Made by a program: the position numbers and the translations under genes. DNA of 64,000 nucleotides. It comes from Deltaproteobacteria bacterium. Lineage in GTDB: Bacteria; Myxococcota_A; UBA9160; PR03. The stretch's first letter is position 1; every line of letters begins with the position of its first letter. This document shows, in pieces, positions 1 to 64,000 of this stretch. Under the pieces are notes generated by a model. It was not told where the DNA came from. It did no database searches and was given only the letters and a program-made list of their open reading frames with translations. The stretch spans positions 124,001-188,000 of the forward strand of contig JAPSFT010000009.1 in assembly GCA_035063765.1 (NCBI GenBank), written 5' to 3'.

Positions 1-699
1 ACCGTGCTCAACCTCGACAGCGCCGGGGCGCGGAGCTGGACGGCCTCGTCCACGGACGATCCGCCCGCGATCCTGCCGGCGCAGGTCGGGCAGGCGGTGA
101 AGACCCAGCGGCTGGTCGGCGGGCAGGGCCTGTACGTCCAGACCCGCCTCGTCGCCGGCCCGGCCACGGCGCACCTCGGGCTCGGGGGCGACACCCTGGT
201 GACCACCAACACCGGCTCCGTGGATCTCGAGATCCGGGTCCAGGCCCCGGTCTGGGCGCCCTACGATCGGATCGAGATCTACCGCAACGCGCAGACCGCC
301 GTCACCGGGACCACCGGCGGCACGCCGACCTCCTACAGCGCCATCCCGAGCCAGGTGCTGACGCTCGGCGGCGGCGACTTTGCTCGCGCCACGGTGAACG
401 TGCACCCCTCCGTGCCAGGCGCCGAGCGCTACGAGACCAACCTCGTGGTCCCGCTCACCGGCCTCAGCGCGGACGAGTGGGTGGTGGTGGTCGCGCGCGG
501 GACGGTCGGCAACTCGCCGCCGATGTTCCCGATCTACGGCGGCAACCTGAACGTCGGTGGCAACCTGACGCTCGCGAACCTCACCACGCTCGACCCGGCC
601 GAGTCCGGGGTGCGCGCGCTCGGCTTCACGAACGCGCTGTACGTCGACGTCGACGGCAACGGCGTCTTCGATCCGCCGGGCGTCCAGGTCGCGCCCTGA
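1..699 (+). CDS. C-terminal part of a secreted hydrolase-like protein (partial)
   Basis: The reading frame is open from the first base, so the N-terminus lies outside the window and only the last 232 or so residues are seen. The fragment is beta-rich and ends with a motif of the form GFTNALYVDVDGNGVFDPPG. From memory this ending recurs in deltaproteobacterial secreted metallohydrolases of the CehA/McbA (PHP-like) kind, but no catalytic residues are present here. Its stop codon overlaps the proposed CTG start of the next gene, so the two are probably translated together. The exact family is uncertain; the coding call is firm from the clean frame and codon use. Confidence 0.6.
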   Translation, partial: TVLNLDSAGARSWTASSTDDPPAILPAQVGQAVKTQRLVGGQGLYVQTRLVAGPATAHLGLGGDTLVTTNTGSVDLEIRVQAPVWAPYDRIEIYRNAQTAVTGTTGGTPTSYSAIPSQVLTLGGGDFARATVNVHPSVPGAERYETNLVVPLTGLSADEWVVVVARGTVGNSPPMFPIYGGNLNVGGNLTLANLTTLDPAESGVRALGFTNALYVDVDGNGVFDPPGVQVAP

Positions 700-1961
700 G
701 AGTTCGCTGCGCGCTCTGGGCCTTCGTTGCGCTCGCCACCGCGCTGGCCGGTGGGGCGTCGGGCGCGCCCCCGGCGGCGGGCGCGCCCCCGGCGGCGGGC
801 GGCCACGAGCTGCTGTCCGCTGCCGAGGGCGCCTCCGTGGTCGTCGTGGGCCGCGTCGGGGCGCCCGGGCCGTTGGACCGCAACGGCTGGCGCGCGACGC
901 TGGTGGTGGAGCGCACGCTCGTCGGGCCGCACGCGCCCGGCGAGCCCCTCGTGATTGCGTGGGAGGAGCTGGGCTCGCGGCGGCCGCCGCGCTTCGCGGA
1001 CGGCGCGCGGGTCCTCGTGGCGCTCGAGCCGCTGCCGCCAGGCTCGCTGTGGACGAAGCGCTTCCCGCTGCGCGACGCCCTCGCGATCGCCGCGCGCGGC
1101 GAGGGCTTCCTGCGCGATCCCGACCCGGTGACCCTCGACGGTCTCGAGGCCTGGCTGCGACTACCCGGCGAGGAGCGCGGTGGGCCGCCGGGCGTCGAGG
1201 CGCTCGCGCGCCTGGCAGCGGGCGGGGAGCCGCGGGTCGCCAGCGCCGCCCTCGCGCGGCTCGACGGGACGCCGGGGCTCGCCGAGGCCACGGGCGGCGC
1301 GGCCGACGCGGCGCTCGCGCAGCTCGTGACGGACGGCGGGCGGCCGCTCGAGCTGCGCCGCGCCGCGATCGCGCTCGCCGGCCGGCGGAGCCTCGAGGCG
1401 CTCGTGCCGACCCTCGAGGCGATCGCGACAGCACCCTCTCCGCTGCAGGGTGACGCCCTCGACGCGCTCGGGCAGATGCGGGGTGGGCTCGCGCCCACCC
1501 ACGTCGCGGAGCTCCTCCACGCCGCGGATCCTTCGGTGCGCGCGGCGGCCGTGCGCCGCTCGGGTCCGGCGATCGACGGCGGCCGGCTGCGCTCGCTCTT
1601 GCGCAACGACCCGGCCGGTGAGGTGCGGGCCGCCGCCGCCTTGACGCTGGCCGCGCGCGAGGCGTCCGGCGCCAGCGACGACCTCGTGCGGGCGCTCCGG
1701 GACGACGCGCCGCCGGTCCGTCAGGCTGCGATGCAGGCGCTCGCGATGCTCGGCCCGGGCGGGATCCCGGCCCTCCAGCGCGAGATCTGGGAGGCGGCGC
1801 CGGCGGACCCGTCCGCGAAGCCGGCCACGGCGGTCCTCACCCTCGGCCTGCTCGGCCCGGAAGGCGTCGCGGAGCTCGAGCGCATCGCTCACGAGCACCC
1901 GAGCCTTCAGGTCCGCCGGCTCGCGGAGCTCGCGCTCGGCCGCCTCCCCGAAGACCACTGA
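696..1961 (+). CDS. Secreted beta-domain plus HEAT-repeat protein
   Basis: About 421 residues. A hydrophobic N-terminal segment (residues about 4-20) ending in Ala/Gly-rich sequence looks like a signal peptide. A beta-rich domain of about 120 residues follows, and then several HEAT-like helical repeats to the C-terminus, with many short Ala/Leu/Arg helices of the type AAAVRRSG and VRQAAMQALAML. No ATG, GTG or TTG lies close to the signal peptide; a CTG at 696, overlapping the upstream stop, is the best start and is uncertain. The architecture matches that of the gene at 17875-18774, which also follows a secreted hydrolase. No enzymatic motif is seen; a partner or inhibitor-like role is only a guess. 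Confidence 0.65.
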   Translation: MRVRCALWAFVALATALAGGASGAPPAAGAPPAAGGHELLSAAEGASVVVVGRVGAPGPLDRNGWRATLVVERTLVGPHAPGEPLVIAWEELGSRRPPRFADGARVLVALEPLPPGSLWTKRFPLRDALAIAARGEGFLRDPDPVTLDGLEAWLRLPGEERGGPPGVEALARLAAGGEPRVASAALARLDGTPGLAEATGGAADAALAQLVTDGGRPLELRRAAIALAGRRSLEALVPTLEAIATAPSPLQGDALDALGQMRGGLAPTHVAELLHAADPSVRAAAVRRSGPAIDGGRLRSLLRNDPAGEVRAAAALTLAAREASGASDDLVRALRDDAPPVRQAAMQALAMLGPGGIPALQREIWEAAPADPSAKPATAVLTLGLLGPEGVAELERIAHEHPSLQVRRLAELALGRLPEDH

Positions 1962-2019
1962 GGCCACTCCGCAGGGCGATGGCGCCCGCGCGCGCCTCGA
2001 CGGAATCCGGGGGCGGGGC

Positions 2020-2790
2020 TCATCGCCTCGCGGACGAGAGGCCCCTTCCGCTCGCCCTGCGCCGGCGCTGGCGGCAGGCCGCGAGCGCCGCGATCGCGAC
2101 ACCGCTGCTGGCGAGCGACGCCGGCTCGGGCACGCACAGCGAGAGGTCGTCGAAGTAGGCGACGAAGCTGCCGCCGGCCTGGTCCTTCGTGACGGAGAGG
2201 CCGATCGCGAGGCTGTCCACGCCCGGCGGTGCGGTGACGACGTCCTCCACGAAGGTCCAGCCGGCCGGCACCGACACCTGCGTCGTGTCGGCCCAGCCCA
2301 TCGTGCCGTCGCAGTGCGAGAGGTGCGACCAGCGCAGGGAGATCGACGCGAAGCCGGTGGTCGGCTGCGAAGCAGGAACCCAGATCCAGCCGCTGACCGC
2401 GACCTGCTCGCCGGCGGTCACGCCCGCGCAGTGGTTCGCCTCGAGCGGAAAGGTGCCGACGGCCGAGCCGGCGCCGCTGCTGTCGTTCGTGACGAGGCCG
2501 GCGTACCCGCCCGGGTCGCCGCCCCGATCGTCGGGGGCCGCGAGCAGGTAGACGCTCACGCCGCCGCCCGTCAGCTCCGACTCCCAGCCCGTCGTACCGA
2601 GGTCGAAGCCCGGATTCGAGAGCGTGTTCGTGCAGGTGGCGTGGGCGGCGCCGCCCGCGCCGGCGAACGCCAGCAAGAGCGCGAGCGCGGCGAGCCGGGC
2701 CGCTGCGCGCGGCGCCCGGCCGCCCGCGCCGGCCGGCCCTCGACGAGGCCGCGCACCCCGCACCGATCCCCCGCGCCGGGGCGAGCTCAT
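2020..2790 (-). CDS. PEP-CTERM protein with carbohydrate-binding-like fold
   Basis: 256 residues. A long basic N-terminus leads into a hydrophobic signal segment ending near GGAAHA. After it comes a beta-sandwich-like domain with the pattern NPGFDLGTTGWE, common in carbohydrate-binding-module-like secreted domains. The C-terminus is a PEP-CTERM tail: VPEPASL, a hydrophobic stretch, then a basic cluster (RQRRRR). Such tails direct proteins to exosortase (EpsH) for sorting to the cell surface or matrix. The start ATG overlaps the stop of the upstream PEP-CTERM gene (ATGA), so the two are co-translated. A start slightly downstream is possible, because the N-terminus before the hydrophobic core is unusually long. 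Confidence 0.75.
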   Translation of the reverse strand: MSSPRRGGSVRGARPRRGPAGAGGRAPRAAARLAALALLLAFAGAGGAAHATCTNTLSNPGFDLGTTGWESELTGGGVSVYLLAAPDDRGGDPGGYAGLVTNDSSGAGSAVGTFPLEANHCAGVTAGEQVAVSGWIWVPASQPTTGFASISLRWSHLSHCDGTMGWADTTQVSVPAGWTFVEDVVTAPPGVDSLAIGLSVTKDQAGGSFVAYFDDLSLCVPEPASLASSGVAIAALAACRQRRRRASGRGLSSARR

Positions 2791-4136
2791 CGCGAGCTGC
2801 CGCCCGTGGCTCCGGCGCCACCGTTCGCTGTCGGCGGGGGGCGCCGCGCCCGGAGCCCGAGCGCGGCCAGGGTCCCGCCGCACGCGAGGCCCGCGAGCGC
2901 CGTCCCGGGCTCGGGCACGAAGACGCAGCCCGCGGTCTCGAAGGGCTCGACGTCCAGCGAGCCGGTGCCGGTCACCTCGATCGGGTCGCCCGTCCCCGGG
3001 CCGTCGCCGCCGGGGCCGTCGGCCGCTCCCCACCAGTTGCGCTCGAGGACGAGTGCCGCGCTGCCCTCGTGGAGGAGGCCGGTGGCGTTGCCGGCCAGGC
3101 AGTTGCCCTGGGAGAGGGGTGACAGGGTGGCGTCCAGGTAGACCCGCAGGCCGGTCGTCCCGCCCGCGATCACGTTGTTGCGCACGACGGTGTCGGTGCT
3201 GCCCCGGAGATCGATGGCGACGCCGTTGGCAGCCACCGCGCCGAAGCGGTTCCGTACCACCTGGTTGCCCGTGCCGTTGCTGGGATCCTGCACCAACACG
3301 CCCGTGGTGCAGCCCTCGAAGCGGTTGGCCTCGAGGTCGTCGGAGAGGCCGTCCTCGTCGCTGCCGACCAGGTTCGTGCTCGAGCCCTGGCGGACGAGGA
3401 CGGCGGTCGCGCAGGGGCGCGGGGTGATCCCGTCGCCGGCCAGCCCGAAGAGGTTGCCCGCGATGCGGTTGTCGTGGTTGCCGTTGACGTAGACGCCGTA
3501 GCTGGACGCGGGGCTGAAGGCGTTGCGCTCGCCGAGGTCGTCCCCGCCGTCCCCGTCGCTGCCGATGATCGCGAAGCGGCCGTTGGTCTCGATGATGACC
3601 CCCGCGAAGCCCAGCGCGAGGTTGCCCGTCCCCGGTCCGTCGAGGCCGACGTGGTTGCACTGCACGCGATGGGTCCCGCTGCTGCGCAGCCGGATCGGAG
3701 CGCCACCGCCCAGGGCGAGCCCGCGGATCGAGACGGGCTCCGCGGCCGTGACGTTGAAGACCGGCGTCAGACCCTCGAGTGGCCCCGTCACCTCGACCCG
3801 CATGTAGGAAGGCGCCTCCCGACCGGCGCAGACGTTGTCCGGCGCCGTCCCGTAGCGCGGCTGCGTGGTGCCGTCGATCTCCACGCCCTCGCTGACGTCC
3901 GGCAGGCTGCTCGCGAGCGCGATCGAGCACACGCCGGCTGCCGAGCACGAGCCAGCGGGGATCGCGAAGGTGATCCCGTCCACGCCGGGGCTCGCGTTGG
4001 CGTCGGCGACCGCCTGGCGCAGCGATCCCTCCCCGGTGTCGGCGGTGGTGGAGACGAGGAAGGACGCGGCCCCGGCCGGACCGGCCAGGAACGCGAGCAT
4101 CGGGATCGACAGGCAGGCGGATCGACACCAGGGCAT
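2787..4136 (-). CDS. PEP-CTERM right-handed beta-helix protein
   Basis: 449 residues. A signal peptide (about 1-23) is followed by a CSLREA-like opening (VSTTADTGEGSLRQAV, residues about 28-43) and then repeated short beta-strand coils rich in Asn, Gly and Val (such as VVRNNVIAGGTTGLRV). That is the pattern of parallel beta-helix pectate-lyase-like surface proteins. The C-terminus has VPEPGTALAG, a hydrophobic segment and RARR, a PEP-CTERM sorting signal. No catalytic residues can be assigned, so a structural or polysaccharide-binding role is as likely as an enzymatic one. It is translationally coupled to the next PEP-CTERM gene at 2790. Confidence 0.8.
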   Translation of the reverse strand: MPWCRSACLSIPMLAFLAGPAGAASFLVSTTADTGEGSLRQAVADANASPGVDGITFAIPAGSCSAAGVCSIALASSLPDVSEGVEIDGTTQPRYGTAPDNVCAGREAPSYMRVEVTGPLEGLTPVFNVTAAEPVSIRGLALGGGAPIRLRSSGTHRVQCNHVGLDGPGTGNLALGFAGVIIETNGRFAIIGSDGDGGDDLGERNAFSPASSYGVYVNGNHDNRIAGNLFGLAGDGITPRPCATAVLVRQGSSTNLVGSDEDGLSDDLEANRFEGCTTGVLVQDPSNGTGNQVVRNRFGAVAANGVAIDLRGSTDTVVRNNVIAGGTTGLRVYLDATLSPLSQGNCLAGNATGLLHEGSAALVLERNWWGAADGPGGDGPGTGDPIEVTGTGSLDVEPFETAGCVFVPEPGTALAGLACGGTLAALGLRARRPPPTANGGAGATGGSSR

Positions 4137-4335
4137 GCGGGCTCCTCGTGGTACGGCGCTACGGACGTGCGTGGGGGGGCGGCGGAGCCTAGCGCGCCTT
4201 CGAGCGCGAGCGCGATCGCGCCTCCTCCGGCACGCCCTCCGCCCGCGCGGCCATCCCCCGGGCCGCCACCCCGGTCGGCGCAGGGCCGCGCCCTGCCCGT
4301 CGGGACGGCCCGAGCGCGGTGTGGCGAGCCGCGGC

Positions 4336-4352
4336 GATAAGTTTCGCTTAAG
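4336..4352 (+). promoter_or_regulatory. Direct-repeat site resembling a PmrA/QseB box
   Basis: Two hexamers, GATAAG and CTTAAG, are separated by five bases, giving an 11-base period, about 48 bases before the SHP gene start. PmrA- and QseB-type response regulators bind direct CTTAA-type repeats with this spacing. The response regulator encoded at 5994 is of that subfamily, so autoregulation of the cytochrome/two-component run is plausible. The first half-site deviates from consensus. Confidence 0.4.
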
Positions 4353-4399
4353 CCGGGTCCGCGAGGCTCGCCCCCATCGAAACCCCGATGGAGGTCGCC

Positions 4400-4819
4400 A
4401 TGCGGTTCCCGATCCTCGCCCTCACGGCCCTGGTGCTCGGCGCTGCCGCGGCGCGCGCCGAGCGCCCCGCCGACTTCGAGGCCGCCTTCGCGGCCGAAGC
4501 GCGGCGCGCCGATCCCGCCTTCGCGGGCTTCGCGGCGGCGCGCGGCGAGCGCCTCTTCCGCGAGACCCAGGGCGGCGACTGGAGCTGCGCGACGTGCCAC
4601 GGCGCGACACCCACCGGCCCCGGCGAGCACACCGTCACCGGCAAGCGCATCGAGGCGCTCGCGCCGGCGGCGAATCCGGGGCGCTTCACCGACGCCGCGA
4701 AGGTCGAGAAGTGGTTCAAGCGCAACTGCAACGACGTGCTCGCCCGCCCCTGCACCGCGCAGGAGAAGGGCGACCTGCTGGCGTGGCTGGTGAGCCTGCC
4801 CGCGAAGGAGACCCGATGA
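4400..4819 (+). CDS. SHP-type c-type cytochrome (DUF1924)
   Basis: 139 residues. A signal peptide (about 1-20) is followed by a single heme-binding CATCH (residues 63-67). The segment WFKRNCNDVLARPC (residues 105-118) matches the sphaeroides heme protein (SHP) family, in which the Asn before the Cys (here N109) is the distal heme ligand and the two Cys (C110, C118) form a disulfide. SHP is a periplasmic high-spin heme protein that binds oxygen or NO. I chose the second ATG (4400) because GGAGG lies five bases upstream. It overlaps the diheme cytochrome gene by ATGA. The order SHP, diheme cytochrome, cytochrome b is the known SHP cluster. Confidence 0.88.
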   Translation: MRFPILALTALVLGAAAARAERPADFEAAFAAEARRADPAFAGFAAARGERLFRETQGGDWSCATCHGATPTGPGEHTVTGKRIEALAPAANPGRFTDAAKVEKWFKRNCNDVLARPCTAQEKGDLLAWLVSLPAKETR

Positions 4820-5295
4820 GGCGTACGATCCGGTTGCTCTCGGCGGGCGGCGTCCTGCTCGCGGCGGCCGTCACGGCCTCCGCCGGGTCGAAGCGTGTGC
4901 CGCTGCCTCCTGCCTATGCGGAGGAGTGCGGGGCCTGCCACGTGGCGTACCCCGCCCGCATGCTGGACGCCGCCTCGTGGAACGCGGTGATCGGAGGCCT
5001 CGAGCGCCACTTCGGCGTCGACGCGAGCGCCGACGCCGCCACGCTCGAGCCGATCCGCGCCTACCTGCTGCGCGGCGCGCGCAGCAAGCCCACGGCCGGC
5101 GCCGGCGGCCAGCCGCTCCTGCGCATCACCGAGACCCGCTGGTTCCGCCACGAGCACGACGAGCTGCCGTCGCGTCTCGTGAAGGGCCCCGCGGCGCCGA
5201 GGCCGGCCGACTGCGGCGCCTGCCACCGGCAGGCGGCGTCTGGCAGCTACTCCGAACGGAGCCTCCGGCTCCCCGGGAAGGAAGGTGCGCGATGA
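4816..5295 (+). CDS. Diheme c-type cytochrome (DHC family)
   Basis: 159 residues. The signal peptide ends around residue 23 (TASA-GS). Two heme motifs are seen: CGACH at 38-42 and CGACH at 133-137, near the two ends of the mature protein, as in the DHC diheme cytochromes that pass electrons to SHP. The central part (WNAVIGGLERHFGVDA) is typical of the family. Both ends overlap neighbours by ATGA, so SHP, DHC and the cytochrome b form one translational unit. It most likely acts in the periplasm between the membrane cytochrome b (5292) and SHP. Confidence 0.85.
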   Translation: MRRTIRLLSAGGVLLAAAVTASAGSKRVPLPPAYAEECGACHVAYPARMLDAASWNAVIGGLERHFGVDASADAATLEPIRAYLLRGARSKPTAGAGGQPLLRITETRWFRHEHDELPSRLVKGPAAPRPADCGACHRQAASGSYSERSLRLPGKEGAR

Positions 5296-5975
5296 ACGAA
5301 CGGATCCTCGTCTGGGACCTCCCGCTGCGGGTCTTCCACTGGGTGCTGGCCGCGAGCTTCGCCGGCGCCTTCCTCACCGCCGAGAGCGAGCGCCTGCGGG
5401 ACCTGCATCTGCTCTGCGGCTACACCTTCGCCGGCGCGATCGCGTTCCGCGTGGCGTGGGGCTTCGTCGGCTCGCGCCACGCGCGCTTCTCGTCGCTGCG
5501 CTTCGGGCCGGTCGCGCTCGCCCGCTACCTGCGCTCGCTCGCCGCCGGCCGGCCCGAGCCGCACGCCGGGCACGGTCCCGTCGCGATCGTGATGATCCCG
5601 CTCCTGCTCGGGCTCGGCCTGGCGGTCGCGGCATCGGGTCTCGCGACCTACGCGGAATGGGGCGGCGAGTGGCTCGAGGAGGCGCACGAGGCGGCCGCCT
5701 TCGCGATGCTCGCGGTGGTGATCGCGCACGTGGCGGGCGTCGTGGTCCTGAGCGTGCTCCAGCGCGAGAACCTGGCGCTCGCGCTCGTGACGGGCCGCAA
5801 GCGCGGTGCGGCGGGCGACGCGATCCGCGGCTCGCGCCCGCTCGTGGCGCTGCTACTCCTTGCGGCGCTGGCAGGCCTGTGGCTGCCCGGCCTTGCGGCA
5901 CGTGAGCACCGGCATGCGGCGCGCGGAGCACACGTTGCCGCGCATGGAGTGGAGTCGAGGGACCACGCCGACTGA
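5292..5975 (+). CDS. Cytochrome b561-like membrane protein
   Basis: 227 residues with four to five membrane helices. Likely heme-ligand histidines sit in the helices: H16 (VFHWVLA), H39 (DLHLLCGY), H132 (EEAHEAA) and H146 (VIAHVAG). This matches the bacterial cytochrome b561 / Ni-Fe hydrogenase b-subunit family. A fifth hydrophobic segment (about 186-203) is followed by a His-rich tail. It is co-translated with the diheme cytochrome and probably moves electrons from the quinone pool across the membrane to DHC and SHP. The gene is followed 18 bases later by the response regulator. Confidence 0.85.
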   Translation: MNERILVWDLPLRVFHWVLAASFAGAFLTAESERLRDLHLLCGYTFAGAIAFRVAWGFVGSRHARFSSLRFGPVALARYLRSLAAGRPEPHAGHGPVAIVMIPLLLGLGLAVAASGLATYAEWGGEWLEEAHEAAAFAMLAVVIAHVAGVVVLSVLQRENLALALVTGRKRGAAGDAIRGSRPLVALLLLAALAGLWLPGLAAREHRHAARGAHVAAHGVESRDHAD

Positions 5976-5993
5976 AGGGAGGCGCCGCGGCTC

Positions 5994-6659
5994 ATGCGCG
6001 TGCTCGTCGTCGAGGATGATCCGCTGCTCGGCGACGCGCTGCGGGCAGGGCTCGCGCAGGCGGGCTTCGCCGCGGACTGGGTGCGCGACGGCCGCGCCGG
6101 GCTGGTCGCCGCCGTGAGCGAGCCCTTCGCCGCGATCGTGCTCGACCTGGGCCTCCCCGCGCTCTCGGGCCTCGAGCTGCTCCGGCGCCTGCGCGCCGAG
6201 CGCCACGCGGTTCCCGTCCTGATCCTCACCGCGCGCGACGCGGTCGCGGACCGCATCGCCGGCCTCGACGCGGGGGCCGACGACTACCTCGTGAAGCCCG
6301 TCGACCTCGGCGAGCTCGCCGCGCGGCTGCGCGCGCTGGTGCGCCGTGCGGCAGGGCAGGCCGCGCCGACCCTCGAGGTCGGGCCGCTGCGCATCGACCC
6401 CGCCGCGCACGGGGTTGCCTTCCGCGGTCAGGCGGTCGAGCTGTCGGCACGCGAGTTCGCGGTCCTCCACGAGCTCGCCCGCGCGGCGGGCCGCGTGCTC
6501 TCGAAGGAGCAGATCGCCGAGCGGGTCTACGGGTGGGGCGAGGAGGTCGAGTCGAACGCCGTCGAGGTGCACGTACACCATCTGCGCCGCAAGCTCGCGC
6601 CCGAGGCGATCGTCACGGTGCGCGGCGTCGGCTACCTGGTACCCCGGGACCTCGCGTGA
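5994..6659 (+). CDS. OmpR-family response regulator (QseB/PmrA-like)
   Basis: 221 residues. The receiver domain (1-115) has the acidic pocket E7-D8-D9, phospho-acceptor D51, T79 and K101. A winged-helix DNA-binding domain (about 125-218) ends in the usual VRGVGYLVP hairpin. Length and sequence fit the QseB/PmrA/TctD branch. The GTGA overlap with the kinase gene gives a standard two-component pair. It follows the SHP-DHC-cytochrome b genes closely and is likely to regulate them; a direct-repeat site upstream of SHP (4336-4352) fits this subfamily. Confidence 0.92.
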   Translation: MRVLVVEDDPLLGDALRAGLAQAGFAADWVRDGRAGLVAAVSEPFAAIVLDLGLPALSGLELLRRLRAERHAVPVLILTARDAVADRIAGLDAGADDYLVKPVDLGELAARLRALVRRAAGQAAPTLEVGPLRIDPAAHGVAFRGQAVELSAREFAVLHELARAAGRVLSKEQIAERVYGWGEEVESNAVEVHVHHLRRKLAPEAIVTVRGVGYLVPRDLA

Positions 6660-8038
6660 GCCGCGCCCCTTCGTTGCGCGCGCGGCTGCTCGGCGGGGTG
6701 CTGCTGGCCGTCGCGCTCGTGTGGCTCGCGGTCGCGACCGCCGGCTGGCTGCGCGCCCGGCGCGAGGCCGAGGCGCTCTTCGACGCGCATCTCGCGCAGG
6801 CGGCGGCCGTGCTGGTGGCCCTGCTCGCGGACGACGACGACGATGACGACGACGATCACGAGGAGCTCGAGCTCGAGATCGAGCACGCCCCCGAGCTGCA
6901 CCGCTATGCACGCAACGTGGCCTTCCAGGTCTGGGAGGGCCGGACCCTGCGCGTGCACTCGCGCAACGCGCCGCGCGAGCGGCTCTCCGGCGTCGAGCAG
7001 GGCTTCTCGGACGCCACGGTGGCAGGCGCGCGCTGGCGCGTGTTCAGCGCGAGGGCCTTCGGCGGGCGCGGGCTCGTGCAGGTGGGCGAGCGCGCCGATA
7101 CGCGGGAGGCCGTCGCCGCCAGGCTGGCCTGGCAGCTCCTGCTGCCGCTCGCCGTGGCGCTGCCGCTCCTCGCGGCCGCCCTCTCGCTCGCGATCGGGCG
7201 CGCGCTCGGGCCGCTGCGCGCGCTCGCCGACGCGGTCGCGACGCGCGATCCCCAGCGGCTCGAGCCGATCGCTGCGGAGCGGGTGCCGCGCGAGGTGCGC
7301 GCGCTGGTGGATCGCCTCAACGAGCTGTTCGCCCGCATCGACGCCTCGCTCGAGCGCGAGCGTGCCTTCACGGCGGATGCGGCCCACGAGCTCCGCACGC
7401 CGCTCGCCGCGATCCGCGCGCAGGCCGAGGTGGCCCGCGCGGCGGCGGCCGGCGCCGAGCGGCGGCACGCGCTCGATGCGGTGATCGCGGGCTGTGACCG
7501 CGCCGCCCACCTGGCGGAGCAGCTTCTCACGCTCGCGCGGCTCGAGGCGGAGGCGTGGCCCGAGCGCCTCGCCGGCTGCGACCTCGCCGCGGTCGCGCGC
7601 GGCGTGCTGGCCGAGCTCGGGCAGGCAGCGCACTCGCGCGGGGTGGCGCTCGCGCTCGACGCGCCCGAGCCGGTGCCCGTGCGCGGTGACGCGGCGCTGC
7701 TGCACGTGCTGGTGCGCAACCTTGCGGACAACGCACTGCGCTACGGGGCTTCCGGCGGGCGCGTGCGGGTGGTGGCCGAGGCGGGCGCGGCGGGGGCCGT
7801 GCTGCGCGTCGAGGACCAGGGCCCGGGCCTTGCGCCCGAGGCACGCGCGCGCGTGCTCGATCGCTTCCACCGCGAGCTCGGAACGGGCGAGAGCGGTGCG
7901 GGCCTCGGGCTCGCGATCGCGGCGCGCGTCGCCGCGCTGCACGGCGCGCGGCTCGGCCTCGCGGACGGCCCCGGCGGGCGGGGCCTCACCGTGTCCGTCT
8001 CGTTTCCCGTCGAGGCCGCACGCCTTAGCGGCGGATGA
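6656..8038 (+). CDS. Sensor histidine kinase with acidic periplasmic loop (QseC-like)
   Basis: 460 residues from a GTG that overlaps the regulator stop. TM1 lies at about 12-32 and TM2 at about 160-180, with a periplasmic domain between them. Next come HAMP (about 181-232), the HisKA H-box with H244 (AAHELRTPLA) and an HATPase domain with NLADNALRY, DQGPGL and GAGLGLAIA. The periplasmic part begins with nine consecutive Asp (59-67) followed by HEELELEIE. This is far more acidic than usual and resembles, in character, the acidic metal-sensing (ExxE) segment of PmrB. It probably senses a cation or metal. The partner is the regulator at 5994. Confidence 0.9.
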   Translation: MSRAPSLRARLLGGVLLAVALVWLAVATAGWLRARREAEALFDAHLAQAAAVLVALLADDDDDDDDDHEELELEIEHAPELHRYARNVAFQVWEGRTLRVHSRNAPRERLSGVEQGFSDATVAGARWRVFSARAFGGRGLVQVGERADTREAVAARLAWQLLLPLAVALPLLAAALSLAIGRALGPLRALADAVATRDPQRLEPIAAERVPREVRALVDRLNELFARIDASLERERAFTADAAHELRTPLAAIRAQAEVARAAAAGAERRHALDAVIAGCDRAAHLAEQLLTLARLEAEAWPERLAGCDLAAVARGVLAELGQAAHSRGVALALDAPEPVPVRGDAALLHVLVRNLADNALRYGASGGRVRVVAEAGAAGAVLRVEDQGPGLAPEARARVLDRFHRELGTGESGAGLGLAIAARVAALHGARLGLADGPGGRGLTVSVSFPVEAARLSGG

Positions 8039-8229
8039 CGCCGGAGGGCGTCGCGTCGTCGGCGAGGTCGCCGGGCAAGGCGCGTGCTGGGTACGCGCCG
8101 GCCGGCGCGACGGACCCGGCATCGGGAAGGGAGCGCCGATCGGCTGCCGCACCTCCGGATCGGCGGAGCCGGGGCCGGCATCCCCCTCGTCCGGCCGCCG
8201 TCAGGTTCCCGCCGGCTCCGCGCGCCGCG

Positions 8230-8235
8230 TATACT
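8230..8235 (+). promoter_or_regulatory. Possible -10 element of the beta-propeller cytochrome gene
   Basis: TATACT stands out in a GC-rich stretch 29 bases before the GTG start at 8264 and is followed by a good Shine-Dalgarno (AGGAGGG at 8250-8256). No convincing -35 hexamer is seen. Confidence 0.35.
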
Positions 8236-8263
8236 GGGCTCCCCGTCACGAGGAGGGCAGACC

Positions 8264-11116
8264 GTGTCCGTCCCTGGGCCCCGCGTGCTGACGCCGTCGC
8301 AAGCCGTTCGCCTCCTCGCCCTGCTCGCCGCCTCCGGGTTCGCGCTCGGCGCCGACTGTGGGGGTGGCACCGTGGCCCTTCCGGGCTCCGGCTCGGTCCT
8401 CTACGAGAGCCCGCAGGTGGATCCGCTCGCCCTCTCCGCCGACGGGACCCGTCTCTACGTGGCCAACACCACGAGCGGGACCCTGTCGGTGCTCGACGTC
8501 ACGAACCCGGCGAGCCCGCGCTTCCTTGCCGAGATCAAGGTCGGCCACGACCCGGTGGGCGTCGCGGTCCGGCCGAAGGCGGGTCCGGAGGAGGACGAGC
8601 TCGTCTTCGTCACGAACCACGTCTCGGACTCGATCAGCGTCGTGAGCCGTGCCCAGCTCGAGGTGGTCCAGACGATCCAGGCCCTCGACGCGAACGGGGT
8701 CACCACCACCGACGAGCCGGTGGGCATCGCCTTCGCCGGACCGGACCGGGCCTTCGTCGCGCTCGACCAGCCGAACCAGGTGCTGCGCCTCGACCTCGAC
8801 GCCGCCGGCACCGCCACCATCCATCCGACGCGGCTCGCGATCCGTGGCCAGGCCCCGCGCGCGCTGGCCGTGGCCGGCAACCGGCTCTACGTCGCGGCCT
8901 TCGAGTCGGGCAACGAGACCGAGCTCGGCACCTGCGCGCCGGGCGACCCGCGCGGCCTCGATCCGAACCCGGCGGCCCCCGACCAGGGCTGCGAGTTCGA
9001 GCTCACGCCGCAGTTCTTCCTGCAGTTCGCCCAGAGTCCGAACGTGGGCGGGCGCGTGATCCACGACACCGACGTGCCGGACCGCGACCTCTTCGTGTTC
9101 GACACCGACACGCTGGCGCCGGTCGCGACGATCGAGGGCGTCGGCACCCTGCTCTACGGTGTCGCAACGAGCCCGAGCGGCTCCCGCATCTACGTGACCA
9201 ACACGAACGCACGAAACCTCCAGAACGGCCTGCTCGCCCTCGGCAACCGCGCCTTCGAGAACCGGCTCAGCTACGTGGACTGCGTGGGCGGCTGCGCCTC
9301 GTTCTCGCCGCCGGTCCACGTCGACCTCGACGCGTCCGCGCCGGGCGCGCAGACCGTTCCGACGCCCTACGGAATCGCGGCGAGCGCCGACGGCGACACG
9401 CTGGTCGTGACCGCCGCCGGGTCGGACGGGCAGCCGGGGCTGCCGGGGCTCTTCACGCTCGATGGCGCCGGAACCGTGCTCGGAGCGGTGGTGACCGGTG
9501 CCATTCCGCAGGGCGTCGCCCTGCGCTCCGACCCCGCCACCGGCGCGGCCCGGACGGCCTATGTCCTCGACACGGTCCAGAGCCGCGTCACGGTGGTCGA
9601 CGTCTCGAACCCCGGAGCGCCCGCCACGCTCGCGGCGTTGGCGGTGGGCTCCGACCCCACGCCGGCCGCCGTGAGGCGCGGTCGCATCGCGTTCCACTCC
9701 GCACGCGGCTCGACCAGCGCGACCTTCGCGTGCGGGTCCTGCCACCCCGCCGGCAACGAGGACCAGCTCCTCTGGACGATCAACACCGCCGCCGGGCCGG
9801 GCGGCACGGACCCGAACGGGGCGGAGCCGGAGCCGCGCACGACGATGCCGATCCGAGGGCTCCGCGACACGCTCCCGCTCCACTGGGACGGCTCGCTCGG
9901 CGATCCCTTCCCCGGCGTGTTCGTGCCCGGCGACAGCGCGCCGGACTGCAGCCTCGCGGGCGGCGACCACGCCTGCTTCCGCGATCTGGTCGACGCGAGC
10001 CTCGCGGGCGTGATGTGCGACCCGACGAGCTGCCCGGTCGGCCCGTCGGGCCTGCCCGGCGCCCTCGACGGCGCACAGCGTGACGACATGGCGACCTTCC
10101 TCGGCGCCGTCTCCTACCCGCCCTCACCGGCGCGGCGGCCGACCGACGCGCTCACCGCTGCGGCCCTCCAGGGTGCCCGGGATTTCTTCACTGCGGACGA
10201 CGGCGGCGGCCTCGTCGGCCTGACCTGCGCCGACAACGCGGCCGGATGCCACTCCCTGCCGCTCGGCGTCGTCACCAACTCGTCGACCGTGGGCGGCTTC
10301 GACGCGCCGACCATGCGTGGCATGTGGGACCGGAGCCTCGTGTTCTCGAACGCCATCTTCTCGTCCCAGGAGGCGCTCGTCTACACGCAGGGCCTGTCGG
10401 GCGAGACGATCTGGAATCCCGCCGTGGGAATGACCGAGCGCGGCTCCTTCCTCGCCACCTTCCCGGCCGGCTTCCAGCCCGTCTACGGCGTGCCCGGGCC
10501 GGAGATCTGGGAGTTCATCACGCAGATGAGCGTCGGCCTGCCCGGCCTCACCGGCCGGCAGATCTCCCTCTCCGCTGCCACCGCCGCGCTGCCCGCCACC
10601 GTGGCCGCCATGGACCAGCTCGAGGCTGCGGCGGCGCTCGGCAAGGTCACCGCCGTGGCGAGCGTCGGCAGCGCCGGCCAGCTCCGCTACGTGCCCGCGA
10701 CGGGGAAGTGGACGAACCCGATGGGGAGCGTCGCCCTGACCGGAGCCGAGCTCCGCAGCACCGTCGGCGCCTCGGCCGACGTGGTCACGCTGACGGCCGA
10801 CCTGCCGGCGGGCGTCCAGGCGGGAGGAGCGCGCCAGCCGCTGCTCTCGCCGCTCCTGCCCGATCCGGGGCCGCCCGACGTGCCGCGGCCTGCCGCGGGC
10901 ACGACGGCGGTCGTGACCCTCGCCCAGTCCTACGTGGACCCCGCCGGCCGGGTGCTGGTGGACGGCGCGGCCTGCGCGGGCTGCTCCTTCACGCTGCCGG
11001 CACCGGGCGAGATCGAGCTCACGATCGCCCCGGTGCCCGCCGCCGGGCCCCACGTGGTCCAGGTGCTGAACCCGAACGGCCTCGCGAGCAACGAGATGCC
11101 GATCATCAGCCAGTAG
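8264..11116 (+). CDS. Secreted YVTN beta-propeller protein with cytochrome domain
   Basis: 950 residues from GTG 8264, chosen for the AGGAGGG eight bases upstream. A signal-like hydrophobic segment precedes repeated propeller blades of the type RLYVANTTSGTLSVLDV (residues about 45-450). A heme-binding CGSCH sits at 490-494. A second site near 655 reads C-x6-CH (CADNAAGCH) rather than CxxCH, followed by SLPLG as in di-heme MauG/peroxidase-like proteins. The C-terminus looks like an IPT/TIG-type beta-sandwich. The overall plan, a propeller joined to a cytochrome-peroxidase-like module, is known in secreted deltaproteobacterial proteins of unknown substrate. The irregular second heme motif is the odd point. 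Confidence 0.75.
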   Translation: MSVPGPRVLTPSQAVRLLALLAASGFALGADCGGGTVALPGSGSVLYESPQVDPLALSADGTRLYVANTTSGTLSVLDVTNPASPRFLAEIKVGHDPVGVAVRPKAGPEEDELVFVTNHVSDSISVVSRAQLEVVQTIQALDANGVTTTDEPVGIAFAGPDRAFVALDQPNQVLRLDLDAAGTATIHPTRLAIRGQAPRALAVAGNRLYVAAFESGNETELGTCAPGDPRGLDPNPAAPDQGCEFELTPQFFLQFAQSPNVGGRVIHDTDVPDRDLFVFDTDTLAPVATIEGVGTLLYGVATSPSGSRIYVTNTNARNLQNGLLALGNRAFENRLSYVDCVGGCASFSPPVHVDLDASAPGAQTVPTPYGIAASADGDTLVVTAAGSDGQPGLPGLFTLDGAGTVLGAVVTGAIPQGVALRSDPATGAARTAYVLDTVQSRVTVVDVSNPGAPATLAALAVGSDPTPAAVRRGRIAFHSARGSTSATFACGSCHPAGNEDQLLWTINTAAGPGGTDPNGAEPEPRTTMPIRGLRDTLPLHWDGSLGDPFPGVFVPGDSAPDCSLAGGDHACFRDLVDASLAGVMCDPTSCPVGPSGLPGALDGAQRDDMATFLGAVSYPPSPARRPTDALTAAALQGARDFFTADDGGGLVGLTCADNAAGCHSLPLGVVTNSSTVGGFDAPTMRGMWDRSLVFSNAIFSSQEALVYTQGLSGETIWNPAVGMTERGSFLATFPAGFQPVYGVPGPEIWEFITQMSVGLPGLTGRQISLSAATAALPATVAAMDQLEAAAALGKVTAVASVGSAGQLRYVPATGKWTNPMGSVALTGAELRSTVGASADVVTLTADLPAGVQAGGARQPLLSPLLPDPGPPDVPRPAAGTTAVVTLAQSYVDPAGRVLVDGAACAGCSFTLPAPGEIELTIAPVPAAGPHVVQVLNPNGLASNEMPIISQ

Positions 11117-11233
11117 GCGCCGCGACGAGTCCGGTGGAGCTCCACCGCCTGGCGGGGGCTCTCGCCGGCGCGCGTCCCGGATGGAGCCGATCCGGGACGC
11201 GCTCCGACACGGGACGGACGTCGCGTGTCCGCC

Positions 11234-11262
11234 TTGACCCTCGAAAAGCTGTATTCTAGGCT
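11234..11262 (+). promoter_or_regulatory. Possible sigma70-type promoter before the DUF2249 gene
   Basis: TTGACC at 11234-11239 is followed after 17 bases by TAGGCT (11257-11262), in an AT-richer patch of an otherwise GC-rich intergenic region. It would leave a leader of about 90 bases before the start at 11361. The -10 match is weak. Confidence 0.3.
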
Positions 11263-11313
11263 CCTCTTTTCGGGAATGGCCACGATGCGCCCCGTGCCTT
11301 CACCGGATTCACC

Positions 11314-11343
11314 GGCCATCAGCGGCCATCAGCGGCCATCAGC
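11314..11343. repeat. Three tandem copies of a 10-base repeat
   Basis: The decamer GGCCATCAGC occurs three times in a row in the leader of the DUF2249 gene, ending 17 bases before its start codon. It may be simple slippage or a leader element. Confidence 0.8.
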
Positions 11344-11360
11344 AGACGGGAGCAGCGAGA

Positions 11361-11618
11361 ATGTCTCGAGACGACCTGCAGATCCTCGACGAGAACACCC
11401 ATCCCTTCGACGCCCGCGGCGTCGCGCGGCGCTTCCGCCATTCGGCGATCTTCGGTGCGCTCGGCGCCCTGCAGCCCGGCGAGACGATGCGCTTCCTGAA
11501 CGACCACGATCCGCTGCCGCTGCTCGACCAGATCCGCGGCCGCTTCGGCGAGCAGGTGGACATCCGCTACGTGCGCCGCGATCCCGGCGCGATCGTCATC
11601 GACTTCACGATCCGCTGA
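11361..11618 (+). CDS. DUF2249 domain protein
   Basis: 85 residues, the usual size for a stand-alone DUF2249 domain. The C-terminal half (MRFLNDHDPLPLLDQI and so on to VIDFTIR) carries the family pattern of a small alpha/beta domain related to SirA/TusA-like folds. The N-terminal LDENTHPFDARGVARRFRH holds the second conserved part. DUF2249 proteins often occur near nitrogen-oxide or oxygen-responsive respiratory genes, but their biochemical role is not established. Its 3' end overlaps that of the convergent serine hydrolase gene by 14 bases. Confidence 0.8.
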   Translation: MSRDDLQILDENTHPFDARGVARRFRHSAIFGALGALQPGETMRFLNDHDPLPLLDQIRGRFGEQVDIRYVRRDPGAIVIDFTIR

Positions 11619-12792
11619 GGCGAGCGGGAGCCGATCCGCCGCGCCGCTCCGCGTAGACGGCGTCGACGAGCGCCCGGTTGCGGGAGCTCTGCCAGCGCGG
11701 GATCACGTGGTTCATCACGTAGCCGAAGCCGATCCGGGCCGCGGGGTCGGCGAAGCCGAGCGCGCCGCCGGTGCCGAAGTGCCCGAAGCTGCGCGGGTTC
11801 GGGCCGAAGGGCCGGCGCGGGGTGGTCGGGGTGAAGCCGAGCCCGAAGGTGGCCTCGTCGCGCAGGATCGGACACGGGCCGGTCGACTGCGGGCGGGTGG
11901 CCTCGCGGAGGAGGTCGTGCGACACGAGGCGGTCGCGCTCGGCGAGGGCGGCGTAGATCGTGGCGATGCCCCGCGCGCTGCCGTGTCCGCTCGTCGAGCC
12001 GAGCGGGAGGGCCCGCCATCGCGGTGTGTTGACCAGCCCGATGGAGGAGTAGCCCGGCGGGTTCAGGTGGGCGAGCGCGCTCATGGCCGCGTCACCGCCG
12101 AGCGTGGCCATCCGATCGGCGTCGAGGGAGGGGATGGGCGCCGCCGGGGACCAGATCACGTCCGCGCAGCGATGCTGCTGCGAGGCAGGCACCCCGAAAT
12201 GGACCTCGGCGCCGAGCGGCTCCGCGAGCGCGCGCAGCGCGTCGCCGGGACGGGTCGCGGTGACGCGGTGGACCAGCTCGCCCGCGATGTGCCCGAAGGT
12301 GTTCGTGTGGTAGGCGTGGCGGCTCCCGGGCGGGAACCACGCCTCGGTGGCGGCGATCGCTCCGGTCATCCGGCCCCAGTCGAAGAGCTCGTCGTCGTGA
12401 AGGCGCTCGCGGATGGCGGGCACCCCGGCCTGGTGGCACAGGACGTGGCGCAGGGTCGCGCCCGCCTTGCCGCGGGTCGCGAACTCGGGCCACAGCGAGC
12501 CGACCGGGTCGTCGAGCCCGACGAGCCCGGCGTCGATGCTGCGCAGCAGGAGCAGGGCGAGGAAGGACTTGCCCACCGAGTAGAAGTCGCAGAGCGTGTC
12601 GTGGGTCCACGCGCGGGTCCGGGCCTCGTCGGCCCAGCCGCCGACGAGATCGACGACGACCTCGCCGGCGTGGATCACGCAGACCGCGGCGCCGACCTCG
12701 CCGCGATCCGTGAAGTTGGCCCGGAAGGCGCTCCGGACCGGCTCGAAGGCGGGGTCGCACGCCCCACGGATCTCGGGCTCCACGTCACCCAC
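11605..12792 (-). CDS. Beta-lactamase-family serine hydrolase (esterase-like)
   Basis: 395 residues, no signal peptide. The SxxK motif is S72-V-G-K75 (FYSVGKSF), the general-base Tyr motif is around Y161 (AYHTNTFGH), and a third-motif-like HFGTGGALG lies near the C-terminus. This is the pattern of family VIII carboxylesterases and class C beta-lactamase-like hydrolases (EstB type). The lack of a signal peptide points to a cytoplasmic esterase rather than a beta-lactamase. The substrate cannot be told from sequence. The gene stands alone and converges on the DUF2249 gene. Confidence 0.85.
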   Translation of the reverse strand: MGDVEPEIRGACDPAFEPVRSAFRANFTDRGEVGAAVCVIHAGEVVVDLVGGWADEARTRAWTHDTLCDFYSVGKSFLALLLLRSIDAGLVGLDDPVGSLWPEFATRGKAGATLRHVLCHQAGVPAIRERLHDDELFDWGRMTGAIAATEAWFPPGSRHAYHTNTFGHIAGELVHRVTATRPGDALRALAEPLGAEVHFGVPASQQHRCADVIWSPAAPIPSLDADRMATLGGDAAMSALAHLNPPGYSSIGLVNTPRWRALPLGSTSGHGSARGIATIYAALAERDRLVSHDLLREATRPQSTGPCPILRDEATFGLGFTPTTPRRPFGPNPRSFGHFGTGGALGFADPAARIGFGYVMNHVIPRWQSSRNRALVDAVYAERRGGSAPARLSGS

Positions 12793-12879
12793 CAGGAGGG
12801 GCTGGCAGGATAGGACCGCGCTCCCCGCGCGGCGAGACGGAGCGGGCGGGCGGGCATTGCCGCGGGCGGTGCCAGCCGG

Positions 12880-13563
12880 CTAGATCCAGGCGAGCGCCCG
12901 GCGCAGGATCGCGGTGGCGTCGCGCTGCGCGCACGCTCCGTGGGCCACGATCAGCCGCTCCGGCTGCCAGTCGAGCAGCCGTGCGCGCGCCGCGCGCGCC
13001 GGCCCGCGGCGCCGGAAGGTGACCCGCCACTCCCGCGGCGTGCTCCCGCGCTCGCCGACCAGGCCGTCGAGGCGCATCGCGAGCCCGCGCCAGCCCCCGA
13101 TCGGCGCGTGCCGCTGCACCAGGTCGCCGACGATCGCCGTACGTGAAGGCCGGTGCAGGAAGACGACCTCCGTCAACGCGCGCGAGCCGCGGAAGACCGC
13201 CTGGTCGATCTCGCCGGCCCAGCCCGGGTCGGGCGCGTCGCCGAGCTCGGCGGCGAAGAGGAGGTCGGGGCGGCGCGCGGCCAGCTCGGGCGGCGCGTGC
13301 AGCCGCGCCTGCGGCCAGCGCGCGGCCCAGTCGGAGAGGAAGAGATGGTGGATCCTGTTCGGCGACACGATCTCCCGGACCGGTCCCAGGGCGTCCACGG
13401 CGGCGGCGAGAGCCGGCGTCAGCGCCACCGGCGACCAGACCCACAGGTCCCCGCTCGCCAGGCGCGCCACCGCCATCCGCGTGGGATACGGGAAGCCGTA
13501 GAAGGAGACCGTGGGCCCTTCGGCGAGGTAGAGGGCGGGGGCGAACGCAGCGAGAGCGGTCAT
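12880..13563 (-). CDS. DUF4336 domain protein
   Basis: 227 residues. The sequence fits the DUF4336 family (distant metallo-beta-lactamase fold): PTRMAVARLASGDLWVWSPVAL near the N-terminus, then IVSPNRIHHLFLSDW, and HRPSRTAIVGDLVQ in the second half. The classical HxHxDH zinc motif is absent, as usual for this family, so catalytic activity is not assured. I took the ATG at 13563 because the upstream extension has atypical composition. It is divergently arranged from hsp20. Function unknown. Confidence 0.7.
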   Translation of the reverse strand: MTALAAFAPALYLAEGPTVSFYGFPYPTRMAVARLASGDLWVWSPVALTPALAAAVDALGPVREIVSPNRIHHLFLSDWAARWPQARLHAPPELAARRPDLLFAAELGDAPDPGWAGEIDQAVFRGSRALTEVVFLHRPSRTAIVGDLVQRHAPIGGWRGLAMRLDGLVGERGSTPREWRVTFRRRGPARAARARLLDWQPERLIVAHGACAQRDATAILRRALAWI

Positions 13564-13730
13564 GGCGTACACGCTAGCGGCGCCTGGCGCGCCGCGACGC
13601 CCGCTACCGCGAACGACCCGCGGGGTGCGATCCCGAGGATCCCCGCTCGAGGGCTTGCCTCGGCCGGCTCCGGAACCAGAGTGACCGTGGCCCGGCAAGC
13701 CCCCAACCCGCCGGGCGAGGAGGATCGAGA

Positions 13731-14177
13731 ATGGCAGAGCGAAAGCGCGAGCGCGCGCTCGAGACCTGGAGCCCGTTCCGGGAGTTCGGCTTCGGCGGCC
13801 TCGGCCGCGTCTTCGACGACCTGCTGGCCGAGCGGTCGCCGGCCGGGCGCTGGGCGCCGGCGCTCGACGTCACCGAGAGCGACGGCACCTGGGTGCTCAC
13901 GATGGAGCTGCCCGGCGCCAAGCGCGAGGACGTGAGCATCGAGGTGCACGAAGACCTGCTCACGATCCGCGGCGAGAAGAAGAGCGAGCGCGAGGAGAAG
14001 GACGAGAAGCGCCACTACGTGGAGCGGAGCTACGGGAGCTTCAGCCGCTCGCTCCGGCTCCCCGCCCAGGTGGACGCCGAGCGGATCAAGGCCGGCTTCA
14101 AGGACGGCGTGCTCACGATCGAGGTCCCCAAGACCGAGGCGCAGAAGCCGAAGCTGATCGACATCAAGTCCGCCTGA
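13731..14177 (+). CDS. Small heat shock protein, Hsp20/alpha-crystallin family
   Basis: 148 residues. The alpha-crystallin domain spans about 43-135: ALDVTESDGTWVLTMELPGAKREDVSIEV, then GSFSRSLRLP and FKDGVLTIEVPK (the conserved GVLT). The short N-terminus (FREFGFGGLGRVFDDLL) is typical of bacterial Hsp20. It is an ATP-independent holdase that binds unfolding proteins in the cytoplasm. A GAGGA Shine-Dalgarno precedes the ATG. The gene is monocistronic, followed by a strong hairpin terminator. I see no CIRCE or ROSE-like element upstream. Confidence 0.93.
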   Translation: MAERKRERALETWSPFREFGFGGLGRVFDDLLAERSPAGRWAPALDVTESDGTWVLTMELPGAKREDVSIEVHEDLLTIRGEKKSEREEKDEKRHYVERSYGSFSRSLRLPAQVDAERIKAGFKDGVLTIEVPKTEAQKPKLIDIKSA

Positions 14178-14192
14178 ACCCGGCGCGGCCGG

Positions 14193-14218
14193 GCGCGCTG
14201 CCCGTTCGGGCAGCGCGC
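14193..14218 (+). terminator. Hairpin terminator after hsp20
   Basis: Perfect 11-base-pair stem (GCGCGCTGCCC with its complement GGGCAGCGCGC) around a four-base loop GTTC, 15 bases after the hsp20 stop. Only a short TT follows, so it is a stem-strong, U-poor terminator. Confidence 0.7.
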
Positions 14219-14321
14219 TTCCGGCCTGCGGCCCGGGGCCCCGTCCGTCCCCTGCGCCAGCGGCTGCTGCCGCGCCGGCGCCGCTTCCCCTCCGGGGTCG
14301 CGATCGCAGCCCAGGAATGTC

Positions 14322-14351
14322 TTGACAGTCGCCTGCGGCGCGTGCGAGAAT
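14322..14351 (+). promoter_or_regulatory. Sigma70-like promoter of the TetR/diiron operon
   Basis: A perfect -35 TTGACA (14322-14327) is followed after 18 bases by GAGAAT (14346-14351). The -10 overlaps the first palindrome (14348-14364), which would let the TetR protein block the promoter. Confidence 0.55.
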
Positions 14352-14364
14352 CAGAACCTGATTC
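14348..14364. promoter_or_regulatory. Palindromic operator GAATCAG-AAC-CTGATTC
   Basis: Perfect inverted repeat with 7-base arms and a 3-base centre, placed on the -10 region upstream of the TetR gene. The size and position are typical of a TetR-family operator. Confidence 0.65.
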
Positions 14365-14368
14365 GTAG

Positions 14369-14390
14369 TTATCAAAATTCATATTGATAA
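14369..14390. promoter_or_regulatory. Second inverted repeat TTATCA-N10-TGATAA
   Basis: Six-base arms separated by ten bases within a strikingly AT-rich segment, 24 bases before the TetR start codon. It could be a second repressor site or the site of another regulator. Confidence 0.5.
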
Positions 14391-14414
14391 ACAGATAGAT
14401 ATGAGCTTCATGCG

Positions 14415-15068
14415 ATGAGGGAGCGGATTCACTGGGTCCGCCGCGTCCACCAGGCGCGGAGCGCCGCCACGCTCCAGCGCATGCTCGACAGCGCCGAGGA
14501 GCTGATCAGCGAGAAGGGCTTCGCGGACGTGCCGGTGGCGGAGATCGCGCGGCGGGCGGGCTTCTCGGTCGGCGCGGTCTACGCCCGCTTCCGGGACAAG
14601 GACGCGCTCCTCCGCTGCCTCGAGGACCGGCTGATCCAGGAGACCCGCGCCACCGCCGATGCCGCCCTCGATCCGGCGCGCTGGAAGGGCGCCTCGATCG
14701 CCGAGATCGCCGAGGAGCTGATCGCCTTCCTGGTGCAGATCCACCGGGAACGGCTCGGCATCCTGCGCGAGCTCCTGGGGCGGGCGCACGCCGAGCCGGA
14801 GGCGGGAGTGCAGATCGAGCAGACGATCGCCTACATCTGCGAGCGCCTGCACGCGCTCCTGCTCGAGCGCCCGGAGGAGATCCATCATCCCGAGCCGGCG
14901 CTGGCCGCGCGCTTCGCCGGCCACCTGGTGCTCGGCGCGCTGAACGAGGCGGTCCTGTTCTCCGGGCCCGGTGCCTCCGGCGTGCCGCGATCCGACGCGA
15001 AGCTGGCCCGCGAGCTGACGCGCGCCTTCCTGGGCTACCTCGGTGTGAGGGAGCCCGCGGTCCGGTGA
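14415..15068 (+). CDS. TetR-family transcriptional regulator of the diiron operon
   Basis: 217 residues. The helix-turn-helix is at about 17-65 (ATLQRMLDSAEELISEKG, then VAEIARRAGFSVGAVYARF), the canonical TetR layout. The C-terminal ligand domain is helical and unlike common subfamilies, so the ligand is unknown. It is the first gene of a four-gene run with gaps of 30, 24 and 19 bases, so it very likely autoregulates and controls the downstream SCP2-like and diiron genes through the palindromes at 14348-14390. A hydrophobic or lipid-like ligand would fit the SCP2-like neighbour, but that is inference. Confidence 0.9.
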   Translation: MRERIHWVRRVHQARSAATLQRMLDSAEELISEKGFADVPVAEIARRAGFSVGAVYARFRDKDALLRCLEDRLIQETRATADAALDPARWKGASIAEIAEELIAFLVQIHRERLGILRELLGRAHAEPEAGVQIEQTIAYICERLHALLLERPEEIHHPEPALAARFAGHLVLGALNEAVLFSGPGASGVPRSDAKLARELTRAFLGYLGVREPAVR

Positions 15069-15098
15069 TCGACCCCAGCGAAACGGAGCACACGAGCC

Positions 15099-15536
15099 AT
15101 GGCGTTCAAGTTCCCGTCTCTCGACTTCTTCCGCGAGCTGGCCCGCCGCATGAACGCGGACCGGGCCACCTTCGAGAAGCTCGGCTTCTGCGACACCGTG
15201 ATGGGGGTGCGGGTGCAGGGCCCGACGCCGCACCTCTACGCGCTGACCTTCGAGGTGTTCGACTGCAGCGACGTCCGTGAGATCGGCGACGCGCGCGAAG
15301 CCGAGCTCGACTTCACCCTCGAGGCTCCCCTCGAGCTGTGGCGCGCGATGCTCGAGTCGATCTGCGAGCACGGCCGCCCCGCGCCCGAGTACACGCTCAA
15401 CAGCCTCTCGCACCTCGGCAACCGCATGCGCGTGGTCTACGACGACCCCGAGGGCCACGACAAGCTCTATCGCTTCATGGCGACCCTGCAGGCCTACTTC
15501 GACAACGCCCGCGATCTCGAGATCGAGTGGGCCTGA
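15099..15536 (+). CDS. SCP2-like small protein
   Basis: 145 residues, no signal peptide. The order of elements (FPSLDFFRELARRMNAD helix, a beta-rich middle, LEAPLELWRAMLESI, then NRMRVVYDDPEGHDKLYRFM and a last helix) resembles the sterol-carrier-protein-2 domain, which holds a hydrophobic ligand in a tunnel. It sits between the TetR gene and the diiron gene pair. Possible roles are to deliver a fatty or aromatic substrate to the diiron enzyme or to act as its effector subunit. The SCP2 assignment is by pattern only. Confidence 0.65.
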   Translation: MAFKFPSLDFFRELARRMNADRATFEKLGFCDTVMGVRVQGPTPHLYALTFEVFDCSDVREIGDAREAELDFTLEAPLELWRAMLESICEHGRPAPEYTLNSLSHLGNRMRVVYDDPEGHDKLYRFMATLQAYFDNARDLEIEWA

Positions 15537-15560
15537 GCCCCCTTCGGAGGTGACGACGAG

Positions 15561-16694
15561 ATGAGCTACTACGGCACCAACGACTACTCCTACAACTCCG
15601 ACTTCTCGCTCCGCGTCCGTGACATGAAGAAGGGCAACCTCGACCTCGGCTGGCTCGAGCAGGCGCGCGAGCGGGTCGAGGTGCGTCCGCGCGATCGCCG
15701 GCGCGGCCTCGAGGTCTCCGACTGCGAGGTGGGCCCCTACGCGATCGACGCGCTCGAGGACGTCGTGCGCGACAACCGCGGCCTGGCGCCGCGGGGCGCG
15801 ATCCTCCCGGCCGGCTACCAGCCCGACCTCGGACCCGACCTGAACAAGCGGACCGACGTCTGGGCCTACCGCGTCCAGCGCTACTGGGAAGAGGCCGTGA
15901 GCCGGCAGTGGAACGTCTCGACCGACGTTCCCTGGCGGGACATGGACAAGTACGAGATCCCGCTCGACATCGAGATCGCCTTCTGCCAGCTCTGCACGCT
16001 CCTCGCCGAGGTCGAGATGATCGCGACCGACCTGCCGGCGAAGTGGAGCCACCACATGAACTCCTACTTCCAGGAGGTGAAGGGCTTCATCGCGACGCAG
16101 TGCATGGACGAGGCCCGCCACACCGAGGTGTTCCGCAAGCGCGCCCTGGCCGGCGGCGTCGGCCTGCTGCGGGCGAGCGCGCGCAGCGAGCACGCGCTGA
16201 AGGGCATCCTCGAGGCCGACAGCTACAGCGAGGGCAGCGTCTTCATGCACGTGCTCGGCGAGGGCTTCGTGCTCACGCTGTTCCGCTCGAGCGAGTTCAT
16301 CTCGCCCACGCCCGTCGAGCAGCGGATGTTCCAGCTCGTGATGCAGGACGAGGCGCGGCACGTCTCCTACGGCCTGCAGCACCTCAAGTACCTGATGGAC
16401 AAGGCTCCCGAGCACCGGGCCCAGATCAACATGTTCCTCGACGAGGCCGAGCAGCTCCTCACGGGCCTGTTCAACTCGGAGCAGCTCGAGGCGATGATCG
16501 TGCTCGGCGGCAAGGGGACGAGTCCGGAGTGCATCCGGCGCGGGATCGAGGTCGTGGGCGCCTTCCAGGGCAAGCAGATCCTCGAGTACTTCCAGCGCTG
16601 CGAGCGCGCGGGCCTTCCCGAGCGCAAGGAGCGCAGCCCGCTGCTCGCGCTCCAGCACCAGATGCTCGCCGCACTCCAGGCCGCCGCCATCTGA
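15561..16694 (+). CDS. Ferritin-like diiron carboxylate protein (catalytic subunit candidate)
   Basis: 377 residues. Ligand motifs of a ribonucleotide-reductase-R2-like diiron site are in order: E150/E152 (LLAEVEMIATDLPAKW), E184 with H187 (MDEARHTEV), E234 (LGEGFVLT) and E264 with H267 (MQDEARHVSYG). Thus there are two Glu-x-x-His pairs with about 30-residue spacing in each half. It lacks the radical-Tyr context of R2 and is longer than ferritins; an oxygen-activating oxidase or oxygenase is likely, substrate unknown. A good GGAGGTG precedes the ATG. It is followed at 19 bases by a paralogue of nearly equal length in which all these ligands are lost, suggesting an alpha/beta heteromer. Confidence 0.85.
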   Translation: MSYYGTNDYSYNSDFSLRVRDMKKGNLDLGWLEQARERVEVRPRDRRRGLEVSDCEVGPYAIDALEDVVRDNRGLAPRGAILPAGYQPDLGPDLNKRTDVWAYRVQRYWEEAVSRQWNVSTDVPWRDMDKYEIPLDIEIAFCQLCTLLAEVEMIATDLPAKWSHHMNSYFQEVKGFIATQCMDEARHTEVFRKRALAGGVGLLRASARSEHALKGILEADSYSEGSVFMHVLGEGFVLTLFRSSEFISPTPVEQRMFQLVMQDEARHVSYGLQHLKYLMDKAPEHRAQINMFLDEAEQLLTGLFNSEQLEAMIVLGGKGTSPECIRRGIEVVGAFQGKQILEYFQRCERAGLPERKERSPLLALQHQMLAALQAAAI

Positions 16695-16713
16695 CCCGAC
16701 GGAGGAACCTCCC

Positions 16714-17820
16714 ATGGCCTACTACGCTCCCAAGGACTTCGTGCGCAACCCCGAGCTGCTCGAGTCGGTCGTCGAGATCTTCCGGGGCCGGATGGACCTG
16801 CAGTGGATGCACGCCGCCACCGAGCGGGTGCGGTTCCGGCCCTCGCATCCCGACCGCGGCCTCGTCTACGACGACACCAACCACGGCAGCTACGGGTGGG
16901 ACGCGATCCCCGAGAAGATCCGGCACAACTTCTCGATGGCGCCGCGCGGCGCCTTCCAGCCGCCCGGGCTCCCGCACCTCGGCTACGACATCAACCGCAA
17001 GAGCGAGGTGTGGAGCGACGCGGCGCCGGGGCTCTACGAGGAGGCGAAGGCGCGGCACTGGGTGCCCACCCGGGAGGTTCCCTGGGAGGCGCTCGCGGCG
17101 CTCGGTCACTCCGAGGACCGGGAGCGGGGCCTCGCGCAGATCTACACCGCACTCACGTCGATGGCGATCGCCCTCGAGGACATTCCCTCGAAGTGGGTCT
17201 GGCACATCAACCACGAGATGGTCGAGCTCAAGAGCTGGCTGTGCGCCCAGATGATGGACGCGGCCCAGCTCGCCGACGCCTTCCGCAAGCGCGCGATCGC
17301 GGGCGGTACGGGGCTCGGCCACGACCAGGCCCCGCTCGGCGAGCTCCTGAAGGGCGTGCTCGACGCCGGGACCTTCCCCTGCACCTCGATCGGGGGGAAC
17401 CTGGTGCTCGCAGGGCTCGTGCAGGTGCTGCTGCGCCAGATCGGCAGCGTCTCGACCAACGACGCCGACCAGACGCTCGCGCGCTTCGGGGTGCAGGACG
17501 TCTCGCGCATGCTGAGCTACGGCACGAGCCACCTGCGCTCCCTGCTCGCGGCACGGCCGCACGAGCGCAAGGCCCTGAGCGACCACCTCGACGAGCTCGA
17601 GAACCTCCTGATCGGCCTGCTCGGCTCGCCGCTCTTCTTCTCGAGCCTGGCCGTCGCCACCGGCGGCTCCCGCGAGAAGGCCGGCGCCGCCGGTCCGGAG
17701 ATCGTGCGCCTGTACCGCGTCCTGGCCGACGAGCACCTCGCGCGCTGCAAGGCCGCTGGCCTCGAGCGCGCGCCCGGGCAGACGCCGCTCGCGGTGTTCG
17801 TGCGCGAGATCGAGGGCTAG
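16714..17820 (+). CDS. Degenerate diiron paralogue (non-catalytic partner candidate)
   Basis: 368 residues, clearly homologous end to end to the preceding protein: the N-terminal DLQWMHAATERVRFRP, DIPSKWVWHIN, AFRKRAIAGG and LSYGTSHL blocks all align without large gaps. Every metal ligand is replaced: E150/E152 align with S149/A151, E184 and H187 with A183 and L186 (MMDAAQLADAF), E234 with A233, and E264 and H267 with V263 and M266 (VQDVSRMLSYG). It therefore cannot form the diiron site but keeps the fold. The beta subunits of bacterial multicomponent monooxygenases show the same logic. A strong Shine-Dalgarno (GGAGG) and tight spacing argue that it is expressed and not decaying. Confidence 0.85.
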   Translation: MAYYAPKDFVRNPELLESVVEIFRGRMDLQWMHAATERVRFRPSHPDRGLVYDDTNHGSYGWDAIPEKIRHNFSMAPRGAFQPPGLPHLGYDINRKSEVWSDAAPGLYEEAKARHWVPTREVPWEALAALGHSEDRERGLAQIYTALTSMAIALEDIPSKWVWHINHEMVELKSWLCAQMMDAAQLADAFRKRAIAGGTGLGHDQAPLGELLKGVLDAGTFPCTSIGGNLVLAGLVQVLLRQIGSVSTNDADQTLARFGVQDVSRMLSYGTSHLRSLLAARPHERKALSDHLDELENLLIGLLGSPLFFSSLAVATGGSREKAGAAGPEIVRLYRVLADEHLARCKAAGLERAPGQTPLAVFVREIEG

Positions 17821-17833
17821 CCGCGAGGGGGAA

Positions 17834-17865
17834 CGGAGCGCGAGGCAGGTACGCCTCGCGCTCCG
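17834..17865. terminator. Strong hairpin between convergent genes
   Basis: Perfect 13-base-pair stem (CGGAGCGCGAGGC and its complement) with a six-base loop AGGTAC, starting 14 bases after the stop of the diiron operon and 10 bases from the stop of the convergent HEAT-repeat gene. It can end transcription from both sides. Confidence 0.75.
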
Positions 17866-17874
17866 CGAGTCCGC

Positions 17875-18774
17875 TCAGGGGATCCGAGAGCGCAGGGCCG
17901 CCGATTCCTGGGCCTCGCGCACGGCGCGCTGGACCCACGGGCGTTCGTCGCCGGCCAGGCTCGCGAGCCAGGTCTGGAGCGCCGGGTCGTCGCTGGCTCC
18001 CGCCACCTGGATCATCTGCGCCAGCTCCGCGCCGCTGCCCGCCCGCGCCTCCCCGGCGAGGCTGCGCAGGGCGGGGCGCGGGTCGAAGCCCGGCGCCGCT
18101 TCGAGAAGGCGCACGAGCGCGAGGCGCTGGGTGAGGGAGAGAGCGGGCGAATCGACGAACGGGCGCAGCGCGGCGAGGCCCTCGGCATCGAGGAAGCCCG
18201 GCAGGGTGTGCATGCGCACGAGCTCGCCGATGGCGTCGGTTTGCAGGCGCGCGACGCCCGAGCCGAGCTCCTCGACCACGATCGCGCGCACGGCGGCCGG
18301 CGGGTCCGCCGCGCGCTGCGCGCGCAGCCCGAGCCAGCGCCGCGCGACGGCCAGCGTGCGCTCGCCGTCCGTGCCGGCGAGGCGCCACTCGTGCCCGGCG
18401 CCCTGCACGGAGAACCACGGGAAGCGCGCCGCGAGGGATGCGAACTCGGGCCGCGTGGCCGTGCGCTCGAGGAAGAGGAGCGCCCGATCCCCGGCGTGGA
18501 AGGCGGGAAAGCCCTCGGCGTGGGGGAAGAAGTCGAAGGCGCCGTCCGGCGCGGCGCCGTGGAGCGTCTCGAGCGCGCGCACGCGGAAGTACTCCTGGCG
18601 GTCGCTGCCGTCGGGGGCGGTCCAGATCCGGGCGTCGCTCTCGAACGCCGCCACCAGCACGAGGTCCGAGCGCGTGATCCACTCGCGCAGCGAGGTGCGC
18701 TCGAAGACGACGTGGGCCCGGACCGGGAGCGCCAGCAGCGCGAGCGCGAGGCCGAGCCACGCGCGCCGGCTCAT
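17875..18774 (-). CDS. Secreted beta-domain plus HEAT-repeat protein
   Basis: 299 residues. The signal peptide (about 1-19, ending PVRA) is followed by a beta-rich domain of about 120 residues (FERTSLREWITRSDLVLVAAFESD and onwards, with RALLFLERTA). HEAT-like helices then run from about 165 to the end (AADPPAAVRAIVVEEL, then RPALRSLAGEARAG). The ATG overlaps the stop of the ceramidase-like gene upstream (ATGA). The architecture repeats that of the gene at 696-1961, which likewise follows a secreted hydrolase, so the two may belong to one uncharacterised family working with such hydrolases. Confidence 0.7.
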   Translation of the reverse strand: MSRRAWLGLALALLALPVRAHVVFERTSLREWITRSDLVLVAAFESDARIWTAPDGSDRQEYFRVRALETLHGAAPDGAFDFFPHAEGFPAFHAGDRALLFLERTATRPEFASLAARFPWFSVQGAGHEWRLAGTDGERTLAVARRWLGLRAQRAADPPAAVRAIVVEELGSGVARLQTDAIGELVRMHTLPGFLDAEGLAALRPFVDSPALSLTQRLALVRLLEAAPGFDPRPALRSLAGEARAGSGAELAQMIQVAGASDDPALQTWLASLAGDERPWVQRAVREAQESAALRSRIP

Positions 18775-20660
18775 GCCGGCGGCGCGCTCCGCCGCCGCCG
18801 GCGAGCGAGGGCGCCGAGCGCCGCGGCGGCGAGCGCGCCGCTGCCCGCCGCCGCCGGCTCGGGCGCGTTCACGACCTCCAGCACCGCGGCCATCTCGGCC
18901 TGCAGGAGCGGGTCCGCGCTCGGGCCCAGGTTGTTCTCGAACACGGTGCTGCAGTCCACCACCTCGTCCCCGACCGCGGCGTAGAGCGGGCAGTCGCTCA
19001 CGTCGCCGAACAGGATGTCGAGCGCGCAGGCGAAGCACGAGGGGTTGAACTTCGCGGCCGGCATCTGGTAGCCGACCTCGTCGTTGCCGAGGCCGACGAG
19101 CCAGCGGTGCTGCGCGTGGGTCATCTGCTCGCGGTAGAGGTCGCCGATCTGGGGATCGAGCTCGTTCGGCGTGAAGGCGAGCTGCGCCGGGCCGATGCGG
19201 AGCGCGTTCACCTCGGTCTCCACGTAGAGGACGCTGCCGACCAGCTCGGGCACGCGGCGCCCGAAGATCCCGAGCGACGCCAGCGCACCGAAGAAGGGGT
19301 TCTCCACCTCCAGGAGCAGGGGGCCGCTCGAGGCCACCTCGAGCGCCGGGTCCGCCTCCCAGCGCGCCGCGTCGAGCGCCGAGGCGGCGCGCTCGGCGAG
19401 CAGGTCGCCCATCACCTCGGCGAAGCGGAAGGTGCGGCGCGTCGCCGGCAGCCCCGTGTCGGGGTCGGTCACGTCCACGTCGAGGGGTCCCTGGAGGACG
19501 CCGAGGTCGCCGGCGACGTAGACCGCGACGCCGCCGAAGCGCTCCTCGAGGGCCGCGCGCATGTAGCCCGGGAAGTCCGAGGTGAGCAGCGTGTTGCTGG
19601 AGCCCAGCGACTCGGGATGGCTCGCGTAGTTGACGACGGTGGCCAGCACGTCGCCGCTCGCCACGTCGCGCAGCTGGAGCGCCGGCACGGAGGGGTTGAT
19701 GATCTCACCGGAATCGCCCTCGACGACGTAGTCGCCGGCCACCGGCGGCACCAGGAGCTCGCCCGGGAGCACGTAGGCCTGGAGGACGTGGCCGTCGGCC
19801 ACGAGGTCCGGGTGGGGCGGGAGCGAGGCGCCGACCGTGCTGCCGGTCGCGAAGCGGGCCTCGGCCGGCACCAGCGCCGCCTCGGCCTCGAGCACGCACT
19901 GGACCACCTGCGCGTTCACGAAGTCGAGGTAGCCGAGGTCTGCGCCGCTGGTGAGCTGGTCCGGGCCCCACAGGCCCATCGTGTCCGGCCCCTCGTGCTG
20001 GTGCGTGCTGCTCACCAGGATCGCGTCGAAGCCGTGCCCGGCGAGGGCGGGGTCGGCGCGGATGGTCTGGATCTCGTTGTTGAAGTAGCCGATCAGGTCG
20101 AGCGTCACGACCGCGATCTTGCGCGAGGCGTTCTGGAGGACGAAGCCCCGGGCCCACAGGTCGTCGTGCACGCCGGTGGCCTGGCGGTCGTTGCCGAAGC
20201 CCGCCATGTAGATCGGATCGCTGTGGTTCACGCCGGCGACCGGGGTGATCGCCTTCGCGCAGGCGGCCGCGCGCAGGGGATCCCAGCGGAAGGTCACCGA
20301 GGCGAGGTCGTCGGGCTGGCCGTCGCCTTCGGCGTCGGTGCCGGCGTAGAGCACGTTGCGGCCCGGCGCGAGGTCGGCGGCGCCGAGCGACGCGGTGGCC
20401 TCGGTGCCGACCACCGTGAAGCGCTCGCTCACGTCGAGCGACGACACGTGGTCGCCGTCGATGCCACGGAGCAGCGTCACGACCAGCGCGCCACCCTCGG
20501 GCAGGGGCTCCGCCAGCGCCAGCTCCACGGCGAGCGTGCCGTCGAGCGGCAGCTCGGCGTCGGCGAGCGGCGCGACGAAGGTGGGAGGAACGCCGCAGCC
20601 CGCGGCCAGGGCGAGCGCGAGCACGGCGAGCGGGGCGGCGAGCCGGCGGCGAGAGCGCAT
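18771..20660 (-). CDS. Neutral-ceramidase-like secreted hydrolase with PEP-CTERM-like tail
   Basis: 629 residues. The N-terminus has a signal segment ending in a lipobox-like LAAGC (C22). A beta domain precedes the hydrolase region, which begins near 135 with ITPVAGVNHSDP. Motifs resembling neutral/alkaline ceramidases are VSSTHQHEGPDT (H220, H222) and NYASHPESLGS near 350. A late segment, LAFTPNELDPQIG, also fits. The C-terminus, APEPAAAGSG plus a hydrophobic run plus RRRRR, is a PEP-CTERM-like sorting tail. Having both a possible lipid anchor and a sorting tail is unusual; one of the two may be coincidental. The substrate may be an N-acylated lipid but this is not proven. It is co-translated with the HEAT gene at 18774. 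Confidence 0.75.
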   Translation of the reverse strand: MRSRRRLAAPLAVLALALAAGCGVPPTFVAPLADAELPLDGTLAVELALAEPLPEGGALVVTLLRGIDGDHVSSLDVSERFTVVGTEATASLGAADLAPGRNVLYAGTDAEGDGQPDDLASVTFRWDPLRAAACAKAITPVAGVNHSDPIYMAGFGNDRQATGVHDDLWARGFVLQNASRKIAVVTLDLIGYFNNEIQTIRADPALAGHGFDAILVSSTHQHEGPDTMGLWGPDQLTSGADLGYLDFVNAQVVQCVLEAEAALVPAEARFATGSTVGASLPPHPDLVADGHVLQAYVLPGELLVPPVAGDYVVEGDSGEIINPSVPALQLRDVASGDVLATVVNYASHPESLGSSNTLLTSDFPGYMRAALEERFGGVAVYVAGDLGVLQGPLDVDVTDPDTGLPATRRTFRFAEVMGDLLAERAASALDAARWEADPALEVASSGPLLLEVENPFFGALASLGIFGRRVPELVGSVLYVETEVNALRIGPAQLAFTPNELDPQIGDLYREQMTHAQHRWLVGLGNDEVGYQMPAAKFNPSCFACALDILFGDVSDCPLYAAVGDEVVDCSTVFENNLGPSADPLLQAEMAAVLEVVNAPEPAAAGSGALAAAALGALARRRRRSAPPA

Positions 20661-21029
20661 GAGGTCCTCCTCGGGCGAGCCAGGGCGATTCCGGAAACGC
20701 CGGCAGTATACGCGCAGGTCCCCGGCAGGGGGGACGAAAGGAGCCGCGGGCCGCCCGTCGCCGCCTGCGGCGGCGGGTCACGGCGGGAGCGGTCGGCGTG
20801 TCCATGGGGGGATCGGTCGGTACCGGTTGGGGACGCTCCTGTCCGGGCGAGAGCCGGAGGAGGCGCCCGCCGGCTCTTGCCTCCGCCACCCGGGCCTGGC
20901 CCGCTTCGCTGCACGTTCCCTGCCCGTGCGGGGCCCCACCCCGGCACGGGCGGCCCGTCACCTGCACGGCGCCGGGAGACACCAACCGTCCGAGGACCCT
21001 ACCTGCGCGCTGCGCAAGGAGTCGATCGG
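20661..21029. other. Intergenic region between divergent secreted-protein genes
   Basis: 369 bases without a convincing gene. It contains a TATACT on the minus strand (20710-20705), a plausible -10 for the ceramidase-like gene, and GC-rich sequence otherwise. An AAGGAG Shine-Dalgarno for the plus-strand gene lies at 21016-21021. Confidence 0.5.
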
Positions 21030-21761
21030 ATGCGGAAGCTGTACACGTGGACCGCGGCCCTGGCTGCTCTCTCGCTGGTCTCCGCGCTCGACGCCGGCGC
21101 GTCGCCGGTTGCCTTCGGCGACACCCATCGCTACTGGGCCGGCTACCAGAACGGAACCGGGGACGACACGCGCGACACGATCGGGACCCCCGATCTCCAG
21201 GGTGGCGTCGCCGAGCTCGGCGCCTCGGGCCTGCTCACGAGCATCCGCTTCGACTACGCGGGCCGCTTCACGCTCACCGCCTCGGGCAACGGGCGCGTGA
21301 TCCCGGGCGACCTCTTCCTCGACGCCGGCAGCGACGGCGACTGGGACTACGTCGTGAAGCTCGTCGCGGGCGCGCACACGCCGGTCGCGAGCTACGCCTC
21401 GCTCTCGGTCCTCGACGTCTCCGGCGAGTCGGCTGCGTACCTGATGAGCGGCAGCGACAACACCGGCTACTGGCGAGGCTGGGGCATCCGTGACCGCCAC
21501 CCCTACGCGTGGGACGGCGGCGGGAGCGCGATCGGGACGGCCAGCCTCGCTCCCTTCGACCCGTCGGCGCCGGGCGGCAGCCTGTTCTTCTCGCTCGGCG
21601 CGGGGCTCGACGTCGGCCCGCGCGTCACGATCGCCTTCGCGCCGAACTGCGCGAACGACGTCCTGCGCGAGGAGATCTCGGCGCCGGTGCCCGAGCCGAC
21701 CGCCGCCCTGGTCTTCGGCGTGGGCCTGTTCGTCGCGGCGCGCGCGCGAAGGCGCGCCTGA
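21030..21761 (+). CDS. PEP-CTERM protein of unknown function
   Basis: 243 residues. The signal peptide spans about 1-24 (ending DAGA-SP). The mature part is Gly/Asp/Tyr-rich and beta-like (GDTHRYWAGYQNGTGDDTRD, then RFDYAGRFTLTASG) and has no recognised catalytic motif. The tail is VPEPTAAL followed by a hydrophobic stretch and ARARRR, a PEP-CTERM signal. I chose the ATG at 21030 for the AAGGAG eight bases before it; the open frame extends far upstream but with shadow composition. It probably serves as an extracellular matrix or surface protein. Confidence 0.75.
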   Translation: MRKLYTWTAALAALSLVSALDAGASPVAFGDTHRYWAGYQNGTGDDTRDTIGTPDLQGGVAELGASGLLTSIRFDYAGRFTLTASGNGRVIPGDLFLDAGSDGDWDYVVKLVAGAHTPVASYASLSVLDVSGESAAYLMSGSDNTGYWRGWGIRDRHPYAWDGGGSAIGTASLAPFDPSAPGGSLFFSLGAGLDVGPRVTIAFAPNCANDVLREEISAPVPEPTAALVFGVGLFVAARARRRA

Positions 21762-21816
21762 GCGGCCTACCGGGGGGGGCACGCGGGGGCGAGCCGACCC
21801 CGGCGCGCGAGGAGCC

Positions 21817-22743
21817 TCAGGCGGCGCCGGCGACGCGGCGCCCGCCCGCGACGCCGAGCGCGCGCTCGAGCGCCATCGCCTTGCACGGCAGCTCGGGGTA
21901 GGCCCAGCGCACGAGGCGTGCCTTCAGGCGGTCCGTCGGGATCAGCCACGCACGCTGGAGCGCCTCGGGCAGGTGGGTGCCGGTGAGCCGCTGCGCCCAC
22001 TCGGGCATCAGCGTCATCGAAGCGCGGATGCCGACCCAGCGATCGAAGCGCTCGCGGCGCCCGACCGGGACGTCGCCGCTCGTGCCGGCGAGGAAGTCGA
22101 GGAAGCCGCGGAACTGCTCGTTCGGCTCCAGGAGGGGTCGCATCCGCTCCAGGTAGCCCTCGAGCTCCGACACGGTCTCGGGGACCCACTCGGCACCGCC
22201 CAGGCGGCCGATCGTGGCCTGCTCGCGCAGGTAGCGGTTCTTCTCGTCGTCGCCGAGCGGGCGGTGGTAGCGGTCGAAGGCCGTCATCACCGCCCACGGG
22301 ATGCAGGTATGCACCCACGCGACCAGCTCGGGATCGAGGGCGCGGTACGCGACACCGTCGGGTCGCGCGCCCTCGACGCCCGCGTGGATCCGCTTCACGC
22401 TCTCGATCACGCGCGTCGCGGCGGGGGTGCTGCCGAAGGTCGTGCGCAGCACGTAGCCGAGCGTGTTGCGTGCGCGGCGCAGCGGATCGCTCCGGTACGA
22501 CGACCAGGCGGACACCCCCGCCATCACCGACGGGTGCAGCACCTCCATCAGGATCGCCGCCGTCCCCGCGACGACGAGGCTCCCGAGGTCGCCGTGGAGC
22601 TGCCACGACACCGAGTCCGGGCCGCCGGCCAGGCCCGGATCGCCCGCGTCGCCCGCGTAGATCTCCCGCTCGTCGTGGCGCCCCCCGGCAGCCTCGATCT
22701 GGGCGGCGATCGAGCGCTGCCAGCGTTCGAGCATCGCGGACAT
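21817..22743 (-). CDS. Oxygenase MpaB family protein (DUF2236)
   Basis: 308 residues, soluble. The family landmarks are present: VLHPSVMAGVSAWSSYRSDP with RARNTLGYVLRTTFG in the first half, and VAWVHTCIPWAVMTAFDRYH in the middle. These are the conserved His-containing blocks of DUF2236/MpaB proteins, which include the latex-clearing protein Lcp (a b-type heme oxygenase) and fungal MpaB. The substrate here is unknown. The gene is divergent from a TetR regulator with a 22-base palindrome between them, so it is probably repressed by that regulator. Confidence 0.82.
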   Translation of the reverse strand: MSAMLERWQRSIAAQIEAAGGRHDEREIYAGDAGDPGLAGGPDSVSWQLHGDLGSLVVAGTAAILMEVLHPSVMAGVSAWSSYRSDPLRRARNTLGYVLRTTFGSTPAATRVIESVKRIHAGVEGARPDGVAYRALDPELVAWVHTCIPWAVMTAFDRYHRPLGDDEKNRYLREQATIGRLGGAEWVPETVSELEGYLERMRPLLEPNEQFRGFLDFLAGTSGDVPVGRRERFDRWVGIRASMTLMPEWAQRLTGTHLPEALQRAWLIPTDRLKARLVRWAYPELPCKAMALERALGVAGGRRVAGAA

Positions 22744-22772
22744 GGCGTGCCTCCGGTCGGGTGCGTCAGCAT

Positions 22773-22794
22773 AATCCAAGTCTGGACTGGGATT
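22773..22794. promoter_or_regulatory. 22-base palindromic TetR operator
   Basis: Inverted repeat AATCC-A-AGTC-TG-GACT-G-GGATT, with one mismatched pair, lying between the divergent MpaB and TetR genes and only 30 bases from the MpaB start. Position and symmetry are those of a TetR-family operator serving both promoters. Confidence 0.7.
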
Positions 22795-22835
22795 GCTCGG
22801 GTTCGAGCGGGCTCGGACCCGGGCCGGAGCCGCCG

Positions 22836-23462
22836 ATGCAACGAGCCACCCAAGCCCTCGACTTCGCGCCGAGAAAGCGCCCCGTGCAGGCGCGCTCACG
22901 CGCGACCTTCGCGGCGCTCGTCGAGGCGTGTACTGGGCTTCTGGCCGAGCGCGGCTACGCGCGTACGACCACCAACCACATCGCCGAACGGGCGGGCGTC
23001 GACATCGCGTCGCTCTACGAGTACTTCCCGGGCAAGGACGCGATCGTGGCGCAGGTCGCGGAGCGCCTCGTGGACCGCGTGCTGGGGCGCCTTGCGCGCG
23101 GTGCCGCGCGCGTGATGGAGGGCGGCGAGGACCGTGCGGTGCGCGCGTGGATCGAACGGATCCACGACACCGTCGCACGCGAGAAGCAGCTCGTCGCGGT
23201 CTTCCTCTACCAGGTTCCCTACACGAACCAGCTCGATCCGATCCGCACCATCGGCCAGCGCGTGCTCGAGCTCTCGCAGGCGATCCGGCGCCACGCGGGC
23301 GGCTTCGTGCGCGAGGACTTCGACGACGCGCAGCTCCACCTTCTGGTCAACCTGGTGACCTCGACGATCCTGCAGCTCGTCTTCGACCCACCCGAGGACG
23401 TGAGCCGTCGCGCACTGCTCGACCAGCTCGTCGTGCGTGCGGAGGAGTGGATCCGGGGCTGA
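22836..23462 (+). CDS. TetR-family transcriptional regulator
   Basis: 208 residues. The helix-turn-helix lies at about 15-65 (RATFAALVEACTGLLAERG, then HIAERAGVDIASLYEYFPGKDAI). The C-terminal domain contains PYTNQLDPIRTIGQRVLEL and ends after a helical segment typical of the TetR C-terminal dimer interface. The gene starts 92 bases from the divergent MpaB-family oxygenase, which is likely its target, and the palindrome at 22773-22794 sits in this gap. The ligand is unknown. Confidence 0.9.
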   Translation: MQRATQALDFAPRKRPVQARSRATFAALVEACTGLLAERGYARTTTNHIAERAGVDIASLYEYFPGKDAIVAQVAERLVDRVLGRLARGAARVMEGGEDRAVRAWIERIHDTVAREKQLVAVFLYQVPYTNQLDPIRTIGQRVLELSQAIRRHAGGFVREDFDDAQLHLLVNLVTSTILQLVFDPPEDVSRRALLDQLVVRAEEWIRG

Positions 23463-23866
23463 AGCGGCTGCGCTCCCTCGCGCCGCTCGTGGGACCCGCT
23501 CGACGCCCTCGTCGTCGCGTGCAGGGAGGTGGGCGTCCTTCCGGGCCGACACGGTGCCCGGAGCCGGAGCTCCCGGACCCCGAAGCGGGTGCGGAGCCCG
23601 GCTGCCGGCTGCGGATCACGAGGCGGCCGTGGTCGGATCGGGATCGTCCGGGTCCACCGGCTCGCCCGGTCCGGCCGCGGCCCGCGCGCGGCGGGCGTCG
23701 GTGCTGGCGGGATCGGGTGCGGCCGCCGCGGCCGGGCGGTCCGGGATCGACTCCCCGTGGGCGCCCGGGCGTGGGCGCAGCAGAATCCGGAACCTGCGCG
23801 CGCTTCCCTGGCGCGGTGGGAGCCGCGGCGTGATAGGATGCGCCGCTTCTCTCGCGGAGGTTTGCC
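23463..23866. other. Intergenic region, no gene recognised
   Basis: 404 bases. Open frames here have no recognisable protein and no start signals. Near the end TAGGAT (23834-23839) could be a -10 for the next gene, and a CGGAGG Shine-Dalgarno lies just before 23867. Confidence 0.4.
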
Positions 23867-24502
23867 ATGCGTCGCCGCTCGCTCGGAGCCTCGTTCCCGC
23901 TCGCCGTGGCGGGACTCCTGGCGGTCGCGCCGGCGCAGCCCGCCGCGGCGACCGCCGTCACCCTCGAGGCCGACGTGGATCCGGCTGCGATCGTGACGGG
24001 AACCGTGTTCACGGTCGTGGTCGGCCTCGACGACGTCGACGAGATCCGGGGCTACCTGCTCGGCATCGCGTGGGGGGATCGACTCGCGCTCGTCGATGCG
24101 GAGGCGATCGCCTGCCGGCGGATCGGCCCGAGCGTCTGCGAGCAGGAGCCGTTCACCGTCGATCCGCTCACGGAGGTCACCGAGGACGGCACGACGCAGG
24201 CTGCCGTGCTCGTGGCGCCGCCGCTCGTGCTGGCCCTCGACGGGAGCACCACCGACCCGATCCCGGATCCCCGGCGAGGCCTCTTCGCGCTCACCTTCGA
24301 GGCCCTCGAGGAGGGGCCGAGCGAGGTGACGAGCGGAGCGTTCGACCCGCTCGACGAGGGCGTCGCCGGGATCGACACCCTCGTGCTCCTCGACCCGGCC
24401 ACGACGACGCTCGCGTTCGAGATCGTTCCCGAGCCCGGGGCGGCGTCGGGGCTCGCGGCGGCGGCGCTGGCCCTCGTCGCTCTCGGCCGGGCGCGCCGCT
24501 AG
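23867..24502 (+). CDS. PEP-CTERM protein with cohesin-like domain
   Basis: 211 residues. The signal peptide ends near 28 (PAAA-TA). Residues about 30-180 read like a cohesin domain: VTLEADVDPAAIVTGTVFTV, then VDEIRGYLLGIAWGDRLALV, and later GLFALTFEALEEGPSEV. These match the cohesin sequence of strands (a bounded variable-length middle and a GxxxLTFEA strand). The tail VPEPGAASG plus a hydrophobic run plus RARR is a PEP-CTERM signal. The next gene, 87 bases downstream, has a dockerin-like pair of calcium loops, so the two proteins may bind each other on the surface. The fold call is by pattern and unverified. Confidence 0.65.
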   Translation: MRRRSLGASFPLAVAGLLAVAPAQPAAATAVTLEADVDPAAIVTGTVFTVVVGLDDVDEIRGYLLGIAWGDRLALVDAEAIACRRIGPSVCEQEPFTVDPLTEVTEDGTTQAAVLVAPPLVLALDGSTTDPIPDPRRGLFALTFEALEEGPSEVTSGAFDPLDEGVAGIDTLVLLDPATTTLAFEIVPEPGAASGLAAAALALVALGRARR

Positions 24503-24589
24503 GCGCGTGTCCGGCCGCGCTGGTTCCAACCGCCCCGCGCAGGCGCCCTCGCGTGGCGCTCCCACCTTGCAGACCTGGAGGCGTGGCAG

Positions 24590-26539
24590 ATGAAGCGTGA
24601 GACCCTCGCAGCGGCCCTCTCGATCCTCGCGGCCTCGCTCGGGACGGCCGTCGGCGCGCCGCCCGCGTACGCCTTCCCGGGAATCCTCGCCGAATGGAAC
24701 GCGCGCTACGGCGCGGCCTCGACCTCCGGAGCCGCCGCGTGCCAGCTCTGCCACACGAGCGAGACCGGCGGGCCCTCGTGGAACGGCTATGGCTGGGCGG
24801 TGAACCTCGCGCTCGATGACCTGGCCTGCGACGCCGATGCGAACGAGGACGTCTCCTATGCGGAGGCCTTCGCCTGCGTCGAGCTGCTCGAGTCCGACGG
24901 CGACCCCGCCGGTGTGGACAACGGCAGCGAGATCGGCCTCGGGACCCAGCCCGGCTGGACCGAGGGCCCGAACAACACGATCCACGACTACGTGATCGGC
25001 GCGACGCCGAACCAGCTCCCGCCCGCGGACCTCGGGCCCCTCGACCCGGACCAGGACGGGGACGGCGTGCTCGACCCGCTCGACAACTGCCTGGCGGTCC
25101 CGAACGGGCCCGCCGACGGCCCCAACGACCAGCTCGACGCCGACGGGGACGGGATCGGCAACGCCTGCGACGGCGACTTCGACCAGAGCGAGCGCGTCGG
25201 CATCCCGGACTTCTTCGTGCTCGTGGGCTGCTGGGGCAGGGCGGCCGGCGTGGAGGGAGGCCCCGCGCAGGATCCCACCTGCAGCGCGACGGACATGGAC
25301 GGGAGCGGGAGCACGGGCTTCGAGGACTTCCTCTTCTTCCTCCATGGCTTCAACGCCCCGCCCGGCCCCACGGGCGCGAAGAAGGGGACCGCGCTCTGGG
25401 TGTGGCCGGGGCAGTCGATCCAGGCGGCGATCGACCGCGCGCCCGAGTACGCCGCGATCCACGTCCGGCCGGGCACCTACCTGGAAGGGGCGACCGAGAC
25501 CAACGGGCTCAGCATCACGAAGAGCGGGATCCGGCTGATCGGGGAGTCCTCCGGCGAGGACCGCGTGGTCCTGCGCAAGGCCCAGGACCAGCGCAACGGC
25601 ATCGTCGTCGTGCCTCCGGCGGTGACCGACTGCATGAGCTGCCACGCGAGCATGGGGCCGCCCTTCGACCTCCTGGAGGGGGTCCCGCCGGGCCTGCCCG
25701 ATCCGGAGCCGCTGCTCTACGACATCGAGGTCCGCGGCATCACGATCGAGGACTTCCGGAACAACGGCCTGTTCACGGAGCGCGTGGACGGCTTCCGGAT
25801 CCAGGACGTGCGCTCGGTCGGCAACCGCAACTACGGCATCTTCCCGACGCTCTCGAAGAACGGCGTGATCACCCGCAGCTACGCGAGCGGCGCCGACGAC
25901 AGCGGCATCTGGGTCGAGACCTCGACGAACGTCCAGGTCACGCACAACCTCGTCGAGGACAACGTGAACGGCTTCGAGGTCTCGAACAGCGACGACGTCG
26001 TGATCGCCCGCAACGAGATGCGGAACAACACGGTCGGGGCGGCGATCCTCCTGCTCCCCGACATCTTCGACGACCGGCCCGGCGCCAAGCGCATCGACGT
26101 CCGCAACAACTGGATCCACGACAACAACCGGCCGAACACCGCGTCGCCCGGCTCGATCCTGGCCGAGGTGCCCTCGGGCCTCGGGATCCTGTATCTCGGC
26201 GTCGACGACTCGTCGATCCGGCGCAACCGGATCGAGCGCAACAACTCCGTCGGCATCGCGGTCGTGGACTACTGCCTCGCGGTGGCGTTGACGCCCTTCA
26301 ACTGCTTCGAGGATCCCACGGCGACCGACGAGTTCGAACTCGACGAGGCGGCGACCAACATCCGCGTGACGGACAACGTCCTGCGCGACAACGGCCTGGA
26401 TCCGGATCCCGCGCATGCCTTCGCCCCGCTGGCCGCCGATCTCTCCCTGTTCAGCTTCGGGGCGGGGAACTGCTATCTGCGCAACGTCTTCAGCACCTTC
26501 ACCTCGGTCACGGGGGATCCCCTGCCCCCGTGCCCGTAG
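24590..26539 (+). CDS. Secreted beta-helix protein with heme motifs, TSP3 and dockerin-like loops
   Basis: 649 residues. Signal peptide about 1-28. Heme motif CQLCH at 51-55. Thrombospondin-type-3 calcium repeats follow (DPDQDGDGVLDPLDNC, about 153-190). Next are two EF-hand-like loops of dockerin type (GDFDQSERVGIPDFF and DMDGSGSTGFEDFLFF, about 194-250). Then comes a parallel beta-helix (PGQSIQAAIDRAPEYAAIHVRPGTY onwards) of Asn-rich coils to the end. A second heme motif, CMSCH (348-352), sits in a loop near the start of the helix. Such carbohydrate-active or surface beta-helix domains with attached cytochromes are unusual. The substrate is unknown. Confidence 0.72.
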   Translation: MKRETLAAALSILAASLGTAVGAPPAYAFPGILAEWNARYGAASTSGAAACQLCHTSETGGPSWNGYGWAVNLALDDLACDADANEDVSYAEAFACVELLESDGDPAGVDNGSEIGLGTQPGWTEGPNNTIHDYVIGATPNQLPPADLGPLDPDQDGDGVLDPLDNCLAVPNGPADGPNDQLDADGDGIGNACDGDFDQSERVGIPDFFVLVGCWGRAAGVEGGPAQDPTCSATDMDGSGSTGFEDFLFFLHGFNAPPGPTGAKKGTALWVWPGQSIQAAIDRAPEYAAIHVRPGTYLEGATETNGLSITKSGIRLIGESSGEDRVVLRKAQDQRNGIVVVPPAVTDCMSCHASMGPPFDLLEGVPPGLPDPEPLLYDIEVRGITIEDFRNNGLFTERVDGFRIQDVRSVGNRNYGIFPTLSKNGVITRSYASGADDSGIWVETSTNVQVTHNLVEDNVNGFEVSNSDDVVIARNEMRNNTVGAAILLLPDIFDDRPGAKRIDVRNNWIHDNNRPNTASPGSILAEVPSGLGILYLGVDDSSIRRNRIERNNSVGIAVVDYCLAVALTPFNCFEDPTATDEFELDEAATNIRVTDNVLRDNGLDPDPAHAFAPLAADLSLFSFGAGNCYLRNVFSTFTSVTGDPLPPCP

Positions 26540-26597
26540 GAGATCGCGGGTGCGGCGGGGGGAGCCAAGGAGCGGCTGCGCGGGAGGCCGGGGCGCG

Positions 26598-28733
26598 TCA
26601 CCAGGTCGCCGTCAGCGCCGCGTGGAAGAAGCGCCCGGCACCGGGCAGCCGCTCCCCGAGCGCGACGTCCGAGCCCGTCACCCGGTCGAGCCCGCTCGTG
26701 TGCTCCGCCCAGGAGACGTCGAAGAGGTTGTCGAGGCCCATCGCGAGGCGCACCCCGCGCCCCGGCGGCTGCCAGGCGACGGCGAGGTTCACGATCCCGT
26801 AGCCGTCGGTCGTGGGCTCGTCGTTGTAGCGGGCGACCTGGTCCTGGCGCGCGGCCCACTCGAGCTCGGCGGTCGCGGTGAACGCGCGCCACGGCAGGTC
26901 GAGCGCCAGCGCGCCGCGCAGCGGCGCGATCCGGTAGAGATCGTCGTGGCTCGAGTGGTTGCGGCCGCGCACGTAGCCGAGCTGGCCGCGTACCTGCAGG
27001 TGCTCGTGCAGGGAGACGCGGGCGCTGGCCTCGACGCCGTAGAGGCGCACGTCGTCGAAGTTCTCGTAGCGGAGCACGGGCAGGCCGGTCGCGGGATCCC
27101 GGCGGTCCGCGAGCGGGCTGCCCTGGATGTAGTCCTCGACCCAGGTGTAGAACGGCGCGACCCGCAGCTCGAGCCGCTCGCTCCGCCACTCGGCGGCGAG
27201 GCCCAGGTGCCAGGCGGTCTCCGCCTCGAGGTCGAGGTTGCCGACGTAGAGCCTGCCGTCGGCGAGGCCTGCGTTGGCGGCCAGCGGCGTCCACTGGTAG
27301 CGCTCGAGCAGGCTCGGGGCGCGCTGCTTGCGGGCGGCGCCGAGCTCGAGGCGCAGCGCGTCGCTCGCCTGCAAGCGGGCCAGGGCGGTCGCCTCCCAGT
27401 CCACGTCGCTGCGCCGGTGGCCGCGGGCGTCGAAGGCGTCGCGGTCGGCGCGCAGCGCGGCGGCGAGCAGCGGGTTCATCGGCATCATCAGCTCGCGGAC
27501 GTCCCCGGCGTTGCTCCACACCGTGTCGTTGCGCACGCCGACCAGCGTCGTCCAGCGCGGGCTCCAGCTTGCCTCCCACTCCGCGAAGCTGCCGACGCGG
27601 CGCCGCCTGCCGTCGGGGATCCCCGTCTGCCGGCGGCCCATCGTGAGGTCGTGGATCTCGGAGTCGAAGGAGGCGAGGTGCAGGTCGCTGCCCACCCGGA
27701 GCTGGTGGCCCTCGCGGAGCGGGCGCGTGAAGTCGATCCGGTAGCCGATGTCCTGGCTCTCGGCGGGGGAGCGCATGCGCATCGCGCCCGCCGGGCGCAG
27801 CGAGAAGTTGTCCATCACGTGGTCGATCTCGTGCCAGTAGAGGCGCGCCGCCAGCTCGCCGCCGCCGAGCGCGCGCCGCAGGCGCAGGCCGGCGCGATGG
27901 CTCTCGTCGCTCACGATGTCCATCGGAAGCGACGGCGTGCCCGCCTCGTCCGTGATGCCGAGGCCCAGGTCCAGGGCGAGCTCGCCCCAGCCCCGCCGCG
28001 AGCCGACCAGGAGCCCGTGGTCGTGGCGCTCGTAGCCGCTCGCCGACACGCGCCCGCCCGGGAAGCGCAGGTCGTCGCCGTGCTGCCAGGAGCCCGTGTA
28101 GGCGAGGGCGAGCTTGCGGTCGCCGGCCCCGAGCAGGCCTCCGGTCCGGACGGCGCCCTGGCTGCCGTCGAAGCTGGCGGTCCCCCGGGCGGTGACGTGC
28201 AGGCCGTCGTCCTCCGCGAAGGGCGGGGGCGCGCTCTCCACCACGATCGTGCCCGCGAGGCTGTCGCCGCCCAGGCTGACGGGCGTGATGCCGGCGACCG
28301 TGCGCAGCGCGTCGATCGCCTCGACGGGCGCGTAGGCGAGCGGCGGGTCCATGTGGTTGGCGCAGGCCGGCGTGATTTGCATGTCGTCCACCAGCACCTT
28401 GACGCGGTCGTTCGAGAGCCCGCGTAGCTGCGCGATCCCCGTGAGCGGGCCGTTGCGGACGACGGCGGCGCCGGGCACCGCCTCGAGCAGCGCCGCGGCG
28501 TCGCTCGCGCGGCTGCGCGCGCGGGCCGAGAGATCGGCCTCGCGGCTCGCGAGCGGCCGCGTGAGCTCGTCCGCCGGGCGCGGCGCGGTCACGACCAGGC
28601 CGGGCAGCTCGGGCGCCTCCGCTCCGGGGCCGTCCGGCTGGGCGGCGGTGGGGAGCGCGAGGAGGAGCAGGGCGAGGGTCCCGAGCAACGGGGCCCACGC
28701 GGGTCGGGGAGCTACGGACAGGTGGCTTTGCAT
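26598..28733 (-). CDS. TonB-dependent copper receptor (OprC/NosA-like)
   Basis: 711 residues. Signal peptide about 1-31. The plug domain (about 45-165) has RGLSNDRVKVLVDDMQI. A CxxxM motif is seen (C124-ANH-M128) followed by DPPLAYAPVEAID, as in OprC/NosA copper receptors. An HxM motif (H305-V-M307, in HEIDHVMDNFSL) also matches the copper site CxxxM-HxM known for OprC. A 22-strand barrel ends in AALTATW with the C-terminal aromatic residue. It would bring copper across the outer membrane using TonB energy; the tonB-like gene is just upstream. AAGGAG precedes the ATG. Confidence 0.85.
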   Translation of the reverse strand: MQSHLSVAPRPAWAPLLGTLALLLLALPTAAQPDGPGAEAPELPGLVVTAPRPADELTRPLASREADLSARARSRASDAAALLEAVPGAAVVRNGPLTGIAQLRGLSNDRVKVLVDDMQITPACANHMDPPLAYAPVEAIDALRTVAGITPVSLGGDSLAGTIVVESAPPPFAEDDGLHVTARGTASFDGSQGAVRTGGLLGAGDRKLALAYTGSWQHGDDLRFPGGRVSASGYERHDHGLLVGSRRGWGELALDLGLGITDEAGTPSLPMDIVSDESHRAGLRLRRALGGGELAARLYWHEIDHVMDNFSLRPAGAMRMRSPAESQDIGYRIDFTRPLREGHQLRVGSDLHLASFDSEIHDLTMGRRQTGIPDGRRRRVGSFAEWEASWSPRWTTLVGVRNDTVWSNAGDVRELMMPMNPLLAAALRADRDAFDARGHRRSDVDWEATALARLQASDALRLELGAARKQRAPSLLERYQWTPLAANAGLADGRLYVGNLDLEAETAWHLGLAAEWRSERLELRVAPFYTWVEDYIQGSPLADRRDPATGLPVLRYENFDDVRLYGVEASARVSLHEHLQVRGQLGYVRGRNHSSHDDLYRIAPLRGALALDLPWRAFTATAELEWAARQDQVARYNDEPTTDGYGIVNLAVAWQPPGRGVRLAMGLDNLFDVSWAEHTSGLDRVTGSDVALGERLPGAGRFFHAALTATW

Positions 28734-28795
28734 CGCGATCTCTCCTTCGGGGTTGGTCGCGGCTCGCCCTGGCCGCGGGGAACGCCGATCACCGC

Positions 28796-29548
28796 TCATT
28801 CGAGGCGGAACTCGATCGGCACGAGGAACCAGGTGGCGCTCCAGTCGACACCGGGAGGCGACGGAACGAAGCGCCAGCGGCGGACGGCGGCGAGCGCGGC
28901 CTCGTCCAGCGACGGGTCGCCGGCCGAGCGGTGCAGGCGCGTGGCGACGACGCGCCCGTCGCGTCCGATCCGGAGCGCGATCTCGGAGCGCCCCTCGCGG
29001 CCGGCGCGGCGTGCACGCGCGGGATAGGCGGGAGCGGCTCGCTGCTGGATGCGGGGGAGGGCGGCTCCTCCGCGCGCCCCGTGTTCCCCCGCGGCAGCAC
29101 CGGGCCATCCGACGTCCATCGGTGTCGATCCAGCGACACCAGGGGCGGGCGGAGGCGCGCCCGGGAGCGGGGAGGGAGCCGCCGCGGCCGGCGGAGGCGC
29201 GCCCGGGAGCGGGGAGGGAGCCGCCGCGGCCGGCGCCGGCGCGCCCGGTGTGGCGGGCGAACGCGCGGGCGGCACGGGCCGCGGTGGCGGCCGGGGGGCC
29301 TGCATGCGGGGGGATGCCGGGTCCGGCGTGGCGCTGGCGGGCCCTGCCAGCGGTCCGCTCGCGACGGCGGGCGGCGGCTGTGGACTCCCGGCGGCCGGCG
29401 CCCGCGTGGGAGGTACGGCGTCCTCCACCCAGGCGACGGCGAGCGGAAGCGGCGGGGTCGCGAGCGGCCGCGGCGGTGCGTGCCCGGCCGCGGCGAGCGT
29501 CAGGGCGTGGAGCAGCGCCGAGAGGGCGAGCCAGGGCCGGAGCCGCAC
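28796..29548 (-). CDS. Energy transducer TonB
   Basis: About 250 residues from the GTG at 29548, which fits the hydrophobic N-terminal anchor (LRPWLALSALLHALTLAAAG); no Shine-Dalgarno is seen, so the start is uncertain. A long Pro/Ala-rich periplasmic spacer follows (about 30-165), including two copies of a 14-residue unit, AAAAPSPLPGAPPP. The C-terminal TonB domain (about 170-250) has PAYPARARRAGREGRSEIALRI and DEAALAAVRRWRFVPSPPG. It energises the neighbouring outer-membrane copper receptor and so is probably a dedicated TonB. No exbBD genes lie nearby. Confidence 0.85.
   Translation of the reverse strand: MRLRPWLALSALLHALTLAAAGHAPPRPLATPPLPLAVAWVEDAVPPTRAPAAGSPQPPPAVASGPLAGPASATPDPASPRMQAPRPPPRPVPPARSPATPGAPAPAAAAPSPLPGAPPPAAAAPSPLPGAPPPAPGVAGSTPMDVGWPGAAAGEHGARGGAALPRIQQRAAPAYPARARRAGREGRSEIALRIGRDGRVVATRLHRSAGDPSLDEAALAAVRRWRFVPSPPGVDWSATWFLVPIEFRLE
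29149..29232 (-). repeat. 42-base tandem duplication in the TonB spacer
   Basis: Two adjacent identical 42-base units (29149-29190 and 29191-29232) encode the duplicated 14-residue Pro/Ala repeat of the TonB periplasmic spacer. Length variation between strains is expected. Confidence 0.8.
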
Positions 29549-29929
29549 CCGCGCGGGCGCCGGCGGGATCGGCGCGCCGCCGGTGCGCGCGATCCGCCGC
29601 CGGACACCCGCCTTGCCAGCGTGTCTACCAACACTGGAACGTGTCGATGGCACCCGGCGTTGGGCGCCGGGCAAGCGCAGCTCGTACAGACGCGACTCCA
29701 GCGGCGAGACCTCTCGCACGGCGGAATGGCGGGAACGGGCCGGCGGTGGCCGCGCGCAGGAGCGCGGGCGCCGCCGGCGGACCGGGCGGAAGGAGGCGCA
29801 GGCGCCGCACGGGGACCGGGCAGCCCTCCGGCACGCAGCCCGGACGCGCCCGAGCACGGCGAGCGAGCTCGCCGCCCCTGGCGCACCGGCGCGCGGCGCG
29901 GGCGATCGATCCGGATGTGGACGCCGGCG
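29549..29929. other. Gap between the tonB-like gene and the Cys-rich gene
   Basis: 381 bases with no convincing gene. An AT-richer patch around 29610-29650 may hold the promoter of the minus-strand TonB gene. A perfect seven-base-pair hairpin with a TTGGG loop lies at 29653-29671. I looked for cobalamin-riboswitch boxes on the minus strand and did not find them. Confidence 0.4.
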
Positions 29930-30355
29930 CTAGGCGGCGAGCGGGACGTGCTCGATGGGATCCGGTGCGGGCTCGGGCAGCCGGAGCGGCGGCGCTGCGG
30001 GTGCCCGAGCGGCGCCGAGCGGAACGCCAAGGGACGCGCTCGCCAGCAGGAGCGTGGAGCCGAGCGGGGACGCCAGGCTCGCCGGCCCGTCCTCACAGCC
30101 GCACGGGCAGGGTGCGGCCAGGACCGCGAGCGGGCGGCCACACCAGGCATCGGACAGCGATGCCCGTGCGGCGTGCGCGGCATGCGCCGCCGCCGCGTCG
30201 GCGACGGCTGCGGGCGCGTGGTCGGCTGCGCGCTCGCCCGCAGCGGGCGGACAGGGGCTTCCGAGCGCTGCTAGGACCGCGAGCGCGACGACGACGCGGA
30301 GCGCCTTTCGCCCGGGCTCGACGTAGCGACGGGGGGCCATGCGGCGAAGGAACAT
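29930..30355 (-). CDS. Small Cys/His-rich exported protein next to the copper receptor set
   Basis: 141 residues. A basic start and hydrophobic segment (about 19-33) suggest a signal anchor. The rest has scattered His (46, 58, 61) and four Cys (72, 83, 85, 87) in WCGRPLAVLAAPCPCGCED, and ends in a Pro-rich tail. I do not recognise the family. The CxCxC cluster and position upstream of a TonB and a copper TonB-dependent receptor suggest a role in copper handling, but no function can be claimed. The ATG at 30340 is an alternative start. Confidence 0.55.
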   Translation of the reverse strand: MFLRRMAPRRYVEPGRKALRVVVALAVLAALGSPCPPAAGERAADHAPAAVADAAAAHAAHAARASLSDAWCGRPLAVLAAPCPCGCEDGPASLASPLGSTLLLASASLGVPLGAARAPAAPPLRLPEPAPDPIEHVPLAA

Positions 30356-30483
30356 AGGCAACGGGTGCTCGTGGTCGAGGCCACGCGCCCGACCTCGGCG
30401 TCGTCGCGGGGAGCCGCAGGCCCCAGCGAGAAGAGGTCGCGCAAGCGACACGCGCTGCAGACCCTCGGCGTGTCGCGGGCGCG

Positions 30484-33400
30484 TCACGCCCGTGTCGGCA
30501 CGAACCCCTCGCCCAGGGGCGCGGCCGTCTCCGGCACGCTCTTCACCGCGACCTCCGGCGCCAGCAGCTTGTACATCACCGGGGTCACCAGGCGCGCCAG
30601 GATCGTCGAGGAGACGAGGCCGCCCATGATCACGATCGCGAGCGGCGAGTAGAGCGGGGAGCCTTCGAGAGCGAGCGGGAGCAGGCCGCCGAGCGCCGTC
30701 AGCGTCGTCAGCAGGATCGGGAAGAAGCGCGCCTGCCCGGCGCGTTCGATCGCTTCGTCGAGCTCGACCCCGTCCTCGCGCAGCAGGTTCGTGAAGTCGA
30801 CCAGCAGGATCGAGTTCTTGACCTCGATGCCGATCAGCGCGATGAAGCCGATCATCGCGGTGAACGAGATCGAGTAGCCGGTGAGCCAGAGTGCGAGGAT
30901 GCCGCCCGCCACGCCGAGCGGGATCACCGAGGCGACGATCCCGGTGCTCTTGAAGGTGCGGAACTCGAGCACCAGGACGGCGAGCACGCCGAAGGCTGCA
31001 ATGAGCAGCGCGGCTCCGAAGCCGCCGAAGCTCTCCTGGCGGCTCTCGAGCTCGCCCGCGACCTCCCAGTGCGTACCGGGCTCCCACTCGAGCGCCGCGA
31101 GGCGCGCCATCACCTCGCGCGTGACCTTCTCGGTGTTGTAGCCCGAGGCGACGTGCGCGGAGACCGTCGTCACGCGCAGCTTGTCGTGATGCTCGATCTC
31201 CGGCGGCGACGCCTCGAGCTCGAGCCGGGCGAGCTGGCGCAGGGGAACCTGCGCGCCCGACGCCGACGCGACGCTGAGGTCGTCGAGCGCCGCGAGGCTC
31301 GCGCGCGACCCCTGCGGGAGCGTCATCCGGATCTCGTATTCCTCGCCGGCCGTGTCGCGCAGGCTTCCCGCCACGAGCCCGGCGATCGCGAGCCGGACCG
31401 CGTGTTTGATCTCGAGCTCCGGGACGCCCAGGCGCCCGGCCTGCGCGGAGTCGATGCGCACCGCGAGATCCGTCTTGGTGGCACGCAGCGGGTCGTCCAC
31501 GTAGATCGCGCCGGGCGTCGCCTCGATCACCGCGGCGACCTTCGACGAGAGCGCGCGCAGGCCCGCGAGGTCCTCGTCGAAGACGCGCATCTCGACCGGC
31601 GCGTCGATCGGGGGGCCGTTGCGGAACCGCTCGAGGCGCAGCTTGGCACGCGGATAGGCGGCCAGCTCGCGGCGGATCGCGTCGAGCAGGGCGGGCGTCG
31701 TCGCGGGCTCGTAGGCGTCTAGCTGCACGAAGAGCTCGCCCACGTGGCTCTTCGGATCCTCGGGCCGCACGTTGTAGTAGACCTGCGGATTGCCGTGCCC
31801 CACGTTGGCCGCGACGCGGGAGACCGCCGGGTGGCGCGCGAGCACCGCCTCGGCGAAGCGGACGGCCCGGTCCGTCTCGTCGAGCGAGGCGCCGTCGGGC
31901 GCCTCGACCTCGATGCGGAACATCGGGACGTCCGCGTCGGGGAAGAGCGAGAAGCCGATCCGTGGCACCAGGGCGATCGAAGCGATGAAGAAGAGGGCGG
32001 CGCCCGCGAGGGTCGCGCGCGGCCAGCCGAGCGCGAGGCGCAGGAGCGGCCGGTAGAGCCATTCGATCGCGCGATGGAAGAGCTGGAAGGCGCGGTTGCC
32101 GTGCTCGTCCTGCTCCTGCAGCACGAGGCTGCCGAGGAAGGGGATGATGGTGAGCGAGACGAAGAGCGAGGCGCCCACCGTGTAGAGCACGGCGACCGGC
32201 AGGCTGCGCGTGAACTGCCCCGCACCGCCCGGTAGCATGAGCAGCGGCAGGAACGCCAGCATCAGCGTGGCGGTGCAGCCGACGACGGCGATGCCGATCT
32301 GCCGGGTGGCCAGGATCGCCGCCTGCTTGCGGCTGTATCCCATGCGCAGGAAGCGCGTCAGGTTCTCGACGACCACGATCGAGTCGTCGACCAGGAGGCC
32401 GAGGGCGATCACGAAGCCGACGATGCTCAACTGGTTGATCGAGAAGCCGCTTGCGTGCAGGAGGGCGATGCCGATCGAGAGCGAGAGGGGGATCGAGATC
32501 ATCACGATCAGGGAGGCGCGCAGCCCGAGCGGCAGGAGCGTCAGGAGCACGAGGCCGATCGCGAGCGCGAAGTCGCGGGTGAGGCCCTCCATGCGGTGCG
32601 CGACCTGGATCGACTGGTCGAAGACGAGCTCGAGCTCGATCTCGGGGGGGAGGGTTGCGCGGAACTCCTCGAGCACCACCAGCGCGCGGTCGCGCACGTC
32701 GAAGACGATCTGGTTCGGCTTCTGCTCGAGCGTCACGAAGACCGCGCGCCGCCCGTCCACCCGTGCGCGATGCGTCTCCTCGGCCGTCCCCCAGGCGACC
32801 CTTGCCACGTCGCCGAGGGTCGTGATCCGCGCGCCGTCGGCCGCGAGCACGGTCTCGCGCACCTCCTCGAGGGTCTCGAAGTGGCCGCCCGCCTCGACGT
32901 TGAAGCGCCGGGAGCCGACGTCGACGCCGCCGCCCGGCACGACCGCGTTGTCGCTGCGCAGGGCGTCCAGCACGCGTCCGATCGGGAGGCGCAGCGCCGC
33001 GAGGCGCTCGGGGTCGATCTCCACCCGCACCTGCTGCTCGGGATAGGCCCAGGTCTCGATCTCCTTGACGCCGGCCACGGCCTCGAGGCGCTCCTCGAGC
33101 CGCTCCGCCTGGCGCTGCAGCTCGCGCCAGGACGCGGTCTCGGAGAGCAGGGCGAGCTGGAGGACGGCGACGTTGGTCGTCTCGATCTTGTTCACCTCGA
33201 GGCGCTCGAGGTTCGCGGGCAGGTCGGCGCGCGCGGCGTTCACCTCGCGCACGACCTCCTCGTACTTGCGGGCGGTGTCGGCGTCGGCCTCGAACTCGAC
33301 GACCGTGAGCGAGACGCCGTCCTCGGCCCTGGAGGAGAGCTCCTTCAGGTCGTCGAGCTCGGAGAGGCGGTCCTCGAGCGGGTCCACGACGAGCTGCTCC

Positions 33401-33576
33401 ATGTCCGCGGGGGCCGCACCGGGATGGAGCGCGACGACCGTGAAGATCGGGATCGGGAAGGCGGGGTCCTCGGCGCGGGGAATCGTGCGCAGCGAGTTCC
33501 AGCCGAGCGCCACCAGCAGGGCGAAGAGGACCAGCGTGAACTGCGGCCGCGCGACCGCAGCCTCTGCGATCTTCAC
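30484..33576 (-). CDS. RND efflux pump permease
   Basis: 1030 residues, the normal length of AcrB/MexB-type inner-membrane pumps. TM1 is at the N-terminus (ARPQFTLVLFALLVALGWNSLR). Two large periplasmic loops are present, the first opening with PRAEDPAFPIPIFTVVALHPGAAP. TM4 has the acidic pair in GLLVDDSIVVVEN. The late TM10-12 region reads FIALIGIEVKNSILLVDF. It belongs to the hydrophobe/amphiphile-type RND family as far as the TM4 sequence shows. It follows the membrane-fusion gene by an ATGA overlap. No outer-membrane channel gene is present in the window. The TetR gene upstream likely controls both. Confidence 0.92.
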   Translation of the reverse strand: MKIAEAAVARPQFTLVLFALLVALGWNSLRTIPRAEDPAFPIPIFTVVALHPGAAPADMEQLVVDPLEDRLSELDDLKELSSRAEDGVSLTVVEFEADADTARKYEEVVREVNAARADLPANLERLEVNKIETTNVAVLQLALLSETASWRELQRQAERLEERLEAVAGVKEIETWAYPEQQVRVEIDPERLAALRLPIGRVLDALRSDNAVVPGGGVDVGSRRFNVEAGGHFETLEEVRETVLAADGARITTLGDVARVAWGTAEETHRARVDGRRAVFVTLEQKPNQIVFDVRDRALVVLEEFRATLPPEIELELVFDQSIQVAHRMEGLTRDFALAIGLVLLTLLPLGLRASLIVMISIPLSLSIGIALLHASGFSINQLSIVGFVIALGLLVDDSIVVVENLTRFLRMGYSRKQAAILATRQIGIAVVGCTATLMLAFLPLLMLPGGAGQFTRSLPVAVLYTVGASLFVSLTIIPFLGSLVLQEQDEHGNRAFQLFHRAIEWLYRPLLRLALGWPRATLAGAALFFIASIALVPRIGFSLFPDADVPMFRIEVEAPDGASLDETDRAVRFAEAVLARHPAVSRVAANVGHGNPQVYYNVRPEDPKSHVGELFVQLDAYEPATTPALLDAIRRELAAYPRAKLRLERFRNGPPIDAPVEMRVFDEDLAGLRALSSKVAAVIEATPGAIYVDDPLRATKTDLAVRIDSAQAGRLGVPELEIKHAVRLAIAGLVAGSLRDTAGEEYEIRMTLPQGSRASLAALDDLSVASASGAQVPLRQLARLELEASPPEIEHHDKLRVTTVSAHVASGYNTEKVTREVMARLAALEWEPGTHWEVAGELESRQESFGGFGAALLIAAFGVLAVLVLEFRTFKSTGIVASVIPLGVAGGILALWLTGYSISFTAMIGFIALIGIEVKNSILLVDFTNLLREDGVELDEAIERAGQARFFPILLTTLTALGGLLPLALEGSPLYSPLAIVIMGGLVSSTILARLVTPVMYKLLAPEVAVKSVPETAAPLGEGFVPTRA

Positions 33577-34655
33577 GGCAGGCTCGCGACGTCGGCCGGG
33601 AGGGTGCGCACGCGCGCGCCGTCGCGCAGCCAGGCCGCGCCGTCGGTCACCACCGCGTCCACCTCGAGGCCCGCGCGCAGCGCGGCCTCGTCGCCGCGCA
33701 GGAAGGCGAGGCGCACCGGGATGCGGCGCGCGACGTCGCCGTCGAGCGCGTAGACGGCGCCGCGGTCGCCGTCGCCCTCGAGGAAGGCCTCGATCGGAAT
33801 CCAGACGACGGGCTCGCGGGCACCGGGCGCGATCTCGACGCGCGCGTGCATTCCCGAGAGCAGCCGCAGGTCGCCCGGCTCGACGGCGATCTCGACGTCG
33901 AAGGTGCCCGTGGCGGGCGAGGCGGCGGCGGCGATCTGCGCGACGCGGCCCGGGAGCGCGCGCTCCGGCCAGGCGGCGGCACGCACCTGCGCGGGATCGC
34001 CGAGCGCGACGCGCACGGCGTCGCGGTCGGCAAGGCCGACGCGCACCACCCAGCCCTCGCCGGCGCTCTTGAAGCGCAGGATCGGCTGGCCCGGCTGCAC
34101 GGTCTCGTTCGGCTCGGCTTCGCGGCCGAGGATCACGCCGTCGGAGGGCGCGACGATGGCGGCGTGCGTCTCCTCGAAGCGCGCCATGGTGAGATCGGCA
34201 CGCGCGACGTCGAGCGCAGTCTGCGAGTCCTGGAGGCGCTGCAGGGTGCCGACGCCTTCGTCGTGGAGGGTGCGGGCGCGGGCGAGGTCGCGCTCGGCCT
34301 TCTCGACGGCGCGGCGGGCCTGCGTCGCACGGGCGGAGGCCTCGTCCGGCTTCAGCGTCGCGAGCCGCTGCCCCGTGACGACGCGCGCGCCCTCGTCGAC
34401 GTCGATGCGGTCGATCACGCCGAGCATCTTGAAGGCGAGCTCGGTCTCCTCCTTGCCGACCAGGAGGCCGCTCGCCCGCACCGGCTCGGCCGCCTCGGCG
34501 CGGCGCACGGGCGCGGTCCGCACGGGCACGGCGTCGTCGGCGACGGCCGTCGGCGCGGGTGGACGGCAGCCGGAGAGCGCCGCGAGGCCGGCGATCAGGA
34601 GGAGGGGCGGGGTGCCCCCGAGGAGGGCGCGCGCCCGAGCGTTCGGCTTGTGCAT
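33573..34655 (-). CDS. RND pump periplasmic adaptor (membrane fusion protein)
   Basis: 360 residues. A signal peptide with lipobox (LSGC, C29) indicates a lipid-anchored periplasmic protein. The lipoyl/barrel-sandwich halves (ELAFKMLGVIDRIDVDEGARVVTGQRLATL and VIVAPSDGVILGREAEPNETVQPG-like sequence) flank an alpha-hairpin coiled coil rich in Ala/Arg (ATQARRAVEKAERDLARAR). This is the usual HlyD/AcrA layout. It starts one base after the TetR stop (34657) and overlaps the permease ATG, so the three genes form one operon. It bridges the permease to an outer-membrane channel encoded elsewhere. Confidence 0.9.
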   Translation of the reverse strand: MHKPNARARALLGGTPPLLLIAGLAALSGCRPPAPTAVADDAVPVRTAPVRRAEAAEPVRASGLLVGKEETELAFKMLGVIDRIDVDEGARVVTGQRLATLKPDEASARATQARRAVEKAERDLARARTLHDEGVGTLQRLQDSQTALDVARADLTMARFEETHAAIVAPSDGVILGREAEPNETVQPGQPILRFKSAGEGWVVRVGLADRDAVRVALGDPAQVRAAAWPERALPGRVAQIAAAASPATGTFDVEIAVEPGDLRLLSGMHARVEIAPGAREPVVWIPIEAFLEGDGDRGAVYALDGDVARRIPVRLAFLRGDEAALRAGLEVDAVVTDGAAWLRDGARVRTLPADVASLP

Positions 34656-34656
34656 G

Positions 34657-35376
34657 TCACGGTCCTCTTCTCCGCGGCGAGCGTCGCGTCCCGGGGCGCG
34701 CGGAGGGACGTCTCTGCTCGTGCGTCATGGCGGCGTGCAAGAGCCACCGGTAGGCCTCGGTGACGAGCGCGGGAAGCGACTCGTCGGGAATCATCACGGT
34801 GCGGCCGCGCAGCAGGAGCGACGCGATCCCGTGGACGTTCGACCAGAGCGCGAACGACACGGCTTCGGCGTCACCGCGCGGAATCACGCCGGCGTCCATG
34901 CCGGCGCGGACGGCGCTGCGCAGGAACTCGTAGGTCTCGATCCCGACCTGCCAGTGCTCCTGTTCCTGGATCCGCTGCTTCGTGTTGCTCATGATGAACA
35001 TGAGCTCGTAGAAGTGCGGGTTCTCGATCGCGAAGCGCAGGTAGATCTCGCCGACCCGCAGCAGGCGCTCGCGCGGCGGGAGCGAGGACGTCCCCTGCAT
35101 CGCCTCGCGCAGGCACGTGAAGCCGGTCTCGAGCAGCGCGTAGAGGATCTCGTCCTTGTCCTCGAAGTAGGCGTAGAGCGCGCCGGGCGTGTAGCCGACG
35201 GCGTCCGCGATCCGGCGCATCGAGGTCTGCTCGAAGCCCTCCTCGACGAAGAGGCGCATGGCGGCGTCGCAGATGCGCTGGCGCGTCTCGGCGCGCGCCC
35301 GCGCGCGGCGCTCGTGCCGGAGGGCGGCGGGCGCCAGGGGCGTCGCGGGCATCGGAGCGGCCGGGGCAGTCGGCAT
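34657..35376 (-). CDS. TetR-family repressor of the RND operon
   Basis: 239 residues. The helix-turn-helix is at about 30-75 (ARAETRQRICDAAMRLFVEEGF, then MRRIADAVGYTPGALYAYFEDKDEILY). A TetR_C_33-like ligand domain follows (FYELMFIMSNTKQRIQEQEH). The gene leads the operon and its product probably binds the 28-base palindrome two bases ahead of its ATG, repressing itself and the pump. The ligand is likely a pump substrate. No clear Shine-Dalgarno precedes the ATG, because the operator fills the space; the message may be leaderless. Confidence 0.9.
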   Translation of the reverse strand: MPTAPAAPMPATPLAPAALRHERRARARAETRQRICDAAMRLFVEEGFEQTSMRRIADAVGYTPGALYAYFEDKDEILYALLETGFTCLREAMQGTSSLPPRERLLRVGEIYLRFAIENPHFYELMFIMSNTKQRIQEQEHWQVGIETYEFLRSAVRAGMDAGVIPRGDAEAVSFALWSNVHGIASLLLRGRTVMIPDESLPALVTEAYRWLLHAAMTHEQRRPSARPGTRRSPRRRGP

Positions 35377-35378
35377 TG

Positions 35379-35406
35379 AACACCGTTCAGGAGAATGAAC
35401 GGTGTT
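35379..35406. promoter_or_regulatory. 28-base perfect palindrome, TetR operator of the RND operon
   Basis: Arms AACACCGTTCA and TGAACGGTGTT are exact 11-base complements around a six-base centre. The site begins two bases upstream of the TetR start codon, so binding would block transcription of the repressor and pump. Confidence 0.8.
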
Positions 35407-36055
35407 TACTATCGCCCGTTCGCAGCGTCAACTGGAGCGTAAAGTGGAGCCCCGCGGGGAATGCTCCTCGCTCGCACGGTCCACCATGCTCATCCCGTCG
35501 TTCGAGGTCGCGTCCGGTGCAGGCACGTCCGGTACGGGGGGCGTCGGCGTCGCCCGGCGCGAGGCGCAGCGCACGACTCCTGGTCGCGTGCGTGTCGTCG
35601 GTGCTGGTGATGGCGGTGCGCTCGAGGATCTCGGCGTCGTCGAGCCCGGCCGCGCGGGGTCGCGTTGCCGTGCCGCGAGAGGACGAACCTGCTGCTGCGC
35701 GCATCGCCCGCGAGCAGCTTCCCGAGGTTGCCGAGCGGCGGTGAGATCCTGCGCCTCGCGCTTCGCTGGAACACGAAGCCCCGGAGGCCGTGGCAGGGCG
35801 CGCGCGCCGATCACGGCGCAGTCCCCCTCGGAGCGCCCGCGCAACGGAACGCGCAACGCGACGGGCTGCCGCCTGGCCAAGGCCGGGGTTCCGCGCCACG
35901 ATCGGGCCCGACCGGCCTGCTCGGTCGTACGCACGGGAGCCTTCCCTGACCGGAGACATCGACACACGAGCATGTACCAGGTCCTGGCTGGAGGGGGCGA
36001 GGCGCTTCCGCCGGTGGTCGAGCGGGTGGCGGTACGGCCGCTCGGCAGGGTCCGA
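35407..36055. other. Long gap between the RND operon and acetate kinase
   Basis: 649 bases with no confident gene. The open frame leading into acetate kinase and the minus-strand frames have shadow-like or random composition. A minus-strand segment around 35620-35740 reads as coding-like pieces in two frames (GNLGKLLAGDARSSRF, then DDAEILERTAIT), which could be the remains of a decayed gene. I cannot assign a family. Confidence 0.4.
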
Positions 36056-37231
36056 ATGACCGGCGTGATCCTGGTCCTCAATGCCGGCTCGTCGAGCATC
36101 AAGTTCACCGAGTACCTCGCCGGGGCGGAAGGTGCCCTCGAGGCGCGGGTGGAGGGACACCTCGAGGAGCTCCAGGGCCGGGCGCGTTTCCTGGCCCGCG
36201 ACGCACGGGGGCGGGTGGTGGGCGAGCACCGCTTCGCCGAGCCCCCGCGGCACGCCGGTGCGCTCACGTTCCTCTTCGACTGGATCCGCTCGCACGCCGG
36301 CGAGCCCGCGCTGGTCGCGGTCGGGCACCGCGTGGTACACGGCGGCCCCGGCTACTCCGCGCCCGTGCGTGTCGACGAGCGCGTGCTCGCGCGGCTCGAG
36401 GAGCTCGTGCCGCTCGCCCCCCTGCACCAGCCGCACAATCTCCTCCCCATCCGGACCATCGCGGCCCGCCACCCGGGACTCCCGCAGGTCGCCTGCTTCG
36501 ACACGGCCTTCCACGGCAGCGCGGCGCCGCTGGCTCGGGCCTTCGCGCTGCCGGCCTGGATCACCGACCGCGGCGTCTGCCGCTACGGCTTCCACGGCCT
36601 CTCCTACGAGTACGTCGCGAGCGTCCTCCCGGAGCACGATCGGGTCGCGGGGGCGGGCAGGACGGTGGTGCTGCACCTCGGCAACGGCGCGAGCATGTGC
36701 GCGATGGAGCACGGGCGGAGCGTCGCGACCTCGATGGGTTTCAGCGCCCTCGACGGCCTCCCGATGGGCACGCGCCCGGGCAGCCTCGATCCCGGCGTGG
36801 TCCTGTATCTCGTGCAGGAGCTCGGGATGGACGCCGGCCGGCTCGAGGCGCTGCTCTACCACGAGTCCGGCCTCCTCGGCGTCTCGGGCGTGTCGAGCGA
36901 CATGCGCGAGCTGCTCGCGAGCGCGGATCCGCGCGCGAAGCTCGCGATCGACCTCTTCGTGTACCGGATCGGCCGCGAGCTCGGCTCCCTGGCGGCCGCG
37001 CTCGGCGGGCTCGACGCGATCGTGTTCACCGCCGGCATCGGCGAGCACGCCGCGGAGATCCGGGCGGCCGTCTGCCGGCAGGCCGCGTGGCTGGGCGTCG
37101 AGCTCGACGCCGAGGCCAACGCCGCGCACGGCCCGCGCATCAGCACCGCCGCGAGCCGCGTCGCCGCGTGGGTGATCCCCACCGACGAGGAGCTGATGAT
37201 CGCCCGCCACACCCGTGCGCTGGTGGCGTGA
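36056..37231 (+). CDS. ackA: Acetate kinase
   Basis: 391 residues. Family blocks are in place: VLNAGSSSIKF at the N-terminus, VGHRVVHGG, FDTAFH, HLGNGASM, DGLPMGTRPGSLDPG and FTAGIGEH near the C-terminus. These cover the phosphate- and nucleotide-binding motifs of the ASKHA fold. The usual FHGTSH block is FHGLSY here, a change I recall from other proteobacterial acetate kinases. It converts acetyl phosphate and ADP to acetate and ATP, or the reverse. No phosphotransacetylase or phosphoketolase gene is in the window. The ATG at 36056 is chosen over an upstream open extension because homology starts there. RidA follows after 31 bases. Confidence 0.92.
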   Translation: MTGVILVLNAGSSSIKFTEYLAGAEGALEARVEGHLEELQGRARFLARDARGRVVGEHRFAEPPRHAGALTFLFDWIRSHAGEPALVAVGHRVVHGGPGYSAPVRVDERVLARLEELVPLAPLHQPHNLLPIRTIAARHPGLPQVACFDTAFHGSAAPLARAFALPAWITDRGVCRYGFHGLSYEYVASVLPEHDRVAGAGRTVVLHLGNGASMCAMEHGRSVATSMGFSALDGLPMGTRPGSLDPGVVLYLVQELGMDAGRLEALLYHESGLLGVSGVSSDMRELLASADPRAKLAIDLFVYRIGRELGSLAAALGGLDAIVFTAGIGEHAAEIRAAVCRQAAWLGVELDAEANAAHGPRISTAASRVAAWVIPTDEELMIARHTRALVA

Positions 37232-37262
37232 TCCGCCGGGCGCGCAGACGAGGAGCAGGACC

Positions 37263-37643
37263 ATGCAGACGATCCACAGCGACGACGCACCGAAGGCCAT
37301 CGGGCCCTACTGCCAGGCGATCCTCCACGGAGGGCTCGTCTACTGCTCGGGCCAGATCCCGCTCGATCCGGCGACGATGAAGGTCGTGGAGGGTCCGATC
37401 GAGGTGCAGACCGAGCGGGTCCTCGCGAACCTGGGCGCCGTCCTCCGGGCGGCGGGCAGCGACCCGTCGAGGGTCCTGAAGACCACCGTCTTCCTGGCCG
37501 ACCTCGCGGACTTCCCGGGGATGAACGCGGTGTACGAACGGGTGTTCGCGGGCCACACCCCGGCACGCTCCACCGTCCAGGTCGCGCGCCTGCCGCTCGA
37601 CGTGCGCGTCGAGATCGAGTGCATCGCCGCCACCAGCCGATAA
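37263..37643 (+). CDS. ridA: RidA family deaminase
   Basis: 126 residues, the standard length. Motifs YCSGQIPLDP, VLKTTVFLADLADFPGMNAVY and the conserved Arg in VRVEIECIA (binding the imine carboxylate) mark a true RidA. It hydrolyses reactive enamine/imine intermediates made by PLP enzymes, in the cytoplasm. GAGCAGGACC before the ATG gives a moderate ribosome site. It likely shares a message with acetate kinase. Confidence 0.92.
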   Translation: MQTIHSDDAPKAIGPYCQAILHGGLVYCSGQIPLDPATMKVVEGPIEVQTERVLANLGAVLRAAGSDPSRVLKTTVFLADLADFPGMNAVYERVFAGHTPARSTVQVARLPLDVRVEIECIAATSR

Positions 37644-37683
37644 CGGGACTGCGAGGCGCTCGACCGGCCCCGGGCCTCCCTGG

Positions 37684-38214
37684 TCAGGGGCGCCGGCGAC
37701 GTCGGGGGGAGGGGCGGGGAGTCGGGCGGGAGGCCGGGCGAACGGTCGCACGCCGGCGCGCGGCGGTCTTGCGCAGGGCGGCCGGGAGGCGGGCCGAGGG
37801 ATGCTCGGCGCCCCGTTGGACACTCGCGAGTGTCGTGGTCGCACTCCACTCGCGGAAGGCGGTGGCGAGCGCCGAACGCGATTCGTGGAGCGGGCAGGGG
37901 TGTGTCTCGTCGCAGGCGCCCCACCCGAAGGCGCAGCGGTCGCCCGTCGGATAGGCGTCGACGGCGGCGAGCACGTCGCGGAAGCGGATCTCCTCGGGAG
38001 GCCGCGCGAGCGCGAACCCGCCCCCGCGCCCCTTCTGGGACACGAGGAGCCCCGCGAGCACGAGCCGCCGGAGGATCTTCGCGAGGTAATGGGGGGGAAC
38101 CCCGCTGCCCTCGGAGAGCTCGCGCGCCAGGACGGGCTCGGCCGGCTGGACCAGCGCCAGCCAGGCCATCGCGCGCAGCGCGTACTCGGCCGTCTGGGAC
38201 AGGAAGCGATGCAT
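37684..38214 (-). CDS. Rrf2-family transcriptional regulator with three-Cys motif
   Basis: 176 residues. The winged helix-turn-helix of Rrf2 proteins is at about 1-70 (QTAEYALRAMAWLAL, then LARELSEGSGVPPHYLAKILRRL and KGRGGGFALARPPEEI). Three Cys, C94, C101 and C107, lie where IscR/NsrR-type members bind an iron-sulfur cluster; the spacing is x6 then x5. The C-terminus is an Arg/Pro/Ala-rich tail of no clear role. It is divergent from the heme-copper operon, and tandem repeats plus a large palindrome lie between them, so it is probably the redox or NO-responsive regulator of that operon. Confidence 0.88.
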   Translation of the reverse strand: MHRFLSQTAEYALRAMAWLALVQPAEPVLARELSEGSGVPPHYLAKILRRLVLAGLLVSQKGRGGGFALARPPEEIRFRDVLAAVDAYPTGDRCAFGWGACDETHPCPLHESRSALATAFREWSATTTLASVQRGAEHPSARLPAALRKTAARRRATVRPASRPTPRPSPRRRRRP

Positions 38215-38226
38215 GCGGGGATTCCT

Positions 38227-38260
38227 GACTTCGGGGAATTCGTGACTTCGGGGAATTCGT
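38227..38260. repeat. Two tandem 17-base repeats before the Rrf2 gene
   Basis: The 17-mer GACTTCGGGGAATTCGT is repeated exactly at 38227-38243 and 38244-38260, with partial copies on both sides (GGGATTCCT toward the gene, GACTGCGGGT away). The block begins 13 bases upstream of the Rrf2 start codon. It could be an array of regulator half-sites. Confidence 0.75.
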
Positions 38261-38343
38261 GACTGCGGGTCGCACCCGACCCCGTTCCGTTCCTCCCCGA
38301 GCCGAGGTGTGGGACGGCCGTGCGGGCTATCGTAGACACGCCG

Positions 38344-38371
38344 GATAAAAAGAGCTAGAAGTCTTTTTATC
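38344..38371. promoter_or_regulatory. 28-base palindrome GATAAAAAG-N10-CTTTTTATC
   Basis: Exact 9-base complementary arms separated by ten bases, an AT-rich island in GC-rich DNA, 23 bases before the first gene of the heme-copper operon. It is best read as an operator, most likely for the divergent Rrf2 regulator or for a CRP/FNR-like protein, though no FNR consensus is seen. Confidence 0.65.
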
Positions 38372-38393
38372 GTTCCGGGGGGCCTCCGGCAGG

Positions 38394-39809
38394 ATGACGC
38401 GGCGCGGGTTGGATCTCGAACAGCTCCTGTCGGACCGGCCCTGCGCGCGGCGCTGGCTCGTCCTGTCGCTCGCCGTGCTGGTGCTGGCGGGCCTGTTCGC
38501 GCTGGCGGTCGTGATCGGCCGCATGCCGCCCTTCGACCGCTTCGTGACGGACCCCCTGTTCTTCAAGCGCTGCCTCGTCGCGCACGTGAACATGGCGCTG
38601 GTCGCCTGGTTCTACTCCTTCCTCGCCGCCCTGCTCCTGCTCCTGCTCCCGCGCGCCGGGGCACCGCGCGGGCCCGTGCGGCACTCGGCGTCGATCGCGG
38701 CCGCGGGCGTGGCGCTCCAGATGCTCGGGGCGGGCGTCCCCGACGCGCAGCCCCTGCTCGCGAACTACGTCCCGACCATCGACCACTGGCTGTTCCAGGC
38801 CGGTCAGCTCGTCTTCGCCGCCGGGGTCCTCGCGAGCCTGCTCGGGCCCCACGTGCTGCCCTGGCAGGGTGCGGAGGAGCCCGTACGCGCGCCGGCGGCG
38901 GTGCACGGCCTGCGGGCGGCCGCCGCGGCTCTCCTCCTCGCGACAGCGACCTTCGCGGTCGCGGCGGCGAGCCAGCCGGCCGACCTCGCGCCCGAGGCGC
39001 ACTTCGAGCACCTGGTCTGGGGGCTCGGCCACGTGCTCCAGCTCGCCTGCGCGCTCGCGATGGTGGTGGTCTGGCTGCTGCTCCTCGAGTCGGCGACCGG
39101 CACGCCGCCGGTGAGCGCGAGCGCTGCGGCCGGCCTGTTCGGCGCGTCGCTCGCGCCGTGGGCGATCGCGCCGCTCCTCGCCGCGCAGGGGAACGGGCAC
39201 GCGGGCTTCACGCTCCTCATGCAGCTCGGCATCGCTCCCACGGTGTGCATCTTCCTCGTGCTCTGCGCCGGCGCGCTGCGCCGCGCGCGGCGCGAAGGCC
39301 GTCTCGGCGAGCAGGGCCTCGCGGATCCGCGCATCGTCGGCTTCGCGGTGAGCGCCGCCCTCTCGCTCCTCGGCTTCGGGATCGGCGCGGCGATCCGTGG
39401 CTCGAGCACGATGGTGCCGGCCCACTACCACGCCTCGGTCGGCGCCGTCACGGTGGCGTTCATGACCGCCTGCTGCGCGCTGCTCGGCGTGCTCGCGCCG
39501 AGCGCCCCGCGCGCGCTGCGCCGCGCCGCCGCCTGGCAGCCGCCGCTCTACGGGGGCGGCATGCTGCTCTTCGCGGCGGGCTTCGCCCTGGCAGGCGCGC
39601 ACGGGATGGGCCGCAAGCTCTACGGCGCCGAGCAGGCGACGCGGAGCTTCGCCGAGAGCGTCGGCCTCGTGGTGATGGGCGCGGGCGGATTCGTAGCCGT
39701 CGCCGGAGGCGTGCTCTTCCTGGTCCTCGGCGCGGCCGCCGTCTGGCGCCGCTCGACGCAGCGCACGCGTGCTCTCCCGCCGGCCCTCGCGCCGGCGACC
39801 TGGAGGTGA
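38394..39809 (+). CDS. Divergent heme-copper-oxidase-like membrane subunit
   Basis: 471 residues with about 12 membrane helices. His positions resemble a reduced subunit I: H64 (VAHVNMALVAWFYSF, a low-spin-heme-like position), H213 (VWGLGHVLQ, a CuB-like position), H269 (GNGHAGF), and H344/H346 (PAHYHASVGAV, the paired heme positions). The helix with H213 has no Tyr at +4. It shares the WGLGH and His-x-His patterns with the larger subunit I at 40521 but has only a single His, not HH, in its middle. It is most like cbb3/NorB-type subunit I relatives of unknown role. First gene of the operon; the message probably starts in the palindromic region. Confidence 0.7.
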   Translation: MTRRGLDLEQLLSDRPCARRWLVLSLAVLVLAGLFALAVVIGRMPPFDRFVTDPLFFKRCLVAHVNMALVAWFYSFLAALLLLLLPRAGAPRGPVRHSASIAAAGVALQMLGAGVPDAQPLLANYVPTIDHWLFQAGQLVFAAGVLASLLGPHVLPWQGAEEPVRAPAAVHGLRAAAAALLLATATFAVAAASQPADLAPEAHFEHLVWGLGHVLQLACALAMVVVWLLLLESATGTPPVSASAAAGLFGASLAPWAIAPLLAAQGNGHAGFTLLMQLGIAPTVCIFLVLCAGALRRARREGRLGEQGLADPRIVGFAVSAALSLLGFGIGAAIRGSSTMVPAHYHASVGAVTVAFMTACCALLGVLAPSAPRALRRAAAWQPPLYGGGMLLFAAGFALAGAHGMGRKLYGAEQATRSFAESVGLVVMGAGGFVAVAGGVLFLVLGAAAVWRRSTQRTRALPPALAPATWR

Positions 39810-39813
39810 AGGC

Positions 39814-39969
39814 ATGAAGTCCGACGAGGAGCCCCGCAAGCACCCGATCCAGCGCCTCATGGACAACGTCTGGTGGCTGCTGGTCCTGGGCTGCGTGATC
39901 CCGACCGTTTCCTACACGCTCTGGGCGTGGATCGACGTGCTGCTCGTGCCGCCGGCGACGTTGCCCTGA
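39814..39969 (+). CDS. Small one-helix membrane protein of the heme-copper operon
   Basis: 51 residues, start chosen for TGGAGGTG upstream. One hydrophobic segment (WWLLVLGCVIPTVSYTLWAW) follows a charged N-terminus (MKSDEEPRKHP). Its position between subunit genes suggests a small accessory or assembly subunit like those of other terminal oxidases. The family is not recognised. Confidence 0.7.
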   Translation: MKSDEEPRKHPIQRLMDNVWWLLVLGCVIPTVSYTLWAWIDVLLVPPATLP

Positions 39970-39987
39970 GCGGCAGAGGGGAAGACG

Positions 39988-40515
39988 ATGAGCATCCAGT
40001 CACCGGCCGCCGGCTGGTTCAAGGCGCCCAGCGGGTCCGAGCGCGTCTGGATCGGCATCGCGATGGCGTGGTGCATCGTGATGACGATCGCGATGCCCTA
40101 CTGGCTCTTCTTCGGCAAGCAGAACAGCACCGGCGAGGCCTATCGCGTGACCCCGGCGGACTTCGCGGCACGCGTCGGAACCTTCGTCGAGAGCCACAAG
40201 GTGGGCGAGCTCCAGGGCGTGCCGATCGTCGAGCCGGCGCCGGGCGGGGACGCCTACCTGCTGGCGCGCATGTGGCAGTGGTTCCCGGTGCTGAAGCTCC
40301 GCAAGGGCCAGACCTACCGCGTCCACATCTCGTCGATGGACCTCCAGCACGGCTTCTCGCTGCAGCCCCTGAACATGAACTTCCAGGTCCTGCCGACCTA
40401 CGACCACGTGCTGACGCTCACGCCCACGAGCGCCGGCGAATTCACGATCGTCTGCAACGAATTCTGCGGGATCGGCCATCACCTGATGACGGGCCGGATC
40501 CTGGTCGAGGAGTAG
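39988..40515 (+). CDS. Cytochrome oxidase subunit II with CuA site
   Basis: 175 residues, short like the ba3-type subunit II. One membrane helix (about 20-42) is followed by a periplasmic cupredoxin domain. All CuA ligands are present: H121 (LQHGFSLQ), then C156, C160, H164 and M167 in VCNEFCGIGHHLM, which also gives the backbone-carbonyl ligand position between the two Cys. It accepts electrons from a periplasmic donor and passes them to subunit I. Its gene ends five bases before the GTG of subunit I. Confidence 0.9.
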   Translation: MSIQSPAAGWFKAPSGSERVWIGIAMAWCIVMTIAMPYWLFFGKQNSTGEAYRVTPADFAARVGTFVESHKVGELQGVPIVEPAPGGDAYLLARMWQWFPVLKLRKGQTYRVHISSMDLQHGFSLQPLNMNFQVLPTYDHVLTLTPTSAGEFTIVCNEFCGIGHHLMTGRILVEE

Positions 40516-40520
40516 ATCCC

Positions 40521-42266
40521 GTGAGCTCCATCACCGTCAGCGGCGGCATTCCGGATCGCGCACCCGCGGGCAACCACGCGCCGGGGGCGGTCCGCACCTG
40601 CGCCACCACCGGCCTGTCCATCTGCGAGGTGTCGTCGCGCTTCGTGCGCTGGCACGCCGTCGCCGCCGTGGTCTTCCTGCTGATCGGCGGCAGCGCGGCG
40701 ATCCTGCTCGCCCTGACGCGCTGGCCGGCCGTGCACCTGCTGAGCGCGCCCTGGTACTACCGCGTGCTGACGCTGCACGGCCTCAACATGCTGATCTTCT
40801 GGATCCTGAACTTCGAGGTCGCGCTGCTCTACTTCGTCGGTACCACGCTCCTGAAGAGCCGGCTCTACTCGAAGACGCTCGCGTGGGTGGGCTTCCTCAT
40901 GATGGTTGCCGGCGCCATCGTCGTCGACGTCGCGATCTTCCAGGGCAAGAGCGACGTGCTGATGACCTCCTACGTCCCGCTGCTCGCGGCTCCGGCGTTC
41001 TACCTGGGCCTCATCCTGGTGGCGGTCGGCTGCCTGATCAGCGTCATCAACTACTTCGGCACCGTCTACATCGCCAAGCGCGACCACACCTACGAGGGCT
41101 CGGTGCCGCTCGTGGTCTTCGGCGCCCACGCCGCGGCGATCATCGCGGTGCTGACGCTGCTCCACGCCGCGGCCGCGATCGTCCCGGCCTTCCTGTGGTC
41201 GATCCACCTGATCGACGTCCCCGACCCCTCCTGGTACCGCTCGACCTGGTGGGGCCTCGGGCACATGTCGCAGCAGGTGAACGTCTGCGCGATGGTGTCG
41301 GTCTGGTACTTCATCGGCGCCCTCACGGTGGGCGCGAAGCCGCTCTCGGAGTCGGTCTGCCGCGGCGCCTTCCTGCTCTACATCCTCTTCATCAACGTCG
41401 CGTCCGCGCACCACCTGCTCACCGACCCGGGCGTCAGCGCAGCCTGGAAGATCTGGAACACCTCGTACGCGATGTACCTCGCGGTGCTCGCGTCGATGAT
41501 CCACGGCTTCACGGTGCCGGCCTCGGTCGAGGTGGCGATGCGCGGCAAGGGCTTCCGGCGCGGGGTCTTCGGCTGGCTCACGGCCGCACCCTGGAGCAAT
41601 CCGGCCTTCTCGGGCTTCCTCCTGTCGCTCGTGATCTTCGGCTTCGGCGGCGGGATCACCGGGGTGGTGCTCGGCACCCAGCAGATCAACATCATGGCGC
41701 ACAACACGCTGCGCATTCCCGGCCACTTCCACGTCACGGTCGTGGGCGGCACGACGCTCGCCTTCATGGCGGTCACCTACTACATCGTGCCGCTGGTCTT
41801 CCAGCGCGAGTTCGTGGCCCGCGCGCTCTGCCGCATCCAGCCGTGGATCTTCGGGATCGGGATCACCGTGTTCGCGACCGGCATGTCCTTCGCCGGCTCC
41901 TACGGCGTCCCGCGCCGCCACTGGGACGTCGAGTTCAGCGGCGCCCAGTTCGCGACCGGCTTCGACTCGGGCGCGCACGTGATGCTCGGCATCATGGGGG
42001 TCGGGGGCGTGATCGCGGCCACGGGTCTCTTCCTCTTCATCGGCCTCGTCGTCGCGACGGTCTTCTTCGGCCGCTCGAACGCGGGCCGCGCGATGACGCC
42101 CTGGCACGTCGAGCGCAGCTCCGGGGAGGTGGCGCGTCACGACACGGATCACGAGGAGCACCACACCCCGGGGACGCTCGTGCTGACGGGCGTCTTCCTG
42201 CTGAGCTTCGTCGTCTACTACTTCGCGAACTGGAAGTGGCTGTCGGACGTCTGGCAGGTCCGGTAG
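40521..42266 (+). CDS. Heme-copper reductase subunit I lacking the active-site Tyr
   Basis: 581 residues with about 12-14 helices from a GTG start. The ligands are H86 (LHGLNMLIFW, low-spin heme), H248 (WWGLGHMSQQV, CuB), H297-H298 (SAHHLLTD, CuB), H402 (high-spin heme) and H404 (low-spin heme, GHFHVTV). In oxidases of the A and B families the first CuB His is followed by a Tyr at +4 that is cross-linked to it; here that position is Gln252. Loss of this Tyr is a mark of NO-reductase-type and other non-oxidase heme-copper enzymes. Combined with a CuA subunit II this points to a CuA-dependent NO reductase or an unusual oxidase. The substrate is inference. Confidence 0.85.
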   Translation: MSSITVSGGIPDRAPAGNHAPGAVRTCATTGLSICEVSSRFVRWHAVAAVVFLLIGGSAAILLALTRWPAVHLLSAPWYYRVLTLHGLNMLIFWILNFEVALLYFVGTTLLKSRLYSKTLAWVGFLMMVAGAIVVDVAIFQGKSDVLMTSYVPLLAAPAFYLGLILVAVGCLISVINYFGTVYIAKRDHTYEGSVPLVVFGAHAAAIIAVLTLLHAAAAIVPAFLWSIHLIDVPDPSWYRSTWWGLGHMSQQVNVCAMVSVWYFIGALTVGAKPLSESVCRGAFLLYILFINVASAHHLLTDPGVSAAWKIWNTSYAMYLAVLASMIHGFTVPASVEVAMRGKGFRRGVFGWLTAAPWSNPAFSGFLLSLVIFGFGGGITGVVLGTQQINIMAHNTLRIPGHFHVTVVGGTTLAFMAVTYYIVPLVFQREFVARALCRIQPWIFGIGITVFATGMSFAGSYGVPRRHWDVEFSGAQFATGFDSGAHVMLGIMGVGGVIAATGLFLFIGLVVATVFFGRSNAGRAMTPWHVERSSGEVARHDTDHEEHHTPGTLVLTGVFLLSFVVYYFANWKWLSDVWQVR

Positions 42267-42295
42267 GGCGGAGCCGGGACGAAAGGAGCAACGAG

Positions 42296-43231
42296 GTGGC
42301 GAGCGTCTCGGCAGAGGACGCGACGCGGGAGTTCCTGGGAGGCGCCGGCTTTCCGGTCTTCGCAGTGACCCTGCTCGCGCTCGTCGGTGCGGGCATGGTG
42401 GCGATCCTCGTCGTGCCGTCGGGGGAAGGCGGCCTCGGCGCCTTCGCCGACGAGTTCCGCCGCTGGTGCTTCGGCTGGGACCCGGCGACCGGCCGCTACG
42501 ACCTGGCGCTCAGCTTCGTGATGCTCTCGCCGCCCTGGATGCTGGCCGCCATGATCGCCGCGCTCTGGTGGCAGCCGCTCCGGCAGGCGTTCGCGCGCCC
42601 GGCGCGGCTCGCCCGTCCGGCCGGCGCGGCTGCGCTGGTGGTGGCGGCGATCGCCGGGAGCTTCGCCTGGCTGGCACCCGCGGCGCCCGCCGGCGAGATC
42701 GCGTTCCCGGCGCGCGAGCTGCGGACGGCGCACCCGGCCCCCTCCCTGCAGCTCACGAACCAGGCCGGGGAGCCCGTCGACCTGGCCGCGCTGCGCGGCA
42801 AGGTGGTGATGCTGACGGCGGTCTACGCCTCGTGCGGTCACACCTGTCCCGCGATCCTCACCCAGGCGCGGGGTGCGATCGAGGCGCTGCCGGCTGCACA
42901 GCGCGAGGACCTGCGGGTCGTGGCCGTGACGATCGACCCGGCGCACGACTCGCCGGCCGTCCTTGCCGAGCTGGCGGGAAGGCACGCGCTCGAGCGACCG
43001 CTCTACCAGCTCGTCACCGGGCCCCCGCCCGAGGTGGAGCGCGTGCTCGACCAGATGGAGGTCGCGCGCGTGCGCGACCCGGAGACGGGCGTGATCGATC
43101 ACGCGAACCTCTTCCTGCTGCTCGACCGCGAGGGCCGTGTCGCCTACCGCCTGACGCTCGGTGAGCGGCAGCAGCGCTGGCTCGCGGACGCCCTCGGCGT
43201 GCTCCTCGAGGAGCCGTCGCATGACGGCTGA
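42296..43231 (+). CDS. Sco-family copper chaperone with N-terminal membrane extension
   Basis: 311 residues from GTG, with AAGGAG seven bases upstream. Up to three hydrophobic segments in the first 130 residues precede a thioredoxin-like Sco domain (about 145-305). The copper ligands are C180 and C184 (YASCGHTCP) and H269 (VIDHANLFLL). Sco proteins deliver copper to the CuA centre of subunit II, which is encoded two genes upstream. The membrane part is longer than the single helix typical of Sco. Its end overlaps the next gene by 11 bases. Confidence 0.85.
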   Translation: MASVSAEDATREFLGGAGFPVFAVTLLALVGAGMVAILVVPSGEGGLGAFADEFRRWCFGWDPATGRYDLALSFVMLSPPWMLAAMIAALWWQPLRQAFARPARLARPAGAAALVVAAIAGSFAWLAPAAPAGEIAFPARELRTAHPAPSLQLTNQAGEPVDLAALRGKVVMLTAVYASCGHTCPAILTQARGAIEALPAAQREDLRVVAVTIDPAHDSPAVLAELAGRHALERPLYQLVTGPPPEVERVLDQMEVARVRDPETGVIDHANLFLLLDREGRVAYRLTLGERQQRWLADALGVLLEEPSHDG

Positions 43232-45341
43232 GCCGCTCGAGCCGCTGCGCGTCGAGCGCAGCGCGAAGCCCGTAACCCCGATCACGCTGGCTCCCCCGAC
43301 CTCGCTCGAGCCCGGGGTCCGCGCCGACGGGCTCCTGCGCCGCGGCGAGCGCCTCTTCCAGCTCCTCGACGCCGCCCTCGGGCGCTTCCTCCCGGTGGCC
43401 TGGAACCCCTTCCTCCACACGGGCGCCGTCGCGATCACCTCGCTCGCCGTCGCCACGGTGAGCGGGATCCTGCTCCTGCTCTGGTACCAGCCGAGCGTGC
43501 ACGGGGCCTACGCCTCGGTCGCGGCGATGGGGGAAGCGCCGCTCACGGCGGGCCTCGTGCGATCGCTGCACCGCTACAGCTCGGACGCGGCGATGCTCTT
43601 CATCCTCGTCCACGCGCTGCGCATCGTCTTCGAGCGCCGCTTCGGCGGCGCGCGCTGGCTCGCCTGGGTGACGGGGATCGCCGGACTCGGCCTCCTCTGG
43701 CTGATCGGCTGGACCGGCTACTGGCTCGTGTGGGACGTGCGCGCGCAGCACATCGCGCTCGGCTCGGCGCGCCTGCTCGACGTGCTGCCGATCTTCGTCG
43801 ACCCGATGGGCCGGTCGTTCCTGACCGACGAGGGCGTCAACTCGCTCCTCTTCTTCGTCGTCTTCTTCATCCACATGCTGCTTCCGCTCGGGCTCGCCGT
43901 CGCGCTCTGGCTGCACATCACGCGCCTCTCCCGGCCGCGCTTCCTCACGAACCGCCCGCTCACCGTCTGGCTGCTCGCCTCGCTGGTGCTGGTCTCGCTC
44001 GCGAGCCCGGCCACGAACGCAGCGCGGGCCCGGATGACGGAGGCCTCCCCCGGCTTCGCGATGGACTGGTGGTACCTGGCGCCGCTCGCGCTGACCGACC
44101 GCCTGGGCGGGGGCGCGCTCTGGGCGCTGTTGCTGGTGGGCGGAGCGATCACCTTCTCCTTCCCCTGGTGGATGCGCCGGCGGCGCCTGCCGAAGGCCTT
44201 CGTGACCACGTCGCGCTGCAACGCCTGCCGGCAGTGCTTCGAGGACTGCCCGTACAACGCGATCTCGATGGTGCCCCGCACGGACGGCAAGCCCTTCCCC
44301 GAGCAGGCGGAGGTGGACCCCGCCAAGTGCGTGTCGTGCGGGATCTGCATCGCCTCCTGCTCGACGATCGGCACCGACCTCGAGGGCTTCGGGCTGACGC
44401 CCCTGCGGCGCCGGCTCGAAGCCTGGGTGCGCGAGGCGACCGAGGCCGGGAGCCCCGTCCACGTGCTCTTCGCGTGCGCCGAGTCGAGCGCCGACGACCT
44501 CGGGGTGGACCCCGAGACGGGTACCTGCGCGGCGTTGCCCGGCTGGCGCGTGCTGGCGGTGCCGTGCACCGGCTGGGTGCACTCGCTCACCGTCGAGCGC
44601 GTGCTGCGGCGCGGGGCGCTGGGCGTCGCGATCGCGGGCTGCGCCGCCGGCTCGTGCCACTTCCGCGAAGGCGACGAGTGGCTGCTGCAGCGCCTCGCCG
44701 GGGTGCGTGCCGTCGAAGTCTCGCCCGAGGTCGCGGAGAGCGGGCGCGTGCTGATCGCGCCGCTCGCGGGGCTGCGCGGCCGCGCCCTGGTCCGGGCGCT
44801 CGAGCGCTTCGCGGGACGCGAGACGGTGGTGGCGGCGCCGCCGCCGCGCCGCCCGCTCGTGGCGGCGGCGGCCACCGTGCTGGGTCTCGCGGTCGCCGCC
44901 GTGCTCGGCACGGTGGCAGACCTCGGCTACGCGGCACCCGGCATCGACGGCTCCGAGCTGGTCGTGAGCTTCAAGCACCCCGGCGCCGTGAGCGAGCACT
45001 GCCGCACGCTCTCGCCCGAGGAGCTCGAAGCGCTGCCCGTGCACATGCGGCGGCCGGAGGTCTGCGACCGCGCGCGCGCCGACGTGCGGCTGCACGTCTC
45101 CGTCGACGGCAAGCCCGTGCTGGACGGCCGCTACCCGCCGAGCGGCATCTGGGGCGACGGCAACAGCGTCGCGGTCGAGCACATCCCGATGACCCCCGGC
45201 GAGCATCACGTGACGGTGGCGATCGGCGACACGCACGATCCCGAGGCCTGGGCCTTCCAGATCGAAGAGACGCTCGGCTTCGGCGAGAACGCGCGGCGGG
45301 TACTGACCTTCGACCGCCTCGCCGGCTTCCGGTGGCACTGA
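43221..45341 (+). CDS. Cytochrome b - 2[4Fe-4S] ferredoxin - MvhD-like fusion
   Basis: 706 residues. Residues about 60-320: cytochrome b N-terminal type, with four His ligands (H117, H131, H218, H232) placed as in PetB, and extra helices. Residues 331-382: two [4Fe-4S] clusters (C333, C336, C339, C343 and C370, C373, C376, C380). Residues about 412-500: an MvhD/FrhD-like domain (VHVLFACAESS, then AIAGCAAGSCHFREGD) with Cys at 419, 436, 449, 474 and 479. A TM helix follows at about 546-566, then a periplasmic beta domain to 706. This joins quinone-linked heme b, iron-sulfur relay and a hydrogenase/heterodisulfide-type adaptor in one chain, an uncommon combination. Confidence 0.85.
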   Translation: MTAEPLEPLRVERSAKPVTPITLAPPTSLEPGVRADGLLRRGERLFQLLDAALGRFLPVAWNPFLHTGAVAITSLAVATVSGILLLLWYQPSVHGAYASVAAMGEAPLTAGLVRSLHRYSSDAAMLFILVHALRIVFERRFGGARWLAWVTGIAGLGLLWLIGWTGYWLVWDVRAQHIALGSARLLDVLPIFVDPMGRSFLTDEGVNSLLFFVVFFIHMLLPLGLAVALWLHITRLSRPRFLTNRPLTVWLLASLVLVSLASPATNAARARMTEASPGFAMDWWYLAPLALTDRLGGGALWALLLVGGAITFSFPWWMRRRRLPKAFVTTSRCNACRQCFEDCPYNAISMVPRTDGKPFPEQAEVDPAKCVSCGICIASCSTIGTDLEGFGLTPLRRRLEAWVREATEAGSPVHVLFACAESSADDLGVDPETGTCAALPGWRVLAVPCTGWVHSLTVERVLRRGALGVAIAGCAAGSCHFREGDEWLLQRLAGVRAVEVSPEVAESGRVLIAPLAGLRGRALVRALERFAGRETVVAAPPPRRPLVAAAATVLGLAVAAVLGTVADLGYAAPGIDGSELVVSFKHPGAVSEHCRTLSPEELEALPVHMRRPEVCDRARADVRLHVSVDGKPVLDGRYPPSGIWGDGNSVAVEHIPMTPGEHHVTVAIGDTHDPEAWAFQIEETLGFGENARRVLTFDRLAGFRWH

Positions 45342-45343
45342 GG

Positions 45344-46255
45344 ATGGCATCGCCGGCGTCCTCGCCGCGGATCCCGGCGGGCGCGCTCGCAGCCCCGCTC
45401 GGGCGGGCCGCCGACTTCCTGGCGCTCACGCGCCCGCGCATCGTGCTCGCGGTGGCGCTGACCGCGCCGGCCGGGCTGCTCCTCGGCGGCGCCCCGCACC
45501 CGGCCCCGGGGCTCCTGCTCGGCGTCCTCGCGGGCACCGTGCTGCTCGGGGGCGGCTCGGGCGCGCTGAATGCCTGGTGGGAGCGCGAGCGCGACGCCCG
45601 GATGCGACGGACCTGCGAGCGCCCGCTCCCGACGGGCCGGCTCGAGCCCCACGAGGCCCTGGTCTTCGGGCTCGTGACCTCGGCGACGGGCCTCGCGGCG
45701 CTCGGCCTGGCGGGCGGCGGGCTCGCGGCCGTGCTCGGGCTCGCGACCCTCGTCCACTACCTCGGCGTCTACACGCTGTGGCTCAAGCCGCGCTCGCACT
45801 GGAGCACGGTGGCCGGCGGGGTGGCCGGCGCGGCGGCGCCGCTGATCGCCGACGCGGCGGCCGACGGTGCGATCGGGCCCTGGGGCCTCGTGCTCTTCGC
45901 GATCGTCTTCACCTGGCAGCCGCCGCACGTGTGGGCGATCGCGCTCTACCGCCGCGACGAGTACGCCGCGGCGGGCTTCCCGATGCTGCCGGCCGTGAAG
46001 GGGGCCCGCGTCGCGCGCCGGCACATGCTCGGGTGGGCGCTCGTGCTCGTGGCGGTGACGCTGCTGCCTTGCCTCGGCGGTGTCGCCGGGCCGTGGTACG
46101 CGCTGGCGGCCCTCGCGGCCGGGGCCTTCTTCGTGGCGCGGATCGCCGCGGCCATCTGCGCCTGCGACCCGGCCGCCGACCGGCGCGCCTTCCGCGCCTC
46201 GCTCGTGCAGCTCGCCGTGGTCTTCGCCGCGCTCCTTGCCGACCTCCTGATCTGA
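45344..46255 (+). CDS. ctaB: Protoheme IX farnesyltransferase (heme O synthase)
   Basis: 303 residues, UbiA superfamily with about nine helices. The Asp-rich prenyl-diphosphate motif appears as NAWWERERDARMRRT (N190-type NxxxDxxxD region), followed by RPLPTG, and the second as WQPPHVWAIALYRRDEYAAAGFPM, characteristic of CtaB/CyoE. It attaches a farnesyl group to heme b to give heme O, needed for the high-spin heme of many heme-copper enzymes. The gene follows the fusion gene by two bases. It ends 14 bases before the convergent sulfatase gene. Confidence 0.92.
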   Translation: MASPASSPRIPAGALAAPLGRAADFLALTRPRIVLAVALTAPAGLLLGGAPHPAPGLLLGVLAGTVLLGGGSGALNAWWERERDARMRRTCERPLPTGRLEPHEALVFGLVTSATGLAALGLAGGGLAAVLGLATLVHYLGVYTLWLKPRSHWSTVAGGVAGAAAPLIADAAADGAIGPWGLVLFAIVFTWQPPHVWAIALYRRDEYAAAGFPMLPAVKGARVARRHMLGWALVLVAVTLLPCLGGVAGPWYALAALAAGAFFVARIAAAICACDPAADRRAFRASLVQLAVVFAALLADLLI

Positions 46256-46269
46256 GCCGGCGCGCCCGA

Positions 46270-47754
46270 TCAGCGCCAACCGCGCGGATTGCTTCGCACC
46301 TCCTCGGTCATCGCGTCGAGCGCGCTGCGCAGGCGCGCCGCCTCCTCGGGGTGGCGCCTCACGAGGTTGTGGGCCTCCTCGTCGAGGCGCAGGTCCGAGA
46401 GGTGCGGCTTGCTGCGCAGCTCCTGGCCGGTCTCGCGCCGGTACTTGAAGCGCCCGTCGCGCACGGCGTCCGGCGCGGCGCCGATCGCCGGGAAGTAGAA
46501 GAGGAAGCGCTCCGGAACCGGTGCGCCGCCGAGCCAGACGGGCCCGATGTCCGCGCCGTCGACGATCCGGTCGCGCGGCAGGGAGAGCCCGGCCAGCGCG
46601 AGCAGAGTCGGGAAGAGGTCGATGTTCATCGCCGGGGTGTCGGTCACCGCGCCCGCCGCGATCCGGCCCGGCCAGCGCACCAGCAGGGGCACCCGCATGC
46701 CGCCCTCGTAGGTCTCCTGCTTGCGCCCGCGCAGCCCGCCCGGGCTGCCCTCGTAGTCGGGGCCGTTGTCGCTCGTCACGATCACGAGCGTGCGCTGCGC
46801 GAGGCCGAGGCGGTCGAGGGCCGCGAGCACCGCGCCCGTGCTGCGGTCGAGGTCCTCGACGAGGTCGCCGTAGGGACCACCCTCCGATCCGCCCGCGTGC
46901 GCGGGGTCCGGGAAGTGCGGGACGTGGGGGGCGTTGTGCGCGAGGTAGAGCAGGAAGGGCTCGTCCCGATGGCGCTCGAGGAAGGCGACCGCCTCCTCGG
47001 TGTAGCGGCGCCCGAGGAGGCGCTGGTCCACGCCGCGCGGCTCGCGCTCGCCGTCCTCGTCGAAGAAGCCGAGCGGGGAGAAGTCCGTCTCGTCGCGCGT
47101 CTCGATCGCGCGGTTGCGGTAGAGGTGGAGCGGCTGCATGTCGTTGCTCCAGAGCACCCCGTAGTACTCGGCGAAGCCGAAGTCGTTCGGCAGGTGCCCC
47201 GGGATCCCGCCGAGGTGCCACTTCCCGACCATGCCCGTCGCGTAGCCCGCGGCCGCGAGCGCCTCGGGCAGGAGGATCTCGTCGCGCGGCAGCTCGTTCG
47301 CGGCGCCGAGCATCTTGCGCACGGTCGCCGCCAGGCTCTCCTCGGGGAAGAAGACGTGCTGGTGGGTGCGCGAGCGCACGGGATAGCGGCCCGAGAGGAG
47401 GGCCGCGCGCGACGGCGTGCAGACCGGGGAGGCCGCGTAGAAGCGGGTCATGCGGAGCCCCTCGGCGGCGATCCGGTCGATCGAGGGCGTCCGGATCAGG
47501 CGGTTGCCCTGGACCGAGAGGTCGCCCTGGCCGAGGTCGTCGAACAGGATCACCACGAAGCTCGGTGCCGTCTCCGGGTCGACGCGCGGCAGGGAGGCCA
47601 GGTAGGCGGCCTTCGCGGCGGCATGGACGGGCTCGGTCGGCCGGTAGAGCCAGGAGACCCACGCGAGACGCAGGAGCAGCGCCACCCCGATCAGGCCGAA
47701 GGCTCCGATCCCGACGAACCCGACCCCGCTCGCGAGCCGCCGCAGCCAGCGCAT
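46270..47754 (-). CDS. Sulfatase (arylsulfatase family)
   Basis: 494 residues with an N-terminal membrane anchor (about 11-35), so the enzyme faces the periplasm. The alkaline-phosphatase-fold metal site starts at D72-D73 (ILFDDLGQGD). The formylglycine motif is C112-T-P-S-R (SPVCTPSRAALLSGRYP), complete and of the Cys type. Other landmarks are GKWHLG, VTSDNGPDYEG and the C-terminal domain. It hydrolyses sulfate esters; the substrate is unknown. A formylglycine-generating enzyme is not in the window. Confidence 0.9.
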   Translation of the reverse strand: MRWLRRLASGVGFVGIGAFGLIGVALLLRLAWVSWLYRPTEPVHAAAKAAYLASLPRVDPETAPSFVVILFDDLGQGDLSVQGNRLIRTPSIDRIAAEGLRMTRFYAASPVCTPSRAALLSGRYPVRSRTHQHVFFPEESLAATVRKMLGAANELPRDEILLPEALAAAGYATGMVGKWHLGGIPGHLPNDFGFAEYYGVLWSNDMQPLHLYRNRAIETRDETDFSPLGFFDEDGEREPRGVDQRLLGRRYTEEAVAFLERHRDEPFLLYLAHNAPHVPHFPDPAHAGGSEGGPYGDLVEDLDRSTGAVLAALDRLGLAQRTLVIVTSDNGPDYEGSPGGLRGRKQETYEGGMRVPLLVRWPGRIAAGAVTDTPAMNIDLFPTLLALAGLSLPRDRIVDGADIGPVWLGGAPVPERFLFYFPAIGAAPDAVRDGRFKYRRETGQELRSKPHLSDLRLDEEAHNLVRRHPEEAARLRSALDAMTEEVRSNPRGWR

Positions 47755-47791
47755 GGCCCGATCCTACCCGAGCCGGGGCAGATGCGACGCC

Positions 47792-48976
47792 TCAGCGGCG
47801 ACCCGTGCCCGGGTCGGCGAGCGGCTCGCCGAAGGACCAGATCCGCAGGTGATCGACGAAGAGCGTCTGGTCCTGGTCGAGGTCCAGGAAGCTGGTGCCG
47901 ATGCCGTCCGGGGTGACCTCGAGCCGGTAGTTGTCGATCCACGCCACGAAGCCGAGGGGGTCGGCGGGGGCGGCGCTCGTGGCGGCCAGCGGCCGGTCGT
48001 CGACCGTGAAGGTGACACCGGACGGCGTCCACACGATCCCGTAGCGATGCCACCGGCGCAGGTCGGTGGGGAGCGCCTGGAGGAAGACGGGCTGGCCGCG
48101 GTCGAAGACCGTCGCGGCCAGGATGCCGAAGCCGAGGCTCTCGGGGGAGATCGAGAGGAACCAGGCGTTGGTCATCGCATCCGGCGCCCCGGGGCCTCCG
48201 CGCCCCAGGTTCCAGAAGCCGAAGCCGCGCGTCCCGCGCCCGCCGTCGCTGTCGAGCCCGTTCGAGTCCGAGGCCCGCGCGCGCAGCTCGAGCCGCAGCC
48301 CCGGGCCCCAGGGGAAGCCGCGCTCGGGGCCGCGGCGATAGTCGTTGATCTCGGCATCCGAGTAGGCGCCGGCGTGGCTCGCGCCGGTGACGGTGAAGGC
48401 CGCGCTGCCGCCCGCGAGCGCGTGGGTGCCGGTGCCGTTCTGGTACCACTCCCAGTAGGATCCCTCGTCCTCGAAGGCGTCGTCGATCACGAGCTGCGCG
48501 GGGTGCTCGCGCGGCGTGGCGAGCTCGAGGTCGCAGTCGTTCTCGGGGTTGCCGTCCGTCTCGACGGTCGCGGCGCAGGCGAAGAAGAGGACGGGCTCGC
48601 CCTCGGCGAGGCCGCCGCTCGGCGCCTTCCAGCGGAAGAAGGCGAGGGTGGAGCGCCCGGGTGCGAGCTCGATCGGCCGGACGCGGATCGGCTCCGCGGG
48701 GCCCAGGTCCGCGCCGCCTGCCGAGCGTGCGAGCAGCTCGACGCCCGTGACGTGGACGGGGAGCGGGCCCGGGTTGCGGATCCGCACGCGCAGGAAGGTC
48801 CGGAACCGGTGGCGCCGAGGAAGGATCCGAGGCGCCCGGAGATCCACGGCGACGTCGTAGACCTCGAGCGGGATCGGGTCGACCGGGACCGGGTCGATCG
48901 GGATCTGCGCCCGCGCGCTCCCGGCGGCGAGGCCGAGCAGCAGCACGGTGGGGAGGAGCAGCGCAGGCCCGCGCAT
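47792..48976 (-). CDS. Secreted concanavalin-like (GH16-type) protein
   Basis: 394 residues, signal peptide about 1-23 (ARA-QIP). A beta-rich N-terminal part (about 30-160, CARDB-like: VRIRNPGPLPVHVTGVEL) is followed by a jelly-roll region (about 165-385) with FDRGQPVFLQALPTDLRRWHRYGIVWTPSGVTFTVDDRPL, the signature order of laminarinase/GH16-like domains. The catalytic ExDxxE motif of active GH16 enzymes is not evident, so it may only bind polysaccharide. It follows the sulfatase gene in the same direction as the next secreted gene, possibly a polysaccharide-related set. Confidence 0.7.
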   Translation of the reverse strand: MRGPALLLPTVLLLGLAAGSARAQIPIDPVPVDPIPLEVYDVAVDLRAPRILPRRHRFRTFLRVRIRNPGPLPVHVTGVELLARSAGGADLGPAEPIRVRPIELAPGRSTLAFFRWKAPSGGLAEGEPVLFFACAATVETDGNPENDCDLELATPREHPAQLVIDDAFEDEGSYWEWYQNGTGTHALAGGSAAFTVTGASHAGAYSDAEINDYRRGPERGFPWGPGLRLELRARASDSNGLDSDGGRGTRGFGFWNLGRGGPGAPDAMTNAWFLSISPESLGFGILAATVFDRGQPVFLQALPTDLRRWHRYGIVWTPSGVTFTVDDRPLAATSAAPADPLGFVAWIDNYRLEVTPDGIGTSFLDLDQDQTLFVDHLRIWSFGEPLADPGTGRR

Positions 48977-49038
48977 CGGGTGATTCTCTCATGGCCCCGG
49001 CGATCGGCGCAAGGGTGGCGATCGCGCGTGCGGCGAGC

Positions 49039-50304
49039 TCAGGCGCGGGCGGAGCGCGCCCTGCGGGCTCGACAGGCTCCGAGCGCCAGCAGCGCCACGA
49101 GCGGAGCCGCAGCGGGCTCGGGCGCATGGAAGATCTGGCTGCCGGTCTCGCCGGAGCGCCGCCACACGACGACCGGACCGACCGGCGGCACGGAGCGGAA
49201 GCCGAGCACCGCGGTGCCGTCGAGCTCGGCGTCGTCGGTGATCGGTGTCACCACCGCCCCGTCGATCTCGAAGAAGGCGATGTCGAACTGCGACACCGGA
49301 TGGGGGAAGATGCGCTGGAAGACCATCCAGCCGCCCGAGATCGCTTCGAGGGCGGTATACGGCGAGCCGGCCAGGAACGGATCGGACGCCGGGAGCCCGA
49401 GGACGTTCGCGGGGTCGCCATTGCACTGGGTGCAGTAGAGGAGCGCGAGCGGCCCCGTCGCCTCCCAGGCGATCGCGGCCTGCTCGTAGAGGAAGAAGCC
49501 CGTTGCGTAGCTGGTGACCTGTGGGAAGTAGTGGCTCCGTCCCGCCACAGGGGTGATCGTGGTCGTGCTGCCGCTCCACGCCAGGATCCGGGAGGAGCCG
49601 CCGGCATAGGTGGTCCAGGAGACGACGGGGTAGGTCCCCGCAAGGCCCCGCACCGCCGTCACGGTGGGGCGCTCGTCCGGGACCGCGTCGTCCGTGAGCC
49701 GCTGCGGGGTGCTCTCGGGGCTGCTCGCGTCGAGGAGCCAGACCTCGCTGGCGTCCTCCTCCCCCTCCTGCCAGACGACGTAGTCGCCGTCGAGGTGGGG
49801 GTAGGAGGCGTTCGACCCGACGACGCGGGCGGTGTCCGCGACCCGGTCGTGCACCACCACCTGGCCGCCGCGAAGCCAGACGACGCGCGTCGCGGAGATC
49901 AGCGGACAGGCGTAGAAGACGGAGTCGACGCCGGCCGCGGAGAGGACCGTCTCGCCGGCGTCGAGGTCGCGCAGCACCACCTGCCCCGCGCCGATCCCGC
50001 GCCGGAAGACCACGTCGCGGCCATGGATCGCGACGCACTCGTCCTCGACGGCGTTGTCCGTGATCGCCTGGGCCGGCCCGGAGCCGTTCGCGTCGTGGAC
50101 CCAGATCTCGCAGGTCAGGGGATCCCATTCGTCGATCGGATCCGGCACGCACGAGACCCAGCCCGCCACGGCGCCGCTCATCGTGAGCGAGTTCTTGGTG
50201 AGGGCGTTGGCCGTGAGCGGGCGCATGGGGAAGTCGTAGGCGTGCGACACCCCCGCGAGCAACCCACCTGCCGCCAGCACGAGAAGGAAGCGACCCGCTT
50301 GCAT
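49039..50304 (-). CDS. PEP-CTERM protein with TolB-like repeats
   Basis: 421 residues. The signal peptide (about 1-22, SHA-YD) is followed by repeated blades of the type CEIWVHDANGSGPAQAITDNAVEDECVAI and EVWLLDASSPESTPQRLTDDAV, which look like the beta-propeller repeats of TolB/PD40 proteins. The C-terminus has APEPAAAPLVALLALGACRARR, a PEP-CTERM-like tail. AAGGAG precedes the ATG. No catalytic residues. Surface display by exosortase is likely. Confidence 0.75.
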   Translation of the reverse strand: MQAGRFLLVLAAGGLLAGVSHAYDFPMRPLTANALTKNSLTMSGAVAGWVSCVPDPIDEWDPLTCEIWVHDANGSGPAQAITDNAVEDECVAIHGRDVVFRRGIGAGQVVLRDLDAGETVLSAAGVDSVFYACPLISATRVVWLRGGQVVVHDRVADTARVVGSNASYPHLDGDYVVWQEGEEDASEVWLLDASSPESTPQRLTDDAVPDERPTVTAVRGLAGTYPVVSWTTYAGGSSRILAWSGSTTTITPVAGRSHYFPQVTSYATGFFLYEQAAIAWEATGPLALLYCTQCNGDPANVLGLPASDPFLAGSPYTALEAISGGWMVFQRIFPHPVSQFDIAFFEIDGAVVTPITDDAELDGTAVLGFRSVPPVGPVVVWRRSGETGSQIFHAPEPAAAPLVALLALGACRARRARSARA

Positions 50305-50359
50305 CACGATCTCCTTGGTTCCGGCCCGGCCCGGGGCCGGCATCGCGCCGGCCGGAGGA

Positions 50360-52033
50360 TCAACGGCTCGCCCGCCAGGGATCCCAGCCCGCGGCGAGCG
50401 GCGGGAGCCGGGCCGGGTCCCCGATGCGCTCGCCGGCGCGCAGCAGGGCGAGGAGATCCGTCTCGAGGACCGCGCCCGCCGCGACGACGCCGCTGCGCAG
50501 CACGTTGGCGATGCCATGGCCCGAAGGGGTGCTCGCCCCGGCCAGGAAGAGCCCGCCGATCTCGGTCTCGGGACCGATCCGCAGCGGGCCGATCTGGTCG
50601 AGTGCCGGCTCGATGCCGTAGGAGGTGCCACCCGTCGAGCGCGTGAAGCGCTCCTGGGTCACCGGCGTCGCGGACTCCTTCCACACCACGTGCTTCGCGA
50701 GCCCGGGGATCACGCCGTCGGCGATCCCGATCAGTCGCTCGACCAGCTCCGCCTTGCGGCGGCGGTACTCGCGATCGAGGTGGTAGCGGTTGTTGCCCGC
50801 CTCGTGGGGGCCCTGCCCGACGTTCCACAGCGCGTACTCGCGCGGGACGAGGGTCATGATCTGGAGGTTCGTGTGCCCCTTCGGCGCGAGGTGGGGATTG
50901 CCGGGGTCCTTCAGCGACGCCGCCGTCACGTAGGCGAGCGGCGTCGTGCTCATCTGCCCGCTCTCGAGCTCCTGGTAGATGCCCTCGATGTCCGTGCTGC
51001 CCCAGATCCAGTAGTTCGTGTTCGGCACGCCGAGGCTGGCGAGGTCGACGTCGAGGTCGAGGTAGCTCGCGAAGAGCGGCAGCGTCATCCGGAAGCCCCG
51101 CACGCGGCCGGCCGTCTCCGGGCGCAGGTGCTCGGCGCCCACCAGCTCGAGGAGTGTCCGCTTCAGGTCGGCGTTCGAGACCACGACGGGCGCCTCGATC
51201 CGCTCTCCGTTTCGCTCGAGGACGACGCCGCGGACGCGCCCGCCTTCGATCTCGATGCGCGACACCGCCGTGCGCACACGCACCTCGCCCCCGAAGGCCC
51301 GGATCGCCTCGACGAGGCGTGCCGCCAGGACCTGGCCCCCGCCTTCGGGGTAGAAGGCGCCGCGCATGTAATGGTCGGTGAGGCCGGCCGCCAGGAAGCA
51401 GGGCGTCTTCGAGGGGCGCACGCCGTAGTCGCCCTGCTCGCCGAGCAGCACCGCCTGCGCGCGCTGCGAGAGGCCGTGCGCGGCGAACAGCTCCGTCACC
51501 GGCCGCAGCGCCCAGCGCGCCACGTTCGGCGCCGACGCGAAGATCTCGCCGGCGGCCGCCTCGCGGTTCTGCAGCCTCCGTCCCTGCTCGCCGAGCTCGC
51601 GCAGGAGGTCGACGCTGCGGCCGAGCGCCTCGCGCTCCTCGGGAAAGGCCTCGAGCAGGCGCGCCTTGTAGCGGTCCCAGCCGACCGGCACCCGGAAGCG
51701 GAAGCCGGGGAAGACGAGCGTCGAGAAGCCGTCGGGGTCGAGCGGCCGGAAGACGACGCGCTCGGCGAGCCCGAGACCGTCGAGGACGCGCGTGATCACG
51801 CCGTCGCGCCCACACTCTCCGATGTAGTGGATACCGACGTCGAACTCGTATTCGTCGCCGCGTACGCGGCGACGGAAGACCTGCGAGTTGCCGCCGGCGA
51901 CGGAGTGCGCCTCCAGCACGAGCGTGCGCCGGCCCGCGGCGCACAGGTACGCGGCACACGCGAGCCCACCGAGGCCCGAGCCGATCACGACGGCGTCCCA
52001 GCCCTGGCGCGGTGCGGCCGAAGCGGCGGTCAC
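50360..52033 (-). CDS. FAD-dependent oxidoreductase, phytoene desaturase/retinol saturase-like
   Basis: 557 residues from a GTG. An N-terminal FAD/NAD(P)-binding Rossmann motif is seen (VVIGSGLGGLACAAYL). The middle part contains FDVGIHYIGECGRDGVITRVLDGLGL and the C-terminus GLFLAGASTPSGHGIANVLRSG, matching carotenoid/retinol-type desaturases and saturases of the NAD(P)/FAD family. It acts on a hydrophobic polyene or similar substrate, unknown here. It stands alone, divergent from lemA. Confidence 0.85.
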   Translation of the reverse strand: MTAASAAPRQGWDAVVIGSGLGGLACAAYLCAAGRRTLVLEAHSVAGGNSQVFRRRVRGDEYEFDVGIHYIGECGRDGVITRVLDGLGLAERVVFRPLDPDGFSTLVFPGFRFRVPVGWDRYKARLLEAFPEEREALGRSVDLLRELGEQGRRLQNREAAAGEIFASAPNVARWALRPVTELFAAHGLSQRAQAVLLGEQGDYGVRPSKTPCFLAAGLTDHYMRGAFYPEGGGQVLAARLVEAIRAFGGEVRVRTAVSRIEIEGGRVRGVVLERNGERIEAPVVVSNADLKRTLLELVGAEHLRPETAGRVRGFRMTLPLFASYLDLDVDLASLGVPNTNYWIWGSTDIEGIYQELESGQMSTTPLAYVTAASLKDPGNPHLAPKGHTNLQIMTLVPREYALWNVGQGPHEAGNNRYHLDREYRRRKAELVERLIGIADGVIPGLAKHVVWKESATPVTQERFTRSTGGTSYGIEPALDQIGPLRIGPETEIGGLFLAGASTPSGHGIANVLRSGVVAAGAVLETDLLALLRAGERIGDPARLPPLAAGWDPWRASR

Positions 52034-52227
52034 GAGTGGATCCCCTTCCGGTCCGGTGGGCCGGCGACAGCGTCCCTCCCCGGCGCGGCGCCGGCAAGGC
52101 CCCCGCGAGTCCCGCCGGCCGGCGACGGCCGGCGGAGCGGCGGGTGGCCGTCCGGACCCGGTCCGGGTCGCCGCACCTCTCAAGCCAGGCCCCCGGCGTG
52201 CCGAGGCGACGCCGGGGGTGGGGGTCC

Positions 52228-52848
52228 ATGCACTCGATCTGGCTGATCGCCGGCGCACTGGCGCTCTTCGCGCTCTGGATGCTCGAGGTGGACGGGCGCT
52301 GGCTCGCCGCCGGCGCGGTGGCGTGGCTCGGGCTCGCCTTCAACTCCGTGATCCACGCCCGCAACGCGGCGGAGACGGCGCTCGCGAGCGTCGGCGTCAT
52401 GCTGAAGAAGCGCTTCGACCTGATCCCGAACCTGGTCGACACCGTGCAGCGCTACGTCGAGCACGAAGCGGATCTGCTGGCGGAGCTGGTGCGCCTGCGC
52501 GCGCAGGCGGTACAGCTTCCGCCCGAGCAGGCGGCCGCCGTCGACGGCCAGATCGGTCCGGCCGTGAGCCGGATCCTCGCGACCGCCGAGAGCCACCCCG
52601 AGCTCGAGGCGAGCGAGACCTTCCAGCAGCTCCAGCGCTCGCTGAACGAGGTCGAGGAGCAGATCTCGGCAGCCCGGCGCAGCTACAACATGGCGGTCAA
52701 GGGCTACAACGACGTGGTCCGGATGTTCCCGACCAACCTCCTGGCGCTCGTCCTGGGCTACCGGGAGCGGCCGTACTTCGAGGTGCCCGCGGGCCACGAC
52801 GCAACGCCCGAGGTGATGGCGCGCTTCCGGGCCCACCAGCGCTCCTGA
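52228..52848 (+). CDS. lemA: LemA family protein
   Basis: 206 residues. One membrane helix near the N-terminus (about 4-40), then the LemA blocks NAAETALASVGVMLKKRFDLIPNLV and YNMAVKGYNDVVRMFPTNLLA, with FEV before the C-terminus. The family makes a long helical bundle; its role is not firmly known. The start at 52228 is chosen because the upstream open frame is shadow-like. The DUF3137 gene follows after three bases, a recurrent association. Confidence 0.9.
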   Translation: MHSIWLIAGALALFALWMLEVDGRWLAAGAVAWLGLAFNSVIHARNAAETALASVGVMLKKRFDLIPNLVDTVQRYVEHEADLLAELVRLRAQAVQLPPEQAAAVDGQIGPAVSRILATAESHPELEASETFQQLQRSLNEVEEQISAARRSYNMAVKGYNDVVRMFPTNLLALVLGYRERPYFEVPAGHDATPEVMARFRAHQRS

Positions 52849-52851
52849 GCC

Positions 52852-53826
52852 ATGCGCTCGCCCGAGGAGTTCGAGGCGTTCCTGCGCGGCGAGCTCGCGG
52901 GCCTGCTCGCGGACGTGGAGCGCGAGCGCCAGGCGGTAGGCGCACGCAGGCAGGCAGCCCGGCTGCCGGCGCCCTGGAAGCTCGGGATCGGCGCCGCCGG
53001 CGTGGCCCTCGGTACGTGGGTGGGGAGCTTCGAGCTGGTCGTGCTCGGGATCGTGCTGCCCTTCGCGATCGACGCCCTGCGGATGCTGCGCGTTCCCGAC
53101 ACCGCCACCCCCCGCATCCGCCAGGAGGTGCTGCGGCGGGCCGTCGAGTTCTGGGACCCGAGCTTCCGCTATCTCCCGAAGGGCTCGATCACGCGCGCCG
53201 AGTTCGACGCGAGCCGCCTCTTCGAAGGGGAGCCGATCCATCGCTTCCGCGGCGAGGACCTGGTGCAGGGCCGCCACGGGGCCACGGCCTTCCGCTTCTC
53301 GGAGCTGCGGGCGGTGCGGGTGCGCCGGCGCGGCAAACGGGTGGAGGAGGTCCCCGTCTTCCACGGCCTCTTCTTCGTCGCCGACTTCCCCAAGCACTTC
53401 GGCGGCACGACGCTCGTGCTGCCCGACCGGGCCGAGCGGCGCCTCGGAGCCTTCGGCCGCTCGCTCCAGGCGCTCGACGGGGTCTCCGGGCTGCGCCTCG
53501 TGCAGCTCGAGGACCCCGGCTTCGAGCGCGCCTTCGCCGTCTACGCGAGCGACGACACGGAGGCCCGCTACCTGCTCTCGCCCTCGCTCATGGAGCGCCT
53601 CCGGCGCTTCCACGAGAACACGGGCTCGCAGCTCCGCGTGAGCCTCTGCAGCGGGCGCGTGGCGATCGCGATCCCGCTCGCGACCGACTTCTTCGCCGTC
53701 GACACCGCCGCTCCGCTCGAGGCCTCGACCCTGCGCCGCTGGATGGGCGAGCTGCACTTCGCGACCGGCATCGTGGACGAGCTCGACCTCGACACGCGCA
53801 TCTGGTCGAAGCCCCCCGCCGCCTAG
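52852..53826 (+). CDS. DUF3137 domain protein
   Basis: 324 residues. Two close hydrophobic helices near 43-75 (LGIGAAGVALGTWVGSFELVVLGIVLPFAI) are followed by the cytoplasmic DUF3137 region (EVLRRAVEFWDPSFRYLPKGSITRAEFDASRLFE, then FSELRAVRVRR and VFHGLFFVADFPKHFGGTTLVLP). It is commonly adjacent to lemA, as here, so the two probably act together at the membrane. Function unknown. Confidence 0.85.
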   Translation: MRSPEEFEAFLRGELAGLLADVERERQAVGARRQAARLPAPWKLGIGAAGVALGTWVGSFELVVLGIVLPFAIDALRMLRVPDTATPRIRQEVLRRAVEFWDPSFRYLPKGSITRAEFDASRLFEGEPIHRFRGEDLVQGRHGATAFRFSELRAVRVRRRGKRVEEVPVFHGLFFVADFPKHFGGTTLVLPDRAERRLGAFGRSLQALDGVSGLRLVQLEDPGFERAFAVYASDDTEARYLLSPSLMERLRRFHENTGSQLRVSLCSGRVAIAIPLATDFFAVDTAAPLEASTLRRWMGELHFATGIVDELDLDTRIWSKPPAA

Positions 53827-53872
53827 GCCGGACCGGCTGGCCGGCCGCTAGGCCGGACCGGCTGGCCGGCCG
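53823..53872. repeat. Tandem 25-base repeat at convergent gene ends
   Basis: Two exact copies (53823-53847 and 53848-53872) each contain the stop codon of one of the convergent genes and GGCCGG/CCGGCC self-complementary sequence that can form hairpins. It may act as a bidirectional terminator; the duplication may be recent. Confidence 0.6.
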
Positions 53873-54438
53873 CTGCGGCGGAGCGCGCGCCACGCCACGA
53901 GCAGCGAGACGGCGATCCCGTAGGCGATCGCCGCGAGCACGATCGCGAACTTGAGCGCGGCGCAGGCGGCGGCCCACGCCGCCCGGGTGCCGTCGGCGCC
54001 GGATTCGAGCTGCGCGAGGAGCTGGCGGTTCTCGACGGCGTCGAGCGCGCCGGCAGCCAGCAGCGCCCAGGCGAGGACGACCCCGAGGCGGGACGCACCG
54101 GGGCGTCCCGCGCGCCGCGCTCCCCAGGCCACCCAGGCCGAGAGCGCGACGACGTAGAGCGGGATGAAGACGGCGCCGTCCCAGAAGGTCTGGGTGCGCG
54201 CGGCCTCGCGGGCGGCGCCGTCCCAGGAGGCGAGGATCTCGCCCGCGCGCGCGGCCGTGCCCGCGAGCTCGAAGTCGACGATCCCGGACGGGCTCGCGGG
54301 CGTGACGAGCGGCCGCCCGAGCGCGGACATCCAGGCGCTCGCGGCGAGCAGCGCGAGCAGCAGGCCGAGCACGAGCCGCGACTCGAAGCGCGCGGGGAGC
54401 GGGATCGGGACGCGCGTGCCCCGCTTCGAGGACGTCAC
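53848..54438 (-). CDS. Four-helix membrane protein of unknown function
   Basis: 196 residues with about four hydrophobic segments (around 23-40, 88-110, 119-135 and 162-184). The loop after TM1 is Pro/Ala-rich. I do not recognise the family. The ATG overlaps the stop of the four-domain fusion gene upstream, so it is co-transcribed with it. Its stop lies within the tandem repeat at 53823-53872. Confidence 0.65.
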   Translation of the reverse strand: MTSSKRGTRVPIPLPARFESRLVLGLLLALLAASAWMSALGRPLVTPASPSGIVDFELAGTAARAGEILASWDGAAREAARTQTFWDGAVFIPLYVVALSAWVAWGARRAGRPGASRLGVVLAWALLAAGALDAVENRQLLAQLESGADGTRAAWAAACAALKFAIVLAAIAYGIAVSLLVAWRALRRSGRPAGPA

Positions 54439-57400
54439 GCCATGAGGTCGCCGAGCGCGCGCAGCTCGGCGACGACCTCGTCGGGCAGGGTGGGAGGCTC
54501 GCGGCCGACGGCGCGGCAGCCGAGGATCACCTGCGCCGAACGCTCGATGATCTCGCAGCTGTCGGCGGCGCGGCGCAGGCTGCGGCCCGCGACGAGCAGG
54601 CCGTGGTTCACCATCAGCACGGCCCAGCTCCCGCGCGCGGCCTCGCCGACCGCCTTCGCGAGCGCCTCGCTGCCCGGCATCACGAAGGGCACCCGCGGCA
54701 GCTCGCCGAAGAAGGCCGCCTCGGTCGAGATCGGCAGGAAGGGGAGGCCGGCGTTGGCGAGGATCGTCGCGTGCGGCGCGTGCGCGTGCACGACGGCCTG
54801 CGCCTCGGGTCGGGCTTGATACACCGAACAGTGCATGAGGCGCTCGCTCGACGGGGCGGCCCCCGGGGTCTCGAGCGTCGCGCCGTCGAGCCCGACCCGG
54901 ACCAGGATCTCGGGCCGCAGGTCGCCCTTGAAGAGCTGGCTCGGCGTGATCCAGAGCTCGTCGCGACCCGGAATCCGCACCGAGACGTTGCCGCCGGTCG
55001 CCGTGATCAGCCCCTGGGCGTAGAGCTCGCGCACGACCTCGACGAGCTCCTCGCGCAGCGCGTCCGGTGCCGACTCGGATCGCGGCGGATCCGCGCCGAG
55101 CGCCGCCAGGTCGCCGGGATCGCCGACCTCGTCACGCGCGGCGCCGTAGTGGCGCGAGAGCGCGGGCTGGATCTGCTGCAGGGTCATCGCCTTGGCGGCG
55201 TCGCCGGTGAAGGAGAGGCGGCCCTCCATCGCGGCCTGCATCGGGTTCAACCGCCCGGTGAACATCCCGTCGAGCACGTCGGCGGGCAGCGTGAGCTCCA
55301 CCTCGGGGCGCCCGTCGGGCGCGCCGAGGGCGCCCGCGAGGCCGGCCCGCAGGCGCAGCCAGAACGCGAGGCCGAGGTCGTCGAGCCGGAAGTGCAGGGT
55401 CACGTCGTGGTCGCCCGCGAAGCGGGCCAGCTCCGGGTCGGCGAGCGCGCGCGCGACGAAGCCCGCGAGCAGCCGCTCCATGTGTGCCCGCACCGGGCCG
55501 GCAGCGGCCGCCGCGCGCGAGCTGCGGCCGGGCGCTGCGCCAGCGGGCGCGGCGGCACGCCGCTCGATCCCGGAGACGGCGGGTGTGGCGGCGTCGCGCT
55601 GGAGGTCGGAGACGGCGGGGGCGGGGCGGCCGGCGAGGGCGGCCAGGCGGGCGCCGTCGGGCGCGGGGCGCGGGGCGGTCCAGGAGAAGCCGTCGAGGGT
55701 CTCGGGGTTCCGGACGTGCAGGGGGCGCTCGCCGCGGACCAGGCGGGCCAGGTCGGCGGCGACGATGCGGCCCTGGTGGGCGCCCACCTCGTGGGTGTTG
55801 CCGCCGACGTGGGGCGTTGCGATCACGTGCGGGAGCTGGAGCAGCGGGTGGTCGGCGCCGGGCGGCTCGACGGCGAAGACGTCGAGCGCGGCGCCGGCGA
55901 GGTGGCCCTCGCGCAGCGCCGCGGCGAGCGCGTCCTCGTCGACCAGCGCGGCGCGCGCGGTGTTGATCAGGAACGAGCCCGGCCGCATGCGCGCGAGGCG
56001 CGCCGCGTCGAGCAGGCCGCGGGTCGCGGCCGTCACCGGCGCGTGGAGGCTCACGACGTGGCTCAGCGACAGGAGCTCGTCGAGCTCGAGCCACTCGGTG
56101 TCGGCGAGGGCCGCGGCCTCGGGCGAGACCAGGGGATCGTGGACCACGACGCGCACGCCGAAGCCGTGCAGGCGGCGCGCGACGCCGCGCCCGACCGCGC
56201 CGAGCCCGACGAGCCCGACCGTCTTGCCGCCGAGCTCGTGGCCGCGCAGCTGCGAGAAGGCCTGCCCCATCCGGCCCAGGTCGCCGGCCGCGATCCCGGG
56301 CTGGCGCAGGAAGGCCCCGGCCTCCGGCAGCTTGCGCAGGAGCGCGAGCGCGCAGGCCACGGTCAGGTCCGCCACGGCGTCGGCGTTGCGGCCGGGCGCG
56401 TGGAGGACCGGGATGCCGTAGGCGCTGCAGGCCTCGACGTCCACGTTGACCGCGTCACCCCGGCACGCGGCGACCACCCGCAGCGCCGGCAGGCGGGCGA
56501 GCGCGGCTGCGTCCACCACGTCCACCTCGGTCACGAACACCGCGAAGCCGGCGAGCGCCTCGACCAGCGCCGGTCCGGCCAGGAGCCGCATCGCCTCGCG
56601 GAAGGGCGCGTGCTCGACCGGGCCCAACGCGCGCAGCGCGGCGAGCGAGTCCGGATCGAGGTCCGCGGTCGCGAGGATGCGCGGCGTGACGCCCGCTTCG
56701 CCTGCGACGCTCGCCCGGGCCCGCTCGCGCAGGAGCTCCGGGAGCAGGCGCTCGCCGGCGGGCGCGTCGGCCGAGGCTCGCGCCTCGGCGTGGCGGCGCC
56801 ACACATGATAGTGTCGATCGTAGGCCGCGAGGCGGGCGGGGTCGGGCTCCGCGGCGACGCCGTCGGGGGCGGCGAGCCGCGCCCCCTCGCCGAGGTCGCG
56901 GAACACGCCGGCCGCGACGCCCGCGCACAGCGCCGCACCGAGGGCGCTCGCCTCGGGCGCGGGCCCGGTGCGGATCGGCACGCCGAGGACATCGGCCAGC
57001 ACCGCGAGCCAGGTGGCGCTCGCGCCCATGCCGCCGGCCGCATGGACGGCGTCGGGCGTCAGGCCCGCGACCCCCGCCGCCCGCGCGAGGTTCGCGCGCA
57101 CGGAGAAGGCCGCGCCTTCGACGAAGGCGCGCGCCGCGAGCCGGCGCCGATCGGGATCGCCGGCCGCGACCAGCGGCGAGAACGCGAGGCTCGTGATCGG
57201 GAGCCCGAGCGCGCGCGGGTCCGAGGCCGGCGGGCCGAAGCAGGCGAGCGTGCCGGCCGCGCCCTGCGGCGCGCGCGCCGCCTCGGCGAAGAGCCTCGCG
57301 ACCGGCCGCGGCGCACCCGGGAAGAGCATGCCGGCGGCCCAGTCGAGCGCCTCGCCGAGCGGCCCCGCGTTGCTCTCGAGCACCCAGCGGTCCGGCACCA

Positions 57401-58262
57401 CGTGGCGCTCGGTCCAGACGCGCGCCTCGGGATCGACGATCGCCCGCTCGCAGACGAGCTGCACAGGAGCGCTGGTGCCCGTCACGAGCCCCGCAGCCCC
57501 GGCGGCGATCGCACCGGCTCCGAGCAGTGCGCACTGGGTGTCGGCGCCGCCGGCTGCCACCGCGAGGCCCGCGCGCAGGCCGAGCGCGCCCGCCGCCTCC
57601 GCGCCGAGCGCGCCGATCCGCGCTCCGGAGGCCACGATCGGCGGGAGCCAGGCGCGCGGGATCGCGTTCGCGTCGGCGAGATCCCCGGCCCACGCGTCGC
57701 GAGCCAGGTCGAAGAGGCCGCTCGTGCTCGCCTGCGAGAGATCGGTGGCGAGCGCGCCGCACAGCCGGAAGGCGATCCAGTCGGAGAGCGCGAGCGCGTG
57801 GGCGACCTGCGCCGCACGCTCCTCGCGTACGAGCCAGCGCAGGCGGGAGAGCAGCGAGAACGGGGCGGGTCCGTGGCCGGTGCGCGCGTGCAGCGCTGCT
57901 CCCTCCGCGGCGGGCTCGCCACACACGCCGGCGGGGCGCGCGTCGCGGCTCGGGGCCGCGAAGAGCGGCGTCCCGTCGCGAGCGATCACGACGTTCGCGA
58001 AGCGCATCGCCGAGGCCGCGACGCCACCGATCGAACCCGGCGCGACCCCCGCTCGCCCGACGGCCTCGCGGACGGCGGCTGCGATCGCCCGCCAGGCCGC
58101 GTCGAGGTCGAGATCGACGCCCATGCCGCCCGTTCCCGAGGCCGGCCGGTACGCCCAGGGATGGCGTGCGCTCGCGAGCGGCCCGCGCGCAGGGTCGAGG
58201 ATCAGCGCGCGGATCCCGCTCCCGCCCGCATCGAGTCCCAGCAGCAGCTCGCTCGGCGCCAT
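54435..58262 (-). CDS. Four-domain fusion: FGGY kinase, D-2-hydroxyacid dehydrogenase, SCP2, class II aldolase
   Basis: 1275 residues in one frame. Residues 1-495: FGGY kinase (LGLDAGGSGIRAL, TGTSAP, and GGADTQ with catalytic D241). Residues 528-855: D-2-hydroxyacid dehydrogenase (GLVGLGAVGRGVARRL; catalytic R770, E799, H818). A variable linker (about 865-920) is followed by an SCP2-like domain (925-1035). Residues 1067-1270: class II aldolase/adducin with zinc His H1159 and H1161 (HAHAPH), H1220 (VNHGLLVAG) and E1181. The kinase resembles the tetronate/autoinducer-2-type branch. Together the domains would phosphorylate, oxidise and cleave a sugar acid, with SCP2 holding a hydrophobic part; that order is inference. 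Co-transcribed with the membrane protein at 54438. Confidence 0.85.
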   Translation of the reverse strand: MAPSELLLGLDAGGSGIRALILDPARGPLASARHPWAYRPASGTGGMGVDLDLDAAWRAIAAAVREAVGRAGVAPGSIGGVAASAMRFANVVIARDGTPLFAAPSRDARPAGVCGEPAAEGAALHARTGHGPAPFSLLSRLRWLVREERAAQVAHALALSDWIAFRLCGALATDLSQASTSGLFDLARDAWAGDLADANAIPRAWLPPIVASGARIGALGAEAAGALGLRAGLAVAAGGADTQCALLGAGAIAAGAAGLVTGTSAPVQLVCERAIVDPEARVWTERHVVPDRWVLESNAGPLGEALDWAAGMLFPGAPRPVARLFAEAARAPQGAAGTLACFGPPASDPRALGLPITSLAFSPLVAAGDPDRRRLAARAFVEGAAFSVRANLARAAGVAGLTPDAVHAAGGMGASATWLAVLADVLGVPIRTGPAPEASALGAALCAGVAAGVFRDLGEGARLAAPDGVAAEPDPARLAAYDRHYHVWRRHAEARASADAPAGERLLPELLRERARASVAGEAGVTPRILATADLDPDSLAALRALGPVEHAPFREAMRLLAGPALVEALAGFAVFVTEVDVVDAAALARLPALRVVAACRGDAVNVDVEACSAYGIPVLHAPGRNADAVADLTVACALALLRKLPEAGAFLRQPGIAAGDLGRMGQAFSQLRGHELGGKTVGLVGLGAVGRGVARRLHGFGVRVVVHDPLVSPEAAALADTEWLELDELLSLSHVVSLHAPVTAATRGLLDAARLARMRPGSFLINTARAALVDEDALAAALREGHLAGAALDVFAVEPPGADHPLLQLPHVIATPHVGGNTHEVGAHQGRIVAADLARLVRGERPLHVRNPETLDGFSWTAPRPAPDGARLAALAGRPAPAVSDLQRDAATPAVSGIERRAAAPAGAAPGRSSRAAAAAGPVRAHMERLLAGFVARALADPELARFAGDHDVTLHFRLDDLGLAFWLRLRAGLAGALGAPDGRPEVELTLPADVLDGMFTGRLNPMQAAMEGRLSFTGDAAKAMTLQQIQPALSRHYGAARDEVGDPGDLAALGADPPRSESAPDALREELVEVVRELYAQGLITATGGNVSVRIPGRDELWITPSQLFKGDLRPEILVRVGLDGATLETPGAAPSSERLMHCSVYQARPEAQAVVHAHAPHATILANAGLPFLPISTEAAFFGELPRVPFVMPGSEALAKAVGEAARGSWAVLMVNHGLLVAGRSLRRAADSCEIIERSAQVILGCRAVGREPPTLPDEVVAELRALGDLMA

Positions 58263-58374
58263 CTGGAGAGCCCCTCTGGTCGGCCGGATCCGGGGGCATG
58301 GTAGGTCGAGCCGGAGCCGATGGCTTTCACCCACCCGGGCGCGCGCGCACACGCGCCGTTAGGCTCCGCCCTCC

Positions 58375-60648
58375 ATGCGTGCCGAGGCCTCGCTCCGCTC
58401 GCCCTTCGCCCGCCTGGGCGCATGGGTCGGCGCCCGGCCCCGGCGGATCGTCGCCGGCTTCGCGGGGATCCTCGCGCTCGCGGCCAGCTATGGCGCGTCG
58501 GTTGCCGACCATCTGCCGACCGCCGGCCTCGAGGTGATCGGGAGCGAGTCGGCCTGGGTGCGCGAGGAGTCGGCGCGCCGCTTCGGGCTGGGCTCCGCCG
58601 ACGTCGTCGTGCTCTACCGCAACCCGGAAGGCGACGTGCGCGATCCCCTGTTCGGCTCGCGCATCGTGGACGCGCTCGACGCGGTGCTCGCCGACCCCGG
58701 CGTGCTCGGCGCCACCAGCCTCTACGACACCGCCTCCCCCGCGCTGGCCTCGCGCGACGGGCGCGAGACCCTCGTCACCCTCTCGCTCGGCGGCGACAGC
58801 ACCCAGAAGCTCGCGACCTACCGGCGCATCGACCCGCTGCTGCGCGCCGTCGAGCCGCCGGTCGAGATCCGGATCGGGGGCCTGGTGCCGCTCTCGGGCG
58901 CGCTCCAGGACACCGCGCGCGCGGATGCCTTCCAGGCCGAGCGCGTGGCGCTGCCGATCGCCGGCCTCCTGACGCTGCTCTTCTTCCGCAGCGTCGTGGC
59001 CGCCCTGCTCCCGATCCTGATCGGTGGCTTCTCGGTGGCGCTCTCGGCGGCCGCCATGCGCTTCGGCACCCAGTTCACCGAGATCGCGATCTTCGCGATG
59101 AGCGTGGGCTCCTTCCTCGGGCTCGGGCTCTCGCTCGACTACGCGCTCCTCCTGGTGCAGCGCTTCCGCGAGGAGAGCGCGCGCCGGACGTCACCCGTCG
59201 AGGCGGTGGCCGCGACGATGGACACCGCGGGCCGGGCCGTCTTCGTCTCGGGCATGGCGGTGGCGATCAGCATGCTGGCGCTGCTCCAGGTGCCGATGGT
59301 GGTGCTGCGCAGCATCGCGATCGGCGGCGTCGCGGTCGTGACGAGCGCCCTGGTGGGGGCGCTGCTGCTGCTCCCGGCGCTGCTCGCCTGGCTCGGGCCG
59401 AACGTGAACCGCTGGGCGCTCCACCCGCTGGGCCGCTGGGCGGGGCGGCCGCCCGAGGAGATCGCGCCGAGCCCGTTCTGGCGCCGGGTCGGCGAGCTGT
59501 CGATGCGACACCCGGTTACGACAGCGCTCATCTGTGTCGTCGTGCTGCTGGTCCTGGCGAGCCCGGCCCTGCGCATGCGGGGGGCGATGCCCGACTCCCG
59601 GGCGCTGCCCCCCGACTCCGACGTGCGGGTGATCGACGAGCGGCTCTCCGACCCGCAGCGCTTCGATCCGGGTGCCGCCGCGGCGATCCCGGTGCTGGTC
59701 GAGACGCCGGCGCCGGCGCTCGCGCCCGCGAGCCTGCGGGCGCTGCGGGAGCTCACCCGCCGCATGGAGGCGCTGCCCGGCGTCGAGGGCGTGCGGGGAG
59801 CCTTCGACGAGCTGGACCCGGCGCTACCGGCCGGGGAGCTCGAGCGGCGCATGGCGCGCGAGCCGACGGCGTCGCTGCTCGCGCGCACCGTCGAGGGCTC
59901 GACCGCGCTGCTGATCGTGGACCATCCCTACTCGTGGCGGTCCGCCGAGGCGACGGCCCTGGTCGAGGCGCTGCGCGCCCTGCCCCGCGACGGGCTCGTG
60001 GTCGGCGTCGGAGGCCCGACGGCTCAGACCCTCGACCAGATGCACGCCCTGCGCCTCCACGGCACCGCCGCCGTCCTCACGATCGCCGCCCTGAACCTCG
60101 CGATCCTGCTCTTCGCCTTCCGCTCGATCGCGGTGCCGATCAAGGCGATCGTGATGAACGTGCTCTCGCTGGGGGCCAGCTACGGGCTCCTCGTGTGGGT
60201 GTTCCAGGAGGGCCACGGCCTCGGCTGGCTCGGTGCCGTCCCGCTCGACGGCATCGACTCGACCGTGCCGCTCGTGATGTTCGCGGTGATCTTCGGCCTC
60301 TCGATGGACTACGAGGTGTTCCTGCTGAGCCGGATCCGCGAGGAATGGCTGCGCAGCGGCGACAACCGCGAGAGCGTGATCCAGGGCCTCGCCTGCACCG
60401 GACGCATCATCACGAGCGCCGCGCTGATCCTGCTGGTCGTGGTGGGCGCCTTCGCGACCGGGGACATGATCTACGTCAAGCAGATGGGCCTCGGGATGGC
60501 GGTGGCCATCGCACTCGACGTGACGCTCGTGCGCGCGCTGCTGGTCCCGGCGACGATGCAGCTCCTCGGCGTCTGGAACTGGTGGCTGCCGCGCTGGCTG
60601 CGCGCGGGCGGCGTGGCCGCCGCGGAGGAGCGGCCGGCCGAGCCCTGA
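58375..60648 (+). CDS. MMPL-family transporter
   Basis: 757 residues, two six-helix RND-like halves. The family motifs are GLGLSLDYALLLVQRFREE in the first half (TM4-like, with the proton-relay Asp) and IFGLSMDYEVFLLSRIREEW in the second. The two periplasmic loops are short compared with AcrB. Relatives move lipids, hopanoids or glycolipids across the inner membrane. It is divergent from the fusion gene, 112 bases apart, with no obvious shared operator. Confidence 0.9.
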   Translation: MRAEASLRSPFARLGAWVGARPRRIVAGFAGILALAASYGASVADHLPTAGLEVIGSESAWVREESARRFGLGSADVVVLYRNPEGDVRDPLFGSRIVDALDAVLADPGVLGATSLYDTASPALASRDGRETLVTLSLGGDSTQKLATYRRIDPLLRAVEPPVEIRIGGLVPLSGALQDTARADAFQAERVALPIAGLLTLLFFRSVVAALLPILIGGFSVALSAAAMRFGTQFTEIAIFAMSVGSFLGLGLSLDYALLLVQRFREESARRTSPVEAVAATMDTAGRAVFVSGMAVAISMLALLQVPMVVLRSIAIGGVAVVTSALVGALLLLPALLAWLGPNVNRWALHPLGRWAGRPPEEIAPSPFWRRVGELSMRHPVTTALICVVVLLVLASPALRMRGAMPDSRALPPDSDVRVIDERLSDPQRFDPGAAAAIPVLVETPAPALAPASLRALRELTRRMEALPGVEGVRGAFDELDPALPAGELERRMAREPTASLLARTVEGSTALLIVDHPYSWRSAEATALVEALRALPRDGLVVGVGGPTAQTLDQMHALRLHGTAAVLTIAALNLAILLFAFRSIAVPIKAIVMNVLSLGASYGLLVWVFQEGHGLGWLGAVPLDGIDSTVPLVMFAVIFGLSMDYEVFLLSRIREEWLRSGDNRESVIQGLACTGRIITSAALILLVVVGAFATGDMIYVKQMGLGMAVAIALDVTLVRALLVPATMQLLGVWNWWLPRWLRAGGVAAAEERPAEP

Positions 60649-60657
60649 GCGGGCCGG

Positions 60658-62457
60658 CTAGGGCGCCGGGCGCAGCGCCACCATCACGTGGGTGAGCCAC
60701 GGCACGTAGGTGACGAGCAGCACGCCGAGGGCCAGGATCGCCAGCATCGGCAGCGCGGCCCGCGCCACCTCGACGAGCGGGCGGTCGAAGCGCTGCGAGG
60801 CGAGCAGCAGGTTCAGTCCCATCGGCGGCATCAGGTAGCCGAGCTCGAGGTTCGCGATGAAGAGGATCCCGAGGTGGACCGGGTCGACGCCGTAGGAGAG
60901 CGCGATCGGCACGATCAGGGGCACCACGACGACGGTGGCGGCGAAGATGTCCATCACGGAGCCGACGACCAGCAGGAACAGGTTGAGCCCGATCAGGAAC
61001 ACCTCGCGCGAGGCGACGTGCGAGCGCGTCCAGTCGAGGAGCTGCGCCGGCACCTGCGCGTTCACGAGCCAGCCGGTGAGGCCGACCGCGACGCACAGGA
61101 TGAGGAGCACGCTGCCCTTCAGGACGTTGCACTCGGTGAGGACGCGGAAGAGCTCGCGGGGCCCGAGGTCGCGGTGGACGAGGCCCTGGACCCCGAGCGC
61201 GTAGAGCGCCGCGACCGCCGCGGACTCGACCGTCGTGGCCCAGCCGCTGAAGAGCGCCGCCATCACCACCACCGGCAGGAGGAGCTCCCACTTCGCGGCC
61301 CACAGGGCGCGCGCGGCCTCGCCGGGCACGAAGGACACGCGGGGCGTCGTGCCGCGCAGGCCTTCGCGGACGCCCCAGGCGGCGATCAGGCTCGTCATCA
61401 GGAAGCCCGGCAGCAGGCCGCCCAGGAACAGGTCCTCGACCGGCACCTGCGCGACCACCGCGTAGAGGATCAACGGCAGGGCCGGCGGGAGCAGCAGCCC
61501 GAGCGATCCCGAAGCCGTGAGCAGGCCGAGCGAGAAGCGCTCGCGGTAGCCGTCGCGCAGGAGCGCGGGCAGGAGCAGCCCGCCGAGGGCCAGGATCGTG
61601 ACGCCCGAGCCGCCCGTGAAGACGGTGAAGAAGGAGCAGAGCACGGCGCAGACCACGGCCGTGCCGCCCGGCATCCAGCCGAAGCAGGCGCGGAAGACGC
61701 GCAGCAGGCGCTCCGAGGAGCGGCCCGCCGCGAGCACCAGGCCGGCCAGCGTGAAGAGCGGGATCGCGGGCAGGGTGGGCGACACCGAGAGCGCGTAGGT
61801 CTCGACCAGGATCGCGGCGGGCGTCACGCCGTCGACCAGGTAGAGCCAGGCCGCGGCGCCGCCCAGGATCGCGAAGATCGGCGCGCCGAGGACGGCGGCG
61901 GCGAGCAGCGCGAGGAGCCCGGGCCAGGCCGGCACCCCGGCGGCGGACGGCCCCTTCCACCAGAGGAGGGTGCCGAGCGCGAGGCCGAGGAGGGCGAGCG
62001 TGCGCGCCGCGGGGGTCGTCCCGGCGCGCCAGACGAGGCGCAGCGCGATCGCCGCGAGGCCCGCCGGCATCACGAGCTGCGTCACCCAGGCGGGCACTCC
62101 GGCGGCGACGATCGTGCCGGCGTCGCGCGTGATGGCGATGAACTCACCCGAGGCGAGCGCGAGCAGCGTCGCCACGGCGGCGCCGATCGCGGCGGCGTAG
62201 ACGCGGGCCGCGGCCCGCGGCCGGCCGGCCGGTACGAAGGTGGCGGCGGCGAGCGCGAGCAGCCGCCCGTCGCGCGCGGCCAGCGCCGCGCCGAGGAAGC
62301 CGACCCACAGGGTCAGGTGCTGCACGAAGGGCTGCGAGCCCGGGATGCCGACGCCGGCCAGCCGGCGCACGACGATCTCGGCGATCGGCAGCACGACCAT
62401 GGCCACGAGCGCGAGGGCCGCCAGGCCCTCCTCGGCCGCCCGCAGCCGGCGGGTCAC
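60658..62457 (-). CDS. TRAP transporter fused permease (DctQ-DctM)
   Basis: 599 residues from a GTG overlapping the DctP stop (GTGA). Residues about 1-150 form the four-helix small subunit DctQ (LPIAEIVVRRLAG). Residues about 165-595 are the large DctM permease of about 12 helices, with GGSGVTILALGGLLLP, ESAAVAALYALG and the closing NLELGYLMPPMGLNLL block. It imports an organic acid together with sodium ions. The substrate-binding protein is the next gene upstream. Confidence 0.9.
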   Translation of the reverse strand: MTRRLRAAEEGLAALALVAMVVLPIAEIVVRRLAGVGIPGSQPFVQHLTLWVGFLGAALAARDGRLLALAAATFVPAGRPRAAARVYAAAIGAAVATLLALASGEFIAITRDAGTIVAAGVPAWVTQLVMPAGLAAIALRLVWRAGTTPAARTLALLGLALGTLLWWKGPSAAGVPAWPGLLALLAAAVLGAPIFAILGGAAAWLYLVDGVTPAAILVETYALSVSPTLPAIPLFTLAGLVLAAGRSSERLLRVFRACFGWMPGGTAVVCAVLCSFFTVFTGGSGVTILALGGLLLPALLRDGYRERFSLGLLTASGSLGLLLPPALPLILYAVVAQVPVEDLFLGGLLPGFLMTSLIAAWGVREGLRGTTPRVSFVPGEAARALWAAKWELLLPVVVMAALFSGWATTVESAAVAALYALGVQGLVHRDLGPRELFRVLTECNVLKGSVLLILCVAVGLTGWLVNAQVPAQLLDWTRSHVASREVFLIGLNLFLLVVGSVMDIFAATVVVVPLIVPIALSYGVDPVHLGILFIANLELGYLMPPMGLNLLLASQRFDRPLVEVARAALPMLAILALGVLLVTYVPWLTHVMVALRPAP

Positions 62458-63467
62458 CGCGCGGCGCCGTGCTCGCGGCGGAAGGCGTCGCGCGCCGCAC
62501 GGGCGCGCTCGAAGACCTCGGCCGGCACGTAGCTGCCGGCCATCAGCGCGGAGAACCGCTCGCCGGCCTCGCGCCAGGCCTCCGGGTCCGAGGGCGCCGA
62601 CACCTCGAGGCCCCGCTTCTGCATCTCGGCGATCGCGTCGCGGTCCTGCTCCGGCACCTCGGTGCGCAGGCGCTCCTGCATGGCCTGGGCCGCCGTGCGG
62701 ACCGCCTTCTGGTCGGCCTCGCTCATCGCCTTCCAGGCCTTGCGCGTCACGATCGTGGCGCCGACCAGGGGCGAGATCCCGATCTCGAGCATGTGGGGCG
62801 CGGTCCGGTACCACTGGAGCAGGAGGGCGGCGATCGGCGTGATCGGCACGGCCTCGATCAGGCCGGTGGTGAGGGCGGTCGGGATGTCGCTGAAGGCGAG
62901 CGGCCGCGGCTGGAAGCCGTTGGCCTTGTACCACTGCACCATCCGGTCGTCGCCGGTGGCGGTGTAGATCGGCAGCGCCTTCAGCTCGGCGAGCGTCGTG
63001 ATCCGGCTCTTGCTGAACACCTGCAGCCAGCCGGCGTCGCCCCAGCCGAGCAGGACGAAGCCCTTCGCCTCGAGGCGCTTCTCGAGCTCGGGCGTGAGCG
63101 CCTGGCGCACGGCCTGGAGCTCGTCGTAGGAGTCGTAGAAGAACGGCACCGCGAAGACGTTGAAGCCGGGGTCGATCTGGCCGAGGCCGATCACGGTGAG
63201 GGCCGCGCCCTGGAGCACGTCGAGCCGCATCTTCGAGACGACCGTCGCCTCCTCGCCCTGCTGGCCGCTCGCGAAGACGGTGAGCGCGACGCGCCCGCCG
63301 GTCGCCTGGCGCCACTCGTCGCCCATCTGGCGCAGGTTCTTGTCCCAGATCGAGCCCTCGGGCACGAACGAGGCCAGCTTGATGGTCACCGGCCGGCCCT
63401 GGGCCGGGGCCGCGAGCGCGGGCGCGAGCAGCGCGAGGGTCAGGGCGAGCGTGCGGGCGGTCCTCAT
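62454..63467 (-). CDS. TRAP transporter substrate-binding protein (DctP)
   Basis: 337 residues. The signal peptide (about 1-21, APA-QG) leads into a mature domain of the DctP type: TIKLASFVPEGSIWDKNLRQMGDEW at the start, and WQVFSKSRITTLAELKALPIYTATGDDRMVQWYKANG-like sequence with the conserved substrate-carboxylate Arg region further on. It captures a carboxylate solute in the periplasm. It overlaps the permease gene (GTGA) and the TatT gene (ATGA), so the three are one operon. Confidence 0.88.
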   Translation of the reverse strand: MRTARTLALTLALLAPALAAPAQGRPVTIKLASFVPEGSIWDKNLRQMGDEWRQATGGRVALTVFASGQQGEEATVVSKMRLDVLQGAALTVIGLGQIDPGFNVFAVPFFYDSYDELQAVRQALTPELEKRLEAKGFVLLGWGDAGWLQVFSKSRITTLAELKALPIYTATGDDRMVQWYKANGFQPRPLAFSDIPTALTTGLIEAVPITPIAALLLQWYRTAPHMLEIGISPLVGATIVTRKAWKAMSEADQKAVRTAAQAMQERLRTEVPEQDRDAIAEMQKRGLEVSAPSDPEAWREAGERFSALMAGSYVPAEVFERARAARDAFRREHGAAR

Positions 63468-64000
63468 GGAGCGTCCCCCCCGGCCGGCGCGCCCGCGAAG
63501 AGCGCGCCGGCAGAAGCGAGCAGGTGGCGGGCGCGGCGCTGCGCGATCGCGTTGGCGAGGCGCTGGCTCGGGTCGCGCTCGGGATCGACGGCGAGCGCCT
63601 GCTCGAGCAGGCGCTCGAAGCCGGCACGGTCGCCGCCGGGCAGGGCCACGCCGACCGCGTAGCTCACGTAGGGTGCGGCACTGGCGCCCTCCGAGAGCTC
63701 GACGGCGCGCTCGAAGTGCTGGCGCGCGCGCGCGCGCGAGCCGCCCATCGCCTCGGGCACCGCGTCGAGCGAGATCAGCGCGGCGTGGATCGCGCCGTGG
63801 CCCCAGCTCTCGTCGAGCGCGAGCGCGCGCGCGAAGAGGGCGCGCACGGCCGGGAGGTCGGCGACCAGGTCGGGGCGGTCGAGCCCGAGCGCGATGGCGC
63901 CGCCCCAGGAGGCGCCGGTCCAGTAGAGCAGCGGGACGTCGGCGGGCTCCGCCCAGCCGAGCGCGTCCTCGGGCGCGCGCAGGAGCGCCTCGCCGACGCC
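63464..64000 (-). CDS. TRAP-associated TatT-type helical protein (partial)
   Basis: The frame is open to the end of the window; only the last 178 residues are present. It has VPLLYWTGASWGGAIAL, typical of TatT (TP0956-like) proteins associated with TRAP operons, and then TPR-like helices (ALFARALALDESWGHGAIHAALISLD, with HFERAVELSEGA). TatT proteins form trimers and are thought to hold the ligand-loaded DctP. Overlaps DctP by ATGA. Confidence 0.8.
   Translation of the reverse strand, partial: GVGEALLRAPEDALGWAEPADVPLLYWTGASWGGAIALGLDRPDLVADLPAVRALFARALALDESWGHGAIHAALISLDAVPEAMGGSRARARQHFERAVELSEGASAAPYVSYAVGVALPGGDRAGFERLLEQALAVDPERDPSQRLANAIAQRRARHLLASAGALFAGAPAGGDAP

Follow-up and report, generated by a model that had tools for sequence, protein, structure and literature searches.

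A kinase–dehydrogenase–SCP2–aldolase fusion protein conserved in class UBA9160, with a tentative role in shortening amphipathic molecules

The window, that is, the whole stretch of 64,000 nucleotides of contig JAPSFT010000009.1 that was analysed, encodes a protein in which an FGGY kinase (K), a D-2-hydroxyacid dehydrogenase (2-HADH; D), an SCP2 domain (S) and a class II aldolase (A) are joined in one chain. Unbroken frames with these four domains were found in one Chloroflexi genome and in 16 genomes, the window's among them, from eight families of the class. The fusion is read here as a single-chain catabolic enzyme that would act on an amphipathic molecule; while SCP2 holds this molecule, its polar end would be shortened and a hydrophobic aldehyde and a C3 phosphate set free. 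This reading is tentative and is given somewhat less than an even chance. A literature search for the set of FGGY, 2-HADH and class II aldolase domains, with or without SCP2, found no published description.

Reading frame, domains and catalytic residues

As shown in Table 1, the fusion gene lies on the minus strand. The GC contents at codon positions 1/2/3 of this frame are 0.82/0.57/0.95 (third position, 0.945), which is a coding signature. Long open frames are also found on the opposite (+) strand, as GC-rich shadow frames expected at 78% GC, and homologues exist for the minus frame only. Pfam places FGGY_N, FGGY_C, 2-Hacid_dh/2-Hacid_dh_C, SCP2 and Aldolase_II along the protein in this order, all exceeding the curated cut-offs, while no domain reaches the cut-off of a named functional family (NCBIfam). 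The sequence-only reading had described a single 1275-residue frame with four domains and complete catalytic sets for the kinase, dehydrogenase and aldolase; the former is confirmed by Pfam, with the named catalytic residues present, and the latter is borne out by Pfam and by residue conservation in the alignment. The predicted structure of the kinase–dehydrogenase half has a mean pLDDT of 80.5. In the AlphaFold model of the C-terminal 418 residues, the SCP2 and aldolase blocks are confident and the stretch preceding SCP2 is disordered.

Table 1. Coordinates of the fusion gene, its domains and its neighbours in the window
Feature	Position	Strand	Details and basis
K-D-S-A fusion gene	complement(54435..58262)	-	1275 aa; ATG at 58262, stop 54435-54437
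FGGY kinase N-terminal domain, aa 7-248	57519..58244	-	Pfam FGGY_N; D11, catalytic D241
FGGY kinase C-terminal domain, aa 260-451	56910..57485	-	Pfam FGGY_C
D-2-hydroxyacid dehydrogenase domain, aa 565-850	55713..56570	-	Pfam; R770/E799/H818
Ala/Pro-rich linker preceding SCP2, unconserved, ~aa 882-925	55488..55619	-	Alignment; model
SCP2 lipid-carrier domain, aa 942-1031	55170..55439	-	Pfam, phmmer
Class II aldolase domain, aa 1071-1246	54525..55052	-	Pfam; E1140/H1159/H1161/H1220; phosphate-site motifs TGGNVS/TPS/PSSE
Small membrane-type protein	53848..54438	-	Start overlaps fusion stop by 4 nt; without Pfam family
Divergent intergenic region, fusion to MMPL gene	58263..58374	.	112 bp; putative shared promoter
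MMPL-family transporter, divergent neighbour	58375..60648	+	Tie to fusion presumed
TRAP transporter	60658..64000	-	DctQM 60658-62457, DctP 62454-63467, TAtT 63464-64000 (runs past window end)

In the kinase domain, FGGY_N is matched at 4.8e-33 (115 bits against a cut-off of 28.8) and FGGY_C at 8.4e-16 (59 bits against 27). The best-matching solved structure is that of an AI-2 kinase (5ya0, 2.3e-52). However, the domain scores 206.9 bits against the 528 bits of the LsrK equivalog NF008187, and the conserved neighbours of the fusion include no lsr genes. The catalytic Asp, D241 of the GGxD motif, is kept in every alignment row that covers the region except L063. In this copy (L063/L083, genome G081), the motif reads GGNAIQC instead of GGADTQC, the catalytic Asp is lost, and the kinase domain may be inactive there, as judged from the sequence.

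The dehydrogenase domain matches 2-Hacid_dh_C at aa 636-820 (1e-54, Pfam), and its best solved structure by sequence is D-3-phosphoglycerate dehydrogenase. With NAD-binding and catalytic domains and the Arg/Glu/His set, it belongs to the D-2-hydroxyacid dehydrogenases, and R770, E799 and H818 are identical in 24 of the 24 aligned relatives. It falls below the equivalog cut-offs of PGDH (201 vs 454), PdxB (119 vs 434) and GhrB (140 vs 492).

The SCP2 profile is matched at 7.9e-13 (49.1 bits against 21.3) over positions 13-99 of 101, and phmmer aligns the domain with rabbit SCP2 (1c44) at 3.5e-5. In the fold search using the SCP2-containing model, the best 50 matches listed were all aldolase-fold entries, and therefore the SCP2 identity rests on Pfam and phmmer. 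The predicted model has pLDDT mostly above 90 in the SCP2 block and below 50 at about aa 885-917, in the linker. All full fusions and the K-D-S forms described below have kept SCP2 (43-65% identity). Its placement on flexible linkers between the dehydrogenase and the aldolase fits a carrier that would present a hydrophobic substrate to the catalytic sites.

The aldolase domain matches Aldolase_II at 1.1e-46 (Pfam). H1159, H1161 and E1140 are identical in all aldolase-bearing rows, and H1220 in all such rows that extend that far; the three metal-binding His with the Glu, the phosphate-site motifs and the fold place the domain in the class II aldolase/adducin superfamily. Its best sequence matches among solved structures are B. 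thuringiensis DrdA, YgbL and FucA, and the fold search with the aldolase part of the model gives DrdA 6btg (TMt 0.92, 32% identity) and FucA (TMt 0.90). All named-family cut-offs are missed, including those of OtnC, a 3-oxo-tetronate-4-phosphate decarboxylase (115 vs 250 bits), and fuculose-phosphate aldolase (95 vs 264). Because the TGGNVS, TPS and PSSE motifs of the phosphate site are conserved, a phosphorylated substrate is very likely taken by this domain. The FucA proton donor Tyr113 is absent, and the position reads I-S-T-E/D in the rows that reach it (ISTEAA in the fusion); therefore, the chemistry need not be simply that of FucA. E1181 is a candidate for the acid/base role.

Distribution, shorter forms and unfused relatives

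The full fusions share 48-58% identity with the window protein. Two further copies are truncated by contig ends, an apparent frameshift interrupts the kinase part of the G079 copy, and two of the fusion-bearing genomes are public 'Deltaproteobacteria' MAGs. Occurrence outside the class was determined by a contig search with one query sequence, which reaches close relatives only. A search for the same architecture and its gene neighbours had been suggested from the sequence, with the absence of relatives named as evidence against the fusion; this absence did not hold: apart from the Chloroflexi genome, 15 genomes of the class besides the window's own carry relatives.

The split G079 copy could be taken to point to an artefact, either an assembly chimera or a fused frame to which no real protein corresponds. 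However, the identical architecture is found in the 16 class genomes and in a Chloroflexi genome whose contig matches the composition of its own genome. Because unbroken frames recur in further genomes at the above identities, a frameshift or chimera is excluded as the origin of the architecture, and the chance of an artefact is considered negligible. The tetranucleotide profile of the Chloroflexi fusion contig matches other contigs of the same MAG at 0.72-0.91, mostly at least 0.83, and this class at 0.42-0.74. A chimeric contig was thus rejected for this copy, and since its profile is that of its own MAG and not that of the class, transfer of the fusion between phyla is likely.

Shorter forms were also found, consisting of K-D-S without the aldolase (G063, G067 and G069) and K-D (G019 and G085), and separate K, D and A genes are present in G084, G056 and G060. 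In the K-D-S and K-D genomes, aldolase genes are only distant, with none in cis. Beside two K-D-S fusions, within a few genes, a family III CoA-transferase adjoins a ThDP enzyme close to oxalyl-CoA decarboxylase (L052 4349-7217 and L053 2658-5524). The unfused aldolase–dehydrogenase–kinase genes of the class lie at L079 1-2673 and 8490-14999 (G060) and L055 9115-12338 (G056); in G060, genes for an FAD_binding_2 protein, a P450, an acyl-CoA dehydrogenase and a CoA ligase are located 6-12 kb away from them.

In the dehydrogenase-domain tree, one clade with a support of 100/99 unites all fused forms and also takes in the G084 and G037 copies and the second copy of G043; the A-D-K genes of G056 and G060 and the plasmid triads fall outside it. 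Closest to the fused clade among the unfused aldolases are those of G019 and G085, each encoded by a standalone gene (99/97). In G085, the aldolase nearest the fused aldolase domains directly follows an APH-type phosphotransferase gene, and this pair (L109 8453-10182, minus strand) is possibly another kinase–aldolase route.

The sequence-only reading had taken it as established that separate kinase, dehydrogenase and aldolase enzymes work together, and such triads were indeed found in Paracoccus, Sinorhizobium (pSymB), Streptomyces and haloarchaeal (Halomarina) plasmids. They consist of the same three enzyme families encoded by adjacent genes (by tblastn for Halomarina), but the genes are separate and lack SCP2, and the kinase match is 26-29% where measured. 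The triad aldolases of Paracoccus, Sinorhizobium and Halomarina keep the Tyr of the FucA HY motif, which is missing from the fusion. Since Tyr113 is replaced by I-S-T-E/D in the fusion and kept in the triads, the acceptor side of the aldolase reaction probably differs from that of FucA. In Paracoccus (L070), CoA-transferases and a ThDP enzyme are also found beside the D-A-K genes.

Gene neighbourhood in the window and in relatives

The usual gene order in the relatives is TetR, cytochrome P450, the fusion as the third gene, sometimes a Rieske oxygenase, and an AMP-forming CoA ligase. This arrangement, often near genes for a lipid-transfer thiolase and a ChsH2-like protein, is newly noted here. 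Start/stop overlaps of 4 nt occur in several of these sets, which are apparent operons as judged from gene order. A P450 gene lies directly 5' of the fusion in seven genomes (G005, G043, G067, G071, G079, G082 and G085), and a CasG-like ligase gene just 3' of it in seven (G004, G005, G006, G007, G071, G079 and G082). TetR is found near the fusion in nine genomes, a KshA-like Rieske gene between the fusion and the ligase in two, an Ltp-type thiolase gene within a few genes in eight, and a ChsH2-like OB gene in five. A longer gene island is found in G082 and G071, where acyl-CoA dehydrogenases, CoA-transferases, amidohydrolases and another KshA-like Rieske protein are encoded, joined by an enoyl-CoA hydratase in G082.

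The ligases score 664-689 bits against NF052580 (steroid-24-oyl-CoA synthetase CasG; cut-off 750), where the next family reaches about 360. The Rieske protein carries KshA_C (Pfam) and best matches 3-ketosteroid 9alpha-hydroxylase KshA in the PDB (4qdc, 2.4e-54). The thiolases belong to the 'lipid-transfer protein' types; in the small OB proteins, both the zinc ribbon and the OB fold of ChsH2 are present. According to the excerpts of two papers (PMC12329534, PMC12882949), CasG and KshA belong to bile-acid catabolism, and the thiolase/DUF35 pairs Ltp2-ChsH2 and Sal-Shy are steroid side-chain aldolases. In the neighbourhoods of the relatives, neither a transporter nor a regulator for sugars is conserved next to the fusion.

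This gene company suggests catabolism of the steroid/terpenoid type rather than ordinary sugar-acid catabolism, and a hydrophobic, ring-type substrate for the fusion. The earlier hint that SCP2 could hold a hydrophobic substrate gains weight from the neighbouring P450, KshA-like Rieske, CasG-like ligase and Ltp/ChsH2-like genes, and the presence of the SCP2 domain becomes intelligible in such company. The likeness to steroid side-chain catabolism (CasG, KshA, Ltp2/ChsH2, Sal/Shy) lies in the families of the neighbouring genes; in contrast, the routes described in the excerpts have neither a kinase nor a FucA-type aldolase, and the steroid aldolases known there are of the thiolase fold (PMC12329534, PMC12882949).

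The P450, Rieske, CoA ligase and Ltp/ChsH2 set present in several relatives is absent beside the window's and the Chloroflexi copies. In the genome of the window (G000), the CasG-like ligase gene is on another contig amid unrelated genes. CasG-like ligases are also present in class genomes in which no fusion was found, such as G002, G013, G033, G048 and G089, and the ligase was rejected as a fusion-specific partner. Because the window's copy has no such neighbours and the ligases are not fusion-specific, the gene company is suggestive of the substrate rather than decisive. In the Chloroflexi genome, the gene just 5' of the fusion encodes an aldehyde ferredoxin oxidoreductase.

Concerning the neighbours in the window, the small membrane-type protein has no relative beside other fusions, and the TRAP/TAtT and MMPL transporters, which are likewise absent there, were rejected as conserved partners. 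In the TRAP transporter, DctQ and DctM are fused into one 599-aa protein, and TAtT is the TRAP T-component. The window further encodes an unusual electron-transfer fusion of 706 aa that joins cytochrome b-like, 4Fe-4S and FlpD-like (methyl-viologen-reducing hydrogenase delta) domains (43221-45341, plus strand), a 557-aa FAD oxidoreductase resembling flavin amine oxidase and phytoene desaturase (50360-52033, minus strand), and two adjoining genes for a LemA-like protein (by eye) and a DUF3137 protein (52228-53826, plus strand).

Possible reaction and alternative functions

The reaction order, products and substrate class that we infer are as follows. SCP2 would hold the hydrophobic body of the substrate, and the FGGY domain would phosphorylate a hydroxyl on its polyol or sugar-acid tail. 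The dehydrogenase would then turn a neighbouring hydroxyl into a ketone, and retro-aldol cleavage by the aldolase would set free a hydrophobic aldehyde and a C3 phosphate, the latter being DHAP or, for a tail with a terminal carboxylate, 3-phosphohydroxypyruvate. This aldehyde could be oxidized to an acid, converted into a CoA ester by a CoA ligase, and passed to beta-oxidation and P450/Rieske degradation. Because the active-site Arg of 2-HADH enzymes normally binds a carboxylate, the chance of a sugar-acid end is no lower than that of a plain polyol.

This shortening of the polar end is supported by the conserved catalytic residues of the four-domain fusions and the retention of SCP2 throughout, by an aldolase fold nearest DrdA (with DHAP) and FucA with conserved phosphate-site motifs, and by the P450, TetR, CasG-like ligase, KshA-like Rieske, Ltp-type thiolase and ChsH2-like OB genes beside the relatives' fusions. 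The aldehyde ferredoxin oxidoreductase gene beside the Chloroflexi fusion fits an aldehyde product. Against this reading, the window's fusion has MMPL and membrane genes as neighbours and adjoins no gene for a P450, a Rieske protein or a CoA ligase, and the K-D-S and K-D forms have no aldolase in cis. The CasG-like ligases of fusion-less genomes, the carboxylate-binding Arg of 2-HADH enzymes and the missing Tyr113 also count against it.

The original proposal was a single-chain pathway for a phosphorylated sugar acid, of which the single chain stands, whereas a plain sugar-acid pathway is not supported in that form, with no conserved sugar transporter or regulator and an aldolase below every named-family cut-off. 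In its fuller form, the catalytic domains would break down a soluble C4-C6 sugar acid, or the corresponding ketone, by way of a phosphorylated intermediate, with SCP2 as a membrane-tethering, oligomerization or scaffold element that has no substrate role. The complete Arg/Glu/His set of the 2-HADH domain is consistent with this, as are the best non-fused enzymes by profile (AI-2 kinase, PGDH/glyoxylate reductase and OtnC/AraD-like) and the unfused triads of Sinorhizobium and Streptomyces beside sugar ABC transporters, polyol genes or a sugar-binding regulator. However, the fusion keeps company with P450, CoA ligase, Rieske and thiolase genes, and the triad aldolases that retain the HY-motif Tyr fall outside the fused clade. 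In addition, C2 oxidation of an aldonate would not be expected to yield a ketone adjoining the CH2-O-phosphate used by FucA/OtnC-type enzymes. The 3-oxo-tetronate pathways (OtnK/OtnC) resemble the fusion in using an aldolase-fold enzyme on a phosphorylated C4 acid, and OtnC is the best NCBIfam match of the fusion aldolase, although at less than half of its cut-off score. OtnK is a DUF1537 kinase, not an FGGY kinase. A soluble sugar acid as the substrate is considered rather unlikely, although more probable than the other alternatives.

In the DHAP shunt, a sugar is phosphorylated and isomerized to a ketose 1-phosphate, which a class II aldolase cleaves into DHAP and an aldehyde (PMC6079011). 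This shunt and the 5-deoxyribose salvage by DrdK-DrdI-DrdA (PMC6079011, PMC12632272) share with the fusion the phosphorylation, the ketone beside the phosphate-bearing carbon and the class II retro-aldol step; the proposed DHAP product would be a further parallel. The fusion differs in having an FGGY instead of an MTR kinase, a dehydrogenase instead of an isomerase, and one chain with SCP2. The shunt's set of MTR kinase or phosphorylase, isomerase and aldolase is incomplete in the fusion, where an isomerase domain is absent. A dehydrogenase in the isomerase's place suits a hydroxyl, not an aldehyde, at that carbon, as in a polyol; with a carboxylate bound by the Arg, a sugar acid would suit as well. 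In this view, the fusion would carry out the route of phosphorylation, ketone formation and aldol cleavage in a single chain with a lipid carrier.

A variant of the DHAP shunt for salvage or detoxification of a 5-deoxypentose-like by-product, in which SCP2 would capture the small hydrophobic aldehyde released, would agree with DrdA as the best fold match and with the standalone aldolases of G019 and G085, the latter beside its phosphotransferase gene. Nevertheless, the lack of an isomerase domain, the FGGY rather than MTR-kinase type, and an NAD-dependent 2-HADH that has no role in that route (PMC6079011) make this improbable.

We give a similarly small chance to a biosynthetic use, in which the aldolase would add a C3 unit to a lipid aldehyde in the synthetic direction to form a polar-headed lipid. 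Class II aldolases are reversible, TetR/P450/ligase sets are found in biosynthetic clusters too, and full squalene-hopene cyclase genes are present in eight of the 21 fusion genomes, including that of the window. The neighbours, however, are of the beta-oxidation type (ACADs, ECH and CoA-transferases). In the scan of 91 genomes, cyclase genes were found in 8/21 genomes with and 15/70 without the fusion, a difference short of significance (Fisher p = 0.15), and a link with hopanoid biosynthesis was left unsupported.

Within the preferred reading of polar-end shortening, a specific version, considered very unlikely, is that the fusion would be the first recognized enzyme for removing the polyol tail from bacteriohopanepolyols or from a comparable polyol of the triterpenoid type. 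The terminal hydroxyl of bacteriohopanetetrol (C35) would be phosphorylated and the adjoining carbon oxidized, and the retro-aldol step would give DHAP and a C32 hopanal; oxidation of the latter would give C32 hopanoic acid, for which the CasG-like ligase could open beta-oxidation. Sedimentary C30-C34 hopanoic acids, including C32, are usually explained by oxidative cleavage of vicinal diols in bacteriohopanoids (PMC4339782).

The fusion is a stable marker gene for a little-studied, uncultured lineage and a testable candidate for opening amphipathic polyols or glycosylated terpenoids. Even if the substrate were a soluble sugar acid, the conserved kinase–dehydrogenase–aldolase chain would be a useful natural cascade enzyme. 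If the proposed reading is true, these bacteria have joined sugar-phosphate chemistry and a lipid carrier in one chain, by which the polar end of an oily molecule would be stripped before its rings are degraded.
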